Position numbers and translations under genes: made by a program. From the NCBI GenBank assembly GCA_015063325.1, contig SVUK01000002.1, forward strand, positions 1 through 39,358: a DNA stretch of 39,358 bases, given 5' to 3'. A model generated the notes under the pieces. It did not search any database. It was given only the letters and a program-made list of their open reading frames with translations, and was not told the origin of the DNA. Numbering within the stretch: position 1 is the first letter of the stretch; every line of letters starts with the position of its first letter. Positions 1 to 39,358 of the stretch are shown one piece after another. This DNA comes from Oscillospiraceae bacterium (GTDB taxonomy: Bacteria > Bacillota > Clostridia > Oscillospirales > CAG-272).

Positions 1-138
1 ATCCGCGTCGGTGGTGATGATGACAGGGTTATCCGACGCGTTGTAGGTGTCCGCCGAAACAGTGACAGCCGGAACAACCACAAGCATCGAAAGCACCATT
101 GCCATCGTCAAAACAAAGCAAAGGATTCTTCTTTTCAT
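1..138 (-). CDS. Secreted protein, N-terminus only (partial)
   Basis: Reading leftwards from an ATG at 136-138, 46 codons stay open to the window edge. The peptide begins MKRRILCF, has a hydrophobic core of about 17 residues (TMAMVLSMLVVVP), then AVTVSA with a likely signal peptidase I site before DTYNASDNP. There is no lipobox cysteine, so it should be exported and released or wall-associated rather than lipid-anchored. An AGGAG site sits about 8 nt upstream of the ATG, and a consensus promoter at 218-246 points into it. The mature domain lies outside the window, so no function can be given. Confidence 0.8.
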   Translation of the reverse strand, partial: MKRRILCFVLTMAMVLSMLVVVPAVTVSADTYNASDNPVIITTDAD

Positions 139-426
139 GTTTTTGGTTCTCCTTTTGAGAATGAAATTTCGCCGGGGAAAAATAGATTTGGGCATAGTTC
201 GCCTTTTCTACAACTTTATTATATTATAGTAACATTATTTTGTCAAGTGTTTTTTATGAAAAAAGAAAACTTTTTTACCCAAAAAGAAAAAATATATTAT
301 CTTCCATAGAGACATCCATTTTCATAGAATTCTTGCTACTCAGAATCAGAATATTTTGGCTTTTTGAGTTAAAAATTTTGAAAATTGCAAAAAAATTGTT
401 TTATTTTGATTTTTTGCAAAACTCTA
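139..426. other. AT-rich intergenic region
   Basis: No convincing gene lies here. Apart from the 5' leader and promoter of the minus-strand secreted protein (promoter at 218-246), the stretch is homopolymer-rich A/T sequence typical of divergent intergenic DNA. The plus-strand AraC gene could be read open from 240, but its ribosome site and promoter lie at 427-478, so 240-426 is taken as non-coding. Confidence 0.6.
218..246 (-). promoter_or_regulatory. Sigma-A promoter of the secreted-protein gene
   Basis: On the minus strand TTGACA (241-246) and TATAAT (218-223) are both perfect matches and are separated by exactly 17 bp. Transcription would start near 211 and leave a leader of about 70 nt before the ATG at 138. 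Confidence 0.85.
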
Positions 427-455
427 TTGACATTTTTGTTCTTTTATGTTATGAT
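427..455 (+). promoter_or_regulatory. Sigma-A promoter of the AraC-type regulator
   Basis: TTGACA at 427-432 and TATGAT at 450-455 are 17 bp apart. The predicted start is near 462, just before the AAGGAG ribosome site of the regulator gene. This supports the ATG at 489 over any upstream start. Confidence 0.8.
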
Positions 456-488
456 GGGCTCAATCGCTCGGAAAGGAGTTTTTTTCAC

Positions 489-1304
489 ATGAATGACGTT
501 CAAATTGAAGCCGTAAACTTTCAAAAAGAGCCGTTTCCATTCGTTTTGCACACGAATATGAAATCCTCGATTGACGGATTTTATACCAACTGGCATTTGG
601 AAATTGAAGTTTTGCTCACATTGGATGGTTCGGAAACCGTTTCGATTGACGACGCCGTTTATACCACGCAACCCGGCGATATTTTAGTGATCAACTCCGG
701 AAAAACTCACACCGGAAGCAATACCAACTGGCGCCATCACTGTCTGATCCCCTCAATGGAATTTTTGAACTCGCTCGGCATTCATGCAACGGCGCTGACT
801 CTGCAACCGCACATTCGCAGCGAGGAAATGACGCGCTTCTATTTGGACATTGTTCGTCAATATGAAAATGATAATCCCTACCGTCAAGCTTTAACGCGCG
901 TTGCTGCCGAACGTTTTCTTTTGGAGCTTTACAAGCGCCATTCCTCCCCCGCTCTGTTTACCGAGCAAACACGTAAAAGCGGCGATTTTGCCGTTTCTGT
1001 CCGGGTCATCAATTTTTTGCGCGAACACTTTGCCGAGGACTTTGCCATTGACGAAATCAGCAATCGAATCGGCATCACCGCCGCCTATATGTGCCGCTGT
1101 GTCAAACAGACGACCGGAATGACCATTGTGGAACACCTCAATCTGATTCGCTGTCGTGCCGCATACCACTACCTTGCGAACTCTGATAAAAAAATACATG
1201 AAATTGCCGCTCTTTGCGGTTTTAACGGAAACTCCTACTTTGCAAAAACTTTTCAGCGCATTATGGGATTCTCCCCCAGCGATGTGCGAAGAAAGAAAAA
1301 ATAA
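489..1304 (+). CDS. AraC/XylS-family transcriptional regulator with N-terminal cupin
   Basis: 271 residues. The N-terminal half is a cupin-like sensor fold: residues about 35-75 include LTLDGSETVSIDD, TTQPGDILVINSGKTH and a following histidine-rich turn. The C-terminal 100 residues are the double helix-turn-helix of the AraC family, with DEISNRIGITAAYMCRCVKQ as the first HTH and IHEIAALCGFNGNSYFAKTF as the second, followed by the characteristic GFSPSDVRR end. Such proteins usually sense a sugar or related small molecule and activate nearby carbohydrate genes. The start at 489 is set by AAGGAG and the promoter just upstream. The likely target is not evident: the downstream genes are convergent and concern lipids. 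Confidence 0.88.
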   Translation: MNDVQIEAVNFQKEPFPFVLHTNMKSSIDGFYTNWHLEIEVLLTLDGSETVSIDDAVYTTQPGDILVINSGKTHTGSNTNWRHHCLIPSMEFLNSLGIHATALTLQPHIRSEEMTRFYLDIVRQYENDNPYRQALTRVAAERFLLELYKRHSSPALFTEQTRKSGDFAVSVRVINFLREHFAEDFAIDEISNRIGITAAYMCRCVKQTTGMTIVEHLNLIRCRAAYHYLANSDKKIHEIAALCGFNGNSYFAKTFQRIMGFSPSDVRRKKK

Positions 1305-1311
1305 AAAAAGC

Positions 1312-1364
1312 TTTAAGGGGAGGGAGACAACTTTTATGAAAAAAGTTGTCTCCCTCCCCTTAAA
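1312..1364. repeat. Perfect 24-bp inverted repeat (hairpin) between convergent genes
   Basis: Left arm 1312-1335 and right arm 1341-1364 are exact reverse complements, 24 bp each, with a 5-nt loop (ATGAA). The arms are purine/pyrimidine-biased (GGGGAGGGAGACAAC core). It lies between the 3' ends of the AraC gene and plsY and may stop transcription from both sides. There is no clean U-tract on either side, so a small palindromic repeat element is an equal possibility. Confidence 0.75.
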
Positions 1365-1407
1365 CGTCTCTCGTCTCTCCCTTTTCAAAAACTTTGAAAA
1401 GGATTTT

Positions 1408-2109
1408 TTATACTTTCGGATCGGTATTCTTTTGCTCCTTGGTTTTACCGAACAGTTTGAACTTGCTCTCCTTGCCTTGCACCAACCGAATGATGTTGGG
1501 CTTATGTCGCCAAACGATCAGAATTGCCGCTAAAATACAGCAAACCAGCGCGACCGGGTGCGCGCAAGCGCGCGGAAGCAACGCAACGGCAATTGGGCAG
1601 GTCACGCCTGCCGACATGGACGAAATGGACATGATTTGCACGGTGAACAGCAACAAAAGGAATATGCCTGCGCAGATAAGCCCCACACGCCAGTCGATAA
1701 ACCAAACCGAGGTTGCACCAACCAAAAATGCCTTGCCTCCGCGAAAACGGTACCAAACGGGATATGCGTGCCCGAGCATGGCAAAAAATCCTGCAAAAGC
1801 GGCTCCCAAATGAAAATTGTTGCCGGTGAACATAGTACCCTCGAACTTTGCCGGATCAACAACGCCCAGCGCCTGAAATGTAAGTCCGAAAATCAAGCAT
1901 GGCAAAACGGCTTTTGTAACATCGATCAAAAGTACCAACCAGCCGAATTTCCAACCGTACAGGCGCTTGAAATTGGTAAACCCCGGGTTTTTACTGCCAA
2001 CGGTACGAATATCCTGTTTATAAACCAACTTAGAAAGCAGGATAGACGGATTAACGCCTGCAATCAAATAGGACGCGACGGCGGCAATCAACCAAATTGC
2101 AATTTGCAT
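1408..2109 (-). CDS. plsY: Acyl-phosphate:glycerol-3-phosphate acyltransferase PlsY
   Basis: 233 residues, polytopic. The three PlsY signature motifs are present: SKNPGFTNFKRLYG near residues 38-51 (motif 1), GHAYPVWYRFRGGKA near 113-127 (motif 2), and RHKPNIIRLVQGKE near 201-214 (motif 3). Motif 2 ends GGKA where GGKG is usual. The enzyme acylates position 1 of glycerol-3-phosphate from acyl-phosphate in the membrane, the first step of phospholipid synthesis. AAAGGAG lies upstream of ATG 2109. The gene starts 25 bp after the FakA-like gene, so it is the third gene of an operon whose first two products should make its acyl-phosphate substrate from free fatty acids. Confidence 0.93.
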   Translation of the reverse strand: MQIAIWLIAAVASYLIAGVNPSILLSKLVYKQDIRTVGSKNPGFTNFKRLYGWKFGWLVLLIDVTKAVLPCLIFGLTFQALGVVDPAKFEGTMFTGNNFHLGAAFAGFFAMLGHAYPVWYRFRGGKAFLVGATSVWFIDWRVGLICAGIFLLLLFTVQIMSISSMSAGVTCPIAVALLPRACAHPVALVCCILAAILIVWRHKPNIIRLVQGKESKFKLFGKTKEQKNTDPKV

Positions 2110-2134
2110 AATTACAAATCTCCTTTTGCCGATT

Positions 2135-3787
2135 TTATTGCAAAATCAAGAGAAAATCGTAAATTTCCTGTCCGCCATCGATCTCGTAAAGTTCGGCGGA
2201 CGGGTAGCGCGCGGCAAAAGAAACGCGGAAAGTTTCTCTTTGCGCGTCGGTCATATCTTTTCCGTAAATGGCGATGAGAAAATCATGCGATTCGGCATTC
2301 AGCTTTTCCAAAAGAGCCAGTGCCGTTTCGGTATTGGTTGCACCCGACGACAGCATTGTCTTATCGGTAAATCCGATGTATTCCCCTTGCGTAATGGAAA
2401 CACCGTCAATGGTGGCGTTTCGGATGGAATGCGTGACCATTCCCGTTACGACCCCCTGCATTGCCTCGCGCAGATCGGCGGCAATGATTTCGGCATTACC
2501 GGAATCGTAGGAGAGCATGGTCAAAGCGGCATACCCCTCGCCGATATTCTTACTTTCCACCACATATACCTCGGATTTTTGATAAAGCGACGCCGCCTGC
2601 TTTGCCGCCATAACGATATTCCCGTTATTGGGCAATACGAAGATGACGCGCGCATTGACCGAATCAAATGCGCTGATAAAATCTTCGGTTGAGGGATTTT
2701 TCCCCTGTCCGCCGTCGATAACAAAATCGGCGCCGAGCTCCGAAAAAGTTTGCCGGATTCCTTCACCGGTTGCAACCGTGACCAGTGCAAAATCCTTTTG
2801 CGCTTCGCTCTTTTGGTTTTGGAAGCGATTCCGAATTTCGGTTTCGCTATGCTGAAGGGTCATATTTTCAATTTTCAACGTCAAAAACTCGCCGTACTTC
2901 TGACAATGGTTGAGCACCACGCCGGGCGTCATTGTGTGAATATGCACTTTGACAATCGTATCATTCCGGAAACAAACGATCGAATCTCCAAGCGTTTGCA
3001 GTTCTACAATGAAATCGTCTACCGAGAAAGCGGAGAGATCTGTTTTTGAGGTTTGCAACCGCAGTAAAAACTCGGTGCAATAACCAAACTCCATAACGCT
3101 TTCCGGACCGAATTTGGAAAGATCCAGCTCGGCGGCAGGCGCCTTGGGAAGGTCGTTTTTCTGCGGTTCTTCCCCGTTTGCCGTTCGGATCACGCCTTCG
3201 GCGATATAGTAAAGTCCGGCACCGCCGCTATCGATCACGCCGGCTTCTTTCAGCGTTTGCAAAAGTTCGGGCGTGCGGTCAAGCGAACGTTTGAGTTCAG
3301 CAATATAGTCACTGCTGAACGACTGGAAAGTCGCTCCCTCTCCCACGCGCGCGGCGGCGTAGTCGGCGGCTTCACGTGCAACGGTCAAAATCGTCCCTTC
3401 GGTGGGATTGATAACCGCCGCATAAGCGCTTTTCACGCCTGCGCGCAGTGCTTCGGCAAGGTCTTCCACCGTTGCCGTTTCCTTTTCGGCAAGGCTTTCG
3501 GCAATGCCGGCAAACAGCTGGGAAAGAATGACGCCGGAATTTCCGCGCGCGCTCATCAGCATTCCATCGGCAAGCAGTTTCGCCGCTTTTCCGATAGAAG
3601 TTTCATCCTTCCCTTGCAAATTTCGCAGTCCGCCGCCGATCGTCAGGCTCATGTTTTCCCCGGTGTCTCCATCCGGAATGGGAAAAACGTTCAACTCGTT
3701 TACGATCTCGGCATTTGCCTGCAAATTTGCCGCGCCGCCGGAAACCAATTTTGTAAAAATTTGTCCGTCAAGAACCTGGTCTGTCAT
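2135..3787 (-). CDS. fakA: DAK/DegV-type fatty acid kinase subunit A (FakA/YloV family)
   Basis: 550 residues. The N-terminal DhaL-type kinase domain (about 1-200) has the metal and ATP site NVFPIPDGDTGENM and the following SARGNSGVILSQLFAG. A middle region around 230-330 and a C-terminal domain from about 340 to the end (VTVATGEGIRQTF, IFVLPNNGNIVMAA) complete the FakA/YloV layout. FakA phosphorylates fatty acids bound to FakB. The reading frame is open upstream to 3904, but the ATG at 3785-3787 follows the FakB-like stop by two bases and gives the expected N-terminus (MTDQVLDGQIF), so it is chosen. The tight spacing implies translational coupling with the upstream gene. Confidence 0.88.
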   Translation of the reverse strand: MTDQVLDGQIFTKLVSGGAANLQANAEIVNELNVFPIPDGDTGENMSLTIGGGLRNLQGKDETSIGKAAKLLADGMLMSARGNSGVILSQLFAGIAESLAEKETATVEDLAEALRAGVKSAYAAVINPTEGTILTVAREAADYAAARVGEGATFQSFSSDYIAELKRSLDRTPELLQTLKEAGVIDSGGAGLYYIAEGVIRTANGEEPQKNDLPKAPAAELDLSKFGPESVMEFGYCTEFLLRLQTSKTDLSAFSVDDFIVELQTLGDSIVCFRNDTIVKVHIHTMTPGVVLNHCQKYGEFLTLKIENMTLQHSETEIRNRFQNQKSEAQKDFALVTVATGEGIRQTFSELGADFVIDGGQGKNPSTEDFISAFDSVNARVIFVLPNNGNIVMAAKQAASLYQKSEVYVVESKNIGEGYAALTMLSYDSGNAEIIAADLREAMQGVVTGMVTHSIRNATIDGVSITQGEYIGFTDKTMLSSGATNTETALALLEKLNAESHDFLIAIYGKDMTDAQRETFRVSFAARYPSAELYEIDGGQEIYDFLLILQ

Positions 3788-3789
3788 GA

Positions 3790-4680
3790 TTATCCCTCGA
3801 ACGTGTAAGTAACTTCTTTTCCAAATCCCCAAATACCGATGGCGCTTGGACCGATAGACGCGCCGATAATGGGACCGATATAGCCGATGTGAATGTTCTT
3901 GCAAGTTAGTTCCTTTTTAATCATGGCACAAACCGCTTCCACCTCTTCGGGATCGCAGTCGGCATGGGTAAGGTACACTTCCCCTTCGGGATCGTCATAC
4001 ACCTCTTTGAGCAATGCGACCAGCTCGTTAAGGGAATTTTGGCGCCCCTTCACCTTTTTGACCGGAACCTGATTGCCGTTTGCATCGGCAATTAAAATCG
4101 GCTTAACGCCCAACAGGTTGCCGAAAAACGCCGCCGAACCTTTGACTCTCCCTGCTCGTTTGAGCGCATTCAAATTATGTACGGTGACGAACTGGTTGAC
4201 CTTTTTACGGTCCCCCATCACCTTTTCGTAAATTTCTTTTGCCGAGAGTCCCTCGTTGCGATATTTGGCGGCGCGAACGGCAAGCATTCCTTCACCGATT
4301 GACGCGTTGAGCGAATCCACGCAATAAATCTCGGCACCGGGATATTTGGCGGCAAGGTCCTTTGCAACCTTTTCGCCGGTGAACACCGAGCTGGATTGCT
4401 TGGTAGAGCAACCAATATAAACGATATTACACCCTTTTTCAAGATATTCGGTAAAAATGCGCTCAAACTCCACCGGAGGAACCTGCGTTGTCAAAATACG
4501 GTTTCCGGCGCGCATAATATCATAGAGTTGCTTGGGGGTATAATACTCAAAATCCAGGCTTGCCTGTTTTTCCTCTCCGTTATAAACGGTATTCATTCTT
4601 GCGTAATCAATGCCATATTGTTCGCGCAGATCTTTCATCAAATCCGAGCAGGAGTCGGTTAATATTTGAACAGGTCTCAT
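3790..4680 (-). CDS. fakB: DegV-family fatty-acid-binding protein (FakB-like)
   Basis: 296 residues. DegV features are an N-terminal ILTDSCSDL, TTQVPPVEF in place of the usual T-S-Q-P-S lipid-binding turn, the central CVDSLNASIGEGM, KRAGRVKGSAAFFGNLLGVKP, and the C-terminal GPIIGASIGP near the fatty acid pocket. DegV proteins bind one fatty acid and present its carboxylate to FakA. GGAGG precedes the ATG at 4678-4680. An in-frame extension to 4731 exists but has no ribosome site. First gene of the fakB-fakA-plsY operon. Confidence 0.88.
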   Translation of the reverse strand: MRPVQILTDSCSDLMKDLREQYGIDYARMNTVYNGEEKQASLDFEYYTPKQLYDIMRAGNRILTTQVPPVEFERIFTEYLEKGCNIVYIGCSTKQSSSVFTGEKVAKDLAAKYPGAEIYCVDSLNASIGEGMLAVRAAKYRNEGLSAKEIYEKVMGDRKKVNQFVTVHNLNALKRAGRVKGSAAFFGNLLGVKPILIADANGNQVPVKKVKGRQNSLNELVALLKEVYDDPEGEVYLTHADCDPEEVEAVCAMIKKELTCKNIHIGYIGPIIGASIGPSAIGIWGFGKEVTYTFEG

Positions 4681-4729
4681 AAAAAATCCTCCTTTTTTCT
4701 TTCGGAAAACTTCCCGAAAAACCTCTCCC

Positions 4730-4758
4730 ATTATAAGGTAAAATAGGAAAAAGATACA
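4730..4758 (-). promoter_or_regulatory. Possible promoter of the fakB-fakA-plsY operon
   Basis: On the minus strand a perfect TATAAT (4730-4735) is preceded at 17 bp by TGTATC (4753-4758), a weak -35. The leader carries the small inverted repeat TTTCGG..CCGAAA around 4700-4717, which could be an operator, but no known regulator site is recognised. Confidence 0.5.
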
Positions 4759-4823
4759 ATAGACAAAAAATATTCATGTATAGTTTTTTGACACTGTATG
4801 AATTTTGTCAAAAGTTTCTCCGC

Positions 4824-5936
4824 TCATTCGTCGGTCGATTTCGCAGTGATAGAAAATGTAAATTCCAAAACCTCGTCGTCGCCGGTAACCGTTACCGTTG
4901 CCGTTCCGGCTTCGGTGTTGGAGGAAATCATCCATACCCATTCGACGATTCCTTCGTCGTCTGCTGTTTTCGGATCTTTCAGCGCGGAAGCACCACTGTA
5001 ACTGCCGGAGGGCAGCTTTACATGAATGGAATAAGATTTTCCCGGGATTCCTTTCACTTTAACAGTTGCCTTTTCCCCTTGCACAACGGGTTGGCTACCT
5101 TGAAAAAGAACCAGGGCGGATGGTTGGGATTGGTCGGGATCGGGGTGCTGTTGATCATCCGAATTCGGTTCGCCGGAAGGCACGCGGCTTCCCCAATTCG
5201 GCATCAGGTTCTCCCCTTCCTTTGCCAAACGGCTGTTTCCCGTGGCATAATCAATGACAATCCCGGGTTGTACATTATAGCAGAACACGCAAAACGAAAT
5301 TCCTTTGCCGCCGTCCTCAATCGAATAAGCTTCCATCAGCACACCGAGCGCAACAAGATCGCTCCCGTTAAACAGCGGCGTAACGCGGTAAAGCACATGA
5401 TTTCCGGTTTCTTTGACGTAATCGGCAACCATGTTTTCAAAAGGCAACATCCCATCCACATTGAGATACCGCGTTCCGGTGATCAAATTTTGCTTGTTGG
5501 CATTTTCTCCGGTCAGTTGAAATCCAATCAAATGACAGCGGTTATAAAGATATTTGCCATCCACGATGTCATATTTGGCATCCTCAACCTTTTCCGGCCA
5601 ACCGGTTGGTTTGACGTTTCCGATACTGCCGCGCGCTTCGGTCGGCATCAAATCTTTGCCCACACTCGCAATGCAAACGCCGCAACGGCCGAGCCGGTCC
5701 AACTCTGCATAGGTTTCATATGAATTTCGTGCCGCGGTCTTTTCGGCGTCTGTAAAATACGGAGCGTTTCCGTTGATTTCGGCATACGCCTCCCCTGAAT
5801 AACCGGGTAAATCCGCCAACGAAACAAGCGTTTTTCCCTGTTTCTCCTGCTTGAAAAACGGCAACAGTCCGCAAGAGGAAAGAAGAAGCGCAAAAATCAA
5901 CAAAACAGGAAAACAGCTACAAAGAAACTTTTTCAC
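4824..5936 (-). CDS. Secreted DNA/RNA non-specific endonuclease lipoprotein with C-terminal Ig-like domain
   Basis: 370 residues. It starts with a lipoprotein signal peptide (MKKFLCSCF..LLLSSCGL, lipobox LSSC at about residues 19-22). The middle (about 40-245) is a DNA/RNA non-specific endonuclease of the NucA/EndA type: LYNRCHLIGFQLTGENANK contains the catalytic histidine, followed by NLITGTRYLNVDGMLPFEN with the metal-binding asparagine. A low-complexity spacer (NSDDQQHPDPDQSQPSA) leads to a C-terminal beta-rich, Ig-like domain (about 275-370). Likely roles are extracellular nucleic-acid degradation or DNA uptake. It overlaps the upstream small gene by 4 bp (5933-5936) and is co-translated with it. 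Confidence 0.85.
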   Translation of the reverse strand: MKKFLCSCFPVLLIFALLLSSCGLLPFFKQEKQGKTLVSLADLPGYSGEAYAEINGNAPYFTDAEKTAARNSYETYAELDRLGRCGVCIASVGKDLMPTEARGSIGNVKPTGWPEKVEDAKYDIVDGKYLYNRCHLIGFQLTGENANKQNLITGTRYLNVDGMLPFENMVADYVKETGNHVLYRVTPLFNGSDLVALGVLMEAYSIEDGGKGISFCVFCYNVQPGIVIDYATGNSRLAKEGENLMPNWGSRVPSGEPNSDDQQHPDPDQSQPSALVLFQGSQPVVQGEKATVKVKGIPGKSYSIHVKLPSGSYSGASALKDPKTADDEGIVEWVWMISSNTEAGTATVTVTGDDEVLEFTFSITAKSTDE

Positions 5937-6334
5937 GGCAGATAGACCTCCTCGGTGATTTTTTCATGCGAAAATCCTGCAAAATCGGTTGTGGAAATCT
6001 GCTTCATTACCGACAAATCCAAATCAAATTTCAAATCGGACGGGTAGATGCGATTCCAACGATAAACCACCAATTTCTCAATTTTTTGGACAACAGGTGC
6101 AGGCGAAAGAGTCTCCAAAAAGCACCAGTCCCCCTGCTTTGCGGTCAAAAGCGGATTCGCGCAAATTTGCAAATCGGCGCTCGTTTTATCAAACAACTCG
6201 GCAGTATAGGAATCGACAGTTAGTTTGCCTCCACTGATCTCTAAAATCCGGTCGGTCAGTACACGATCCCTACTTTGCCTTCGGTGATTGAACAACATTC
6301 CGTTCCGATCATCCAAAACAACAATCAAATTCAT
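5933..6334 (-). CDS. Conserved hypothetical protein, 133 residues
   Basis: No firm function. The protein begins MNLIVVLDDRNGMLFNHRRQSRD and has a mixed alpha/beta look, with WCFLE, KIEKLVVYRWNR and a C-terminal SHEKITEEVYLP. There is no signal peptide, so it should be cytoplasmic. Its stop overlaps the start of the nuclease lipoprotein gene by 4 bp, and it lies 91 bp downstream of ackA, past a hairpin. It resembles small proteins that I recall being sometimes mis-annotated as ribonuclease Z in clostridia, but no metallo-beta-lactamase motif (HxHxDH) is present. Confidence 0.75.
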   Translation of the reverse strand: MNLIVVLDDRNGMLFNHRRQSRDRVLTDRILEISGGKLTVDSYTAELFDKTSADLQICANPLLTAKQGDWCFLETLSPAPVVQKIEKLVVYRWNRIYPSDLKFDLDLSVMKQISTTDFAGFSHEKITEEVYLP

Positions 6335-6368
6335 AAAGAGTCCTCTTTTAAAAAAGTTTGAGAAAAGG

Positions 6369-6408
6369 AAATGCGGATGCGTCGAACAATTTCAGCGCAT
6401 CCGCATTT
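6369..6408 (-). terminator. Hairpin downstream of ackA
   Basis: A 13-bp stem with AAATGCGGATGCG (6369-6381) and its complement (6396-6408) follows the ackA stop by 17 bp. On the minus strand it is followed by CCTTTTCTC, a moderate U-tract. It probably limits read-through from ackA into the two genes beyond. Confidence 0.65.
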
Positions 6409-6425
6409 CTGCGGTTGAAAACCGA

Positions 6426-7634
6426 TCAACGTTTGCCGACCAGCTCCATGGTATCTTTAGCAATCATCAGTTCCTCATTGGTGGGAATCACCAACATTTT
6501 TACGGTTGCACCGGGCGCGGAAATATCGTATTCCACCGAGGTGCGTTTTGCTTTTTGATTGATTTCCTCGTCGATCTTTACGCCCAGGAATGCCAAATTT
6601 TCGGCAACGCGAGTGCGGTACTGCGGATTGTTTTCACCAATACCGCCGGCAAAGACGATGGCATCCACGCCGCCCATTGCCGCCGCATAACCGCCGATAT
6701 ATTTGGTGAGCTGATGAACCAGCATACTCTCTACAAGCTGATACCGCTTGTTGCCGGCTTTTGCGCCTTCCTCAATATCGCGGTTGTCGCTGGTGGTTTG
6801 CGAAACGCCGAGAATACCCGACTTTTTGTTCATGATATAGTCAATCTGATCAGGGGTCAGATTCTCTTTCTTCATCAACAGCGGAACGATTGCAGGGTCG
6901 ATGGAACCGCAACGCGTACCCATGATGATTCCTTCCAACGGCGTCAGTCCCATGGTGGTATCAAAGCACTTGCCGCCCTTGACAGCCGCAATGGAAGAGC
7001 CGTTTCCGAGGTGACAGGTCACGATTTTCAGTTCTTTGGGATCCTTTCCGAGCATTTCCGCCGCACGCATGCTGACATAGCGATGGCTGGTTCCGTGAAA
7101 GCCGTAACGGCGAATATGGTACTTTTCGTAATACTCGTAGGGGAGCGCGTAGAGATATGCGTAATCAGGCATGGTCTGATGGAAACCGGTGTCAAATACC
7201 GCCACCTGCGGCACACCCGGCATCATCTTTTCGCAAGCGCGAATACCGGTCAGGTTGTGGGGATTGTGGAGCGGACCGAGCTCGCAGCACTCCTCGATGG
7301 CTTCAATCACCTTTTCGTCAATGATAACCGAGCCGGAAAACTTTTCGCCGCCGTGCAGAACGCGATGTCCCACCGCGCTGATTTCGGAAAGCGACTTGAT
7401 CACGCCGTATTCTTTGGAGGTCAAGGTATCCAGCACCAGTTTGACTGCCTCGGCATGGTTTGCCATTTGAATTTCGATTTTATATTCGGGTTTGCCCTCT
7501 GCCTTTTGTTTGAAGTTGCCGCCCTCGATGCCGATACGGTCCGCCTGTCCTTTGGCAAGCAGGGTTTCGGTTTCCATGTCGATCAGCTGATATTTGATAG
7601 AGGAACTGCCCGCGTTAATAACCAGAATTTTCAT
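6426..7634 (-). CDS. ackA: Acetate kinase
   Basis: 402 residues, the usual length. It makes ATP and acetate from acetyl-phosphate in the cytoplasm, the energy-conserving end of clostridial fermentation. Signatures are NAGSSSIKYQL at residues 7-17, the RVLHGGEKF region, GFHGTSHRYV with the catalytic histidine at about 180, CHLGNGSS around 208, and FAGGIGENNPQYR near 329. AAAGGA lies ahead of ATG 7634. A promoter is present at 7675-7704. No phosphotransacetylase gene is adjacent. Confidence 0.97.
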   Translation of the reverse strand: MKILVINAGSSSIKYQLIDMETETLLAKGQADRIGIEGGNFKQKAEGKPEYKIEIQMANHAEAVKLVLDTLTSKEYGVIKSLSEISAVGHRVLHGGEKFSGSVIIDEKVIEAIEECCELGPLHNPHNLTGIRACEKMMPGVPQVAVFDTGFHQTMPDYAYLYALPYEYYEKYHIRRYGFHGTSHRYVSMRAAEMLGKDPKELKIVTCHLGNGSSIAAVKGGKCFDTTMGLTPLEGIIMGTRCGSIDPAIVPLLMKKENLTPDQIDYIMNKKSGILGVSQTTSDNRDIEEGAKAGNKRYQLVESMLVHQLTKYIGGYAAAMGGVDAIVFAGGIGENNPQYRTRVAENLAFLGVKIDEEINQKAKRTSVEYDISAPGATVKMLVIPTNEELMIAKDTMELVGKR

Positions 7635-7674
7635 GTTTGTCGATCCTTTCTTTTTTTGAAAAACTTACTGCTCT

Positions 7675-7704
7675 ATTTTACTATATTTTCCGCATTTTGT
7701 CAAG
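7675..7704 (-). promoter_or_regulatory. Sigma-A promoter of ackA
   Basis: On the minus strand TTGACA (7699-7704) and TAAAAT (7675-7680) are 18 bp apart. The predicted start is near 7668 and leaves a leader of about 30 nt. Confidence 0.75.
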
Positions 7705-7733
7705 AGATGATTCCGATTTTCAACAAAGAAAAA

Positions 7734-7757
7734 TCCCGTCCGCAAATGCGGACGGGA
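7734..7757 (-). terminator. Terminator of trpB2
   Basis: TCCCGTCCGC (7734-7743), a 4-nt loop and GCGGACGGGA (7748-7757) form a perfect 10-bp stem. On the minus strand it is followed by TTTTTC, 12 bp past the trpB2 stop. Confidence 0.88.
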
Positions 7758-7769
7758 CAGATTCTTTTT

Positions 7770-9143
7770 TCAGGAAAGTTTCGGCGTTTTGGCAAGGCTG
7801 GCGGCAATTTCCTCATCGGTGGGGATATAGTCGGTCATGGTGCCGTTGTGGAACTGCTCGTATGCATACATATCAAAGTAGCCGGTACCGGTCAAGCCGA
7901 AGACGATAGTCTTCTCTTCTCCGGTCTCTTTGCATTTAAGCGCCTCGTCAATGGCAACGCGAATTGCATGGGAGCTTTCGGGCGCCGGGAGAATACCCTC
8001 GACGCGCGCGAATTCTTCGGCGGCGGCAAACACGTCAGTCTGCTTGACACTGGTGGCTTCCATCAGCCCCTCGTCGTAAAGCTCGGAAAGGATGGAGCTC
8101 ATGCCGTGATAGCGGAGCCCTCCGGCATGGTTGGGCGCCGGCATAAAGCCGCTACCCAGCGTGTACATTTTTGCAAGTGGGCAAACCTTGCCGGTATCGC
8201 AGAAATCGTAAACATACTTGCCGCGCGTCAAACTCGGGCAGGAAGCCGGCTCGACGGCGATGAAGCGGTAATCGGCTTCACCGCGCAGTTTTTCGCCCAT
8301 GAAAGGCGAAATCAGACCACCGAGGTTGGATCCTCCGCCGGCACAACCGATGATGATGTCGGGTTTGATGCCGTATTTATCCAACGCGGCTTTTGTCTCC
8401 ATACCGATGACCGACTGGTGCAGAAGCACCTGCGCAAGAACGCTACCCAAAACATAGCGATAACCTTCGCGCGTAACGGCTGCTTCGACCGCCTCGGAAA
8501 TGGCACAGCCTAAACTGCCGTTCGTGCCAGGAAATTCCTCTAAAATTTTGCGACCGACTGCCGTTTCGGTGGAAGGAGAGGGTGTTACCGACGCACCATA
8601 GGTACGCATAACCTCGCGGCGGAAGGGCTTTTGTTCGTAGGAAACTTTGACCATATAAACTTTGCAATCCAAATCAAAGTAGGAGCACGCCATGGAAAGC
8701 GCAGTTCCCCACTGCCCGGCTCCGGTCTCGGTTGTTACCCCTTTGAGTCCCTGCTTTTTGGCGTAATATGCCTGCGCAATGGCGGAATTAAGTTTGTGGC
8801 TTCCGCTGGTGTTGTTCCCCTCAAATTTATAGTAGATTTTGGCAGGCGTTTGCAATTTTTTCTCCAAGCAATAGGCGCGAACCAGCGGAGAAGGACGATA
8901 CATTTTATAAAAATCCAAAATTTCCTGCGGAATGGGAATCAACCGATCGGTGTTATTCAGCTCCTGCGCAACGAGCTCATCACAGAACACGTGGGAAAGT
9001 TCCTCGGCGGTCATGGGTTTTCCGGTGCCGGGATTGAGAAGGGGCGCCGGCTTGGTTTTCATGTCCGCGCGGACGTTGTACCAATATTTTGGCATCTCGG
9101 ATTCTTCCAAATAGATTTTGTAAGGGATTTTTTCGTAAGGCAT
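7770..9143 (-). CDS. trpB: Tryptophan synthase beta chain, TrpB2 type
   Basis: 457 residues, longer than classical TrpB (about 400) and typical of the TrpB2 subgroup. The PLP lysine lies in GSHKLNSA (about residue 113) and the PLP phosphate loop is CAGGGSNLGG (about 260). The family makes tryptophan from indole and serine. No trpA or other trp gene is adjacent, so indole salvage or serine-related chemistry is possible. The frame is open upstream to 9293, but AGGAGT before the ATG at 9141-9143 and the T-box leader at 9205-9482 place the start at 9143. The T-box indicates control by uncharged tRNA-Trp. Confidence 0.93.
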   Translation of the reverse strand: MPYEKIPYKIYLEESEMPKYWYNVRADMKTKPAPLLNPGTGKPMTAEELSHVFCDELVAQELNNTDRLIPIPQEILDFYKMYRPSPLVRAYCLEKKLQTPAKIYYKFEGNNTSGSHKLNSAIAQAYYAKKQGLKGVTTETGAGQWGTALSMACSYFDLDCKVYMVKVSYEQKPFRREVMRTYGASVTPSPSTETAVGRKILEEFPGTNGSLGCAISEAVEAAVTREGYRYVLGSVLAQVLLHQSVIGMETKAALDKYGIKPDIIIGCAGGGSNLGGLISPFMGEKLRGEADYRFIAVEPASCPSLTRGKYVYDFCDTGKVCPLAKMYTLGSGFMPAPNHAGGLRYHGMSSILSELYDEGLMEATSVKQTDVFAAAEEFARVEGILPAPESSHAIRVAIDEALKCKETGEEKTIVFGLTGTGYFDMYAYEQFHNGTMTDYIPTDEEIAASLAKTPKLS

Positions 9144-9204
9144 TTCAAACACTCCTTTGCCTGTTTCGGCTGAAAATTTTGTGAGGGGTTCGGAGTTCCC
9201 TTGG

Positions 9205-9482
9205 AAGAAAAAAAGCCCCTGACTATCTCTCGATAGCCGGGACGAATCTCTCCGTGGTGCCACCCGGAATGAAGGGCTTTGCCCTCCGCTCATAACACAT
9301 ACCCCAGATATGCGGCGTCAATGATAACGGGAACGCGCCCCGTCGAAGCCTACAAATGCACGCGCCTGCATCCTTCGGTTCGCCCTCAAAAGTCCATTCA
9401 CAAATCACGCAACGCCGCGATTCCACCATCTGCGGCTCTCTTTGGAAGCGCCCGATCTGCTACTCGTCTTTCTCATCGGTTT
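9205..9482 (-). promoter_or_regulatory. T-box riboswitch leader, tryptophan specific
   Basis: The T-box core GGGTGGCACCACGG is at 9252-9265 on the minus strand. Next comes a strong terminator hairpin at 9215-9243 (arms around GGCTATC and GATAGTC) followed by seven T residues. Upstream, the Stem I region shows an AGAGAG-type box near 9430. The specifier loop reads GTGAATGGAC, with a UGG (Trp) codon at 9394-9396 followed by A. Uncharged tRNA-Trp should stabilise the antiterminator and allow trpB2 expression. Limits are approximate. Confidence 0.9.
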
Positions 9483-9488
9483 GTTACA

Positions 9489-9516
9489 GTATACTCCCAC
9501 AAAAAGAATTTGTCAA
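9489..9516 (-). promoter_or_regulatory. Promoter of the T-box/trpB2 transcript
   Basis: On the minus strand TTGACA (9511-9516) and TATACT (9489-9494) are separated by 16 to 17 bp. Transcription would start near 9482, directly before the T-box Stem I. Confidence 0.8.
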
Positions 9517-9583
9517 GAGTTTTTGCATAATTTTGCAGAAAAATTTTTAAAATTTCATTTTTTTGAAAAAACAAATTTTTCTA

Positions 9584-9612
9584 TTGACATTTCCGGAAAA
9601 AGTCAGTATAAT
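9584..9612 (+). promoter_or_regulatory. Consensus promoter of the CAU tRNA gene
   Basis: TTGACA at 9584-9589 and TATAAT at 9607-9612 are perfect and 17 bp apart. They lie immediately upstream of the tRNA at 9624, as expected for a strong stable-RNA promoter. Confidence 0.92.
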
Positions 9613-9623
9613 AAGAGCGTTAC

Positions 9624-9700
9624 GGACCATTAGCTCAGTTGGTCAGAGCCACCGGCTCATAACCGGTTGGTCCAAGGTTCGAGCCCTTGATGGTCCACCA
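9624..9700 (+). tRNA. tRNA with CAU anticodon (Met or lysidine-modified Ile)
   Basis: 77 nt with encoded CCA. The acceptor strand GGACCAT pairs with ATGGTCC, the D-arm is AGCTCAGTTGGTCAGAGC, the anticodon stem-loop is CCGGCTCATAACCGG with CAT at 34-36, and the T-arm is AAGG-TTCGAGC-CCTT. The anticodon alone does not separate elongator Met from the AUA-reading Ile tRNA that TilS modifies. The GGACC acceptor resembles clostridial examples of both, so the charge identity is left open. It does not look like an initiator because the acceptor and anticodon-stem features differ. Confidence 0.93.
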
Positions 9701-9735
9701 AGAATGGGAGGCATGCGTTGCATGCCTCCCATTCT
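9701..9735 (+). terminator. Perfect 16-bp hairpin directly after the tRNA
   Basis: AGAATGGGAGGCATGC (9701-9716), loop GTT and the exact complement (9720-9735) start at the base after the tRNA CCA. The stem is very strong but is followed by TGCTTGAC rather than a U-tract. It could act as a terminator or a processing signal, or be part of the repeat found downstream. Confidence 0.65.
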
Positions 9736-9775
9736 TGCTTGACATTTCATCGCCCGAATCTTCTCCATTCCGCAA

Positions 9776-9860
9776 GGAATGGAATGCAATGCGCACAGAA
9801 AGGTTTGCTTTTGGGAAATATTGGCGCATTGCTGGGTTCTGAGCCCTTGATGGTCCACCA
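9776..9860 (+). repeat. Repeat copy A ending in a duplicate of the tRNA 3' end
   Basis: This 85-bp unit contains GGAATGCAATGCGCA near its start and ends GAGCCCTTGATGGTCCACCA (9841-9860), identical to the last 20 nt of the tRNA at 9681-9700. The preceding GGGTTCT resembles the tRNA T-arm. A diverged second copy is at 10071-10150. No coding potential is recognised. Confidence 0.8.
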
Positions 9861-9862
9861 AA

Positions 9863-9894
9863 AATTCCGTTCACGCAAGTGAGCGGAATTTTTT
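9863..9894 (+). terminator. Rho-independent terminator after repeat copy A
   Basis: AATTCCGTTCAC (9863-9874), loop GCAA and GTGAGCGGAATT (9879-9890) form a 12-bp stem with one G-U pair, followed by a T-run to 9896. It begins three bases after the duplicated CCA end and probably ends the tRNA transcript. Confidence 0.8.
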
Positions 9895-10024
9895 ACTTCT
9901 TCACACTTTACTTTTCACTCTTTCGGCGTGAACGGAATTTAAGTAAAAGTGAATAGTGAAAAGTGAAAAAGTGAGATACACAAATTGTGAAAAACGTATT
10001 TTTGTCAGAGCCGCAACGGAGACC

Positions 10025-10038
10025 GAGCCCTTGATGGT
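10025..10038 (+). repeat. Third, truncated copy of the tRNA 3' end
   Basis: GAGCCCTTGATGGT matches the tRNA 3' region (9681-9694) and then runs into TTTTTCC instead of CCACCA. It sits between repeat copies A and B. Confidence 0.6.
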
Positions 10039-10070
10039 TTTTTCCGCTTGCTCCTCCCCCCCTTTCGCAG

Positions 10071-10150
10071 AAAAGGAATGCAATGCGCAAAGAAGATTTT
10101 CATTCTGTAAATATCGGCCCATTGCCGGGGTTCTGATCACTTGATAAAAT
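10071..10150 (+). repeat. Repeat copy B, diverged
   Basis: Shares GGAATGCAATGCGCA, AAATAT(T/C)GGC, CATTGC and GGTTCTGA with copy A. It ends in TCACTTGATAAAAT, a decayed form of the tRNA-like GCCCTTGATGGTCC. The rest of 9895-10174 is AT-rich and holds no gene I can support. Confidence 0.65.
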
Positions 10151-10174
10151 TTTACTGAATTCTCCATCTCTCGC

Positions 10175-10202
10175 TTGCCTTTTTCCCGATTTATGTTATA
10201 AT
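10175..10202 (+). promoter_or_regulatory. Promoter of the GrpB-like gene
   Basis: TTGCCT (10175-10180) and TATAAT (10197-10202) have a 16-bp spacer. The -10 is perfect and the -35 matches at four positions. The predicted start near 10209 gives a leader of about 27 nt. Confidence 0.65.
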
Positions 10203-10235
10203 AGAGTAGAACCAAAAAACGATGGGGGTTACGCG

Positions 10236-10802
10236 GTGAAAAAAGAACTTTCGGAAATGAGCTTAGAAGAACTTTGGAAATTATTCCCCATATTTCTTGT
10301 TCCGCACAATGAAAAATGGGCTGACGATTATAGAAAAATGGAAACTTTTCTGCAAACTATTCTTTCCGATTTCCCGGTAAAAAGGATTAGCCATATCGGA
10401 AGCACTGCAATACCGCAAATTTGGGCAAAGAATATCGTTGATATTCTTGTAGAGGTTTCCGATAACACCCCTGTCATTGATGTTTCAAATGCGCTGAAAC
10501 AAAATGGATTTTTGGAAATGTATGCAGAAGAAAAGAGAATCGCTTTGAATAAAGGATATACGAAGAACGGATTTGCGGATTCGGTTTATCATGTTCATCT
10601 CCGATACATAGGCGACAACGACGAATTGTATTTCCGGGATTATATGACGGAATATCCCCAAATTGCCAAGGAATACCAATCTCTAAAACTTACCCTTTGG
10701 AAAAAATTTGAACACAACAGAAGTGCGTACACCGATGCAAAAACCGATTTCATTCGAAAATGGACGGCGGAAGCTCGCGAAAAATATAAAAACAGATACT
10801 AA
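10236..10802 (+). CDS. GrpB/UPF0157 family protein (nucleotidyltransferase-like fold)
   Basis: 188 residues. The typical GrpB opening is PHNEKWADDYRKMETFLQ at about 22-39, then RISHIGSTAIPQIWAKNIVDILV at 49-71. The GST motif and two aspartates recall the nucleotidyltransferase fold of this family. HVHLRYIGDNDELYFRDY and the final KTDFIRKWTAEAREKY are also family features. The activity is not established for the family. A GTG start at 10236 is chosen because GGGGG lies about 7 nt upstream. The next ATG (10257) has no ribosome site. The gene lies next to a GNAT gene on the same strand. Confidence 0.8.
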   Translation: MKKELSEMSLEELWKLFPIFLVPHNEKWADDYRKMETFLQTILSDFPVKRISHIGSTAIPQIWAKNIVDILVEVSDNTPVIDVSNALKQNGFLEMYAEEKRIALNKGYTKNGFADSVYHVHLRYIGDNDELYFRDYMTEYPQIAKEYQSLKLTLWKKFEHNRSAYTDAKTDFIRKWTAEAREKYKNRY

Positions 10803-10858
10803 CCGCTCTTCATAAATTTTGAAGATACAATTTTTTTATAAACTTTAAGGATATAATA

Positions 10859-11341
10859 ATGGAAATAAAACTGATGACAAGGACCGAAGAAACCGTTAAA
10901 ATTTACTTTGAAAAAGCACAAGATCCATTTATCAAAGCAATGCTTCCGCAAAAGGCACAAAGTGTGAAAGAAGCCCTTGCAGACTATCGTGAAACGCTTT
11001 TGCCTTCTGCAACGAGTTACGGCCGCACAATTTGGGCGGACGGACAATACGTTGGCGACGTCTGGTGCTACTGCATAGACAGCGCCGAAGAACCGAACGC
11101 TATGCTTAGTTACTGCATTTTTAATTGCTCTTATCGAAACAAAGGAATTGCAACAAAAGCCGTTTCTTCGTTTTTGCAAGAGATTTACCGAAAATTTAAG
11201 CTTCAATCCATCGGAGCCTTCACATTTTCGGAAAATCTCGCCTCCATCAGGGTACTTGAAAAAGTTGGTTTTTCCTTCATAGAAAACTTTACAGAGGACG
11301 GAAAAGAATCAAAATATTATCAGCTCACATTTCAGCAATGA
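10859..11341 (+). CDS. GNAT-family N-acetyltransferase
   Basis: 160 residues. The acetyl-CoA pyrophosphate loop appears as YRNKGIATKA at about 99-108 (Q/RxxGxG/A), followed by FSENLASIRVLEKVGF at about 125-140, the usual RimJ/RimL-type ending. The substrate cannot be told. AAGGA sits 8 nt before the ATG. It follows the GrpB-like gene by 56 bp and shares a terminator at 11362-11393. Confidence 0.85.
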   Translation: MEIKLMTRTEETVKIYFEKAQDPFIKAMLPQKAQSVKEALADYRETLLPSATSYGRTIWADGQYVGDVWCYCIDSAEEPNAMLSYCIFNCSYRNKGIATKAVSSFLQEIYRKFKLQSIGAFTFSENLASIRVLEKVGFSFIENFTEDGKESKYYQLTFQQ

Positions 11342-11361
11342 CAATTCTCTACCGAATCAAA

Positions 11362-11393
11362 AAATGCCGCCGGATAATCCGGCGGCATTTTTT
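11362..11393. terminator. Bidirectional terminator
   Basis: AAATGCCGCCGGA (11362-11374), loop TAA and the exact complement (11378-11390), with T residues to 11393 on the plus strand and A residues before the left arm. It separates the convergent GNAT and GH94 genes. Confidence 0.9.
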
Positions 11394-11409
11394 GAAAGAA
11401 GACGTTTGA

Positions 11410-13857
11410 TTACCACGTCATTTTGATTTCGTTGGAATCGCCAAGTTCTGCATACGAAACGCGGTTTGCAGCATATTCCTTGCCGTTGACGACAAAGCTC
11501 TTTTTGCCGGTCTTTTCGGCAAAAATTCGCACCATCTTACCGTGAACAGGAAGTTCCACTTTGAATTTTTCCAAGAAAGAATGCTCCGCCGGTACCAAAA
11601 TCAACTCGTCGTCCTGCGGCTGAATGCCGAACAGATCGGTCAGGAAAATCTTTACCACCAGTGCGCCGCTTCCCGTAAACCAGTCGTTGAGAGCAGAACC
11701 GTCCACGTTGATTTTGGGGTTATAGCAATAGGCATTCTGCATAATGTAGGGCGTTTTGTCCACCCACTTGTAGGAAATGGGCAACAGCTTTTTGATTTGT
11801 TCATTTGCCATTTCATCCAGCCCGATGTGGTAGAGCGCATGAGTCAGGAAGAGCGAGGCATGGATGTAGGTTGCAGCGTTCTCCGCCGTTCCTGCCGGCA
11901 GTTTGCCGATCCGCCCAACGGTCCCGGCGGAATCGGGGTCAAAGGGCACGTCAAAGGTGCGCAGACCGTATTTATCATCCAACCGCTCGCAGGCTTTAAT
12001 AATATCCTTTTCGTAGGACTTATCGTACAATCCGGAATTTGCAAAAGAGGAAACCGACGTGGAGGAAACGCGGGCTTTGCCGTCAACATCATGGAAAGAA
12101 CCAACGAAGAAGGACTTTTTATCGCCCCAACCGTGAACCACACGGCGCTCGCCGTCTTTTTCCTGAATGGCATGTTTGAAGAATCCGGCTTTGATCGTTT
12201 CCTGCGCGGCTTCGTATTCGGCAATTTTATCGTCCATACCGCCGACCTTTTTCAGAACTCGGATCATCGTGGTAAAGTTATCATAGGCTTGCAGCGTTGC
12301 CATAACCGAAACACCATCGCCGAAGCGTTTTTCCTTATTTAACGGTTTTCCGATGGTATCGATTGCGTCGTTCCAGTCGGCATACAGCATCCGTACGCAC
12401 CCGGTTTCGGGGACGATATTGCGCACCAACCGGTCGGCAATGCGGATCATGTGCATCAGCACACTGTCCTTCATCTCCGACGGGCGAACGATTTCTGCGT
12501 CTTCCTCCACAATTTCGTAGTAGCCGAGAACTTGATCCAAAAAGGCAAAATCGCCGGTGTAACGGAGGTAATAATCCATACAGTTGATCATCCAAATACC
12601 CATGTCGATATAGTTGGCAAGATCCATTTTGGAGACCAATCCGGGCGTTGGGATGGAGAAAAAGCGCGGTGCACGACCGTTCGGGAACAAATGGGAGAGT
12701 ACGACCTCGATCTTTTTGCGCGTATCCTCGGCGTTCCAAATAAGCGATTGCTCAAGCTGCTGGGCAACATCGCGATACCCAATATTTCCGCCGCCGCCCA
12801 TATCTTTTCCAAGAGCGCAAATGTTGACCTGATACTGCACCTTGCGCAAAAAGGCTGACAACACTTTTTCCGAAAACGGAACACCCGAAACGCGCTCGAC
12901 TTCAAAATGCAGGTCGCTCTTCATGGGGTGGTCGATGCGAGCATAGAGTTCGTCGGCATAGGCGCCGGAGAGATCTACACGGTCATGCGTGGTGGAAAAA
13001 CGATACTCCAAGCGCGCTTCGCCGGAAAGTTTCAGAGTCGTCACGTCACCGGCGATAGCGTAATCGTCGAATGCTTTGCAGTGAATGGGATTTTCAATTT
13101 TGCACTCGCGCGCAACGCGAGCGTTATTCAGCGTGCAGTTGATGCCGCCGGCAAACTGAGCGCGTGCGGTTGTCTGTTCACGATAGAGAATTTCGGCTCC
13201 CTCGATTGCAACCTGACGAATTCCCTCATGGAAAATGTTGCAATCGCGGCGGTTGCCCTCGGAAACGTCAAAGAAAATTGTGTTTTCATCCTCTACTCTT
13301 GCCTCTTTGAAATAGCGGTACCAAAGGGTATGGTTGCTGTTATCGTTGCGCAGATAGGGGTTGAAATAGGAAGAGATTGTGATTTGTTCGGGAGTGTTCT
13401 TTCCGGGCAGAACGGCAACGGAAAGATGAATATCTTTTGTATCCGACAGAAAAACGCGAACGGCAAAGGTCATATTTTCCAACTCGGTAAAATAGAACAC
13501 CGAATGCTCGGTAAAAACGGTATATCGGCGCGAAATATCCTCGTTTTCCAAAATGGGCATTCCCAAAAGCGAGGTGAGCTTCCCTTCCACATTAGCAAAA
13601 ATAGCAATGGTGGGCTCGTCTCCCTCTTTAACTTCCGGGAAGATGGTGAACTGACCGTCCAGCGCGCGCAAATATCCGCAAGCGTACGCCCAAAGCAGGC
13701 GTCCGTCATAAATATACGGCTGGCGCGTATCTCCCTTGGTACGCGGATATGCCAGTACCGATTCATCCTCCAAAAAGTAATGCGGCTCGGCAATGGCTTC
13801 CTTTTTGCCAGATTGAACCATTTTTTGGATATGTTTAACCTCTTCAAAAAATTTCAT
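11410..13857 (-). CDS. GH94 family glycoside phosphorylase (cellobiose/chitobiose phosphorylase-like)
   Basis: 815 residues, full length for GH94. An N-terminal beta-sandwich (about 1-270, with YPRTKGDTRQPYIYDGRLLW) leads to an (alpha/alpha)6 catalytic barrel from about 300. There, GGGGNIGYRDVAQQLEQ near 365 is the phosphate/substrate region, and YADWNDAIDTIG near 500 carries the general-acid aspartate. Such enzymes split beta-linked disaccharides with phosphate to sugar-1-phosphate in the cytoplasm. There is no signal peptide. The gene is last in an operon with a beta-helix lipoprotein and a tiny lipoprotein, which suggests intracellular use of oligosaccharides released outside. Substrate not resolved. 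Confidence 0.88.
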   Translation of the reverse strand: MKFFEEVKHIQKMVQSGKKEAIAEPHYFLEDESVLAYPRTKGDTRQPYIYDGRLLWAYACGYLRALDGQFTIFPEVKEGDEPTIAIFANVEGKLTSLLGMPILENEDISRRYTVFTEHSVFYFTELENMTFAVRVFLSDTKDIHLSVAVLPGKNTPEQITISSYFNPYLRNDNSNHTLWYRYFKEARVEDENTIFFDVSEGNRRDCNIFHEGIRQVAIEGAEILYREQTTARAQFAGGINCTLNNARVARECKIENPIHCKAFDDYAIAGDVTTLKLSGEARLEYRFSTTHDRVDLSGAYADELYARIDHPMKSDLHFEVERVSGVPFSEKVLSAFLRKVQYQVNICALGKDMGGGGNIGYRDVAQQLEQSLIWNAEDTRKKIEVVLSHLFPNGRAPRFFSIPTPGLVSKMDLANYIDMGIWMINCMDYYLRYTGDFAFLDQVLGYYEIVEEDAEIVRPSEMKDSVLMHMIRIADRLVRNIVPETGCVRMLYADWNDAIDTIGKPLNKEKRFGDGVSVMATLQAYDNFTTMIRVLKKVGGMDDKIAEYEAAQETIKAGFFKHAIQEKDGERRVVHGWGDKKSFFVGSFHDVDGKARVSSTSVSSFANSGLYDKSYEKDIIKACERLDDKYGLRTFDVPFDPDSAGTVGRIGKLPAGTAENAATYIHASLFLTHALYHIGLDEMANEQIKKLLPISYKWVDKTPYIMQNAYCYNPKINVDGSALNDWFTGSGALVVKIFLTDLFGIQPQDDELILVPAEHSFLEKFKVELPVHGKMVRIFAEKTGKKSFVVNGKEYAANRVSYAELGDSNEIKMTW

Positions 13858-13893
13858 TCCTGTTTTCTCCTATTGTATTTGCTTTTTACACAT

Positions 13894-13926
13894 GCAAAAC
13901 GCTTCGGCATTGCCGGAGCGTTTTGC
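13894..13926 (-). terminator. Hairpin between the tiny lipoprotein gene and GH94
   Basis: GCAAAACGCTTCGGC (13894-13908) and GCCGGAGCGTTTTGC (13912-13926) form a 15-bp stem with a 3-nt loop. On the minus strand only a weak U-stretch follows. It may attenuate rather than stop transcription into GH94. Confidence 0.55.
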
Positions 13927-13959
13927 TGTAGTTCTTCTCATTTCTTCAAAACAAAGAAA

Positions 13960-14109
13960 TCAAACGACGATTGACCATCCGCCGTCGTCTTCTTCAACCG
14001 TCGGTTCGAAATCCAACTGTTTTTCATCCTCCTTTTTCTCCTGCTTTGTGCAGGCAAACAGAGCGGTTGCCAAAAGAAGGGCGAGAATGAGCGCAATGAT
14101 TTTTTTCAT
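13960..14109 (-). CDS. Tiny lipoprotein, 49 residues
   Basis: Begins MKKIIALILALLLATALFAC, a lipoprotein signal peptide with the lipobox cysteine at residue 20. An acidic/basic tail of 29 residues ends in EEDDGGWSIVV. AAAGGAG lies 8 nt upstream of the ATG at 14107-14109. It sits 41 bp after the stop of the large lipoprotein gene, whose signal peptide is similar (MKKILALLLAVLLF). That may reflect a duplicated 5' end or a genuinely small accessory lipoprotein. No function can be assigned. Confidence 0.65.
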   Translation of the reverse strand: MKKIIALILALLLATALFACTKQEKKEDEKQLDFEPTVEEDDGGWSIVV

Positions 14110-14150
14110 TTTTCTTTTCTCCTTTTTTATCTTCTTTTCGTTTTCATTTC

Positions 14151-16490
14151 TTATTTTGTCAAAAGCCAACCGAGAAGGTCCTCGTTTTCAGCGACATAGT
14201 CCCAACAATCGTGTTGCAACCAATAAGTGGCGCTATCGTAGAACACGTATTTCGCATTCCATGCTTTTGCGAGTGTATCTGCGTTTTCGGAAGAAACGAT
14301 TTCGTCATCCTCGGCATGAACGATCATCACCTTAGCATTTCCGATGCTTGCGCTCGGGTCGCCGGCGCCGGAAATCAGCACCGCGGCGGTAAGCTGGTCC
14401 TTATGCCGCACCAAGAGATCGCTGACGGCATAAGCTCCGGCATCTGCCCCAATGGCGTATTTCTTACCGGTGTGATATTCGTCGGCAACATCGCGAATCA
14501 TTGCCGAAACAGCTTTCATCACCTCGGTTTCGGCAATCGTCGTGGTGGAATAGTTGCCGTTTGACACCTCAATTCCCGTCCATGTACCGCGTGGGCACTG
14601 GGGAACAAGAACGATGGCTTGATTCTTCTCAATCAATTCGGAAATCACTTCTTTGGCGACCAAAACGTTCTGCATATTATCGGTTCCGCTTGCAAGCTCG
14701 GTATTGAGATAGGTAACCAGCGGATAGGAAGCGCCCTCGGTATAGCCTGCCGGGAAGAAAATACGGAATGGCAGGTTGACCCCGTTTGCCGCTTTGTAAG
14801 TATAGGACGGCATGGATTCGACCATACGGGCATAGTCGAAGCTCTGACCGGCAGAGGTGGAATAATAAAACGTACTGTTTGTCTCCATACCCAAAGCATG
14901 AATTGCGGCAATGCCGCCGGAAGTGTACGGATAGGTTTTTCCCATTACACGTCCGTAATCTACGCTCGTGATACCAAAGTAGGTGTTGCGGTCAAATACC
15001 ACGCCGTCGGCGCCGGTTTTGGTTTTCGGATAGCCACAGAAAATCATTTTGCCGTTTGTGCCGTCAATGATATTATCGGTAACATAAAACGAATTTCCCA
15101 TTTCATACGGACCGCGGCTGACCTTGATAAAGGCGTTGACCGAATAATCGGTGCCGGGATCGATTTTATCCGGGCGCTGAGTGGTAAAGCCTTCGCCGAT
15201 TTTGGCAAAATAGTTGCCACTGACGTCAACGTTTGAAAATTCTATGGTCTGATCCGAGCCTTCAGCGCCTGCCCAAAGCTCTACGCCGAACCAAACGTTT
15301 TGCACCACGTTGTTGCGGTAAACAATATTCTTGCTGGAAATGTCGGAATTGGACTGCGTGGTCATGGCGGTATCGTAAATCTGATCGAAAAAGCAGTTTT
15401 CAATCGTCATGCCGTCGCAGGAATTCCAGTTTTCAACGGCGTTGCCCAAACGGGTATCGTAGTTGCGCCAATCACCGTAATTTAGATCCACGGTACCACC
15501 GATGAAAGTGAACGAGCAATTCTTAATGGTAAAGTTTTTGCAGTTGAACACGTGGGCCGCGTGGTTACCGAAATTGCGGAAATCCAGATTGAGAACGGTC
15601 ACGTTGGAAACACCCTCGCCATTAAACGCGAATTTGTGCTGGGAGAGCTCAACCGAAGAAAAGCGCGTTGCCGGGTTGCCACCCTCGCAATATAGATAAA
15701 CGTACTTGGTATCATGATAGAAGCAAAGATCGGGTCCCTTCAAATCACTTCCGTTCTTCAATTCATAAGATGGGATGGACGCAAAGGTTTTTAATCCATT
15801 GCTAACGTCGGTCAGAGCAAGCGTATTGTTGCTGCGCTGTCCTTCCTTTTTCGTCTGTTTGTAAAGTTTTTGAATCTTAATTCCCCAAGCTTCGCCGTCA
15901 TTAAACACGATGGAGCCGATATCTGTTTCGCCCGAAAAAACAATTTGTGTTTTGAAATAATACAGATTTGTCTTTCCCTTTACCGGAAGCCAGAGATTCG
16001 GATCGGACGCATCAATGGAGCCATAGAAAATCGGTTTTTCGCCGCTACCATAGGTGGCGTAGGTCACGCCGCTCTGCAAGGTAAAAAAAAGTTCATTATC
16101 TCTGCGGAACTCACTGCCGCACTCAAACAGCACCAAATCACCGCTTTTGACCGCATTCGCCTTTTTTGGAGAAGCCCAGGCAGTTTCAGGCGAGGTGCCG
16201 TTGTTGGCATCGTTTCCATTGATCGACGAGATGTAATAAGTTTTTCCGCTCGCCGCCGGAACCACTGCAAATGCTTTCGTTGCCGCCAGCTTTTGCTGAT
16301 AGATTTCGTCCAATTCGGCACGCGCCGTTGGCGTCATGGCTCTCCAAGCGGATTCATCGTCTTCATCTCCGCCGTTTTTTTCAATGGTCCCCTTCTTTAA
16401 TCCTCCATCGGATCCGGCATTTCCGTTACAAGCGGAAAGAACACCGGCAAAAAGAAGAACAGCTAACAACAGTGCCAATATTTTTTTCAT
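14151..16490 (-). CDS. Lipoprotein with right-handed beta-helix and C-terminal alpha/beta-hydrolase domain
   Basis: 779 residues. The signal peptide is MKKILALLLAVLLFAGVLSAC with a lipobox cysteine at 21. A right-handed parallel beta-helix follows (about 95-540), opening with YYISSINGNDANNGTSPETAW, typical of polysaccharide-lyase-like proteins, with repeated NCxF turns (NCSFTFIGG, NCFFDQIYD). The last 220 residues are an esterase-like alpha/beta hydrolase: LPFRIFFPAGY, IVLVPQCPRGTW, HAEDDEIV with the acid residue, and QHDCWDY with the histidine. The nucleophile elbow reads YAIGADAGAYA, with aspartate where serine is expected. The start at 16490 is set by AGAGG 6 nt upstream; the ATG at 16496 touches that site. 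Likely role is surface glycan binding or processing. Confidence 0.82.
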   Translation of the reverse strand: MKKILALLLAVLLFAGVLSACNGNAGSDGGLKKGTIEKNGGDEDDESAWRAMTPTARAELDEIYQQKLAATKAFAVVPAASGKTYYISSINGNDANNGTSPETAWASPKKANAVKSGDLVLFECGSEFRRDNELFFTLQSGVTYATYGSGEKPIFYGSIDASDPNLWLPVKGKTNLYYFKTQIVFSGETDIGSIVFNDGEAWGIKIQKLYKQTKKEGQRSNNTLALTDVSNGLKTFASIPSYELKNGSDLKGPDLCFYHDTKYVYLYCEGGNPATRFSSVELSQHKFAFNGEGVSNVTVLNLDFRNFGNHAAHVFNCKNFTIKNCSFTFIGGTVDLNYGDWRNYDTRLGNAVENWNSCDGMTIENCFFDQIYDTAMTTQSNSDISSKNIVYRNNVVQNVWFGVELWAGAEGSDQTIEFSNVDVSGNYFAKIGEGFTTQRPDKIDPGTDYSVNAFIKVSRGPYEMGNSFYVTDNIIDGTNGKMIFCGYPKTKTGADGVVFDRNTYFGITSVDYGRVMGKTYPYTSGGIAAIHALGMETNSTFYYSTSAGQSFDYARMVESMPSYTYKAANGVNLPFRIFFPAGYTEGASYPLVTYLNTELASGTDNMQNVLVAKEVISELIEKNQAIVLVPQCPRGTWTGIEVSNGNYSTTTIAETEVMKAVSAMIRDVADEYHTGKKYAIGADAGAYAVSDLLVRHKDQLTAAVLISGAGDPSASIGNAKVMIVHAEDDEIVSSENADTLAKAWNAKYVFYDSATYWLQHDCWDYVAENEDLLGWLLTK

Positions 16491-16555
16491 GGTCATCCTC
16501 TGCTTTCGGTATTTCTTTTTTTGGTTTTGCATATTGCATATAAAAACCTATGTTA

Positions 16556-16584
16556 ATTATATCATCATTAATGGAAAATGTCTA
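16556..16584 (-). promoter_or_regulatory. Promoter of the beta-helix/GH94 operon
   Basis: On the minus strand TAGACA (16579-16584) and TATAAT (16556-16561) are 17 bp apart. The leader would be about 60 nt. Confidence 0.75.
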
Positions 16585-16654
16585 TAGGAAATTTTTCGAT
16601 AATGTAAAATTTTTTTGAACGAACAGGGAAAAATGAAATTGTAAAATAACAAAA

Positions 16655-16681
16655 AGAGAAACGCCGAAAAAGCGTTTCTCT
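16655..16681. terminator. Terminator after the GH27/zinc-ribbon operon
   Basis: AGAGAAACGC (16655-16664), a 7-nt loop and the exact complement (16672-16681). On the minus strand it is followed by TTTTTG, 28 bp past the stop of the 73-residue protein. Confidence 0.82.
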
Positions 16682-16708
16682 TTTCTATTTACAACTTCAA
16701 TTTCAACT

Positions 16709-16930
16709 TCAATTCTTATTTTCGAAATTCTCGGGTGTAAGAGGCGGAAAAAGCGTACACCCCCAGCGGCGGAAGCGCAAAATCGTTTGATCCAAATATG
16801 CGCGGTTCCAGCCGAGCTCTTCTGCTAAACAATCGCGGCAGAAGAATTCTTTTGCCGCGCGATTAATCAGCTTTCGGTGGGCACCGACGTCGATCCCGTC
16901 GAGGACGGTACCGCAACGCATACAATTCAC
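16709..16930 (-). CDS. Small zinc-ribbon-like protein, 73 residues
   Basis: Two CxxC pairs, CMRC at residues 3-6 and CRDC at 31-34, are spaced as in a zinc ribbon. Between them lies GIDVGAHRKLINRAAKEF and after them an AEELGWNRAYLDQTILRF helix. No family with a known function is recognised. Its start overlaps the end of the GH27 gene by 4 bp (16927-16930), so the two are translationally coupled. A DNA- or protein-binding role linked to the same sugar system is possible but only inferred. Confidence 0.75.
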   Translation of the reverse strand: MNCMRCGTVLDGIDVGAHRKLINRAAKEFFCRDCLAEELGWNRAYLDQTILRFRRWGCTLFPPLTPENFENKN

Positions 16931-18072
16931 TTTTTATCCACCACTTTGCAGCGAAACAGGCGCGTTCCGTGCGGCTCAATGGTCAAATCGAAAGAGTCAC
17001 ACCGCAAAGGCTGATCCTTGCCGCTCCAAAGCTCCTTGGCAACAATGGTTTTGCCGCTTGTTGCAGTGATTCCAAGTTCGTCCAAGCCGAAAATGAAACG
17101 ATAGTCGCCTTCGCTCATGTTAAAGCAACCGATGGCAAAATCGCCGCCCTCCAACAGGCGTGCATAAACCAAAATATCGTCCGGACAACGGTCCAGCGCG
17201 ATACGATAAGGCTGGCAAAGCGCAGGATCCTGGTTGATGGCAATCACGTCTTTATTTGTCAAAATATCCGTTGCCTCGGCGGGCATATTGCGAATATCAC
17301 AGCCGATGATCAGCGGCGAGCCGAACAGCGACCAAATGGAGAAATGCGTTTTGTGATCATGGAGCGTGCAACCATTGGTTTCAAAAAATCCGTCAATAAA
17401 ACTGTTTCCTCCCATACCGACGATGAGCATATCCATATCGTTAAAGCATCCGTGAGCGCCATAAGGAAGCATTTTAATTTGCTGTTCGGTAATGCTCTTG
17501 ATGGACGCCCAGCTGTTTTGGATATCGTGGGTCGAACGCCAAGTATGCGAACCGGTGGTTTTGATCCATTCCTGTGTTTCTTCCATGCCCCAGGAGCACG
17601 CCGCCAAAACGATATCGCGACCGCAGTTGGCAAGTGCGGCACCGATGCGACGATAGAAGTATTTGCCTGCCAGCGTTCCCGTATGATAGCAAAAATCGTA
17701 TTTGAGGTAGTCCACGCCCCAGGAGGCAAACGTCTCGGCATCAATAAACTCATGATCGTAGCTACCGGGATAGCCACCGCAGGTCATGGTGCCGCAACAG
17801 GAATACATTCCGAATTTGAGCCCTTTGGAATGAATGTAGTCGCCGAGCGCCTTCATGCCGCTCGGGAATTTTTTATGATCGGCAACAAGACGACCTTCGG
17901 CGTCGCGCTCCATTTCCGACCATCCGTCATCGATGATAATATATTCGTACCCTGCCTTGGTAAGTCCGGAAGAAACAATAAAGTCAACCGTTTCGCGCAC
18001 CAGTTGCTCATTGATCTCGGGTCCGAAAGTATTCCAGGTATTCCAACCCATCGGGGGTCTGTTGATTGTCAT
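16927..18072 (-). CDS. GH27 alpha-galactosidase
   Basis: 381 residues. It opens with PPMGWNTWNTFG, the GH27 signature. YIIIDDGW lines the pocket, DYLKYDFC (about residue 130) carries the nucleophile aspartate, and WRSTHDIQ (about 185) the acid/base aspartate. LFGSPLIIGCDIRNM and AINQDP follow, and a short C-terminal beta domain ends the protein. It releases alpha-galactose, for example from raffinose-type sugars or galactomannan fragments. No signal peptide, so intracellular. AAGGAG lies upstream of ATG 18072. The 4-bp overlap with the zinc-ribbon gene marks a two-gene operon. Confidence 0.92.
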   Translation of the reverse strand: MTINRPPMGWNTWNTFGPEINEQLVRETVDFIVSSGLTKAGYEYIIIDDGWSEMERDAEGRLVADHKKFPSGMKALGDYIHSKGLKFGMYSCCGTMTCGGYPGSYDHEFIDAETFASWGVDYLKYDFCYHTGTLAGKYFYRRIGAALANCGRDIVLAACSWGMEETQEWIKTTGSHTWRSTHDIQNSWASIKSITEQQIKMLPYGAHGCFNDMDMLIVGMGGNSFIDGFFETNGCTLHDHKTHFSIWSLFGSPLIIGCDIRNMPAEATDILTNKDVIAINQDPALCQPYRIALDRCPDDILVYARLLEGGDFAIGCFNMSEGDYRFIFGLDELGITATSGKTIVAKELWSGKDQPLRCDSFDLTIEPHGTRLFRCKVVDKK

Positions 18073-18348
18073 AACAATGCTCCTTTTCTTTCAAAAAGTG
18101 TTATTTTCTTTATTTTACCATTCACCTGCAAATTTGTAAAGGGGATTTTGGAAAAAAGGATAAAAAATACCGCTTCCCTTTCTTCTGCAAAAGAAAAAAC
18201 CAAAAACGGGGGGTTTTCATGAAAAGTATAACTCAACGTTTCGAGAACTGTTGAGGCGTATAGAAAATGCCCCTGTGGGGCGTTTTTAGCGGCAATCCAT
18301 TGGGCTATGCCCGGTTGACCGCCAAAGGTCAACCGGGATAAGAAAAAA
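18073..18348. other. Intergenic region with two strong hairpins, no gene
   Basis: Between GH27 and rpsI there is no supported gene. GCCCC-TGT-GGGGC lies at 18269-18281 and is followed by TTTTT on the plus strand. An 11-bp perfect stem CCCGGTTGACC/GGTCAACCGGG spans 18310-18337. Both lie downstream of rpsI on its strand and could be back-up terminators or parts of a small intergenic repeat. The left part (18073-18260) is AT-rich leader of the GH27 gene. Confidence 0.6.
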
Positions 18349-18364
18349 GCCCCCATATGGGGGC
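18349..18364 (-). terminator. Terminator of rplM-rpsI
   Basis: GCCCCC (18349-18354), loop ATAT and GGGGGC (18359-18364) are flanked by A-runs and T-runs. On the minus strand the stem is followed by TTTTTTCTT, 7 bp beyond the rpsI stop. Confidence 0.88.
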
Positions 18365-18371
18365 ATTTTTC

Positions 18372-18773
18372 TTATCTCTTCGAGAACTGCGGTGCGCGAC
18401 GTGCGGCTTTGAGTCCGTACTTCTTTCTTTCCTTCATACGAGGATCGCGCGTCAGAAGTCCTGCGGCTTTGAGCGCCGGTTTGTATTCGGGATCAGCGGC
18501 AAGAAGAGCGCGTGCGAGTCCATGACGGATTGCGCCTGCCTGACCGGAGATTCCGCCGCCTTTGACGGTGGCAATAATATCGAATTTGCCCTGCGTTCCG
18601 GTAACGCCAAAGGGTTGATTAACGATAAGCTTCAGCGTTTCAAGTCCAAAATAATCGTCAATTTCTCTTCCGTTAACGGTGATGGCACCGGTTCCCGGAA
18701 TGATGCGAACACGAGCAATGGATTTCTTTCTTCTGCCGGTTCCGTAGAAATAGGGTTTTGCACTGGTATACAT
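18372..18773 (-). CDS. rpsI: Small ribosomal subunit protein uS9
   Basis: 133 residues, full length. Characteristic features are [17 protein letters not shown] near the start, [20 protein letters not shown] in the middle, and the basic tail [24 protein letters not shown] that reaches the P-site of the 30S subunit. It lies 25 bp after rplM in the standard L13-S9 operon. Confidence 0.98.
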
Positions 18774-18798
18774 TCGTGTTTTCCTTCCTTTCTCTCAA

Positions 18799-19227
18799 TT
18801 AAAACTCGTAAGCTTCCGGCTTTTGCGCCTCATGCTTATGAGCTTCGCCGGCATAAACCTTCAGACGGGTAAACGCCTGCGCGCCGAGGGTGTTTTTGGG
18901 AAGCATTCCCTTAACAGCTTTCTCCATAGCGAGCGTGGGGTTTTCCTGCATCAAGGTTTTGTACTGAACCTTTTTGAGTCCTCCGATATAACCGGAATGA
19001 TGGTACATATACTTTTGCTCCAGTTTCTTACCGGTCAGAACCGCCTTTTCGGCGTTGACGATGACAACGAAGTTTCCGCAGTCAACATGGGGGGTGAATT
19101 CGGGAGCGTTCTTGCCGCGAAGAAGATCGGCAGCAGCAACAGCGGTTGCGCCGAGGGTCTTGCCTGCAGCGTCCAGAATGTACCACTTGCGAACCACAGA
19201 TTCTTTTTTCTGCATAAATGTGGACAT
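18799..19227 (-). CDS. rplM: Large ribosomal subunit protein uL13
   Basis: 142 residues. Signatures are RKWYILDAAGKTLG, HVDCGNFVVIVNAEK and KGMLPKNTLGAQAFTRLKVYAGEAHKH split across the C-terminal half. The ATG at 19225-19227 is preceded by GGAGGAATTTCAA; an upstream in-frame ATG at 19242 lies before that site and is rejected. First gene of the rplM-rpsI operon. Confidence 0.98.
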   Translation of the reverse strand: MSTFMQKKESVVRKWYILDAAGKTLGATAVAAADLLRGKNAPEFTPHVDCGNFVVIVNAEKAVLTGKKLEQKYMYHHSGYIGGLKKVQYKTLMQENPTLAMEKAVKGMLPKNTLGAQAFTRLKVYAGEAHKHEAQKPEAYEF

Positions 19228-19271
19228 TTGAAATTCCTCCAAAAATTAGTATATCTTTTTCATGCTCGCTC

Positions 19272-19301
19272 ATTATAGCATACCCTTTCGGGATTTGTCA
19301 A
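19272..19301 (-). promoter_or_regulatory. Promoter of rplM-rpsI
   Basis: On the minus strand TTGACA (19296-19301) and TATAAT (19272-19277), both perfect, are 18 bp apart. The predicted start near 19265 gives a short leader. Confidence 0.85.
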
Positions 19302-19406
19302 GGGGTTTTTCAAAACTTTTTCTGAAATTTTAATTTAGCAGGCACTTTTCTCTTATTTTCTCTCGTTTTTGCACTGATTTCGTATCTTTTCCTGCTTTTC
19401 AAGTCA

Positions 19407-19450
19407 AAAAAGAGACGCCTTTCGCAAGCGGTGCGATCGGCGTTTCTTTT
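19407..19450 (-). terminator. Terminator of the glycan operon
   Basis: AAAAGAGACGCC (19407-19418) pairs with GGCGTTTCTTTT (19439-19450) around a 20-nt loop that can form its own small stem. It lies directly after the glycosyltransferase stop and gives a U-tract on the minus strand. Confidence 0.7.
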
Positions 19451-19454
19451 CTAC

Positions 19455-20726
19455 TTAATATATCTTCTTAATATAACTTAGTATTACCGCAACGTATTTG
19501 CCGGCACACGCTTTTTTGGCGGCATTCGCTTCTACAAACGCCCTGCCTTGCGATGAATAGGGATTCCCTGCGCTTGCGGCGGAATAGAACGCGAAAATCT
19601 CCTTTGCAAGCGCGTCGGGGTTCTCCGGCTCCACGCAAACGCCTGCATTTGCCAAACGAAGTACTCTTTCCAGCTCGCTTCCGATATCAAAAGAGGCAAT
19701 CACCGGTCTATTGCAGGCGAGAATGGACCACGTTTTGCTTGGCATAGCGCTCATTCCTGCACCTTTTTTGCAAGATACGATACAAACGTCCCCTAAACTA
19801 TACACCTGCGAGGTGCGTTCGGCTGGCAGAAGTTTGGTAATGGTCACATTGGGAAGCCCCATTTGTTCGGCTTCCGTACAGATCTTTTCGTACTCTGCGC
19901 CGCCGCCAAAAAGCAGGAAGGAAATATTCTTTTCTTCTTTCAATATTTCCGCCGCTTTCAAAATGGTCCCGATCCCCTGCGAAACGCCGAAGTTGCCGGC
20001 ATAGACGACATAGAACTTTTGCGGATTGAGGTTCAATTTTTCATAAAGCGAATTTTCGGTTTTTGGAACCGGCTTGACCGAATCGGTATCCACCCAGTTA
20101 TAAACGACCGTGATCTTTTCTTCCGGCACGCCTTTTGCCATAATGTTTTGTTTGAAGCTCTCGCTGATCACGATGATATGATCCGCCGCGGCGTAGGTTT
20201 TGTTTTCGATTTTACGTCCGATCTTCCAGAGGAGCGAATCCTTTTTTGCGAGTCCGGTTCCGGCAAGCGAATCGGGAAATACATCCTGCAAACTATAAAT
20301 AAACGGAATCTCGCGGTGGTATTTCTTTTGAAAATACCGTTTCAATTTGCGTGCGATCAGCCCTTGAATGGGCGGTGTGCTGTTGCAAAAAATTGCGTCA
20401 ACGTCTCTGATCCGCTTTGCCTGCCGATAGGTGCGGCGATTGCAAAGAAAATAGCGAAATGCGCGCAAAATCGGATTCTTTTTTTCGCGCAAAACCGGGA
20501 ACCGCGTTACATGAACGCGTCCGTCGAAAAGCATTTCTTCCCGTTTCCAGTCCTTTGCCGCTTCATCGGAAACATTTCTGGTTGGTCTGGGGCAAACGAC
20601 ATGAACAGAGTATCCGCTTTCGATCAACCCCTCGATCAGATCGTTTTCCAAATGCGTATAGGACGTATTTTCGGGAAGAAAATATGCGTCAAGAAATAGG
20701 ATCTTTTTCGGTGTACCGGTATTCAT
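19455..20726 (-). CDS. Glycosyltransferase family 4 (WbuB-like)
   Basis: 423 residues. Two Rossmann domains: the N-terminal one with LDAYFLPENTSYTHLENDLI and FCNSTPPIQGLIA, the C-terminal one with VVYAGNFGVSQGIGTILKAA, LFGGGAEYEKI and the donor-binding MPSKTWSILACNRPVIAS (about 355-372). It should add a sugar to a lipid-linked acceptor on the cytoplasmic face. It overlaps the upstream acetyltransferase gene by 38 bp, with a GGCAGGG ribosome site inside that gene. Last gene of a four-gene operon for a surface or protein-linked glycan. Confidence 0.88.
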   Translation of the reverse strand: MNTGTPKKILFLDAYFLPENTSYTHLENDLIEGLIESGYSVHVVCPRPTRNVSDEAAKDWKREEMLFDGRVHVTRFPVLREKKNPILRAFRYFLCNRRTYRQAKRIRDVDAIFCNSTPPIQGLIARKLKRYFQKKYHREIPFIYSLQDVFPDSLAGTGLAKKDSLLWKIGRKIENKTYAAADHIIVISESFKQNIMAKGVPEEKITVVYNWVDTDSVKPVPKTENSLYEKLNLNPQKFYVVYAGNFGVSQGIGTILKAAEILKEEKNISFLLFGGGAEYEKICTEAEQMGLPNVTITKLLPAERTSQVYSLGDVCIVSCKKGAGMSAMPSKTWSILACNRPVIASFDIGSELERVLRLANAGVCVEPENPDALAKEIFAFYSAASAGNPYSSQGRAFVEANAAKKACAGKYVAVILSYIKKIY

Positions 20727-21309
20727 TCATTTCCCTGCCTTCGCGCGTTTGATAGGTACGAAATAATTTAAATCCGTTTTTTTGATAAAAGCGGTTTGCC
20801 GCCTCGTTATTCTCGGCGTCGGTCTCCAAATTGATATATGTAAACTTCGTAAAATCAGTGTCCTCTTTCAGTTTGTCAATCAGTAAACTTCCGATTCCTT
20901 TTCCCTTTTGTTCCGGTGCAACGCCGATAGAGGAGAGCTCCACATAATCTTCTTTCCGTTTTGCCTCACCCGGTTTCAAAAGTGCGCGCACCAATCGCAA
21001 AAAAACTTTCGGTTTGCGAAAAAAAGCGCCGATGCTATACCACATAAAGGCAAACAATTTGTGCTTGATCATATATTTGTAAAGTCCGCTGAAATCCGAG
21101 GAAAATGCCAAAAAGCCGACCGGCTTTTCTTCATCAAACGCAACATACAATCCCGAAGCAGGATGACTGCAATAACAGGCATACATTTGATTCAAAAAAC
21201 CTTTCCCCATAAAGGTCAAAAAGAACCCGGGAAAGGTTTTTAGGTGAATTTGAACAATTTGTTTTATCAGCTTTTTTTCACTGACTTCAATTCTTTTGAT
21301 CAATATCAT
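20689..21309 (-). CDS. GNAT-family acetyltransferase of the glycan operon
   Basis: 206 residues. The acetyl-CoA loop is SIGVAPEQKGKGIGSLLID at about 127-145, with the Q-x-x-G-x-G/A motif intact, followed by INLETDAENNEAANRFYQKNGF. The N-terminal part (FLTFMGKGFLNQMY) is shared with GNATs encoded in polysaccharide loci. Position between a sugar transferase and a glycosyltransferase, next to a sugar aminotransferase, points to N-acetylation of an amino sugar nucleotide, as WecD does. Start overlaps the sugar-transferase stop by 4 bp. Confidence 0.85.
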   Translation of the reverse strand: MILIKRIEVSEKKLIKQIVQIHLKTFPGFFLTFMGKGFLNQMYACYCSHPASGLYVAFDEEKPVGFLAFSSDFSGLYKYMIKHKLFAFMWYSIGAFFRKPKVFLRLVRALLKPGEAKRKEDYVELSSIGVAPEQKGKGIGSLLIDKLKEDTDFTKFTYINLETDAENNEAANRFYQKNGFKLFRTYQTREGREMNEYRYTEKDPIS

Positions 21310-22019
21310 TTTTTGGCTCCGACGGTTTTCCCTTTAAATTTGACGCCAAGAACGGCAAGCACTGTCATTACCATCACTTTCAATCCATGCCCTAAATGAA
21401 AATGCTCGATCTCTCGCAGGTTATACTCCATTTTTTGAGGTAAAATCGTTTGAACATAGGTTTCGTCCGGGTTTTGGGAAGCGTCCAATAATTCGGCTTC
21501 ATCTTTGTAGTAAACGCTCGCCTCGCTGGTAACGCCTGCCGGAAGAAGCAGAGTCGCCATCATTCTCGGAGTATACGTCGCAACATACTTCGGCACTTCC
21601 GGTCTTGTTCCCACAAAAGTCATATTGCCCTGCAATACGTCAATCAGCTGAGAAATTTCATCTAACCGACAGTTACGAATCAATTTTCCCACTTTGGTAA
21701 CGCGTGAGTCCCCCGAAACCGTGACCTGGCTGCCCTTATCCGCTCCCACGACCATGGATCGAAATTTATGGATGCGGAACTGCTTTCCATAGCGCGTAAT
21801 GCGCACTTGCCTGTAAAAAACGGGACCTTTGCTGTCCACTTTAATTGCGATTGCCAAAGTCAAAAACAACGGGCTAAACAAAAGCAACAGAAAAGCGGAA
21901 AAAAGGATATCAAAAGCTCGTTTGAAAAAACGACTGATTGGTTTTTTCTTTAAAACATCGTAATATTTTCTGACTTCCTCTGTTTGTAGCTCCTGTGGCA
22001 GATCTGTCCATTTTCTCAT
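21306..22019 (-). CDS. Undecaprenyl-phosphate sugar phosphotransferase (bacterial sugar transferase family)
   Basis: 237 residues. The short, PglC/WcaJ-core type: an N-terminal re-entrant or membrane helix (ILFSAFLLLLFSPLFLTLAI, about 39-58), then VDSKGPVFYRQVRI, FRIHKFRSMV, KLIRNCRLDEISQLIDVL with the catalytic Asp-Glu pair, and MTFVGTRPEVPKYV. It moves a sugar-1-phosphate from a nucleotide sugar to undecaprenyl phosphate, starting a glycan on the membrane. It overlaps both neighbours by 4 bp. Confidence 0.9.
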   Translation of the reverse strand: MRKWTDLPQELQTEEVRKYYDVLKKKPISRFFKRAFDILFSAFLLLLFSPLFLTLAIAIKVDSKGPVFYRQVRITRYGKQFRIHKFRSMVVGADKGSQVTVSGDSRVTKVGKLIRNCRLDEISQLIDVLQGNMTFVGTRPEVPKYVATYTPRMMATLLLPAGVTSEASVYYKDEAELLDASQNPDETYVQTILPQKMEYNLREIEHFHLGHGLKVMVMTVLAVLGVKFKGKTVGAKK

Positions 22020-23251
22020 TTGAGATATTCCTTCACAACCTCAGAATAAGAAGAAATGATATATGCAACCTCTTCATCGGTCAGTTTGGTATGGCATGGG
22101 AGCGTGATTTCATTGATATAAAATGCATAAGCATTTGGAAAATCCTGAATATCATATCCGAGCTTTTTGTATGCCGTGTGCATAGGAAGCGGCTTATAGT
22201 GAACATTGCAGGCAATTCCCTTTTCCGCCATTTTATCCACAATTTCACGGCGTTCTTTATCATCAATTCCGGGAATACGCGTAATGTAAAGATGTCCGGA
22301 ACTGCTGTAAGTTTCGGTATAATGCCGCAGAACTTTCACGCCCAGTGGGACAAAAGCGGCATTGTATTTTTCAATAATTTCTTTTCTGCGTACCAGCAAC
22401 TGCGGATAGCGCTCGAATTGCGCCAATCCCATTGCGGCGGCAACATCCGTCATATTGCATTTATACCAGGTGCCAACAATGTCATATTCCCAAGATCCGG
22501 GAGCCGATTTTTTCAATGCATCCTTGCTTTGTCCATGCAAAGAATACAGCTGAATTTGCCGATAAATATCCTCATCTGAAATTCCCGGCATAGATTTCCA
22601 AACAATGGCGCCGCCTTCGGCTGTGGTAAAGTTCTTAACAGCATGAAAAGAGAAATTGGTAAAATCGGCAATGGTTCCGATCATTTTGCCGTCACGTTTT
22701 GCGCCCAACGCATGGGCGGCATCGGCAACAATCGCCACTCTGCCGAGCGCCTTTTGGATTGGATTCGTCGGGCGGAAAAGCGATTTTTTCTTTTCAACGA
22801 TTTCAAACAACCGATCATAATCACAAGGAACGCCGCCAAGATCAATTGGAATAATGGCTTTCGTATTTTCGGTGATTGCTTTTTCCACCGCCGCGTAATC
22901 CATTTCCAATCTATCCTTTTGACAATCCACCAAAACCAATTTAGCGCCTACATGGCAAACGACAGACGCCGAAGCCGTATAGGTATACGCGCAGGTGATG
23001 ACCTCATCTTTTTCGCTCCCCCCTTCTTGCGGACCAATGCCAAGAAGGCGCAACGAAAGTTCCCCACACGCCGTTTGCGAATTCAAGCAAACGCAGTTTG
23101 GGGTTTGATTGGGAACTCCGATGTAATCAGCCAATAGGTGCTCCAGCTTTTTCACTCTCGGTCCGGTGGTGATCCAGCCGGAGCGAAGCGCTTCGGCAAC
23201 CTCGCGGATTTCCAATTCGGTAATATCGGGAGGTGAAAATGAAATGTTCAT
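22016..23251 (-). CDS. DegT/DnrJ/EryC1-family sugar aminotransferase
   Basis: 411 residues. PLP-dependent; the Schiff-base lysine lies in FSFHAVKNFTTAEGGAI (about residue 209). Other family marks are TNETKAIIPIDLGGVPCDYD-like text (NTKAIIPIDLGG), VADAAHALGA, and the C-terminal CNVHYKPLPMHTAYKKLGY. It should aminate a 4-keto-6-deoxy-hexose nucleotide. The ATG at 23249-23251 has GGAGA 12 nt upstream; the frame opens further to 23317 but begins there without a ribosome site. It is the first gene of the four-gene glycan operon; the dehydratase that would supply its substrate is not in the window. Confidence 0.9.
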   Translation of the reverse strand: MNISFSPPDITELEIREVAEALRSGWITTGPRVKKLEHLLADYIGVPNQTPNCVCLNSQTACGELSLRLLGIGPQEGGSEKDEVITCAYTYTASASVVCHVGAKLVLVDCQKDRLEMDYAAVEKAITENTKAIIPIDLGGVPCDYDRLFEIVEKKKSLFRPTNPIQKALGRVAIVADAAHALGAKRDGKMIGTIADFTNFSFHAVKNFTTAEGGAIVWKSMPGISDEDIYRQIQLYSLHGQSKDALKKSAPGSWEYDIVGTWYKCNMTDVAAAMGLAQFERYPQLLVRRKEIIEKYNAAFVPLGVKVLRHYTETYSSSGHLYITRIPGIDDKERREIVDKMAEKGIACNVHYKPLPMHTAYKKLGYDIQDFPNAYAFYINEITLPCHTKLTDEEVAYIISSYSEVVKEYLK

Positions 23252-23350
23252 AAGATTGAGAATCTCCGTTCTCTGAGAATTGTAATCAATGTGCAAACAA
23301 TACACCAGCGTATACAAATTTTATTATATCATGTAAACAAAGAAAACAAG

Positions 23351-23408
23351 CTGAATAGACATAAAATGTCTATTCAGCAGAAAAGTAGGGCGGCACAGAC
23401 AGCCGCCC
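23351..23408 (-). terminator. Two hairpins downstream of the LysM-CAP gene
   Basis: CTGAATAGACAT/ATGTCTATTCAG (23351-23377, 3-nt loop) and GGGCGGC/GCCGCCC (23388-23408, 7-nt loop) lie 7-60 bp after the stop of the minus-strand LysM-CAP gene. The GC hairpin is followed by a weak T-stretch on that strand, so the pair probably ends its transcript. The first hairpin also lies in the leader of the glycan operon's upstream region. Confidence 0.6.
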
Positions 23409-23414
23409 TGCCGA

Positions 23415-24047
23415 TTACCCGATAAACATTTGCGTCCAATAGTATCCGTCGGCGTAATATCCAACGCCGATTTGCTTGAAAGATGCGTTCAGGATATTGG
23501 CGCGATGCCCTTCTGAGTTCATCCAACCGTCAACGACTGCCTGCGGCGTTCGATACCCTTTTGCAATATTCTCCCCCGCCGTTCGATAGGAAATATTGAA
23601 ACTCTTCATCATTTCAAATGGAGAGCCGTAGGTGGGACTGGTATGCGAAAAATAGTTTTTATCGTGCATATCTTTGGATTTATATCTTGCAACACGTGAA
23701 AGTTCCCAGTTTTCGGAAAGTACGGAAAGACCATTCTGCTTACGAATCTCATTGACCAACCGAACCACTTCCCCTTCAAAATCGGTAACATCGGTATCGG
23801 TCAGCGGAATATAAAGCGTATCGCCGGGATAAATTAAATCCGGATTTTTGATATGCTTGTTTGCCGAAATAATTTCGGAAAGCCCCACATGATAACGAAC
23901 CGCCATTTTCCACATGGTGTCACCGGAGACGACGGTATGCTTAACGGTATTGACAGCGGTTGGAATAGTTGCGTCCGCATTCGCAAAAACCGGGCAGACG
24001 CCGCATAGAATTGCGGCAAAAAGCATGATACAAATTGTTTTTTTCAT
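23415..24047 (-). CDS. Secreted LysM and CAP-domain protein (SafA/YkwD-like)
   Basis: 210 residues. A signal peptide (MKKTICIMLFAAILCGVCPVFA) is followed by one LysM domain (about 40-88, HTVVSGDTMWKMAVRYHV to YPGDTLYIPL) and a CAP/SCP domain (about 95-210). The CAP domain includes VNEIRKQNGL, FSHTSPTYGSPFEMM, AGENIAKGY and WMNSEGHRANILNASFKQIGVG, with the CAP histidines and glutamate present. Such proteins bind peptidoglycan and occur in spore coat or cell wall. AAAGGAG is upstream of the ATG at 24045-24047. The next gene encodes a spore DNA-binding protein, which fits a sporulation role. Confidence 0.9.
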   Translation of the reverse strand: MKKTICIMLFAAILCGVCPVFANADATIPTAVNTVKHTVVSGDTMWKMAVRYHVGLSEIISANKHIKNPDLIYPGDTLYIPLTDTDVTDFEGEVVRLVNEIRKQNGLSVLSENWELSRVARYKSKDMHDKNYFSHTSPTYGSPFEMMKSFNISYRTAGENIAKGYRTPQAVVDGWMNSEGHRANILNASFKQIGVGYYADGYYWTQMFIG

Positions 24048-24293
24048 TGTTTTCTCCTTTCGTTTTCGGGCAAAATTAGTTTTCCCTTCATTTATTATTT
24101 TCAATAAAGCAATTTGGGCAAAATACACCAACTATTTCCATTCATAATCAAACGTTTGTTGAGAACAATAGTAACAGAGCGCGGTCAAAAGCCGCCGCTC
24201 AATGATATAGATAATCGAATGGCTGCCAATCTGTGTTTCGTTCTTTGAACGGTTCGCGGAAAAGCGGACCGTTCGGAAAAGGAGAAAAACACA

Positions 24294-24479
24294 ATGGCAA
24301 GCAACAAGTCTCAGGCCAAAGAAGCTCTGCAGAGATTCAAGATGGAAGCCGCTAACGAAGTCGGCGTGAACCTCAAACAGGGCTACAACGGTGATATCAC
24401 CGCGAAGGATGCCGGTTCCGTTGGTGGACAGATGGTCAAGAAGATGATCGAGTCCTACGAGAACAACCTCTCGAAATAA
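24294..24479 (+). CDS. Alpha/beta-type small acid-soluble spore protein
   Basis: 61 residues. Core SASP motifs are EAANEVGVNL, which contains the GPR protease site region, and GGQMVKKMIE near the C-terminus. It coats and protects spore DNA. AAAGGAGA precedes the ATG. A hairpin (GAACGGTTCGC at 24247-24257 with its near complement at 24264-24274) lies just before the ribosome site. I could not place a sigma-G promoter with confidence. The gene shows that the host lineage forms spores. Confidence 0.95.
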   Translation: MASNKSQAKEALQRFKMEAANEVGVNLKQGYNGDITAKDAGSVGGQMVKKMIESYENNLSK

Positions 24480-24579
24480 GGTTTTCCTTCATTCGTTGCC
24501 CGGCTTTTGAATGTTGATTTCCGAAGATCAGGCAAAACCACAATATTTCTTCATTATGAAATGAAGAACTGTTGTGGGG

Positions 24580-24616
24580 TGTCCCGCCCATTTTTTGGGC
24601 GGGACATTTCTTTTTT
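24580..24616 (+). terminator. Terminator of the SASP gene
   Basis: TGTCCCGCCCA (24580-24590) and TGGGCGGGACA (24596-24606) form a perfect 11-bp stem followed by TTTCTTTTTT. It is 100 bp past the SASP stop. Confidence 0.88.
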
Positions 24617-24671
24617 GGCAATTTATGCAATGCATTTTGCAAAGCAACGCGTTTTTTGTTGTTTTTTGAGG

Positions 24672-24700
24672 TTGCATTTTTTGAGAAAAAGTGATATACT
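24672..24700 (+). promoter_or_regulatory. Promoter of the PTS-IIC-like gene
   Basis: TTGCAT (24672-24677) and TATACT (24695-24700) are 17 bp apart, with a start near 24707. GAGGAGG follows at about 24731. Confidence 0.75.
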
Positions 24701-24744
24701 ATGCCCAAGAGTAACCAAATGGCGTTTGCAGAGGAGGCATTGAA

Positions 24745-25839
24745 ATGAAGGAAACGCTGAAAAAATATGCAAAACGATATTTTATCGACGCTATGGGTGC
24801 CATGGCATTAGGGCTTTTTGCCTCGCTTTTGATCGGCACTATCTTCAAAGCGCTCGGAATGATTCCCATTCCGAAAGTGAGCGAATTTTTGACCGAACTC
24901 GGCTCCTACGGCGCCAAAATCGCCGGGCCGGCAATGGCAGTTGCCATTGCTTACGCTTTAAAAGCACATCCGCTCGTCATTTTTTCCACCGTTTTGGTCG
25001 GCTATATGGCAAATGAAAAAGGCGGTGCAGGAGGACCGCTCGCAGTTTTGATTATCGCCATTGCCGCGAGCGAAATCGGAATGTTGGTTTCAAAAAAGAC
25101 GAAAATTGACATTTTGGTAACACCTTTCGTAACAATTTTGGTTGGCGGACTTCTGAGCGTTTTGATCGCGCCGCCGATTGGAGTTGCGGCAAGCTGGGTC
25201 GGCTCGTTTATCGGATGGGCAACGCTTCAGCAACCTTTCCTGATGGGATTGATCGTATCCGTAGTTGTCGGCATAGCCCTGACACTCCCTATCAGCTCCG
25301 CGGCGATTTGCGCTGCCATTGGACTTTCGGGAATGGCGGTTGTGGGCGGTGTTGCAGCTCTTGCGCCGAATAATCCCGAAGGTCTTGCACTTGCTGGCGG
25401 TGCGGCAATTGCCGGCTGTTGCGCCCAAATGGTCGGTTTTGCAGTGATGAGTTTTAAGGAAAACAAATGGGGCGGATTGATCTCGCAAGGAATCGGCACC
25501 AGTATGTTGCAAATGCCGAATATCGTGCGTAACCCACGCATTTGGATTCCCACCATTGTTGCGTCGGCAATTACAGGTCCGCTTTCCACCTGCGTTTTCG
25601 GGCTGAAAATGTACGGTGCCGCCATCAATTCCGGTATGGGAACCTGCGGATTCCTCGGTCCGATCGGTATGATCCTCGGTTGGTTTGGCGGCGTTTATCC
25701 CGAACAAATAACCGCGCTGGATTGGGTAGGGCTATTTCTGATTTGTCTGATTCTTCCTGCCGTCATTTCCCTTGCTTTGAGCGAACTGCTCTACAAAGTT
25801 AAGTGGATCAAACCGGGAGATTTGACACTGCAAGATTAA
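24745..25839 (+). CDS. PTS EIIC-like integral membrane protein
   Basis: 364 residues, with about ten hydrophobic segments rich in Gly and Ala. It matches the stand-alone PTS_EIIC_2-type family: FIDAMGAMALGLFASLLIGTI at the N-terminus, GPAMAVAIAYALKAHPLV, VGYMANEKGGAGGPLAV, LTLPISSAAICAAIGLSG, GCCAQMVGFAVMSFKENK and MYGAAINSGMGTCGFLGP. No IIA or IIB gene is nearby. The substrate is unknown, and a non-PTS transport or regulatory role is possible. GGAGG precedes the ATG. It has its own promoter and ends just before the tRNA-Arg remnant. Confidence 0.85.
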   Translation: MKETLKKYAKRYFIDAMGAMALGLFASLLIGTIFKALGMIPIPKVSEFLTELGSYGAKIAGPAMAVAIAYALKAHPLVIFSTVLVGYMANEKGGAGGPLAVLIIAIAASEIGMLVSKKTKIDILVTPFVTILVGGLLSVLIAPPIGVAASWVGSFIGWATLQQPFLMGLIVSVVVGIALTLPISSAAICAAIGLSGMAVVGGVAALAPNNPEGLALAGGAAIAGCCAQMVGFAVMSFKENKWGGLISQGIGTSMLQMPNIVRNPRIWIPTIVASAITGPLSTCVFGLKMYGAAINSGMGTCGFLGPIGMILGWFGGVYPEQITALDWVGLFLICLILPAVISLALSELLYKVKWIKPGDLTLQD

Positions 25840-25847
25840 AAAAACAA

Positions 25848-25876
25848 GCGGTAAGGAGCAATTCCTTACCGCTTTT
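25848..25876. terminator. Bidirectional terminator shared by the PTS-like gene and the tRNA-Arg
   Basis: GCGGTAAGGA (25848-25857), loop GCAAT, TCCTTACCGC (25863-25872), with TTTT on the plus side and a T-rich TTGTTTTTTT run on the minus side. A close copy lies at 35737-35764 next to the other tRNA half. Confidence 0.88.
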
Positions 25877-25920
25877 GGCGTTCCCGAGGCGATTCGAACG
25901 CCCGACCTACCGCTTAGGAG
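25876..25920 (-). other. 3' half of tRNA-Arg(CCU): left attachment site
   Basis: Read on the minus strand, this 45-nt piece gives loop CTCCTAA (anticodon CCU), 3' anticodon strand GCGGT, variable AGGTC, T-arm GGGCG-TTCGAAT-CGCCT, acceptor strand CGGGAAC, discriminator G and encoded CCA. The bases beyond 25920 cannot pair with GCGGT, so the 5' half is missing. It is the displaced 3' end left by integration into the tRNA. It shares the core CGCTTAGGAG (25911-25920) with the second half at 35764-35808. Confidence 0.85.
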
Positions 25921-25963
25921 TTATGACGGAAAATCGAAATATCGTTTTTATCATAAAAACTGT

Positions 25964-26039
25964 GAAAAATCTTTTGTTTTGTGCGTTTTATGAGAGCAAA
26001 AATGAGAAATCTTTTGCGCTTTTTCGAAGATTTTTCATT
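25964..26039. repeat. Direct and inverted copies of a GAAAAATCTTTTG-like motif at the left end of the element
   Basis: GAAAAATCTTTTG (25964-25976) and AATGAGAAATCTTTTGCG (26001-26018) are direct copies, and CGAAGATTTTTCATT (26025-26039) is an inverted copy of the latter. The last two can also form a hairpin that would terminate the minus-strand regulator gene. Arm-type integrase sites are an alternative reading. Confidence 0.55.
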
Positions 26040-26090
26040 TTGCAAAATAGGTTTTATATCTTTTTTATACTGATTTTATACCAAAGGAGA

Positions 26091-26759
26091 TTATTTATTA
26101 ATAGAAACAAGCAACTTAAAACGGTTTTTCTTTACCTTTATTAGCCCATCGTTTTGCATTTTCCCGAGTTCTTTTGAAAGCGCGGTGCGTTCGACATTCA
26201 GATAATCGGCAAGCTGCTGGCGGTCAAAAGGAATATCAAAATCGGTTTTCTTTTTTTGCAAAGCAAGCGCATTGAGGTAGGACATGACCCTCCCGCGGAT
26301 CGTTTTCGGCGAGGTGTGGAAACTCCTTCCCGAAAGATGCAAATTCTTATTGGTTGATATAGCAAGCAAATTGATCGTCAGTTTGTTTTTCCAACCCGCC
26401 GGTTTTTCGCGCAAAAAATTCAGTAATCCGATTTTCAGGAACAGGATTCGGCAGTTTTCGTTGGCTGTGACGTCTACAAGCATTGGTTCATTTTGCAAAA
26501 GCGCATAGGTTTCGGCGAAATACTGACCCTTCCCGATGTGACTGAGGATCGTGCGGTTCCCCCAAATATCGTTGCTTTCAATCGTAACGCTTCCTTCTAA
26601 CACCATACACATTCTGTCCGTCGTATCCCCTGCGTGGAGAATGACGGAATCTTTTTGATAGGATTTTTCCGTTGCGCAAAGTTCTTGCAGTGCGGTGGCG
26701 ATTTCTTCCTCTCCCATGCCGCGAAATATCGCGGCGTTTTTGATTTCTTCTGCTTTCAT
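26091..26759 (-). CDS. Crp/Fnr-family transcriptional regulator
   Basis: 222 residues. An N-terminal cyclic-nucleotide-binding-like beta-barrel (about 10-125, with ILHAGDTTDRMCMVLEGSVTI and FAETYALLQNEPMLVDVTA) is followed by a winged HTH at the end (FDRQQLADYLNVERTALSKE, then GLIKVKKNRFKLL). The four-cysteine cluster that FNR uses to sense oxygen is absent; only three scattered cysteines are present. A haem-, NO- or redox-type ligand is therefore more likely. The start at 26759 has GAGG upstream and is divergent from the dicluster-protein gene; a perfect operator lies between them. Confidence 0.88.
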   Translation of the reverse strand: MKAEEIKNAAIFRGMGEEEIATALQELCATEKSYQKDSVILHAGDTTDRMCMVLEGSVTIESNDIWGNRTILSHIGKGQYFAETYALLQNEPMLVDVTANENCRILFLKIGLLNFLREKPAGWKNKLTINLLAISTNKNLHLSGRSFHTSPKTIRGRVMSYLNALALQKKKTDFDIPFDRQQLADYLNVERTALSKELGKMQNDGLIKVKKNRFKLLVSINK

Positions 26760-26783
26760 AAAAACCTCAAAAAATTTTTCAAA

Positions 26784-26801
26784 ATGTGGTTCTAACCACA
26801 T
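26784..26801. promoter_or_regulatory. Perfect Crp/Fnr-type operator
   Basis: ATGTGGTTCTAACCACAT is an exact palindrome with 8-bp arms and a 2-bp centre. It is centred at 26792.5, i.e. -41.5 from the start predicted from the -10 at 26822-26827, which is the class II activation position. It lies 25 bp upstream of the regulator's own ATG on the other strand, so autoregulation is also possible. Confidence 0.82.
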
Positions 26802-26821
26802 ACTTTCAATTGAAATTGTAC

Positions 26822-26827
26822 TATAAT
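26822..26827 (+). promoter_or_regulatory. -10 element of the redox cargo operon
   Basis: TATAAT at 26822-26827 has no recognisable -35 at the right distance; the operator at 26784-26801 occupies that place. This is typical of an activator-dependent promoter. Confidence 0.75.
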
Positions 26828-26858
26828 CAAGCCGGAAAGTCAAGAGGAGGAAACAAAA

Positions 26859-27575
26859 ATGATTCGAAAAATTATCAAAATTGACAAAGAAAAATGTACT
26901 GGTTGCGGTTTATGTTCCGAAGCCTGCCACGAAGGCGCGATTGAAATGGTAGACGGAAAGGCAACGCTGACGCGCGAGGATTTCTGCGACGGATTTGGCG
27001 ATTGCCTTCCGGCTTGCCCCGCCGACGCGATCAGCTTTGAAGAGCGCGAAGCGCCCGAATATGACGAAAGTGCGGTTAAAAAAGCAAAGGAGAATAAAAA
27101 AATGGAAGAAGTTAAACATGAACATCACCACGAAGGCGGCTGCCCGGGATCGAGAATGAGACAGTTTGAACACAAAGACGAAGAAGTTCCGGTGCAGACC
27201 GGGAAGCCCGTTTCGCGCCTTGCACAGTGGCCGTGTCAGATCAAACTGGTTCCGCCGACCGCCCCGTTCTTTAACGGCGCGAAACTATTGATCGCGGCAG
27301 ATTGTACGGCTTATGCCTACGCAAGTATGCACGAGGATTTTATGCGCGGCAAGGTGACGATCATCGGCTGCCCGAAACTCGACGCGGTGGATTACAGCGA
27401 AAAATTGACCGCGATCCTGCAAAACAACGATATTAAGAGCGTGACCATCGTCCGAATGGAAGTGCCCTGTTGCGGTGGACTGCAAAGAGCGGCAGAAATT
27501 GCGTTGCAAAACAGTGGTAAATTCATTCCGTGGCAGGTTGTGACGATCTCTTGCGACGGCAAAATTCTTGATTGA
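26859..27575 (+). CDS. 4Fe-4S dicluster protein of the redox operon
   Basis: 238 residues. A ferredoxin-like N-terminus (1-65) has CTGCGLCSEAC followed by a second, looser set CDGFGDCLPACPADA. A His-rich link (HEHHHEGGCPGSRMRQ) leads to a C-terminal domain with WPCQIKLVPPTAPFFNGAKL, ADCTAYAYA, GCPKLDAVDY and VPCCGGLQRAA, whose conserved cysteines could hold a further cofactor. Likely a cytoplasmic electron-transfer or sensing protein. AGGAGG precedes the ATG. First gene under the operator at 26784-26801. Confidence 0.85.
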   Translation: MIRKIIKIDKEKCTGCGLCSEACHEGAIEMVDGKATLTREDFCDGFGDCLPACPADAISFEEREAPEYDESAVKKAKENKKMEEVKHEHHHEGGCPGSRMRQFEHKDEEVPVQTGKPVSRLAQWPCQIKLVPPTAPFFNGAKLLIAADCTAYAYASMHEDFMRGKVTIIGCPKLDAVDYSEKLTAILQNNDIKSVTIVRMEVPCCGGLQRAAEIALQNSGKFIPWQVVTISCDGKILD

Positions 27576-27587
27576 AGGAGAAAGAAT

Positions 27588-28271
27588 ATGAGCTACATGG
27601 ACTGGAAAGATAAAACGAGTGAATTCAAAAAAATTGATGTCCGCGGGATTCAAGGCAACTTTTTCGCCGGATTGAAAGGTCAGGCAATGAAATTGAACGC
27701 AGGCGAAGGGTTGGAAGTGGTACAAAGTTTTGATCCGATTCCGCTTTATGAAGTGATGGAAGAGCTTGGTTTTGAGCATTACACCGAGAAAAAAGGAAAT
27801 GCGGAATACCACGCATATTTCTACCGTGCCGTGGTAAAACAGGAGGAAAAAGATATTCCGATGCGTCCGGCGGCGCTGACGAATATGCCTCTTGTCGATG
27901 AGAAACTCGGCAACATCGCCGTTAACTTCTGGGATTTGACCTGGAATGATGAAAACCGCTATCTTCCGTATGAAACGAGATTGCTGCTGTCTCTCACCAA
28001 TGCCGTCGGCGCGGGACGGATGCGTCAAGCGACGAGAGAACTTGTAAAGGCATATATCCACGGGCTTGACAGCAAGGCGTTCGATGATGTGTTTGAACTT
28101 CTTGCTTGGAATCAGGGCATCGGCTATTTTAGTTCCGAGATCGGTCCTTCTACCCTGTTTGCGGCATACAAAACGATCAAAAACATGGAAAAGCAAGGCA
28201 AAGAGCGCGGAGAGATTTGCGAGGCGCTGAAAGAAAAATTCGGGGAAAAGAACCCAGATGTAAAGGTGTGA
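27588..28271 (+). CDS. DUF2249-domain protein with C-terminal helical domain
   Basis: 227 residues. Residues about 10-80 (KKIDVRGIQGNFFAGLKGQA, GEGLEVVQSFDPIPLYEVME) match the TusA-like DUF2249 fold. The C-terminal 120 residues are helical (LPYETRLLLSLTNAVGAGRM, RQATRELVKAYIHGL, FELLAWNQGIGYFSSEIGPS) and recall carboxymuconolactone-decarboxylase-like bundles, but the CxxC of that family is absent. DUF2249 proteins are often found with nitrogen-oxide or iron-sulfur stress genes. AAGGAG precedes the start. Biochemical role not known. Confidence 0.75.
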   Translation: MSYMDWKDKTSEFKKIDVRGIQGNFFAGLKGQAMKLNAGEGLEVVQSFDPIPLYEVMEELGFEHYTEKKGNAEYHAYFYRAVVKQEEKDIPMRPAALTNMPLVDEKLGNIAVNFWDLTWNDENRYLPYETRLLLSLTNAVGAGRMRQATRELVKAYIHGLDSKAFDDVFELLAWNQGIGYFSSEIGPSTLFAAYKTIKNMEKQGKERGEICEALKEKFGEKNPDVKV

Positions 28272-28276
28272 GCGAT

Positions 28277-28497
28277 ATGGAAATCACAATAGAAACAAAA
28301 CTGTCCGATTTGTTGGCTGTCTATCCTTGGCTGAAAGAAGAATTGCAAAGGTCAATCCTAAATTCAAAATGCTGAATACCCCGGTGGGCAAAATAATGAT
28401 CGGCAAAGCGACGATTGCTGAAATGAGTAAAAAATCCTGTATGGATGAAAACTTGTTGATGGCGGAATTGCAACGGCTGATCAACGAGAGAGCATAA
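28277..28497 (+). pseudogene. DUF1858 protein gene, frameshifted
   Basis: From ATG 28277 the frame reads MEITIETKLSDLLAVYPWLK and then stops after about 32 codons. The next frame continues VNPKFKMLNTPVGKIM and IAEMSKKSCMDENLLMAELQ to TAA at 28497. The two parts join into one DUF1858 domain of about 73 residues if one base is restored in the ELxKVNP turn near 28346-28352. The remains of the coding frame are clean, so the break is recent, or a sequence error. DUF1858 domains often accompany DUF2249 and hemerythrin-like proteins. Confidence 0.8.
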
Positions 28498-28506
28498 GGT
28501 GGCAGA

Positions 28507-29163
28507 ATGAAAGAAAAGATCGGAGAGGTCTTCTCCATTGCAAAAGAGAATCCGCCGGTAACCGGCTGTACGATCTCCAAAGAAGTCCATGGCGGCGAGA
28601 ACTACATCATCTATTTCTCGCTTGCAAAGAATACGGACATCAGCGCGGAGATTTACCCCTACCACAAACTGACCATCGTTGCAGACGGTAGTTTAGAGGT
28701 GTACGGGGCAAACAGTTCCGGTAAAAAAGCAAATACCAGCGAAAGCATCATAACACCGACAGATACCCCGGTAGGTATGAGAACCGAGGAAGGAACAGTT
28801 TACACAGAAATATCAATCAGGAGGAACGATACAATGAATGAAGCAATCAAACCAGGTGAGGTTTTCAAATTGGCAGATCTTGTCCCCTATGTGGACGGAA
28901 AGATTATCAATATGGATGTGGCACACAACGACAAAATGAAATTTGTTGTGATGGCGTTTGATGAAGGAACCGGGCTTTCCGAGCACGCCGCGCCCGGCGA
29001 AGCATTGATCTTCGCGCTTGACGGTGCAGGTGTTATCGGTTATAATGGAATTGAGCATCCAATCAAGGCGGGAGAAAATTTCCATTTTGCAAAAGCCGGA
29101 CTTCACAGTATCAAAGCAACCGAAAAATTCAAAATGGCCCTTCTGCTGACATTGGAACAATAA
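28507..29163 (+). CDS. Tandem cupin protein with possible internal start
   Basis: 218 residues made of two cupin-like halves. The N-terminal half (1-108) has few metal ligands, with LAKNTDISAEIYPYHKLTIV and a long loop. The C-terminal half (110-218) is a clear single cupin: GTGLSEHAAPGEALIFALDG and KAGENFHFAKAGLHSIKA, with histidines in both motifs. At 28819-28824 a perfect AGGAGG lies 9 nt before an in-frame ATG at 28834, so a 109-residue single cupin may be made as well. Between the DUF1858 and dehydrogenase genes of the cargo operon. Confidence 0.82.
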   Translation: MKEKIGEVFSIAKENPPVTGCTISKEVHGGENYIIYFSLAKNTDISAEIYPYHKLTIVADGSLEVYGANSSGKKANTSESIITPTDTPVGMRTEEGTVYTEISIRRNDTMNEAIKPGEVFKLADLVPYVDGKIINMDVAHNDKMKFVVMAFDEGTGLSEHAAPGEALIFALDGAGVIGYNGIEHPIKAGENFHFAKAGLHSIKATEKFKMALLLTLEQ

Positions 29164-29184
29164 ACCTTCAAAGGAGTTGCGGGC

Positions 29185-30222
29185 ATGATCAAAGTAGCAT
29201 TTTATGATACAAAACCGTATGACAAGCCTTCTTTTGAACATTACGGCGTGATGCACGGCTTACAGTTCCGGTTTTTGGAAGCAAAACTGAACGAGGATAC
29301 CGTGGCTTTGGCGGAAGGGTGCGACGCTGTTTGCGTATTCGTCAACGACAGCGTAACCGAGACCGTCATCGACCGCTTGTATGAATATGGCGTCAAGTTG
29401 ATCGCCCTGCGCTCCGCGGGCTACAACAACGTTGACGTTCGGGCGGCTTTCGGCAAGATTCACGTCGTTCATGTTCCAGCATACTCTCCTTACGCCGTCG
29501 CGGAACACGCCATGGCGCTACTGCTGACCTCGGTTCGCAGGATCCACAAGGCGTACAACCGAACGAGGGATTTCAATTTTTCGCTCAGCGGCTTGACCGG
29601 GTTTGATCTGCACGGCAAGACGGTTGGCGTGATCGGCACCGGGAAGATTGGGCGCATCTTCATTGACATCTGCCGGGGCTTCGGAATGAAGGTGATCGCC
29701 TACGACCCATATCCTGTGCTTGACGGCGGTATTCAATACGTCGCGCTCGATGATCTGTTCGCGCAAAGCGACGTGATATCGCTCCATTGCCCGCTGACCG
29801 ACAGCACGTCCCACACGATCAACGCCGACGCGATTGCAAAAATGAGAAAAGGCGTCGTGATTGTGAACACCTCGCGCGGTGCGCTTATCGACGCGGAAGC
29901 GCTACTTTCCGGCATCAAAGCGCGGAAAATCGGCGCGGCGTGTCTGGATGTTTACGAAGAGGAAGCCGATATATTCTTCGAGGATCGCTCAGGTCATATT
30001 ATGAACGACGACCTTCTCGCGCGGCTAATCTCAATGCCCAACGTCATTGTCACATCTCATCAGGCATTCCTTACGGAAGAGGCACTCTCAAACATCGCCG
30101 AAACGACAGTGAACAATATTCTGTCGTATTTCGACAACGGTGGAATTTGTGAAAATGAACTGTGCTATCGCTGCGGTAACATAGAACATTGTAAAAAAAC
30201 AAGAAAGCAAAAATGCTTTTAA
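29185..30222 (+). CDS. D-2-hydroxyacid dehydrogenase (D-lactate dehydrogenase-like)
   Basis: 345 residues. The NAD loop is TVGVIGTGKIGRIFIDIC (about 146-163). The catalytic set is present: Arg in NTSRGALIDAEAL, Glu in LDVYEEEADIFFED, His in TSHQAFLTEEAL. YNNVDVRAA and YAVAEHAMALLL are typical of D-LDH. The C-terminal tail has four cysteines (CYRCGNIEHCKKTRKQKC), which may bind metal or be a subgroup feature. It could reduce pyruvate to D-lactate as an electron sink. AAAGGAG precedes the ATG. The next gene encodes a ferredoxin. Confidence 0.9.
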   Translation: MIKVAFYDTKPYDKPSFEHYGVMHGLQFRFLEAKLNEDTVALAEGCDAVCVFVNDSVTETVIDRLYEYGVKLIALRSAGYNNVDVRAAFGKIHVVHVPAYSPYAVAEHAMALLLTSVRRIHKAYNRTRDFNFSLSGLTGFDLHGKTVGVIGTGKIGRIFIDICRGFGMKVIAYDPYPVLDGGIQYVALDDLFAQSDVISLHCPLTDSTSHTINADAIAKMRKGVVIVNTSRGALIDAEALLSGIKARKIGAACLDVYEEEADIFFEDRSGHIMNDDLLARLISMPNVIVTSHQAFLTEEALSNIAETTVNNILSYFDNGGICENELCYRCGNIEHCKKTRKQKCF

Positions 30223-30234
30223 GGAGGATCAATT

Positions 30235-30516
30235 ATGAAGTATTATGTAAATGAAGATTGCATCGGTTGCGGGCTGTGTGCCGGGACCTGCCCGGAAGTT
30301 TTCTCTATGAGCGATGATGGTGTTGCCATAGCCATTGAAGCCGAAGTCCCGGAAGAAGCTCTTGAAAGTGCCGCGGAAGCAATGGATAATTGCCCGGTCG
30401 GTGCGATTGAGGAACGCGCCGGGGACAACGCAGACGGTAATGATTGTACAAAAGTCGAATCCTGCGAAAAAAAACGGATTATATCGAACTGCAAAAACTG
30501 CTGGTCGGCGCTCTGA
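30235..30516 (+). CDS. Ferredoxin
   Basis: 93 residues as read, but the recognisable ferredoxin is about 62: CIGCGLCAGTCPEVF at 9-23 and a final CPVGAI with the fourth cysteine, so one [4Fe-4S] cluster. The remaining tail runs across an A8 tract at 30468-30475 and overlaps the next gene by 73 bp in another frame. A -1 shift in the A8 tract would fuse the ferredoxin to the Hcp-like protein. AAGGAGG precedes the ATG. Likely electron carrier for the neighbouring redox enzymes. Confidence 0.88.
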   Translation: MKYYVNEDCIGCGLCAGTCPEVFSMSDDGVAIAIEAEVPEEALESAAEAMDNCPVGAIEERAGDNADGNDCTKVESCEKKRIISNCKNCWSAL

Positions 30517-30986
30517 TTGGTCTTGCCCGCACAACAGACGGCAATACACAGCCGACGGAAGAGACATACAAACTGCTTATCAAAGGGCTGTATTATTCTG
30601 TGAAAAACGTGCCTTTCAATGAGGCAGATATCCGGAATCTGATCGATGAGATTCACGCCGAAAAGGATATGCTTGTCCCGCGCTGTTCGGAGTGCGCCTC
30701 TCCGTGCGGCAGAAACGACGATTTCGATATGAACAAACTGCAAAACGCGGATCCGGAGATTCGCAGTCTGAAAGTCCTGCTGCTTTTCGGGATTCGTGGG
30801 CTAGCAACGCTCATATATAATGCCGGCATCAACGGGGTTTCCGTATGTGTTGCGGATGAACTCTTTGCTAAAGCACTCTTCGCGATCGGCGAAGACTGGG
30901 GAACAAAAGAACTGCAACCGGTTATCTTTGAATTTGCGGAAGTCAGTTCCTCGTGCGTGAAAGCGATCGAGACGGCGACCGAATAA
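30444..30986 (+). CDS. Hcp-like helical-domain protein (hydroxylamine reductase N-terminal type)
   Basis: 180 residues as read from TTG 30444, which has no ribosome site. LQKLLVGALIGLARTTDGN, CSECASPCGRNDDFDM and LLLFGIRGLATLIYNAGI resemble the alpha-helical N-terminal part of hybrid-cluster proteins; the large Hcp catalytic domains are absent. True translation probably begins elsewhere: either by -1 slippage from the ferredoxin at the A8 tract, or as one fused gene broken by a base loss. It ends the cargo operon. A role with NO or hydroxylamine is an inference from the family resemblance. Confidence 0.65.
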   Translation: MYKSRILRKKTDYIELQKLLVGALIGLARTTDGNTQPTEETYKLLIKGLYYSVKNVPFNEADIRNLIDEIHAEKDMLVPRCSECASPCGRNDDFDMNKLQNADPEIRSLKVLLLFGIRGLATLIYNAGINGVSVCVADELFAKALFAIGEDWGTKELQPVIFEFAEVSSSCVKAIETATE

Positions 30987-31083
30987 GCGAGAGAACATCG
31001 GAATAATTGTACGGCAATACTAATAACAAACACACTTACCGCAGAGAGAAATCCCTGCGGTATTATTATTTAAACAAGCCCAC

Positions 31084-31338
31084 TTGACAAATGTAAACTT
31101 TTCGATATTCTCGCTGCCTACCTATTGAGGGGGCTTTTATTTTTTGCCAAAAATGGTTGTAAAAATGGCGTTTTCGCCGGCTACCTATTAGGGGGATATT
31201 TTTCTTGTAAGAAATATTTTCACGGTTTTGACCCCCAAAACGCCATTTTTTCGCCATTTATTATGGAGAGCAAAAAAATTTTTGATTTAGACCGCCACCT
31301 TTTGCCGCTTTTTTGCCCATTTAAGTAGAGGGGGATTT
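31084..31338. repeat. Repeat-rich non-coding region, possible oriT or replication region
   Basis: No gene is seen between 30987 and 31372. CTACCTATTGAGGGGG (31118-31133) and CTACCTATTAGGGGG (31181-31195) are direct repeats, with AGTAGAGGGGG near 31325 as a weaker third. AAAAATGGCGTTTT (31161-31174) is exactly inverted at 31237-31250. A possible promoter TTGACA/TATTCT lies at 31084-31111. Placement just upstream of the mobility genes fits a transfer or replication origin, without proof. Confidence 0.55.
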
Positions 31339-31372
31339 TAACAGCACCAAATCATTCAGAAAGGAGACACCA

Positions 31373-31408
31373 ATGAACCGCCCGAGAGATCATCCCAAAT
31401 GCCTTTGA
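31373..31408 (+). CDS. Possible 11-residue leader peptide
   Basis: ATG at 31373 with a strong AAAGGAGA site reads MNRPRDHPKCL and stops. The stop overlaps a small hairpin CTTTGAT-TGC-ATCAAAG. It lies 40 bp ahead of the DUF6291-like gene and could be a leader peptide or a truncated relic. Confidence 0.35.
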   Translation: MNRPRDHPKCL

Positions 31409-31448
31409 TTGCATCAAAGAAACAAGAAAAATCAAGAAAGGAGAAATT

Positions 31449-32126
31449 ATGGAACAGCCGCAAGCAATCAAACAATTCCCGTTCTACGATTTCTATGCGC
31501 AGATACTTTGCACCTTGAAGGACGAAGAAGCGGGACGACTGACCAAACGAATGTGCGCGTATATGTTCTCGTTCGAGACACTTACAGACATTGAGGATAA
31601 CAAGGAACGCTTCTATTGGGGCAACCTTGTGGATGTCTTGGAAGAGAGTAAGGATGCACTTCAAAATGGCAAAGCACCATCCGGACTCAACCGCAGAATG
31701 AAGCACTTTGCGTTTCAGGAGAACTTTTACGACGCGCTCTGTCTCTTGGATGAAAGGCAAGGCGGGCAGTATGTCAAAGCAATCTGCGATTATATGTTCG
31801 AGGACAAAACACCGACGCTCAAACCGCCGGTGGACTCGTTCTTTGCGCTCGCCAAACGAAAACTGGATCTGTCAAAGATTCGGAAACGGAACGGTCAGCG
31901 CGGCGGTACTGCCAAGCACAAACGAGCGCCCGAACCGCCGCTTGACATGGACGGATTCTTGATCCGACAGCCACAGGTAAAGAACGATATTTACCGTTCA
32001 AGTATGCACCTGACGGAAGGCGTCAACTGGTCGCTGCTCAACGATCGACTGCCGCAATCTGTGTATCGGGACAGTACAAGTTTGTACCAAATCCTGATCC
32101 ATTACCGCGACATCGTCGGTTCATAA
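31449..32126 (+). CDS. Duplicated DUF6291-like protein of the mobile element
   Basis: 225 residues. Two related units are visible: FPFYDFYAQILCTLKDEEAG with LTKRMCAYMF (about 9-40), and FAFQENFYDALCLLDERQGG with YVKAICDYMFED (about 87-120). Each matches the short DUF6291 helical unit found in phage and mobile-element proteins. A basic stretch KRKLDLSKIRKRNGQRGGT follows. The C-terminal 60 residues are not recognised. AAGGAGAAATT precedes the ATG. A role in replication or accessory to mobilization is inferred from position only. Confidence 0.7.
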   Translation: MEQPQAIKQFPFYDFYAQILCTLKDEEAGRLTKRMCAYMFSFETLTDIEDNKERFYWGNLVDVLEESKDALQNGKAPSGLNRRMKHFAFQENFYDALCLLDERQGGQYVKAICDYMFEDKTPTLKPPVDSFFALAKRKLDLSKIRKRNGQRGGTAKHKRAPEPPLDMDGFLIRQPQVKNDIYRSSMHLTEGVNWSLLNDRLPQSVYRDSTSLYQILIHYRDIVGS

Positions 32127-32177
32127 CGACAAGCAAATTGCAAGCAAACGAGACAAAAAAGGAAGCAGGCTAAGGTT

Positions 32178-33626
32178 TTGCAGTTTTACCGCAAAACGCC
32201 TTTCGGAATCAGGATACCCGACTTCCTCTTTTCGTCCACAAAAGAAAGGAGAAAACAGATCGAAAAACAAAGCACGCCCGTCATCTTTGATATTGCTTAC
32301 ACGCCCTACAAACTGCCGAAGAACGCGACGCAAAAAGAATTGGAAACCCACAGGAAAAACCGCGCCTTCTTCGATCTGTCCGGCAAGGACAATCTCTACA
32401 AATATATGACCACCGAAGGCAAGGTTTACGGCAACGAAGCCGCAAAGTTCACGATGCTCCAATATTTGCAGAAGAGCACCGGCGTCTTCAATCAAAACGG
32501 TATGCTCTCAAAGGAAGAAGTGAAGGCAATCAAGAAACGAGCCCAAGACGGAGAGAAAAACCTCTGGCACGGATTTATCTCTTTTAACAAAGAGGATTCC
32601 AAACTCATCGACACACCCGAAAAGTGTATTGATCTCGTCAAGAAAACTTTCAACCAATTCTTCCGCGACGCCGGCTTTGATCCCGAAAATATGGATCTTC
32701 TCTGCGCTCTTCATCTTGACAGACCCGAGCATCTGCACATTCACTACCTGTTTTTCGAGAAGGAACCCAAAATCAAGAACAAACGAGCAAAGGGGTATCT
32801 CTATCGGAAGAAGGGCAAGATTTCCTTCGAGGCAATCGAAAAGATGACCGAACGATTGAACGCGTTTACTTTGAACGATGAACTTGAGGAGAAGAGGTGG
32901 GCGGTACACGATGCTCTATTAAGGAAGAGCCCTGCCTATTCGACAGCCGTGATGAATGACATTGCTCGCGGTATGCTCAAAGACCTTGCCGATAAACTGC
33001 CGCGGGACAAGCCGCTTTGGTATGCCAGTAAAGAGATGATCCCTTACAGGAGTGATATTGATTACGCCGCTCGATGGTTACTCTCTTCCAATCCCGAAGC
33101 CTATGACGCCGATCGAGCCTTCCAGGAAGAACTGAGGCAAAAGAAGATTCGTCTGCAAGACAAAATGGGAGCGTGGTATCGGGAGCGAGTCGATAAGGAA
33201 TTACATATCGTTGAGAACATGGAAGGCTACACCGAGCTCGGCGATGGGATGAAAAATCTTTACACCATCGAAGCCATCGAATGGGACTACAAACGGAGGC
33301 TTGGAAATATCGTTCTCCGGCAGGTTCGGAGGATTCAAAACGAGCGATACGAGCCGAAATATCGTCCCTACAAGGTCAACGACAAAGCCTTGAAACGGAA
33401 TCTTACTATCTCCGCGCGGAAGATCCAACATTTGAATGAAGGATTCTTTGCATCTCTCGGAGAACTCTTCACGCCGCACATTTCCACCTGCCACAACCGC
33501 TTACAAGAAATTGAAAAAGAGATTGAATATGAAAAGAAGCAGGAAGAGGCAAAGGAAAGACAGACGGAAGAAGAGAGAATCCGTCAAGAGGCAATCCGAC
33601 GCGCCAAATATAGTTGGAGCAAATAA
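32178..33626 (+). CDS. MobL-type relaxase
   Basis: 482 residues. The histidine triad of the nickase lies in LHLDRPEHLHIHYLFFEKEP (about 180-199), and KDNLYKYMTT in the first 80 residues fits the N-terminal relaxase fold of the MobL/MobP group. The second half is a long, charged, helical region ending in a coiled coil (KEIEYEKKQEEAKERQTEEE). It should nick oriT and pilot the strand during conjugative mobilization. The start is a TTG at 32178 with AGGAAGCAGG upstream; the exact start is uncertain. 51 bp after the DUF6291-like gene. Confidence 0.82.
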   Translation: MQFYRKTPFGIRIPDFLFSSTKERRKQIEKQSTPVIFDIAYTPYKLPKNATQKELETHRKNRAFFDLSGKDNLYKYMTTEGKVYGNEAAKFTMLQYLQKSTGVFNQNGMLSKEEVKAIKKRAQDGEKNLWHGFISFNKEDSKLIDTPEKCIDLVKKTFNQFFRDAGFDPENMDLLCALHLDRPEHLHIHYLFFEKEPKIKNKRAKGYLYRKKGKISFEAIEKMTERLNAFTLNDELEEKRWAVHDALLRKSPAYSTAVMNDIARGMLKDLADKLPRDKPLWYASKEMIPYRSDIDYAARWLLSSNPEAYDADRAFQEELRQKKIRLQDKMGAWYRERVDKELHIVENMEGYTELGDGMKNLYTIEAIEWDYKRRLGNIVLRQVRRIQNERYEPKYRPYKVNDKALKRNLTISARKIQHLNEGFFASLGELFTPHISTCHNRLQEIEKEIEYEKKQEEAKERQTEEERIRQEAIRRAKYSWSK

Positions 33627-33758
33627 CACCAAGGCGTCTTTCTACAGTTGCAATCTGTTCACGCCCAAAACAGAACAGAAGCAAAAGGCCCAGCGAGCCA
33701 AGTCGCTATGATATGAAAAAACAATCGCATATCTCTATGCTCATTTTTCAATTTCAGC

Positions 33759-33787
33759 TTGACAAACCTTTTCAGGTGTGGTAAAAT
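33759..33787 (+). promoter_or_regulatory. Promoter of the regulator-xis-int genes
   Basis: TTGACA (33759-33764) and TAAAAT (33782-33787) are 17 bp apart. The predicted start is at about 33794, the first base of the operator palindrome. Confidence 0.82.
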
Positions 33788-33793
33788 ATATGT

Positions 33794-33809
33794 GTCGTAT
33801 AAATACGAC
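33794..33809. promoter_or_regulatory. Operator-like palindrome at the transcription start
   Basis: GTCGTATAAATACGAC is a perfect inverted repeat (7-bp arms, 2-bp centre) covering about +1 to +16. The first gene of the transcript encodes a ribbon-helix-helix-like protein, so autorepression is likely. Confidence 0.72.
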
Positions 33810-33834
33810 CGCGCCATCACAGGAGGTTGAGGAA

Positions 33835-34044
33835 ATGAAAGAGCAAAAAGTATCAAAGGACAAGAGATATGAGGATAGACACAAGGAAGAACGAAAAGCA
33901 AAATGTATGATCTGGGGAACAAGTGTCGAAAGACCGCTCGGTGAGGAAATCAATGAATTTCTCAAGCTGACCGGTTTCACCAAAGTCGAACTTATTAAAG
34001 CCGGCTATCAAACTCTTGTAGAGAAATCCTCAAAGAACAAATAA
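33835..34044 (+). CDS. Ribbon-helix-helix-like DNA-binding protein
   Basis: 69 residues. A basic N-terminus is followed by CMIWGTSVERPLGEEINEFL and KLTGFTKVELIKAGYQTLVE, a strand-helix-helix pattern as in Arc/CopG proteins. The start at 33835 is set by AGGAGG 8 nt upstream; an upstream ATG at 33778 lies before the promoter's -10 and is rejected. Its probable operator is at 33794-33809. It may set the balance between integration and excision of the element. Confidence 0.75.
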   Translation: MKEQKVSKDKRYEDRHKEERKAKCMIWGTSVERPLGEEINEFLKLTGFTKVELIKAGYQTLVEKSSKNK

Positions 34045-34116
34045 ACGCTATCGATTTTCCTTGTGGGAACGGGAAAACTAACCGGACTCCCCGCCGTCCA
34101 AGAAAAAGGAATATGA

Positions 34117-34305
34117 TTGTTAAGGAGTATTAAAAAAGCACACGAACTGATAAAAGCACAAGACCCGGAAACCGGGGTCACTCTCTACACGATCCGTCAT
34201 TGGTGTAAAGAGGGGAAAATCAAATATTTGACGGTAGGCAACAAGATTTTGATCGACGTTGAAAGTCTGATGGACTATATCTCAATGAAACCGCAGGTGA
34301 AATAA
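34117..34305 (+). CDS. xis: Excisionase-like HTH protein
   Basis: 62 residues from a TTG at 34117 with AAAAAGG upstream. A MerR-like HTH (TGVTLYTIRHWCKEGKIKYL) and a winged end (VGNKILIDVESLMDYI) match helix-turn-helix_17 excisionases. The stop overlaps the integrase start by one base (TAATG), so the two are coupled. The start codon is not certain. Confidence 0.75.
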   Translation: MLRSIKKAHELIKAQDPETGVTLYTIRHWCKEGKIKYLTVGNKILIDVESLMDYISMKPQVK

Positions 34306-35723
34306 TGGCATATTTTAAGATTGAAACAGATAAAAAAGGCAAACTGAAAGCGCGGATACAGGTCAGCGGCAAGGATGTTGAAACCGGAAAGGCGAAACTC
34401 TTTACCAAGAAGGTTTATAACGATGAGAACTTGACCGAAGCCAAGTTTCGCAAACAGGTGGAAAAGATTTCTCTTGCCTTTGAAGATGAAGTAGAAAGAG
34501 CCTATGCCGATCGGAAAACGCAGATTTGCAACAAAGTTCTGACATTTTCCGAACTTGCGGAAGAATGGGTGCAAACGATCAAAAACAACTTGTCTCATAA
34601 TTACTTTCTGCGGGCAACCGAGGTTGTCCAAAGATTTAACCGCTACTTGACTGAAAAGCATTTGGATCAAAAGCCGATTTCAGACATCACCGTTCGCGAC
34701 GTGCAACTGTACCTCAACTCGTTCTCTTCGGGATACACGAAGCAAATTCCGGTCGCAAGAATGAAAAAAGACTTCCCGCAGGAAGTCAATTTCAGGCAAC
34801 TTGCAAGAGACGGTATCATCAACCGTTGTGCATCTTACGGAATGCGCAGGAAAGGGAACAACATTGAAGAAACGACCGCAAGAAAAATCTGCGACGAGTA
34901 TAAACTCGACTTTGACGAGTATTTTGAAATTGCTTCGGCAAATCATCCGTATTCGCCCGAAACCATCAAGGGACAACGTCGGGTTTTGAGGACCTTGTTC
35001 AATGAAGCGGTGCGCTACGAATGGATCGTCAAGAATCCGGTTTGCGGAACGAAAATCGGAGCCGGAAGCAGTAACACGTCTCTTCGGGAGGTGCCTGAAA
35101 AGGAGGTTTTCTCTCTTGCGGAAGCGCAGGACTTTTTGAAAACGCTCGGCGCCATTCCGGATGATGAGATCTACAAGAGAATGCCTTTGGAGCTGATGCT
35201 TCTCACCGGCATTCGCCAAGGCGAACTATGCGGTCTGCATTGGTCTGACGTGGACTTTGAAAAAGGCTTACTGCATATTCGCAGAAGCCGGCAGGCGGCA
35301 AAGGGCTTTACCTACGAAAAAGATCCGAAGACAAAAACTTCGATCCGGGAAATCCCGATGCCAGAAATGTTGATCCGAGATTTGTGGAAGTATTACGACT
35401 GGTTTGCGGAAGCCGACAAGCGTTTTGCAGACCGGTTGGACGAGTACTATCTAGCGGTCAACGTCTATCGAATGCCAATCTATCCCCATACAGTCGGGCA
35501 TTGGCTGAAAACGTTTGAAGAGAAAAACGGATTTAAGCACGTGACCTGTCACGGACTGCGGCACACTTATTGCAGTCTCTTGCTTTCGCAGAACGTGCCG
35601 ATTCAGACGGTATCCAAGTACATGGGGCACAGTGATTCAACGATCACCCTAAAGGTGTACAGCCATTTCATTCCGGATACGCAGGATCGCGCATTGAGTG
35701 CATTGGAAAAGTTAGCGGTATAA
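34305..35723 (+). CDS. int: Tyrosine recombinase (integrase) of element 1
   Basis: 472 residues. An N-terminal arm/SAM-like region (to about 215) leads to the catalytic domain with Arg in LLTGIRQGELCGL, HGLRH (His-x-x-Arg), HSDSTI and the nucleophile Tyr in LKVYSHF. All catalytic residues are present. Its end is 41 bp from the tRNA-Arg half at 35764, the usual int-next-to-att layout. The middle includes an unusual insert (about 135-215) with a CASYGMRRKGNNIEE stretch. Confidence 0.93.
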   Translation: MAYFKIETDKKGKLKARIQVSGKDVETGKAKLFTKKVYNDENLTEAKFRKQVEKISLAFEDEVERAYADRKTQICNKVLTFSELAEEWVQTIKNNLSHNYFLRATEVVQRFNRYLTEKHLDQKPISDITVRDVQLYLNSFSSGYTKQIPVARMKKDFPQEVNFRQLARDGIINRCASYGMRRKGNNIEETTARKICDEYKLDFDEYFEIASANHPYSPETIKGQRRVLRTLFNEAVRYEWIVKNPVCGTKIGAGSSNTSLREVPEKEVFSLAEAQDFLKTLGAIPDDEIYKRMPLELMLLTGIRQGELCGLHWSDVDFEKGLLHIRRSRQAAKGFTYEKDPKTKTSIREIPMPEMLIRDLWKYYDWFAEADKRFADRLDEYYLAVNVYRMPIYPHTVGHWLKTFEEKNGFKHVTCHGLRHTYCSLLLSQNVPIQTVSKYMGHSDSTITLKVYSHFIPDTQDRALSALEKLAV

Positions 35724-35736
35724 CACAAAAAAGAAG

Positions 35737-35764
35737 GCGGCAGGGAGCAATCCTTGCCGCTTTT
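35737..35764. terminator. Bidirectional terminator of the integrase and the element-borne tRNA half
   Basis: GCGGCAGGGA (35737-35746), loop GCAA, TCCTTGCCGC (35751-35760) and TTTT. On the minus strand a CTTCTTTTTT tract follows. It is a close copy of the terminator at 25848-25876, so the element carries both a tRNA 3' half and its terminator. Confidence 0.85.
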
Positions 35765-35808
35765 GGCACCCACGATTGGATTCGAACCAACGGCCTATCG
35801 CTTAGGAG
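35764..35808 (-). other. 3' half of tRNA-Arg(CCU): right attachment site of element 1
   Basis: On the minus strand: loop CTCCTAA (CCU), GCGAT, variable AGGCC, T-arm GTTGG-TTCGAAT-CCAAT, acceptor CGTGGGT, G, CCA. Beyond 35808 the sequence (AGCCATCGG) cannot form the other strand of the anticodon stem. The T-arm and acceptor differ from the half at 25876-25920, as expected if this copy came with the element. Shared core CGCTTAGGAG at 35799-35808. Confidence 0.83.
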
Positions 35809-36110
35809 AGCCATCGGATAGCGTTAAACTGACGGTAAGTAAGTGCCAAAAACACCGTAATTACAAGGGCTTCGCCATCATTCGCTGTCAGACTTTGAAC
35901 ATCGAAAAACAGCTAAAATCAGGCTTGAACAGGGGTGTTTATTGGCTTCCGATTAGCAGTCTCCCCATAACACGGGTATTGATAAAAAGTTCGAATTCCA
36001 TCGTGGAACATCAAATAAGAACATATAGTGTTATCCCTGTCGCTGTAACTATTATACTCACCAATCCCTTTTTTTCAATGGATTATCCGAAGATTCATAG
36101 AAAAGATACA
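35809..36110. other. Non-coding left end of element 2
   Basis: About 300 bp between the att core and the integrase terminator. No gene is supported: an open frame here starts inside the antisense of the tRNA half. A GTTCGAATTCCATCGTGG stretch near 35988 resembles a tRNA T-arm and acceptor but does not fold as one. Integrase arm sites probably lie here. Confidence 0.55.
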
Positions 36111-36140
36111 AAGACGCCCTCGTTGCCGAGAGCGTCTTTT
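36111..36140 (-). terminator. Terminator of the element 2 integrase
   Basis: AAGACGC-C-CTC pairs with GAG-A-GCGTCTT across a 6-nt loop. It lies just past the integrase stop on its strand. Confidence 0.75.
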
Positions 36141-36147
36141 CGCTTTA

Positions 36148-37554
36148 TTATGTTGCAGTTTTTGATGTTGCTTGCTGTTGTAAGAAGAACTCTTGAAACG
36201 CTTTGCTCATCTCAGGGTTCGTAAGTACACCCATCAGCATTTCTTGCATGGACAGCACTCCTTGCGGCTGTTCTGCCGGAGGATCACCGGGCGTCTCGTC
36301 AGACGGGGATGGATTTCCGTAGAACTTTTCGTCAAACCTCTGAGCATTGATGGCTCTGTCTTCATCAAGGATATGAGAGTAAACATCTGCCACCATATCG
36401 GCTCTTGCGTGTCCTGAGTCGCCCTGAACAGACTTTATATCACCCTCGGTCCATTTGAGCTTATAGGTGATACTGGAGTGACGGATACTGTGGAACACCA
36501 CCGGGGGTAGGTCGTTTTCCTTAATCAGCTTGCTCAACGCACGGTTTATTACTTGCCCCTCCATCGGGCGTCCCGAAGCGTTTGCGAACAGCAGATTGTA
36601 GTCATGGTATTCGTCTCCAAGCAGCTCCTTGATCTCCTCAATTTCCTTGATCCTCTCCTGAACCATTATGGCAACAGTCTTCGGAAGATAAACCCGGCGC
36701 TTGCTGGTTTTCGTCTTAGGAGCTTTCAAAACAAGAACGGTGGTTCCAGAGACTGCGGTGCGAGGAAACGTGAAAAGAACATCCTTATTGTCGAGTTTTT
36801 CAAGAACATCTCTATTTACCCGTTGAAGTTCCTTGTCAATGAAGATCGAAGCTCTGCCTTCGGACACTGACTTTTCACTTACATCCACGCAGTCAAGAGT
36901 GATTCCCAGCATTTCCCCCATGCGGAGGGTGCAGGAGACAGCAAGGTTCAGAGCGAGCGATAGAATATCATCGTCACAGAGTTCCAACGCCTTGTGGAAG
37001 GTTTCGACATCCCAGATTTTCCTCTCTGCGTGTTCTTCCTTTGGGACTGTGGCGTTTACGACGGGGTTTCTTGCGACAAGTTCCCACTTAACCGCCTGAT
37101 TGAAAGCGCACCGAAGAATCTTATGGATTTCACGAACCGTGTGAGCCGTCAGATATTCGTTCTTGGGTCGCTTGTTATTCACCACCTTCGGTTTGACCCG
37201 AAGTAAGCTCTGATAGTATTTCTCCATCACACGGGGAGTAACTTCATCGAGCGACATATCTCCGATCAGCGGATCAATGTAGTTGAAAATCAATCCTCGC
37301 TTTGCCTCGTAGGTGGACATTGCCCATGTGTTCACGCCGTAAATGGACATATAATCTTCGAGTAGGTCGTGGATCGTTTTTGCGCTCGGAAGGATAAATG
37401 TTCCATTCTGCTGCTCAAACTCGACCTGTGCTTTTCTTTTCTTGGCGTCAGCATTGGTGGCGAAGGTTTCCCACTTCTGACGCTTCTTTCCGTTCTCATC
37501 GGTATATGTATAAACGACTGAGTAACGGTTCCTTCGTTTTACGATTGATGCCAT
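36148..37554 (-). CDS. int: Tyrosine recombinase (integrase) of element 2
   Basis: 468 residues. An AP2-like N-terminal DNA-binding region (KRRNRYSVVYTYTDENGKKR) is followed by a SAM-like domain (to about 170) and the catalytic domain: Arg in SCTLRMGEMLG, FHSIRHSSITY (His-x-x-Arg), SGHARADMV and the nucleophile in DVYSHI. A C-terminal Pro/Gln-rich tail of about 60 residues (PAEQPQGVLSMQEMLMGVL) is extra. It differs clearly from the integrase at 34305, so the two elements are independent. The start overlaps the upstream HTH gene as TAATG. Confidence 0.92.
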   Translation of the reverse strand: MASIVKRRNRYSVVYTYTDENGKKRQKWETFATNADAKKRKAQVEFEQQNGTFILPSAKTIHDLLEDYMSIYGVNTWAMSTYEAKRGLIFNYIDPLIGDMSLDEVTPRVMEKYYQSLLRVKPKVVNNKRPKNEYLTAHTVREIHKILRCAFNQAVKWELVARNPVVNATVPKEEHAERKIWDVETFHKALELCDDDILSLALNLAVSCTLRMGEMLGITLDCVDVSEKSVSEGRASIFIDKELQRVNRDVLEKLDNKDVLFTFPRTAVSGTTVLVLKAPKTKTSKRRVYLPKTVAIMVQERIKEIEEIKELLGDEYHDYNLLFANASGRPMEGQVINRALSKLIKENDLPPVVFHSIRHSSITYKLKWTEGDIKSVQGDSGHARADMVADVYSHILDEDRAINAQRFDEKFYGNPSPSDETPGDPPAEQPQGVLSMQEMLMGVLTNPEMSKAFQEFFLQQQATSKTAT

Positions 37555-37736
37555 TATGACTCCTCCTTTTCTCCGTCAAGCCAAGCGTCGAAGCTGGCCT
37601 TGACGATTCTGTACTTGCGGTCAAGTAAGACCGTTTTGAACTTCTTTTGATAGATCAGTTGGTAGACCGCTTGACGGCTGATTCCGAGAATGTTTTGGAC
37701 CTCGGCAACCGTGTAGCATTTCTTATTCTGATCCAA
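37554..37736 (-). CDS. xis: Excisionase-like HTH protein of element 2
   Basis: 60 residues. CYTVAEVQNILGISRQAVYQ with LIYQKKFKTVLLDRKYRI and FDAWLDGE is a helix-turn-helix_17 excisionase unit. The TTG at 37734-37736 is taken as start because GGGAGGG lies 6 nt upstream; the frame is open further upstream but the ATG at 37754 has no site. The stop shares bases with the integrase ATG (TAATG). Confidence 0.78.
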   Translation of the reverse strand: MDQNKKCYTVAEVQNILGISRQAVYQLIYQKKFKTVLLDRKYRIVKASFDAWLDGEKEES

Positions 37737-38136
37737 TGTTAACCCTCCCTTCATGTTCTTGCCTGTACCGTGGGCTGGCAGCTCTCCATTTCTCGAGGCT
37801 CTCTTTATCAATCCGCTTGTGCCTCCCGATTTGATACACTGTAATCGGGTTTCGCTTCAGAAGCTCGTACACGGTCGAAGTCCCTACGCTGAGAATGTCT
37901 GCAGCCTCTTGGATTGAAATGGTGTGGGTCAAGTTTTGCCCCGGTGGAGTACCGTCCACTTTTTTGTACCATGTCTGATTTGCGTACCATGCTTCAAAGC
38001 TATCAACAAGAACCCTTATTTTTCCGAAAACAACGACGGTTTCAAAATACTTCTTTTTGAGAAGCCAGTAGGATTCCGTTTTTCCTATGCCAAGCATTGC
38101 CCGCATTTCAGGGACGGAAATACTTTTCTTTCCCAT
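37723..38136 (-). CDS. Double helix-turn-helix_17 protein
   Basis: 137 residues with two excisionase-type HTH units: ISVPEMRAMLGIGKTESYWL with VDSFEAWY (about 5-50) and ISIQEAADILSVGTSTVYEL with HKRIDKESLEKW (about 73-118). The two are separated by a linker with WYKKVDGTPPGQN. GGAGG lies ahead of the ATG at 38134-38136. Its end overlaps the following xis-like gene by 14 bp. A regulator of excision is the likely role. Confidence 0.8.
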   Translation of the reverse strand: MGKKSISVPEMRAMLGIGKTESYWLLKKKYFETVVVFGKIRVLVDSFEAWYANQTWYKKVDGTPPGQNLTHTISIQEAADILSVGTSTVYELLKRNPITVYQIGRHKRIDKESLEKWRAASPRYRQEHEGRVNIGSE

Positions 38137-38177
38137 TTTTCGTTCCTCCTTCTGAGGCGGGGTAAGCCTCCGTTTTC

Positions 38178-38209
38178 CATATAGCCAAGCCTTTCAGCTT
38201 GGCTATATG
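38178..38209. promoter_or_regulatory. Perfect 13-bp hairpin between HTH genes
   Basis: CATATAGCCAAGC (38178-38190), a 6-nt loop and the exact complement (38197-38209). It lies between the 87-residue HTH gene and the double-HTH gene. There is no U-tract, so an attenuator, operator or processing site is more likely than a simple terminator. Confidence 0.6.
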
Positions 38210-38248
38210 ATACGGATTTCAAGGGAAACTGTTAATGATGCGATGGAC

Positions 38249-38512
38249 TTAATCGCACACTTGACTATTCTCGCTCACGCCAGAGGGGTTATCTAACCAA
38301 GCGTCGAAGCTCTTTTTTGATATTCGGTGCTGACCGCCCACACGGACGCTATGGAAGACACCGGATTTAATCAGCCGGTATGTCGTTGTCTTGCTGACGC
38401 CCAAGATGTCTTGGATTTCATCGACTGTATAGACCCTTTTTTCGGATTCAAAACCACTTTGAACGGCTGAGGCGTTGTTTCTGTTCAGCTCGGCAATCTT
38501 TTCTTCAAACAT
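38249..38512 (-). CDS. Single helix-turn-helix_17 protein, 87 residues
   Basis: The HTH unit is VYTVDEIQDILGVSKTTTYR with LIKSGVFHSVRVGGQHRISK and FDAWLD (about 27-75). GAGGAGG lies 7 nt upstream of the ATG. It follows the MazF gene by 13 bp and is probably transcribed with it, so it could also be the toxin's regulator, although no antitoxin-like acidic tail is obvious. Confidence 0.78.
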   Translation of the reverse strand: MFEEKIAELNRNNASAVQSGFESEKRVYTVDEIQDILGVSKTTTYRLIKSGVFHSVRVGGQHRISKKSFDAWLDNPSGVSENSQVCD

Positions 38513-38525
38513 TGCAACCGCCTCC

Positions 38526-39071
38526 TCAATGAGTCTTACTTTTGTCTACGATGAAATAGTCGTAGCCGTAGTTCCTGCATTTGTCGCAGCGGTCTTTCTC
38601 TCGCTTGAAGGGATTGACTCTGCTGATAATGAAGTCCTTATTCTGTTTGTAGTCTGCCAAGCACTTCGGGCAGAGACAGCGAATATCTCCTTTGCGATTG
38701 GTGTTGTAGAACCACAAGCCAAAGGTTTTCTTCAAGCCTTTCGTGATTTGGTTCAAAGTCTCATCATCGTTGATCTGACCGATAAAGTCATAAAGGTCAT
38801 CCTGATTTACGGTTCTGATCTGTTCGAGCATCACCATAGACGGTAGACTCAGACCGTAGCTCTCACCAAGATAGATGTGAGACGGAAGATACGTTTTCTT
38901 TACCGCAGTCGTAATAGCTGCAACTACCGTTGTGGTGCTGTACTCATTGAAATCGTCTGACTGGACAACGAGAACAGGACGATAGCCGTTTTGGATCGAC
39001 CCCTCATTCGTTCCGAAGTCATAGAAATAAATCTGACCACGCTTGACCTTCTGATTGTTCGTGTTCTGCAT
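38526..39071 (-). CDS. MazF/PemK-family toxin with C-terminal zinc ribbon
   Basis: 181 residues. The N-terminal 115 are MazF-like: KRGQIYFYDFGTNEGSIQNG, YRPVLVVQSDDFNEY, SHIYLGESYGLSLPSMVMLE, QIRTVNQDDL. The C-terminal 60 add a zinc ribbon, CLCPKC near 131 and CDKC near 161, ending NYGYDYFIVDK. MazF proteins are mRNA endoribonucleases; the ribbon may alter targeting or partner binding. No MazE-type antitoxin gene is seen upstream. AGAGG is ahead of the ATG at 39069-39071. Confidence 0.82.
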   Translation of the reverse strand: MQNTNNQKVKRGQIYFYDFGTNEGSIQNGYRPVLVVQSDDFNEYSTTTVVAAITTAVKKTYLPSHIYLGESYGLSLPSMVMLEQIRTVNQDDLYDFIGQINDDETLNQITKGLKKTFGLWFYNTNRKGDIRCLCPKCLADYKQNKDFIISRVNPFKREKDRCDKCRNYGYDYFIVDKSKTH

Positions 39072-39134
39072 TTTGTATACCTCTCAATGTAGTGGATTTG
39101 AAAGGCTGTTCTATCCGGATTCAAACAAGTCCCT

Positions 39135-39326
39135 TCACTTGTTCCCACTGGGAGAGGCGTTTTGGGGGGGTATTTTATAAAACTTTTTCAATTTTTTCAT
39201 TGCAGAGAGGATCGATTCATGAATAGTTGACTTTTCTTTGCCTTCTCTCATTGCAATATCTCGCTCTGACATCCCATAGCAACAATGTTGAATAATTCGC
39301 CTTCTCTGTGTTACGCTCAACATCAT
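39135..39326 (-). CDS. Sigma-70 region 4-like small HTH protein
   Basis: 63 residues (62 if the second ATG, 39321-39323, is used). The sequence TQRRRIIQHCCYGMSERDIA with KEKSTIHESILSAMKKLKKF matches the HTH of sigma region 4 and related phage regulators; no region 2 is present. GGAGGG precedes the tandem ATGs. A G7 tract near 39164-39170 lies within its 3' end. It probably controls the element's genes. Confidence 0.7.
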   Translation of the reverse strand: MMLSVTQRRRIIQHCCYGMSERDIAMREGKEKSTIHESILSAMKKLKKFYKIPPQNASPSGNK

Positions 39327-39358
39327 CAGACCCTCCGACAGCTTTGAATTGCGCTTTG

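Follow-up and report, generated by a model that had tools for sequence, protein, structure and literature searches.

Elements that split a tRNA-Arg(CCU) gene very probably carry a complete replacement for it

Elements that target tRNA genes are described as bringing a piece of the gene with them, and a chimeric tRNA is restored on insertion (PMC8371274, PMC4383910, and PMC5704250, in the portions of text available). The locus studied here resembles the described systems in several respects, each compared through the accessible text of its source. With the Islander tRNA islands (PMC4383910) it shares a tyrosine integrase, a tRNA target, a crossover at the anticodon loop, a 3' fragment displaced to the far end, and tandem insertion. 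With integrative mobilizable elements (IMEs; PMC5704250) it shares a relaxase without transfer apparatus, an Xis and Int pair, a length of 10 kb, a tRNA target, and accretion. As in pTN3-like elements, whose attB is a tRNA 5' half, the recombinant tRNA would be expressed from the element side and not from the host promoter (PMC8371274), and as in tycheposons a tyrosine recombinase and a tRNA gene stand at an element end (PMC10872708).

What sets this locus apart is the fate of the target. In the excerpted descriptions, Islander attP sites hold a fragment of the target and the chimera is restored, whereas here only 8–9 bp are shared, the host 5' half is left as an orphan, and the role of the host gene passes to a complete tRNA gene of foreign origin. 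IME integration is said to leave the target undisrupted, with one repeat including one gene end (PMC5704250, available portion), but here the target is disrupted. Similarly, pTN3-like elements restore the chimera from a fragment (PMC8371274, available portion), whereas a whole gene is carried here. The tycheposon description, represented by the accessible part of PMC10872708 alone, does not include an orphan 5' half followed by a complete replacement tRNA, and our searches of the open-access literature turned up no description of the complete-replacement pattern. Where the stated rule is restoration, the gene here is destroyed and a whole new one is installed, round after round. We propose with high confidence that an element destroys the host tRNA-Arg(CCU) and carries a complete replacement, that a second element repeats the process, and that arrays of 5' halves record the rounds.

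Two tRNA 3' halves and the element between them

The window, meaning the whole stretch of DNA analysed, is all of contig C12 (39,358 bp) in a MAG assembly of 24 contigs. The assembly is broken exactly at the tRNA, and sequence to the right of 35808 runs off the contig end. The original prediction described two 45-nt tRNA-Arg(CCU) 3' halves here, each joined to a hairpin, and both are real. They lie on the minus strand (the L-half from 25920 to 25876 and the R-half from 35808 to 35764), start at the same anticodon-loop base (CTCCTAAGCG, loop position 32), and finish with CCA. Hairpins with T-runs adjoin both, at about 25846–25877 and 35733–35764, and the two half-plus-hairpin units are 78% identical over 81 nt (E 1e-10); a sequence search of the assembly returned no further match. 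The core reads CTCCTAAGC in the L-half (25920–25912) and CTCCTAAG in the R-half (35808–35801, minus strand). Five genus mates have an intact tRNA-Arg(CCU) whose 3' half agrees with the L-half at all 45 positions. As had been proposed, the target of insertion is tRNA-Arg(CCU), the crossover falls at the anticodon loop, and the L-half is the displaced host 3' half, with its hairpin/terminator at 25846–25877. Stem pairing identifies the R-half as the 3' part of a complete tRNA-Arg(CCU) that belongs to element A and was split by element B. The terminator hairpin of this element-A tRNA (35733–35764) is like the one between integrase and tRNA at another locus, L103. Neither in the window nor in the sequence surrounding the assembly's 42 tRNA-like places did ARAGORN call an intact tRNA-Arg(CCU).

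The presence of a mobilizable element between the two 3' halves was also supported. Element A is, within the explanation that we hold with high confidence, an integrative mobilizable element of about 10 kb with relaxase, Xis, and Int. Its chromosomal flank is a PTS EIIC-like gene (24745–25839, plus strand; Pfam PF13303, 1.5e-83) with homologues in genus mates at 66–81% DNA identity. The right end of element A (25921–26090, minus strand) contains two GTATAAAA repeats (26063–26070 and 26074–26081, minus strand), which we regard as putative integrase arm sites. This octamer occurs four times in the window, two of them in the right end of element A, and three times in the stretch of contig C23 discussed below, two of them in its left end. 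Arm-like repeats thus stand at both ends of the element, on separate contigs.

The cargo, assigned by Pfam, comprises a Crp/Fnr-type regulator (26091–26843, minus strand) followed on the plus strand by a 4Fe-4S protein (26859–27575), a DUF2249 protein (27588–28271), a cupin (28507–29163), a D-2-hydroxyacid dehydrogenase (29185–30222), a small ferredoxin (30235–30516), and a weak Prismane-family match (30444–30986; PF03063, 0.00092, under the curated cut-off). The genome has a second dehydrogenase copy, on contig C21, that is 72% identical to this one; the matches in G011 and in G039, the latter from another family, are at 88% and 83%. A DUF6291 protein (31449–32126, plus strand; Pfam 2.1e-15) comes next. 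The relaxase (32178–33626, plus strand, start codon uncertain) is MobL/MobP2-like on the basis of tblastn matches to annotated mobL/mobP2 genes (23–30% identity, E 1e-5 to 9e-7); this much of its predicted identity stood, but it has no Pfam or NCBIfam match. The small protein at 33778–34044 (plus strand, type unconfirmed) has no family match, and neither Pfam nor NCBIfam backs its former label as an RHH regulator. The excisionase-like HTH_17 protein (34117–34305, plus strand) was confirmed by Pfam (1.9e-6), with an NCBIfam excisionase match under the curated cut-off, as was the tyrosine integrase int_A (34305–35723, plus strand; Phage_integrase, 1.9e-24). The element-A proteins scanned gave no match to a conjugation apparatus in Pfam or NCBIfam. 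A relaxase (MobL/MobP2-like by similarity) without transfer apparatus agrees with an IME. G+C content offers no boundary test, since element and flank are both at 0.46–0.47.

At 1e-60 a search of 98 genomes returned int_A alone, the viral contig collection gave none, and the genome contig collection gave one locus. At L103 an integrase 77% identical to int_A is followed by a terminator, a complete tRNA-Arg(CCU), 126 bp, an orphan host 5' half, and chromosomal genes. The HTH_17 protein of element A is also found there (86% over 58 aa), again beside the integrase. Searches of the phage and plasmid collections found no circular form, and the matching records were integrated or linear.

Matching 5' halves on a second contig, and element B

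Contig C23 ends with three 5' halves: the orphaned one of the host, then, after 180 bp, a second orphan (61005–61037), and, after another 115 bp, a third that continues as tRNA up to the contig end. The sequence directly after the host 5' half is not tRNA. The L-half pairs with the host 5' half (acceptor 6.5/7, anticodon stem 5/5), and the R-half pairs equally well with the second orphan (6.5/7 and 5/5). The R-half and the host 5' half fit poorly (4/7 and 4/5), and the acceptor stems of both crossed pairs score 4/7. Pairing cut-offs were fixed after inspection of the first cases. When the halves were joined in their four possible ways, ARAGORN accepted every product as a tRNA, the wrong ones included, and so does not discriminate between them. 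Host 5' half and L-half together differ from the intact tRNA of the five genus mates at 1 of 77 positions. The candidate idea that the host 5' half had mutated to compensate for the R-half was discarded, as an unchanged host 5' half is present further left on C23.

These pairings bear on the possibility of a classical island, in which an element-borne 3' half restores a chimeric tRNA with the host 5' half and the second contact is tandem accretion. This is the textbook tRNA-island arrangement (PMC4383910, PMC8371274), anticodon-loop crossovers are common among such islands (PMC4383910; both statements from the text available), and the locus does have a tyrosine integrase and, at its far end, a tRNA fragment that was displaced. 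However, non-tRNA sequence follows the host 5' half on C23, the R-half matches its acceptor stem at only 4/7, and the R-half fits a second, separate 5' half. In place of an attP fragment that restores a chimera there is an 8–9 bp core and a complete, separate tRNA. Because of the C23 sequence and the stem pairing, we reject the original prediction that the 3' half carried by the element completes the host 5' half, and we consider a classical island very unlikely.

Nor is the predicted circular junction of 35808 with 25921 the one to expect, because the other end of element A is on C23. An empty site in relatives had been anticipated as an intact tRNA-Arg(CCU) next to an uninterrupted PTS-like gene. 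The tRNA part holds, being intact in the five genus mates; the PTS part does not, as no PTS gene lies downstream of tRNA-Arg(CCU) in the relatives whose two loci were readable. The PTS gene was dropped as a fixed neighbour, since this neighbourhood is not conserved in relatives.

The assembly breaks at this place, and we infer that element B connects C23 with C12. As part of the same high-confidence explanation, element B is ICE-like, is present here with its right end, and split the replacement tRNA of element A. Between the split point and its integrase lies a right end without tRNA (35809–36147). On the minus strand follow the tyrosine integrase int_B (36148–37554; Pfam 1e-14), three HTH_17 excisionase-like genes (37554–38512; Pfam), and a PemK/MazF-like gene (38526–39071; Pfam 9.7e-25). 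The closest parallel is the ICE of Monoglobus pectinilyticus (NZ_OY725736.1). There, an orphan 5' half, a spacer, and a complete, different tRNA precede a 50-kb ICE, its integrase, and the partner 3' half, and the integrase at the right end adjoins the displaced host 3' half. int_B is 72% identical over 413 aa to that integrase and 64% identical to the right-end integrase in G389; relatives are absent from the viral contig collection. Like HTH_17 genes stand beside the Monoglobus integrase, and the PemK/MazF-like gene is 45% identical to the gene at the equivalent place. Thus element B has the right-end block of PemK, HTH genes, and integrase beside a displaced half and falls in the same family; the Monoglobus ICE has VirD4 (CD1115) and VirB4 (CD1110), whereas element B is known from its right end alone. 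The reverse orientation of element B, with a tRNA beside int_B, was rejected because 35809–36147 holds no tRNA and the integrase is also at the right end in Monoglobus and G389.

Arrays of 5' halves and displaced 3' halves across the order

The layout is present in at least 46 of 394 genomes of the order, a count that leaves aside tandem matches in G427, G360, and G114. Parsing 56 stretches with a grouping distance of 450 bp gave 51 arrays of 5' halves; this distance excludes G370, whose two tRNAs are separated by 576 bp. In 46 arrays a complete tRNA stands last, in four the last member is cut by the contig end, and in one (G095) it is neither. Among the 74 earlier members, none is a complete tRNA. 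A classical island has no place for these 74 orphan 5' halves. As a control, 36 other tRNAs of this genome were checked for orphan 5' halves upstream, and there were none (the best match scored 0.64). In a 398-genome sample of the phylum, tandem pairs were found in G000 and G048 alone, both of this order, with a pattern that misses diverged halves. A degenerate left-end pattern matched two viral contigs, L238, which has no tRNA at all, and L239, which is a real case.

Spacers are linked to the tRNA that follows them. For 49 pairs of near-identical spacers (at least 90%, different genomes), downstream 5' halves are 0.959 identical and upstream ones 0.811, whereas for 1,478 pairs of dissimilar spacers (0.5–0.6) the values are 0.776 and 0.778; the pairs are not independent of one another. 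As an exception, one near-identical spacer (G095) precedes a different 5' half.

Of 12 displaced 3' halves, 9 pair with an orphan that lies upstream, where 0.95 would be expected. The count excludes two halves removed by a T-arm filter (G389 at 99,431 and G194 at 23,937), both of which pair with an orphan; a false parse (G112 at 10,735) and a displaced half lacking its 5' side (MT837101.1) had been set aside beforehand. The remaining three of the 12 (G278, G093, and G049) have no partner in their own array, and 9 of 18 lengthened stretches contain no displaced half. In G389, a 2.55-Mb contig carries two displaced halves; the one at 33,255 pairs with the second orphan and the one at 99,431 with the first. 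The sequence of this contig shows two nested insertions.

Could the arrays instead reflect local tandem duplication of tRNA-Arg(CCU) and decay of the upstream copies, with mobile elements incidental? Identical repeated units in some arrays (four copies at 93 bp in G278, two at 81 bp in G044) are a possible product of duplication or recombination. However, one and the same combination of spacer and downstream tRNA follows differing upstream 5' halves from genus to genus, and the upstream copies are cut at one loop base. Moreover, 3' halves that lie kilobases to 99 kb from their 5' halves, past an integrase-bearing body, still pair with them. Tandem duplication is therefore extremely unlikely. 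No more credible is a one-off or assembly artefact, with the replacement tRNA as host DNA caught by chance or the C23 end coming from another strain: the MAG is in 24 contigs and breaks exactly at the tRNA, but the layout recurs in L103, Subdoligranulum (OY725843.1), Monoglobus (NZ_OY725736.1), one IMG/VR contig, and the 46 genomes of the order, and G389 has it inside one 2.55-Mb contig.

Proposed mechanism and the tRNA as a possible relay site

Our model of repeated replacement would build on features legible in the DNA itself: the halves and their pairing, the arrays, the linkage of spacer and tRNA, the nested G389 insertions, and one complete element (Monoglobus). Element A would enter the anticodon loop of tRNA-Arg(CCU), with Int presumably catalysing recombination there. 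attP would be identical to the target over 8–9 bp alone (CTCCTAAGC, seven loop bases plus two), and because so little is shared the host gene would be cut into 5' and 3' halves, neither of them rebuilt. Element A would bring a complete tRNA-Arg(CCU) with its own terminator, placed between the left att arm (about 140 bp) and the integrase. Since the replacement presents the same loop, the next element would insert into it. Element B, ICE-like with its integrase at the right end, would thus orphan a second 5' half and add a further tRNA. Over repeated rounds, left ends would stack into a short array of orphan 5' halves closed by one working tRNA, while element bodies push the 3' halves apart in last-in-first-out order.

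Whole-gene replacement explains how one site can serve hosts with differing tRNA stems. It also leads us to predict that such elements escape standard island finders; a fragment search against intact tRNA, by Islander's filters as given in the published text available, would probably miss them. On balance, we lean toward a broader view in which IMEs, ICEs, and a provirus contig, whose att arms are unlike, form a guild for which tRNA-Arg(CCU) serves as a relay site. The newest element would own the only CCU-decoding tRNA of the cell, the loop-only core would allow a wide host range because the stems of the host tRNA need not be matched, and loss of the newest element would be costly. The short array would then be a readable, ordered record of past insertions, including those whose bodies are gone. 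Whether a minor arginine tRNA of a cell can become dependent on its newest mobile element thereby becomes testable.

The carried tRNA would have to be expressed and functional, as we expect it to be. Over 63 spacers taken together there is no enrichment of promoter-like sequence (the best score averages 7.65, vs 7.54 for shuffled sequence). Three of the 63 reach a score of at least 10, and so just a few resemble promoters, for example the Monoglobus spacer with TTGACA-17-TAAAAT.

Probable nested insertion at a tRNA-Arg(CCU) gene

On the best reading, the locus holds two integrative elements, one inserted in the other, and each puts a new tRNA in place of the one it enters instead of restoring that gene. 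The original prediction described two 45-nt 3' halves of tRNA-Arg(CCU) on the minus strand of the window, and the sequence bears out both of them, L-half (25876-25920) and R-half (35764-35808), each followed by a terminator-like hairpin. The observation was thus confirmed, while its interpretation, in which the inserted half gives the host tRNA back its 3' end, was right only in part. The window is the entire contig C12 of an assembly of 24 contigs and 1.68 Mb; neither there nor near the 42 tRNA-like places of this genome did ARAGORN detect an intact tRNA-Arg(CCU).

Three 5' halves stand in series beside tRNA-Val(CAC) at the right end of another contig, C23. The host-type half (60826-60857) is followed by CTCCTAAGC and the second half (61005-61037) by CTCCTAAG, each then running into non-tRNA sequence; the third (61121-61152) continues as tRNA up to the contig end at 61173. 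Joined to L-half, the host-type half gives a sequence with a single difference in 77 positions from the intact tRNA-Arg(CCU) present in five genus mates. With Watson-Crick pairs scored as 1 and G-U pairs as 0.5 (maximum 7 for the acceptor stem and 5 for the anticodon stem), the host half and L-half reach 6.5 and 5, as do the second half and R-half; the crossed pairs reach 4 and 4 (host half with R-half) and 4 and 4.5 (second half with L-half). ARAGORN does not decide the pairing because it called a tRNA in all four combinations. The second half, 33 nt long with a mismatched D-stem, looks as expected for a gene decaying after being split.

We infer that C23 and C12 are linked as follows. Element A, the IME-like body between the window's halves, would have cut the host tRNA in the anticodon loop, its left end beginning on C23 behind the host half and its right end lying at window position 25921. 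It would have carried a complete tRNA-Arg(CCU) inside its left end, ~140 bp from the core, the anticodon-loop stretch shared by element and target. The ICE-like element B, of which the window holds the right end, would then have split the tRNA of A, leaving the 5' part on C23 and the 3' part in the window as R-half. So delimited, element A has 180 bp on C23 and 9,888 bp in the window, ~10.07 kb in all. The core that it shares with its target spans 9 bp and that of element B 8 bp, so each takes in the seven loop bases and extends past them by one or two. Each end of A contains two copies of GTATAAAA, an octamer that occurs rarely on either contig, a distribution such as putative integrase arm sites would show.

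Arrays of 5' halves across the order

This locus is one case of a pattern that is widespread in the order, where the 5'-half pattern has matches in 230 of 394 genomes. Among 56 stretches parsed, picked mostly for at least two matches, were 51 arrays, or rows of 5' halves: 46 in the 394-genome set, a lower bound for genomes with an array, plus those in a further genus mate (G020), an uncultured Clostridia bacterium contig (L103), an IMG/VR contig (L239), Subdoligranulum and Monoglobus. Of the 51 arrays, 46 finish with a complete tRNA, four have a last member truncated where the contig stops, and one (G095) finishes in neither way; all 74 members that stand before the last are incomplete. Recurrent spacings are 81, 92-94, 101-105, 113-115, 123-125 and 214-279 bp. 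Among 398 genomes sampled across the phylum, tandem matches occurred only in the genome of the window and in G048, both of this order. As a control, the 36 other parsable tRNAs of this genome lacked an upstream orphan half (best match 0.64). An upstream match of at least 0.68 was reached by 41 of the 47 complete tRNA-Arg(CCU) genes tested; the remaining six comprise three arrays with diverged halves and three array-less loci.

Where spacers from different genomes are at least 90% alike (49 pairs), the downstream 5' halves are on average 0.959 identical and the upstream ones 0.811, and for dissimilar spacers (1478 pairs) both values are ~0.78; the pairs are not independent, and the averages are given without a p-value. 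Judged by these identities, the tRNA appears to travel together with the element end. G095 is a counter-example, its spacer being near-identical to others, yet with a different half behind it. Promoter-like sites are not enriched in the spacers, and therefore a tRNA carried behind a short spacer is likely transcribed from the host promoter by read-through and then processed. A T-arm-like GTTCGAATCC motif persists 12-14 nt past the core in the 81- and 93-bp spacers (L132, L098, L148-type), as if an old 3' half brought by an element had degenerated after a complete tRNA came to stand behind it. G278 has five 5' halves at 93-bp steps (L153/L236), and its four near-identical units suggest repeated insertion and loss of one element; the identical repeats in G278, G044 and G389 would fit one element inserting repeatedly, its bodies then being lost.

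Displaced 3' halves and independent copies

Of the 12 displaced 3' halves that pass a strict filter, nine have a pairing partner among the orphan 5' halves upstream on their own contig or in their own genome; with 87 distinct 5' halves as the basis, 0.95 would be expected. Two further displaced halves, removed by the filter, also pair with an orphan, and those of G278, G093 and G049 have no upstream partner. In G278 the sole displaced half lies 53 kb away and fits none of its 5' halves. In G049 (L097) a complete tRNA-Arg(CCU) at 4567-4641 is followed 3.4 kb on by a displaced half (8077-8121), with no orphan 5' half ahead. Nine of 18 lengthened stretches contain no displaced half, for which long bodies, loss or decay may account. 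The right-end sequence ...TCGGGTCTA accompanies the 124-bp left-end spacer type of G378, G389 and G166, and ...TACGCCGTA the 93-bp type of G227 and G194. In G389, one contig of 2.55 Mb, the first orphan pairs with a half 99 kb off that adjoins an integrase 64% identical to that of element B (int_B), the second pairs with a half 33 kb off, and the inner integrase adjoins the sole complete tRNA. This order is nested, as the model demands.

A single relative of the integrase of element A was found, 77% identical, in L103, where integrase, terminator, complete tRNA-Arg(CCU), 126 bp, orphan 5' half and chromosomal genes follow one another, the layout expected of A before B arrived. A whole element, a 50-kb ICE, is present in Monoglobus pectinilyticus (NZ_OY725736.1, 418674-468981). 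Its orphan 5' half (418674-418704) is followed by an 84-nt spacer and a complete, different tRNA-Arg(CCU). The partner 3' half (468937) comes after the ICE integrase; it fits the orphan, with scores of 6.5 and 5, but not the tRNA of the element, with 3 and 3. Between the complete tRNA and this 3' half are genes for ParA/ParB, MobC, relaxase, VirD4, VirB4, Tet(O/32/O), tet(40), PemK, HTH proteins and the integrase; the ICE with these two tet genes uses the tRNA-replacement scheme (L244, L246). Its integrase shares 72% identity with int_B, and the PemK and HTH genes next to the two integrases also correspond, so it is very likely that element B represents the right end of an ICE of this type. 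Subdoligranulum variabile (OY725843.1) and L239 share the left-end layout.

PMC4383910, PMC8371274 and PMC5704250 describe targets kept or restored from a fragment. In the open-access full texts searched, a set with few subscription journals (PMC3146451, PMC10872708 and PMC11476347 were also consulted), we found no description of a complete replacement tRNA or of 5'-half arrays; an earlier account may exist.

Gene content and host flank

Of the genes predicted between the halves, a relaxase (MobL/MobP2-like, by weak similarity), an excisionase-like HTH_17 gene and a tyrosine integrase were recovered, and the RHH regulator label found no support. The cargo of element A comprises iron-sulfur proteins, a Crp/Fnr regulator, DUF2249, a cupin and a 2-hydroxyacid dehydrogenase, and G+C content does not mark the element off. 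A paralogue of the dehydrogenase lies on contig C21 (72%), and G011 (88%) and G039 of another family (83%) have relatives closer than this; at the five loci compared, none of the others among the 15 window proteins compared was found near it. No free circle was found.

A PTS gene had been expected beside tRNA-Arg(CCU) in relatives. It does not adjoin this tRNA in G028, G006 or G021 and is on the tRNA-Val side in G031; since it lies beside L-half here, the host region around the tRNA has been rearranged. In G028 and G006 PTS has a neighbour that we take from its sequence to be alaS; here that gene lies on contig C17. Compared with C23, G031 (L087, 6531-8937) has the tRNA-Val/tRNA-Arg pair turned round with respect to the flanking sequence, and PTS adjoins tRNA-Val. 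Elsewhere on C23, 2230-2293 gives a weak tRNA-model match (31 bits) with no ARAGORN call. At window positions 21306-23317, the translations of two adjoining minus-strand ORFs resemble a sugar transferase and an aminotransferase of a putative surface-polysaccharide locus.
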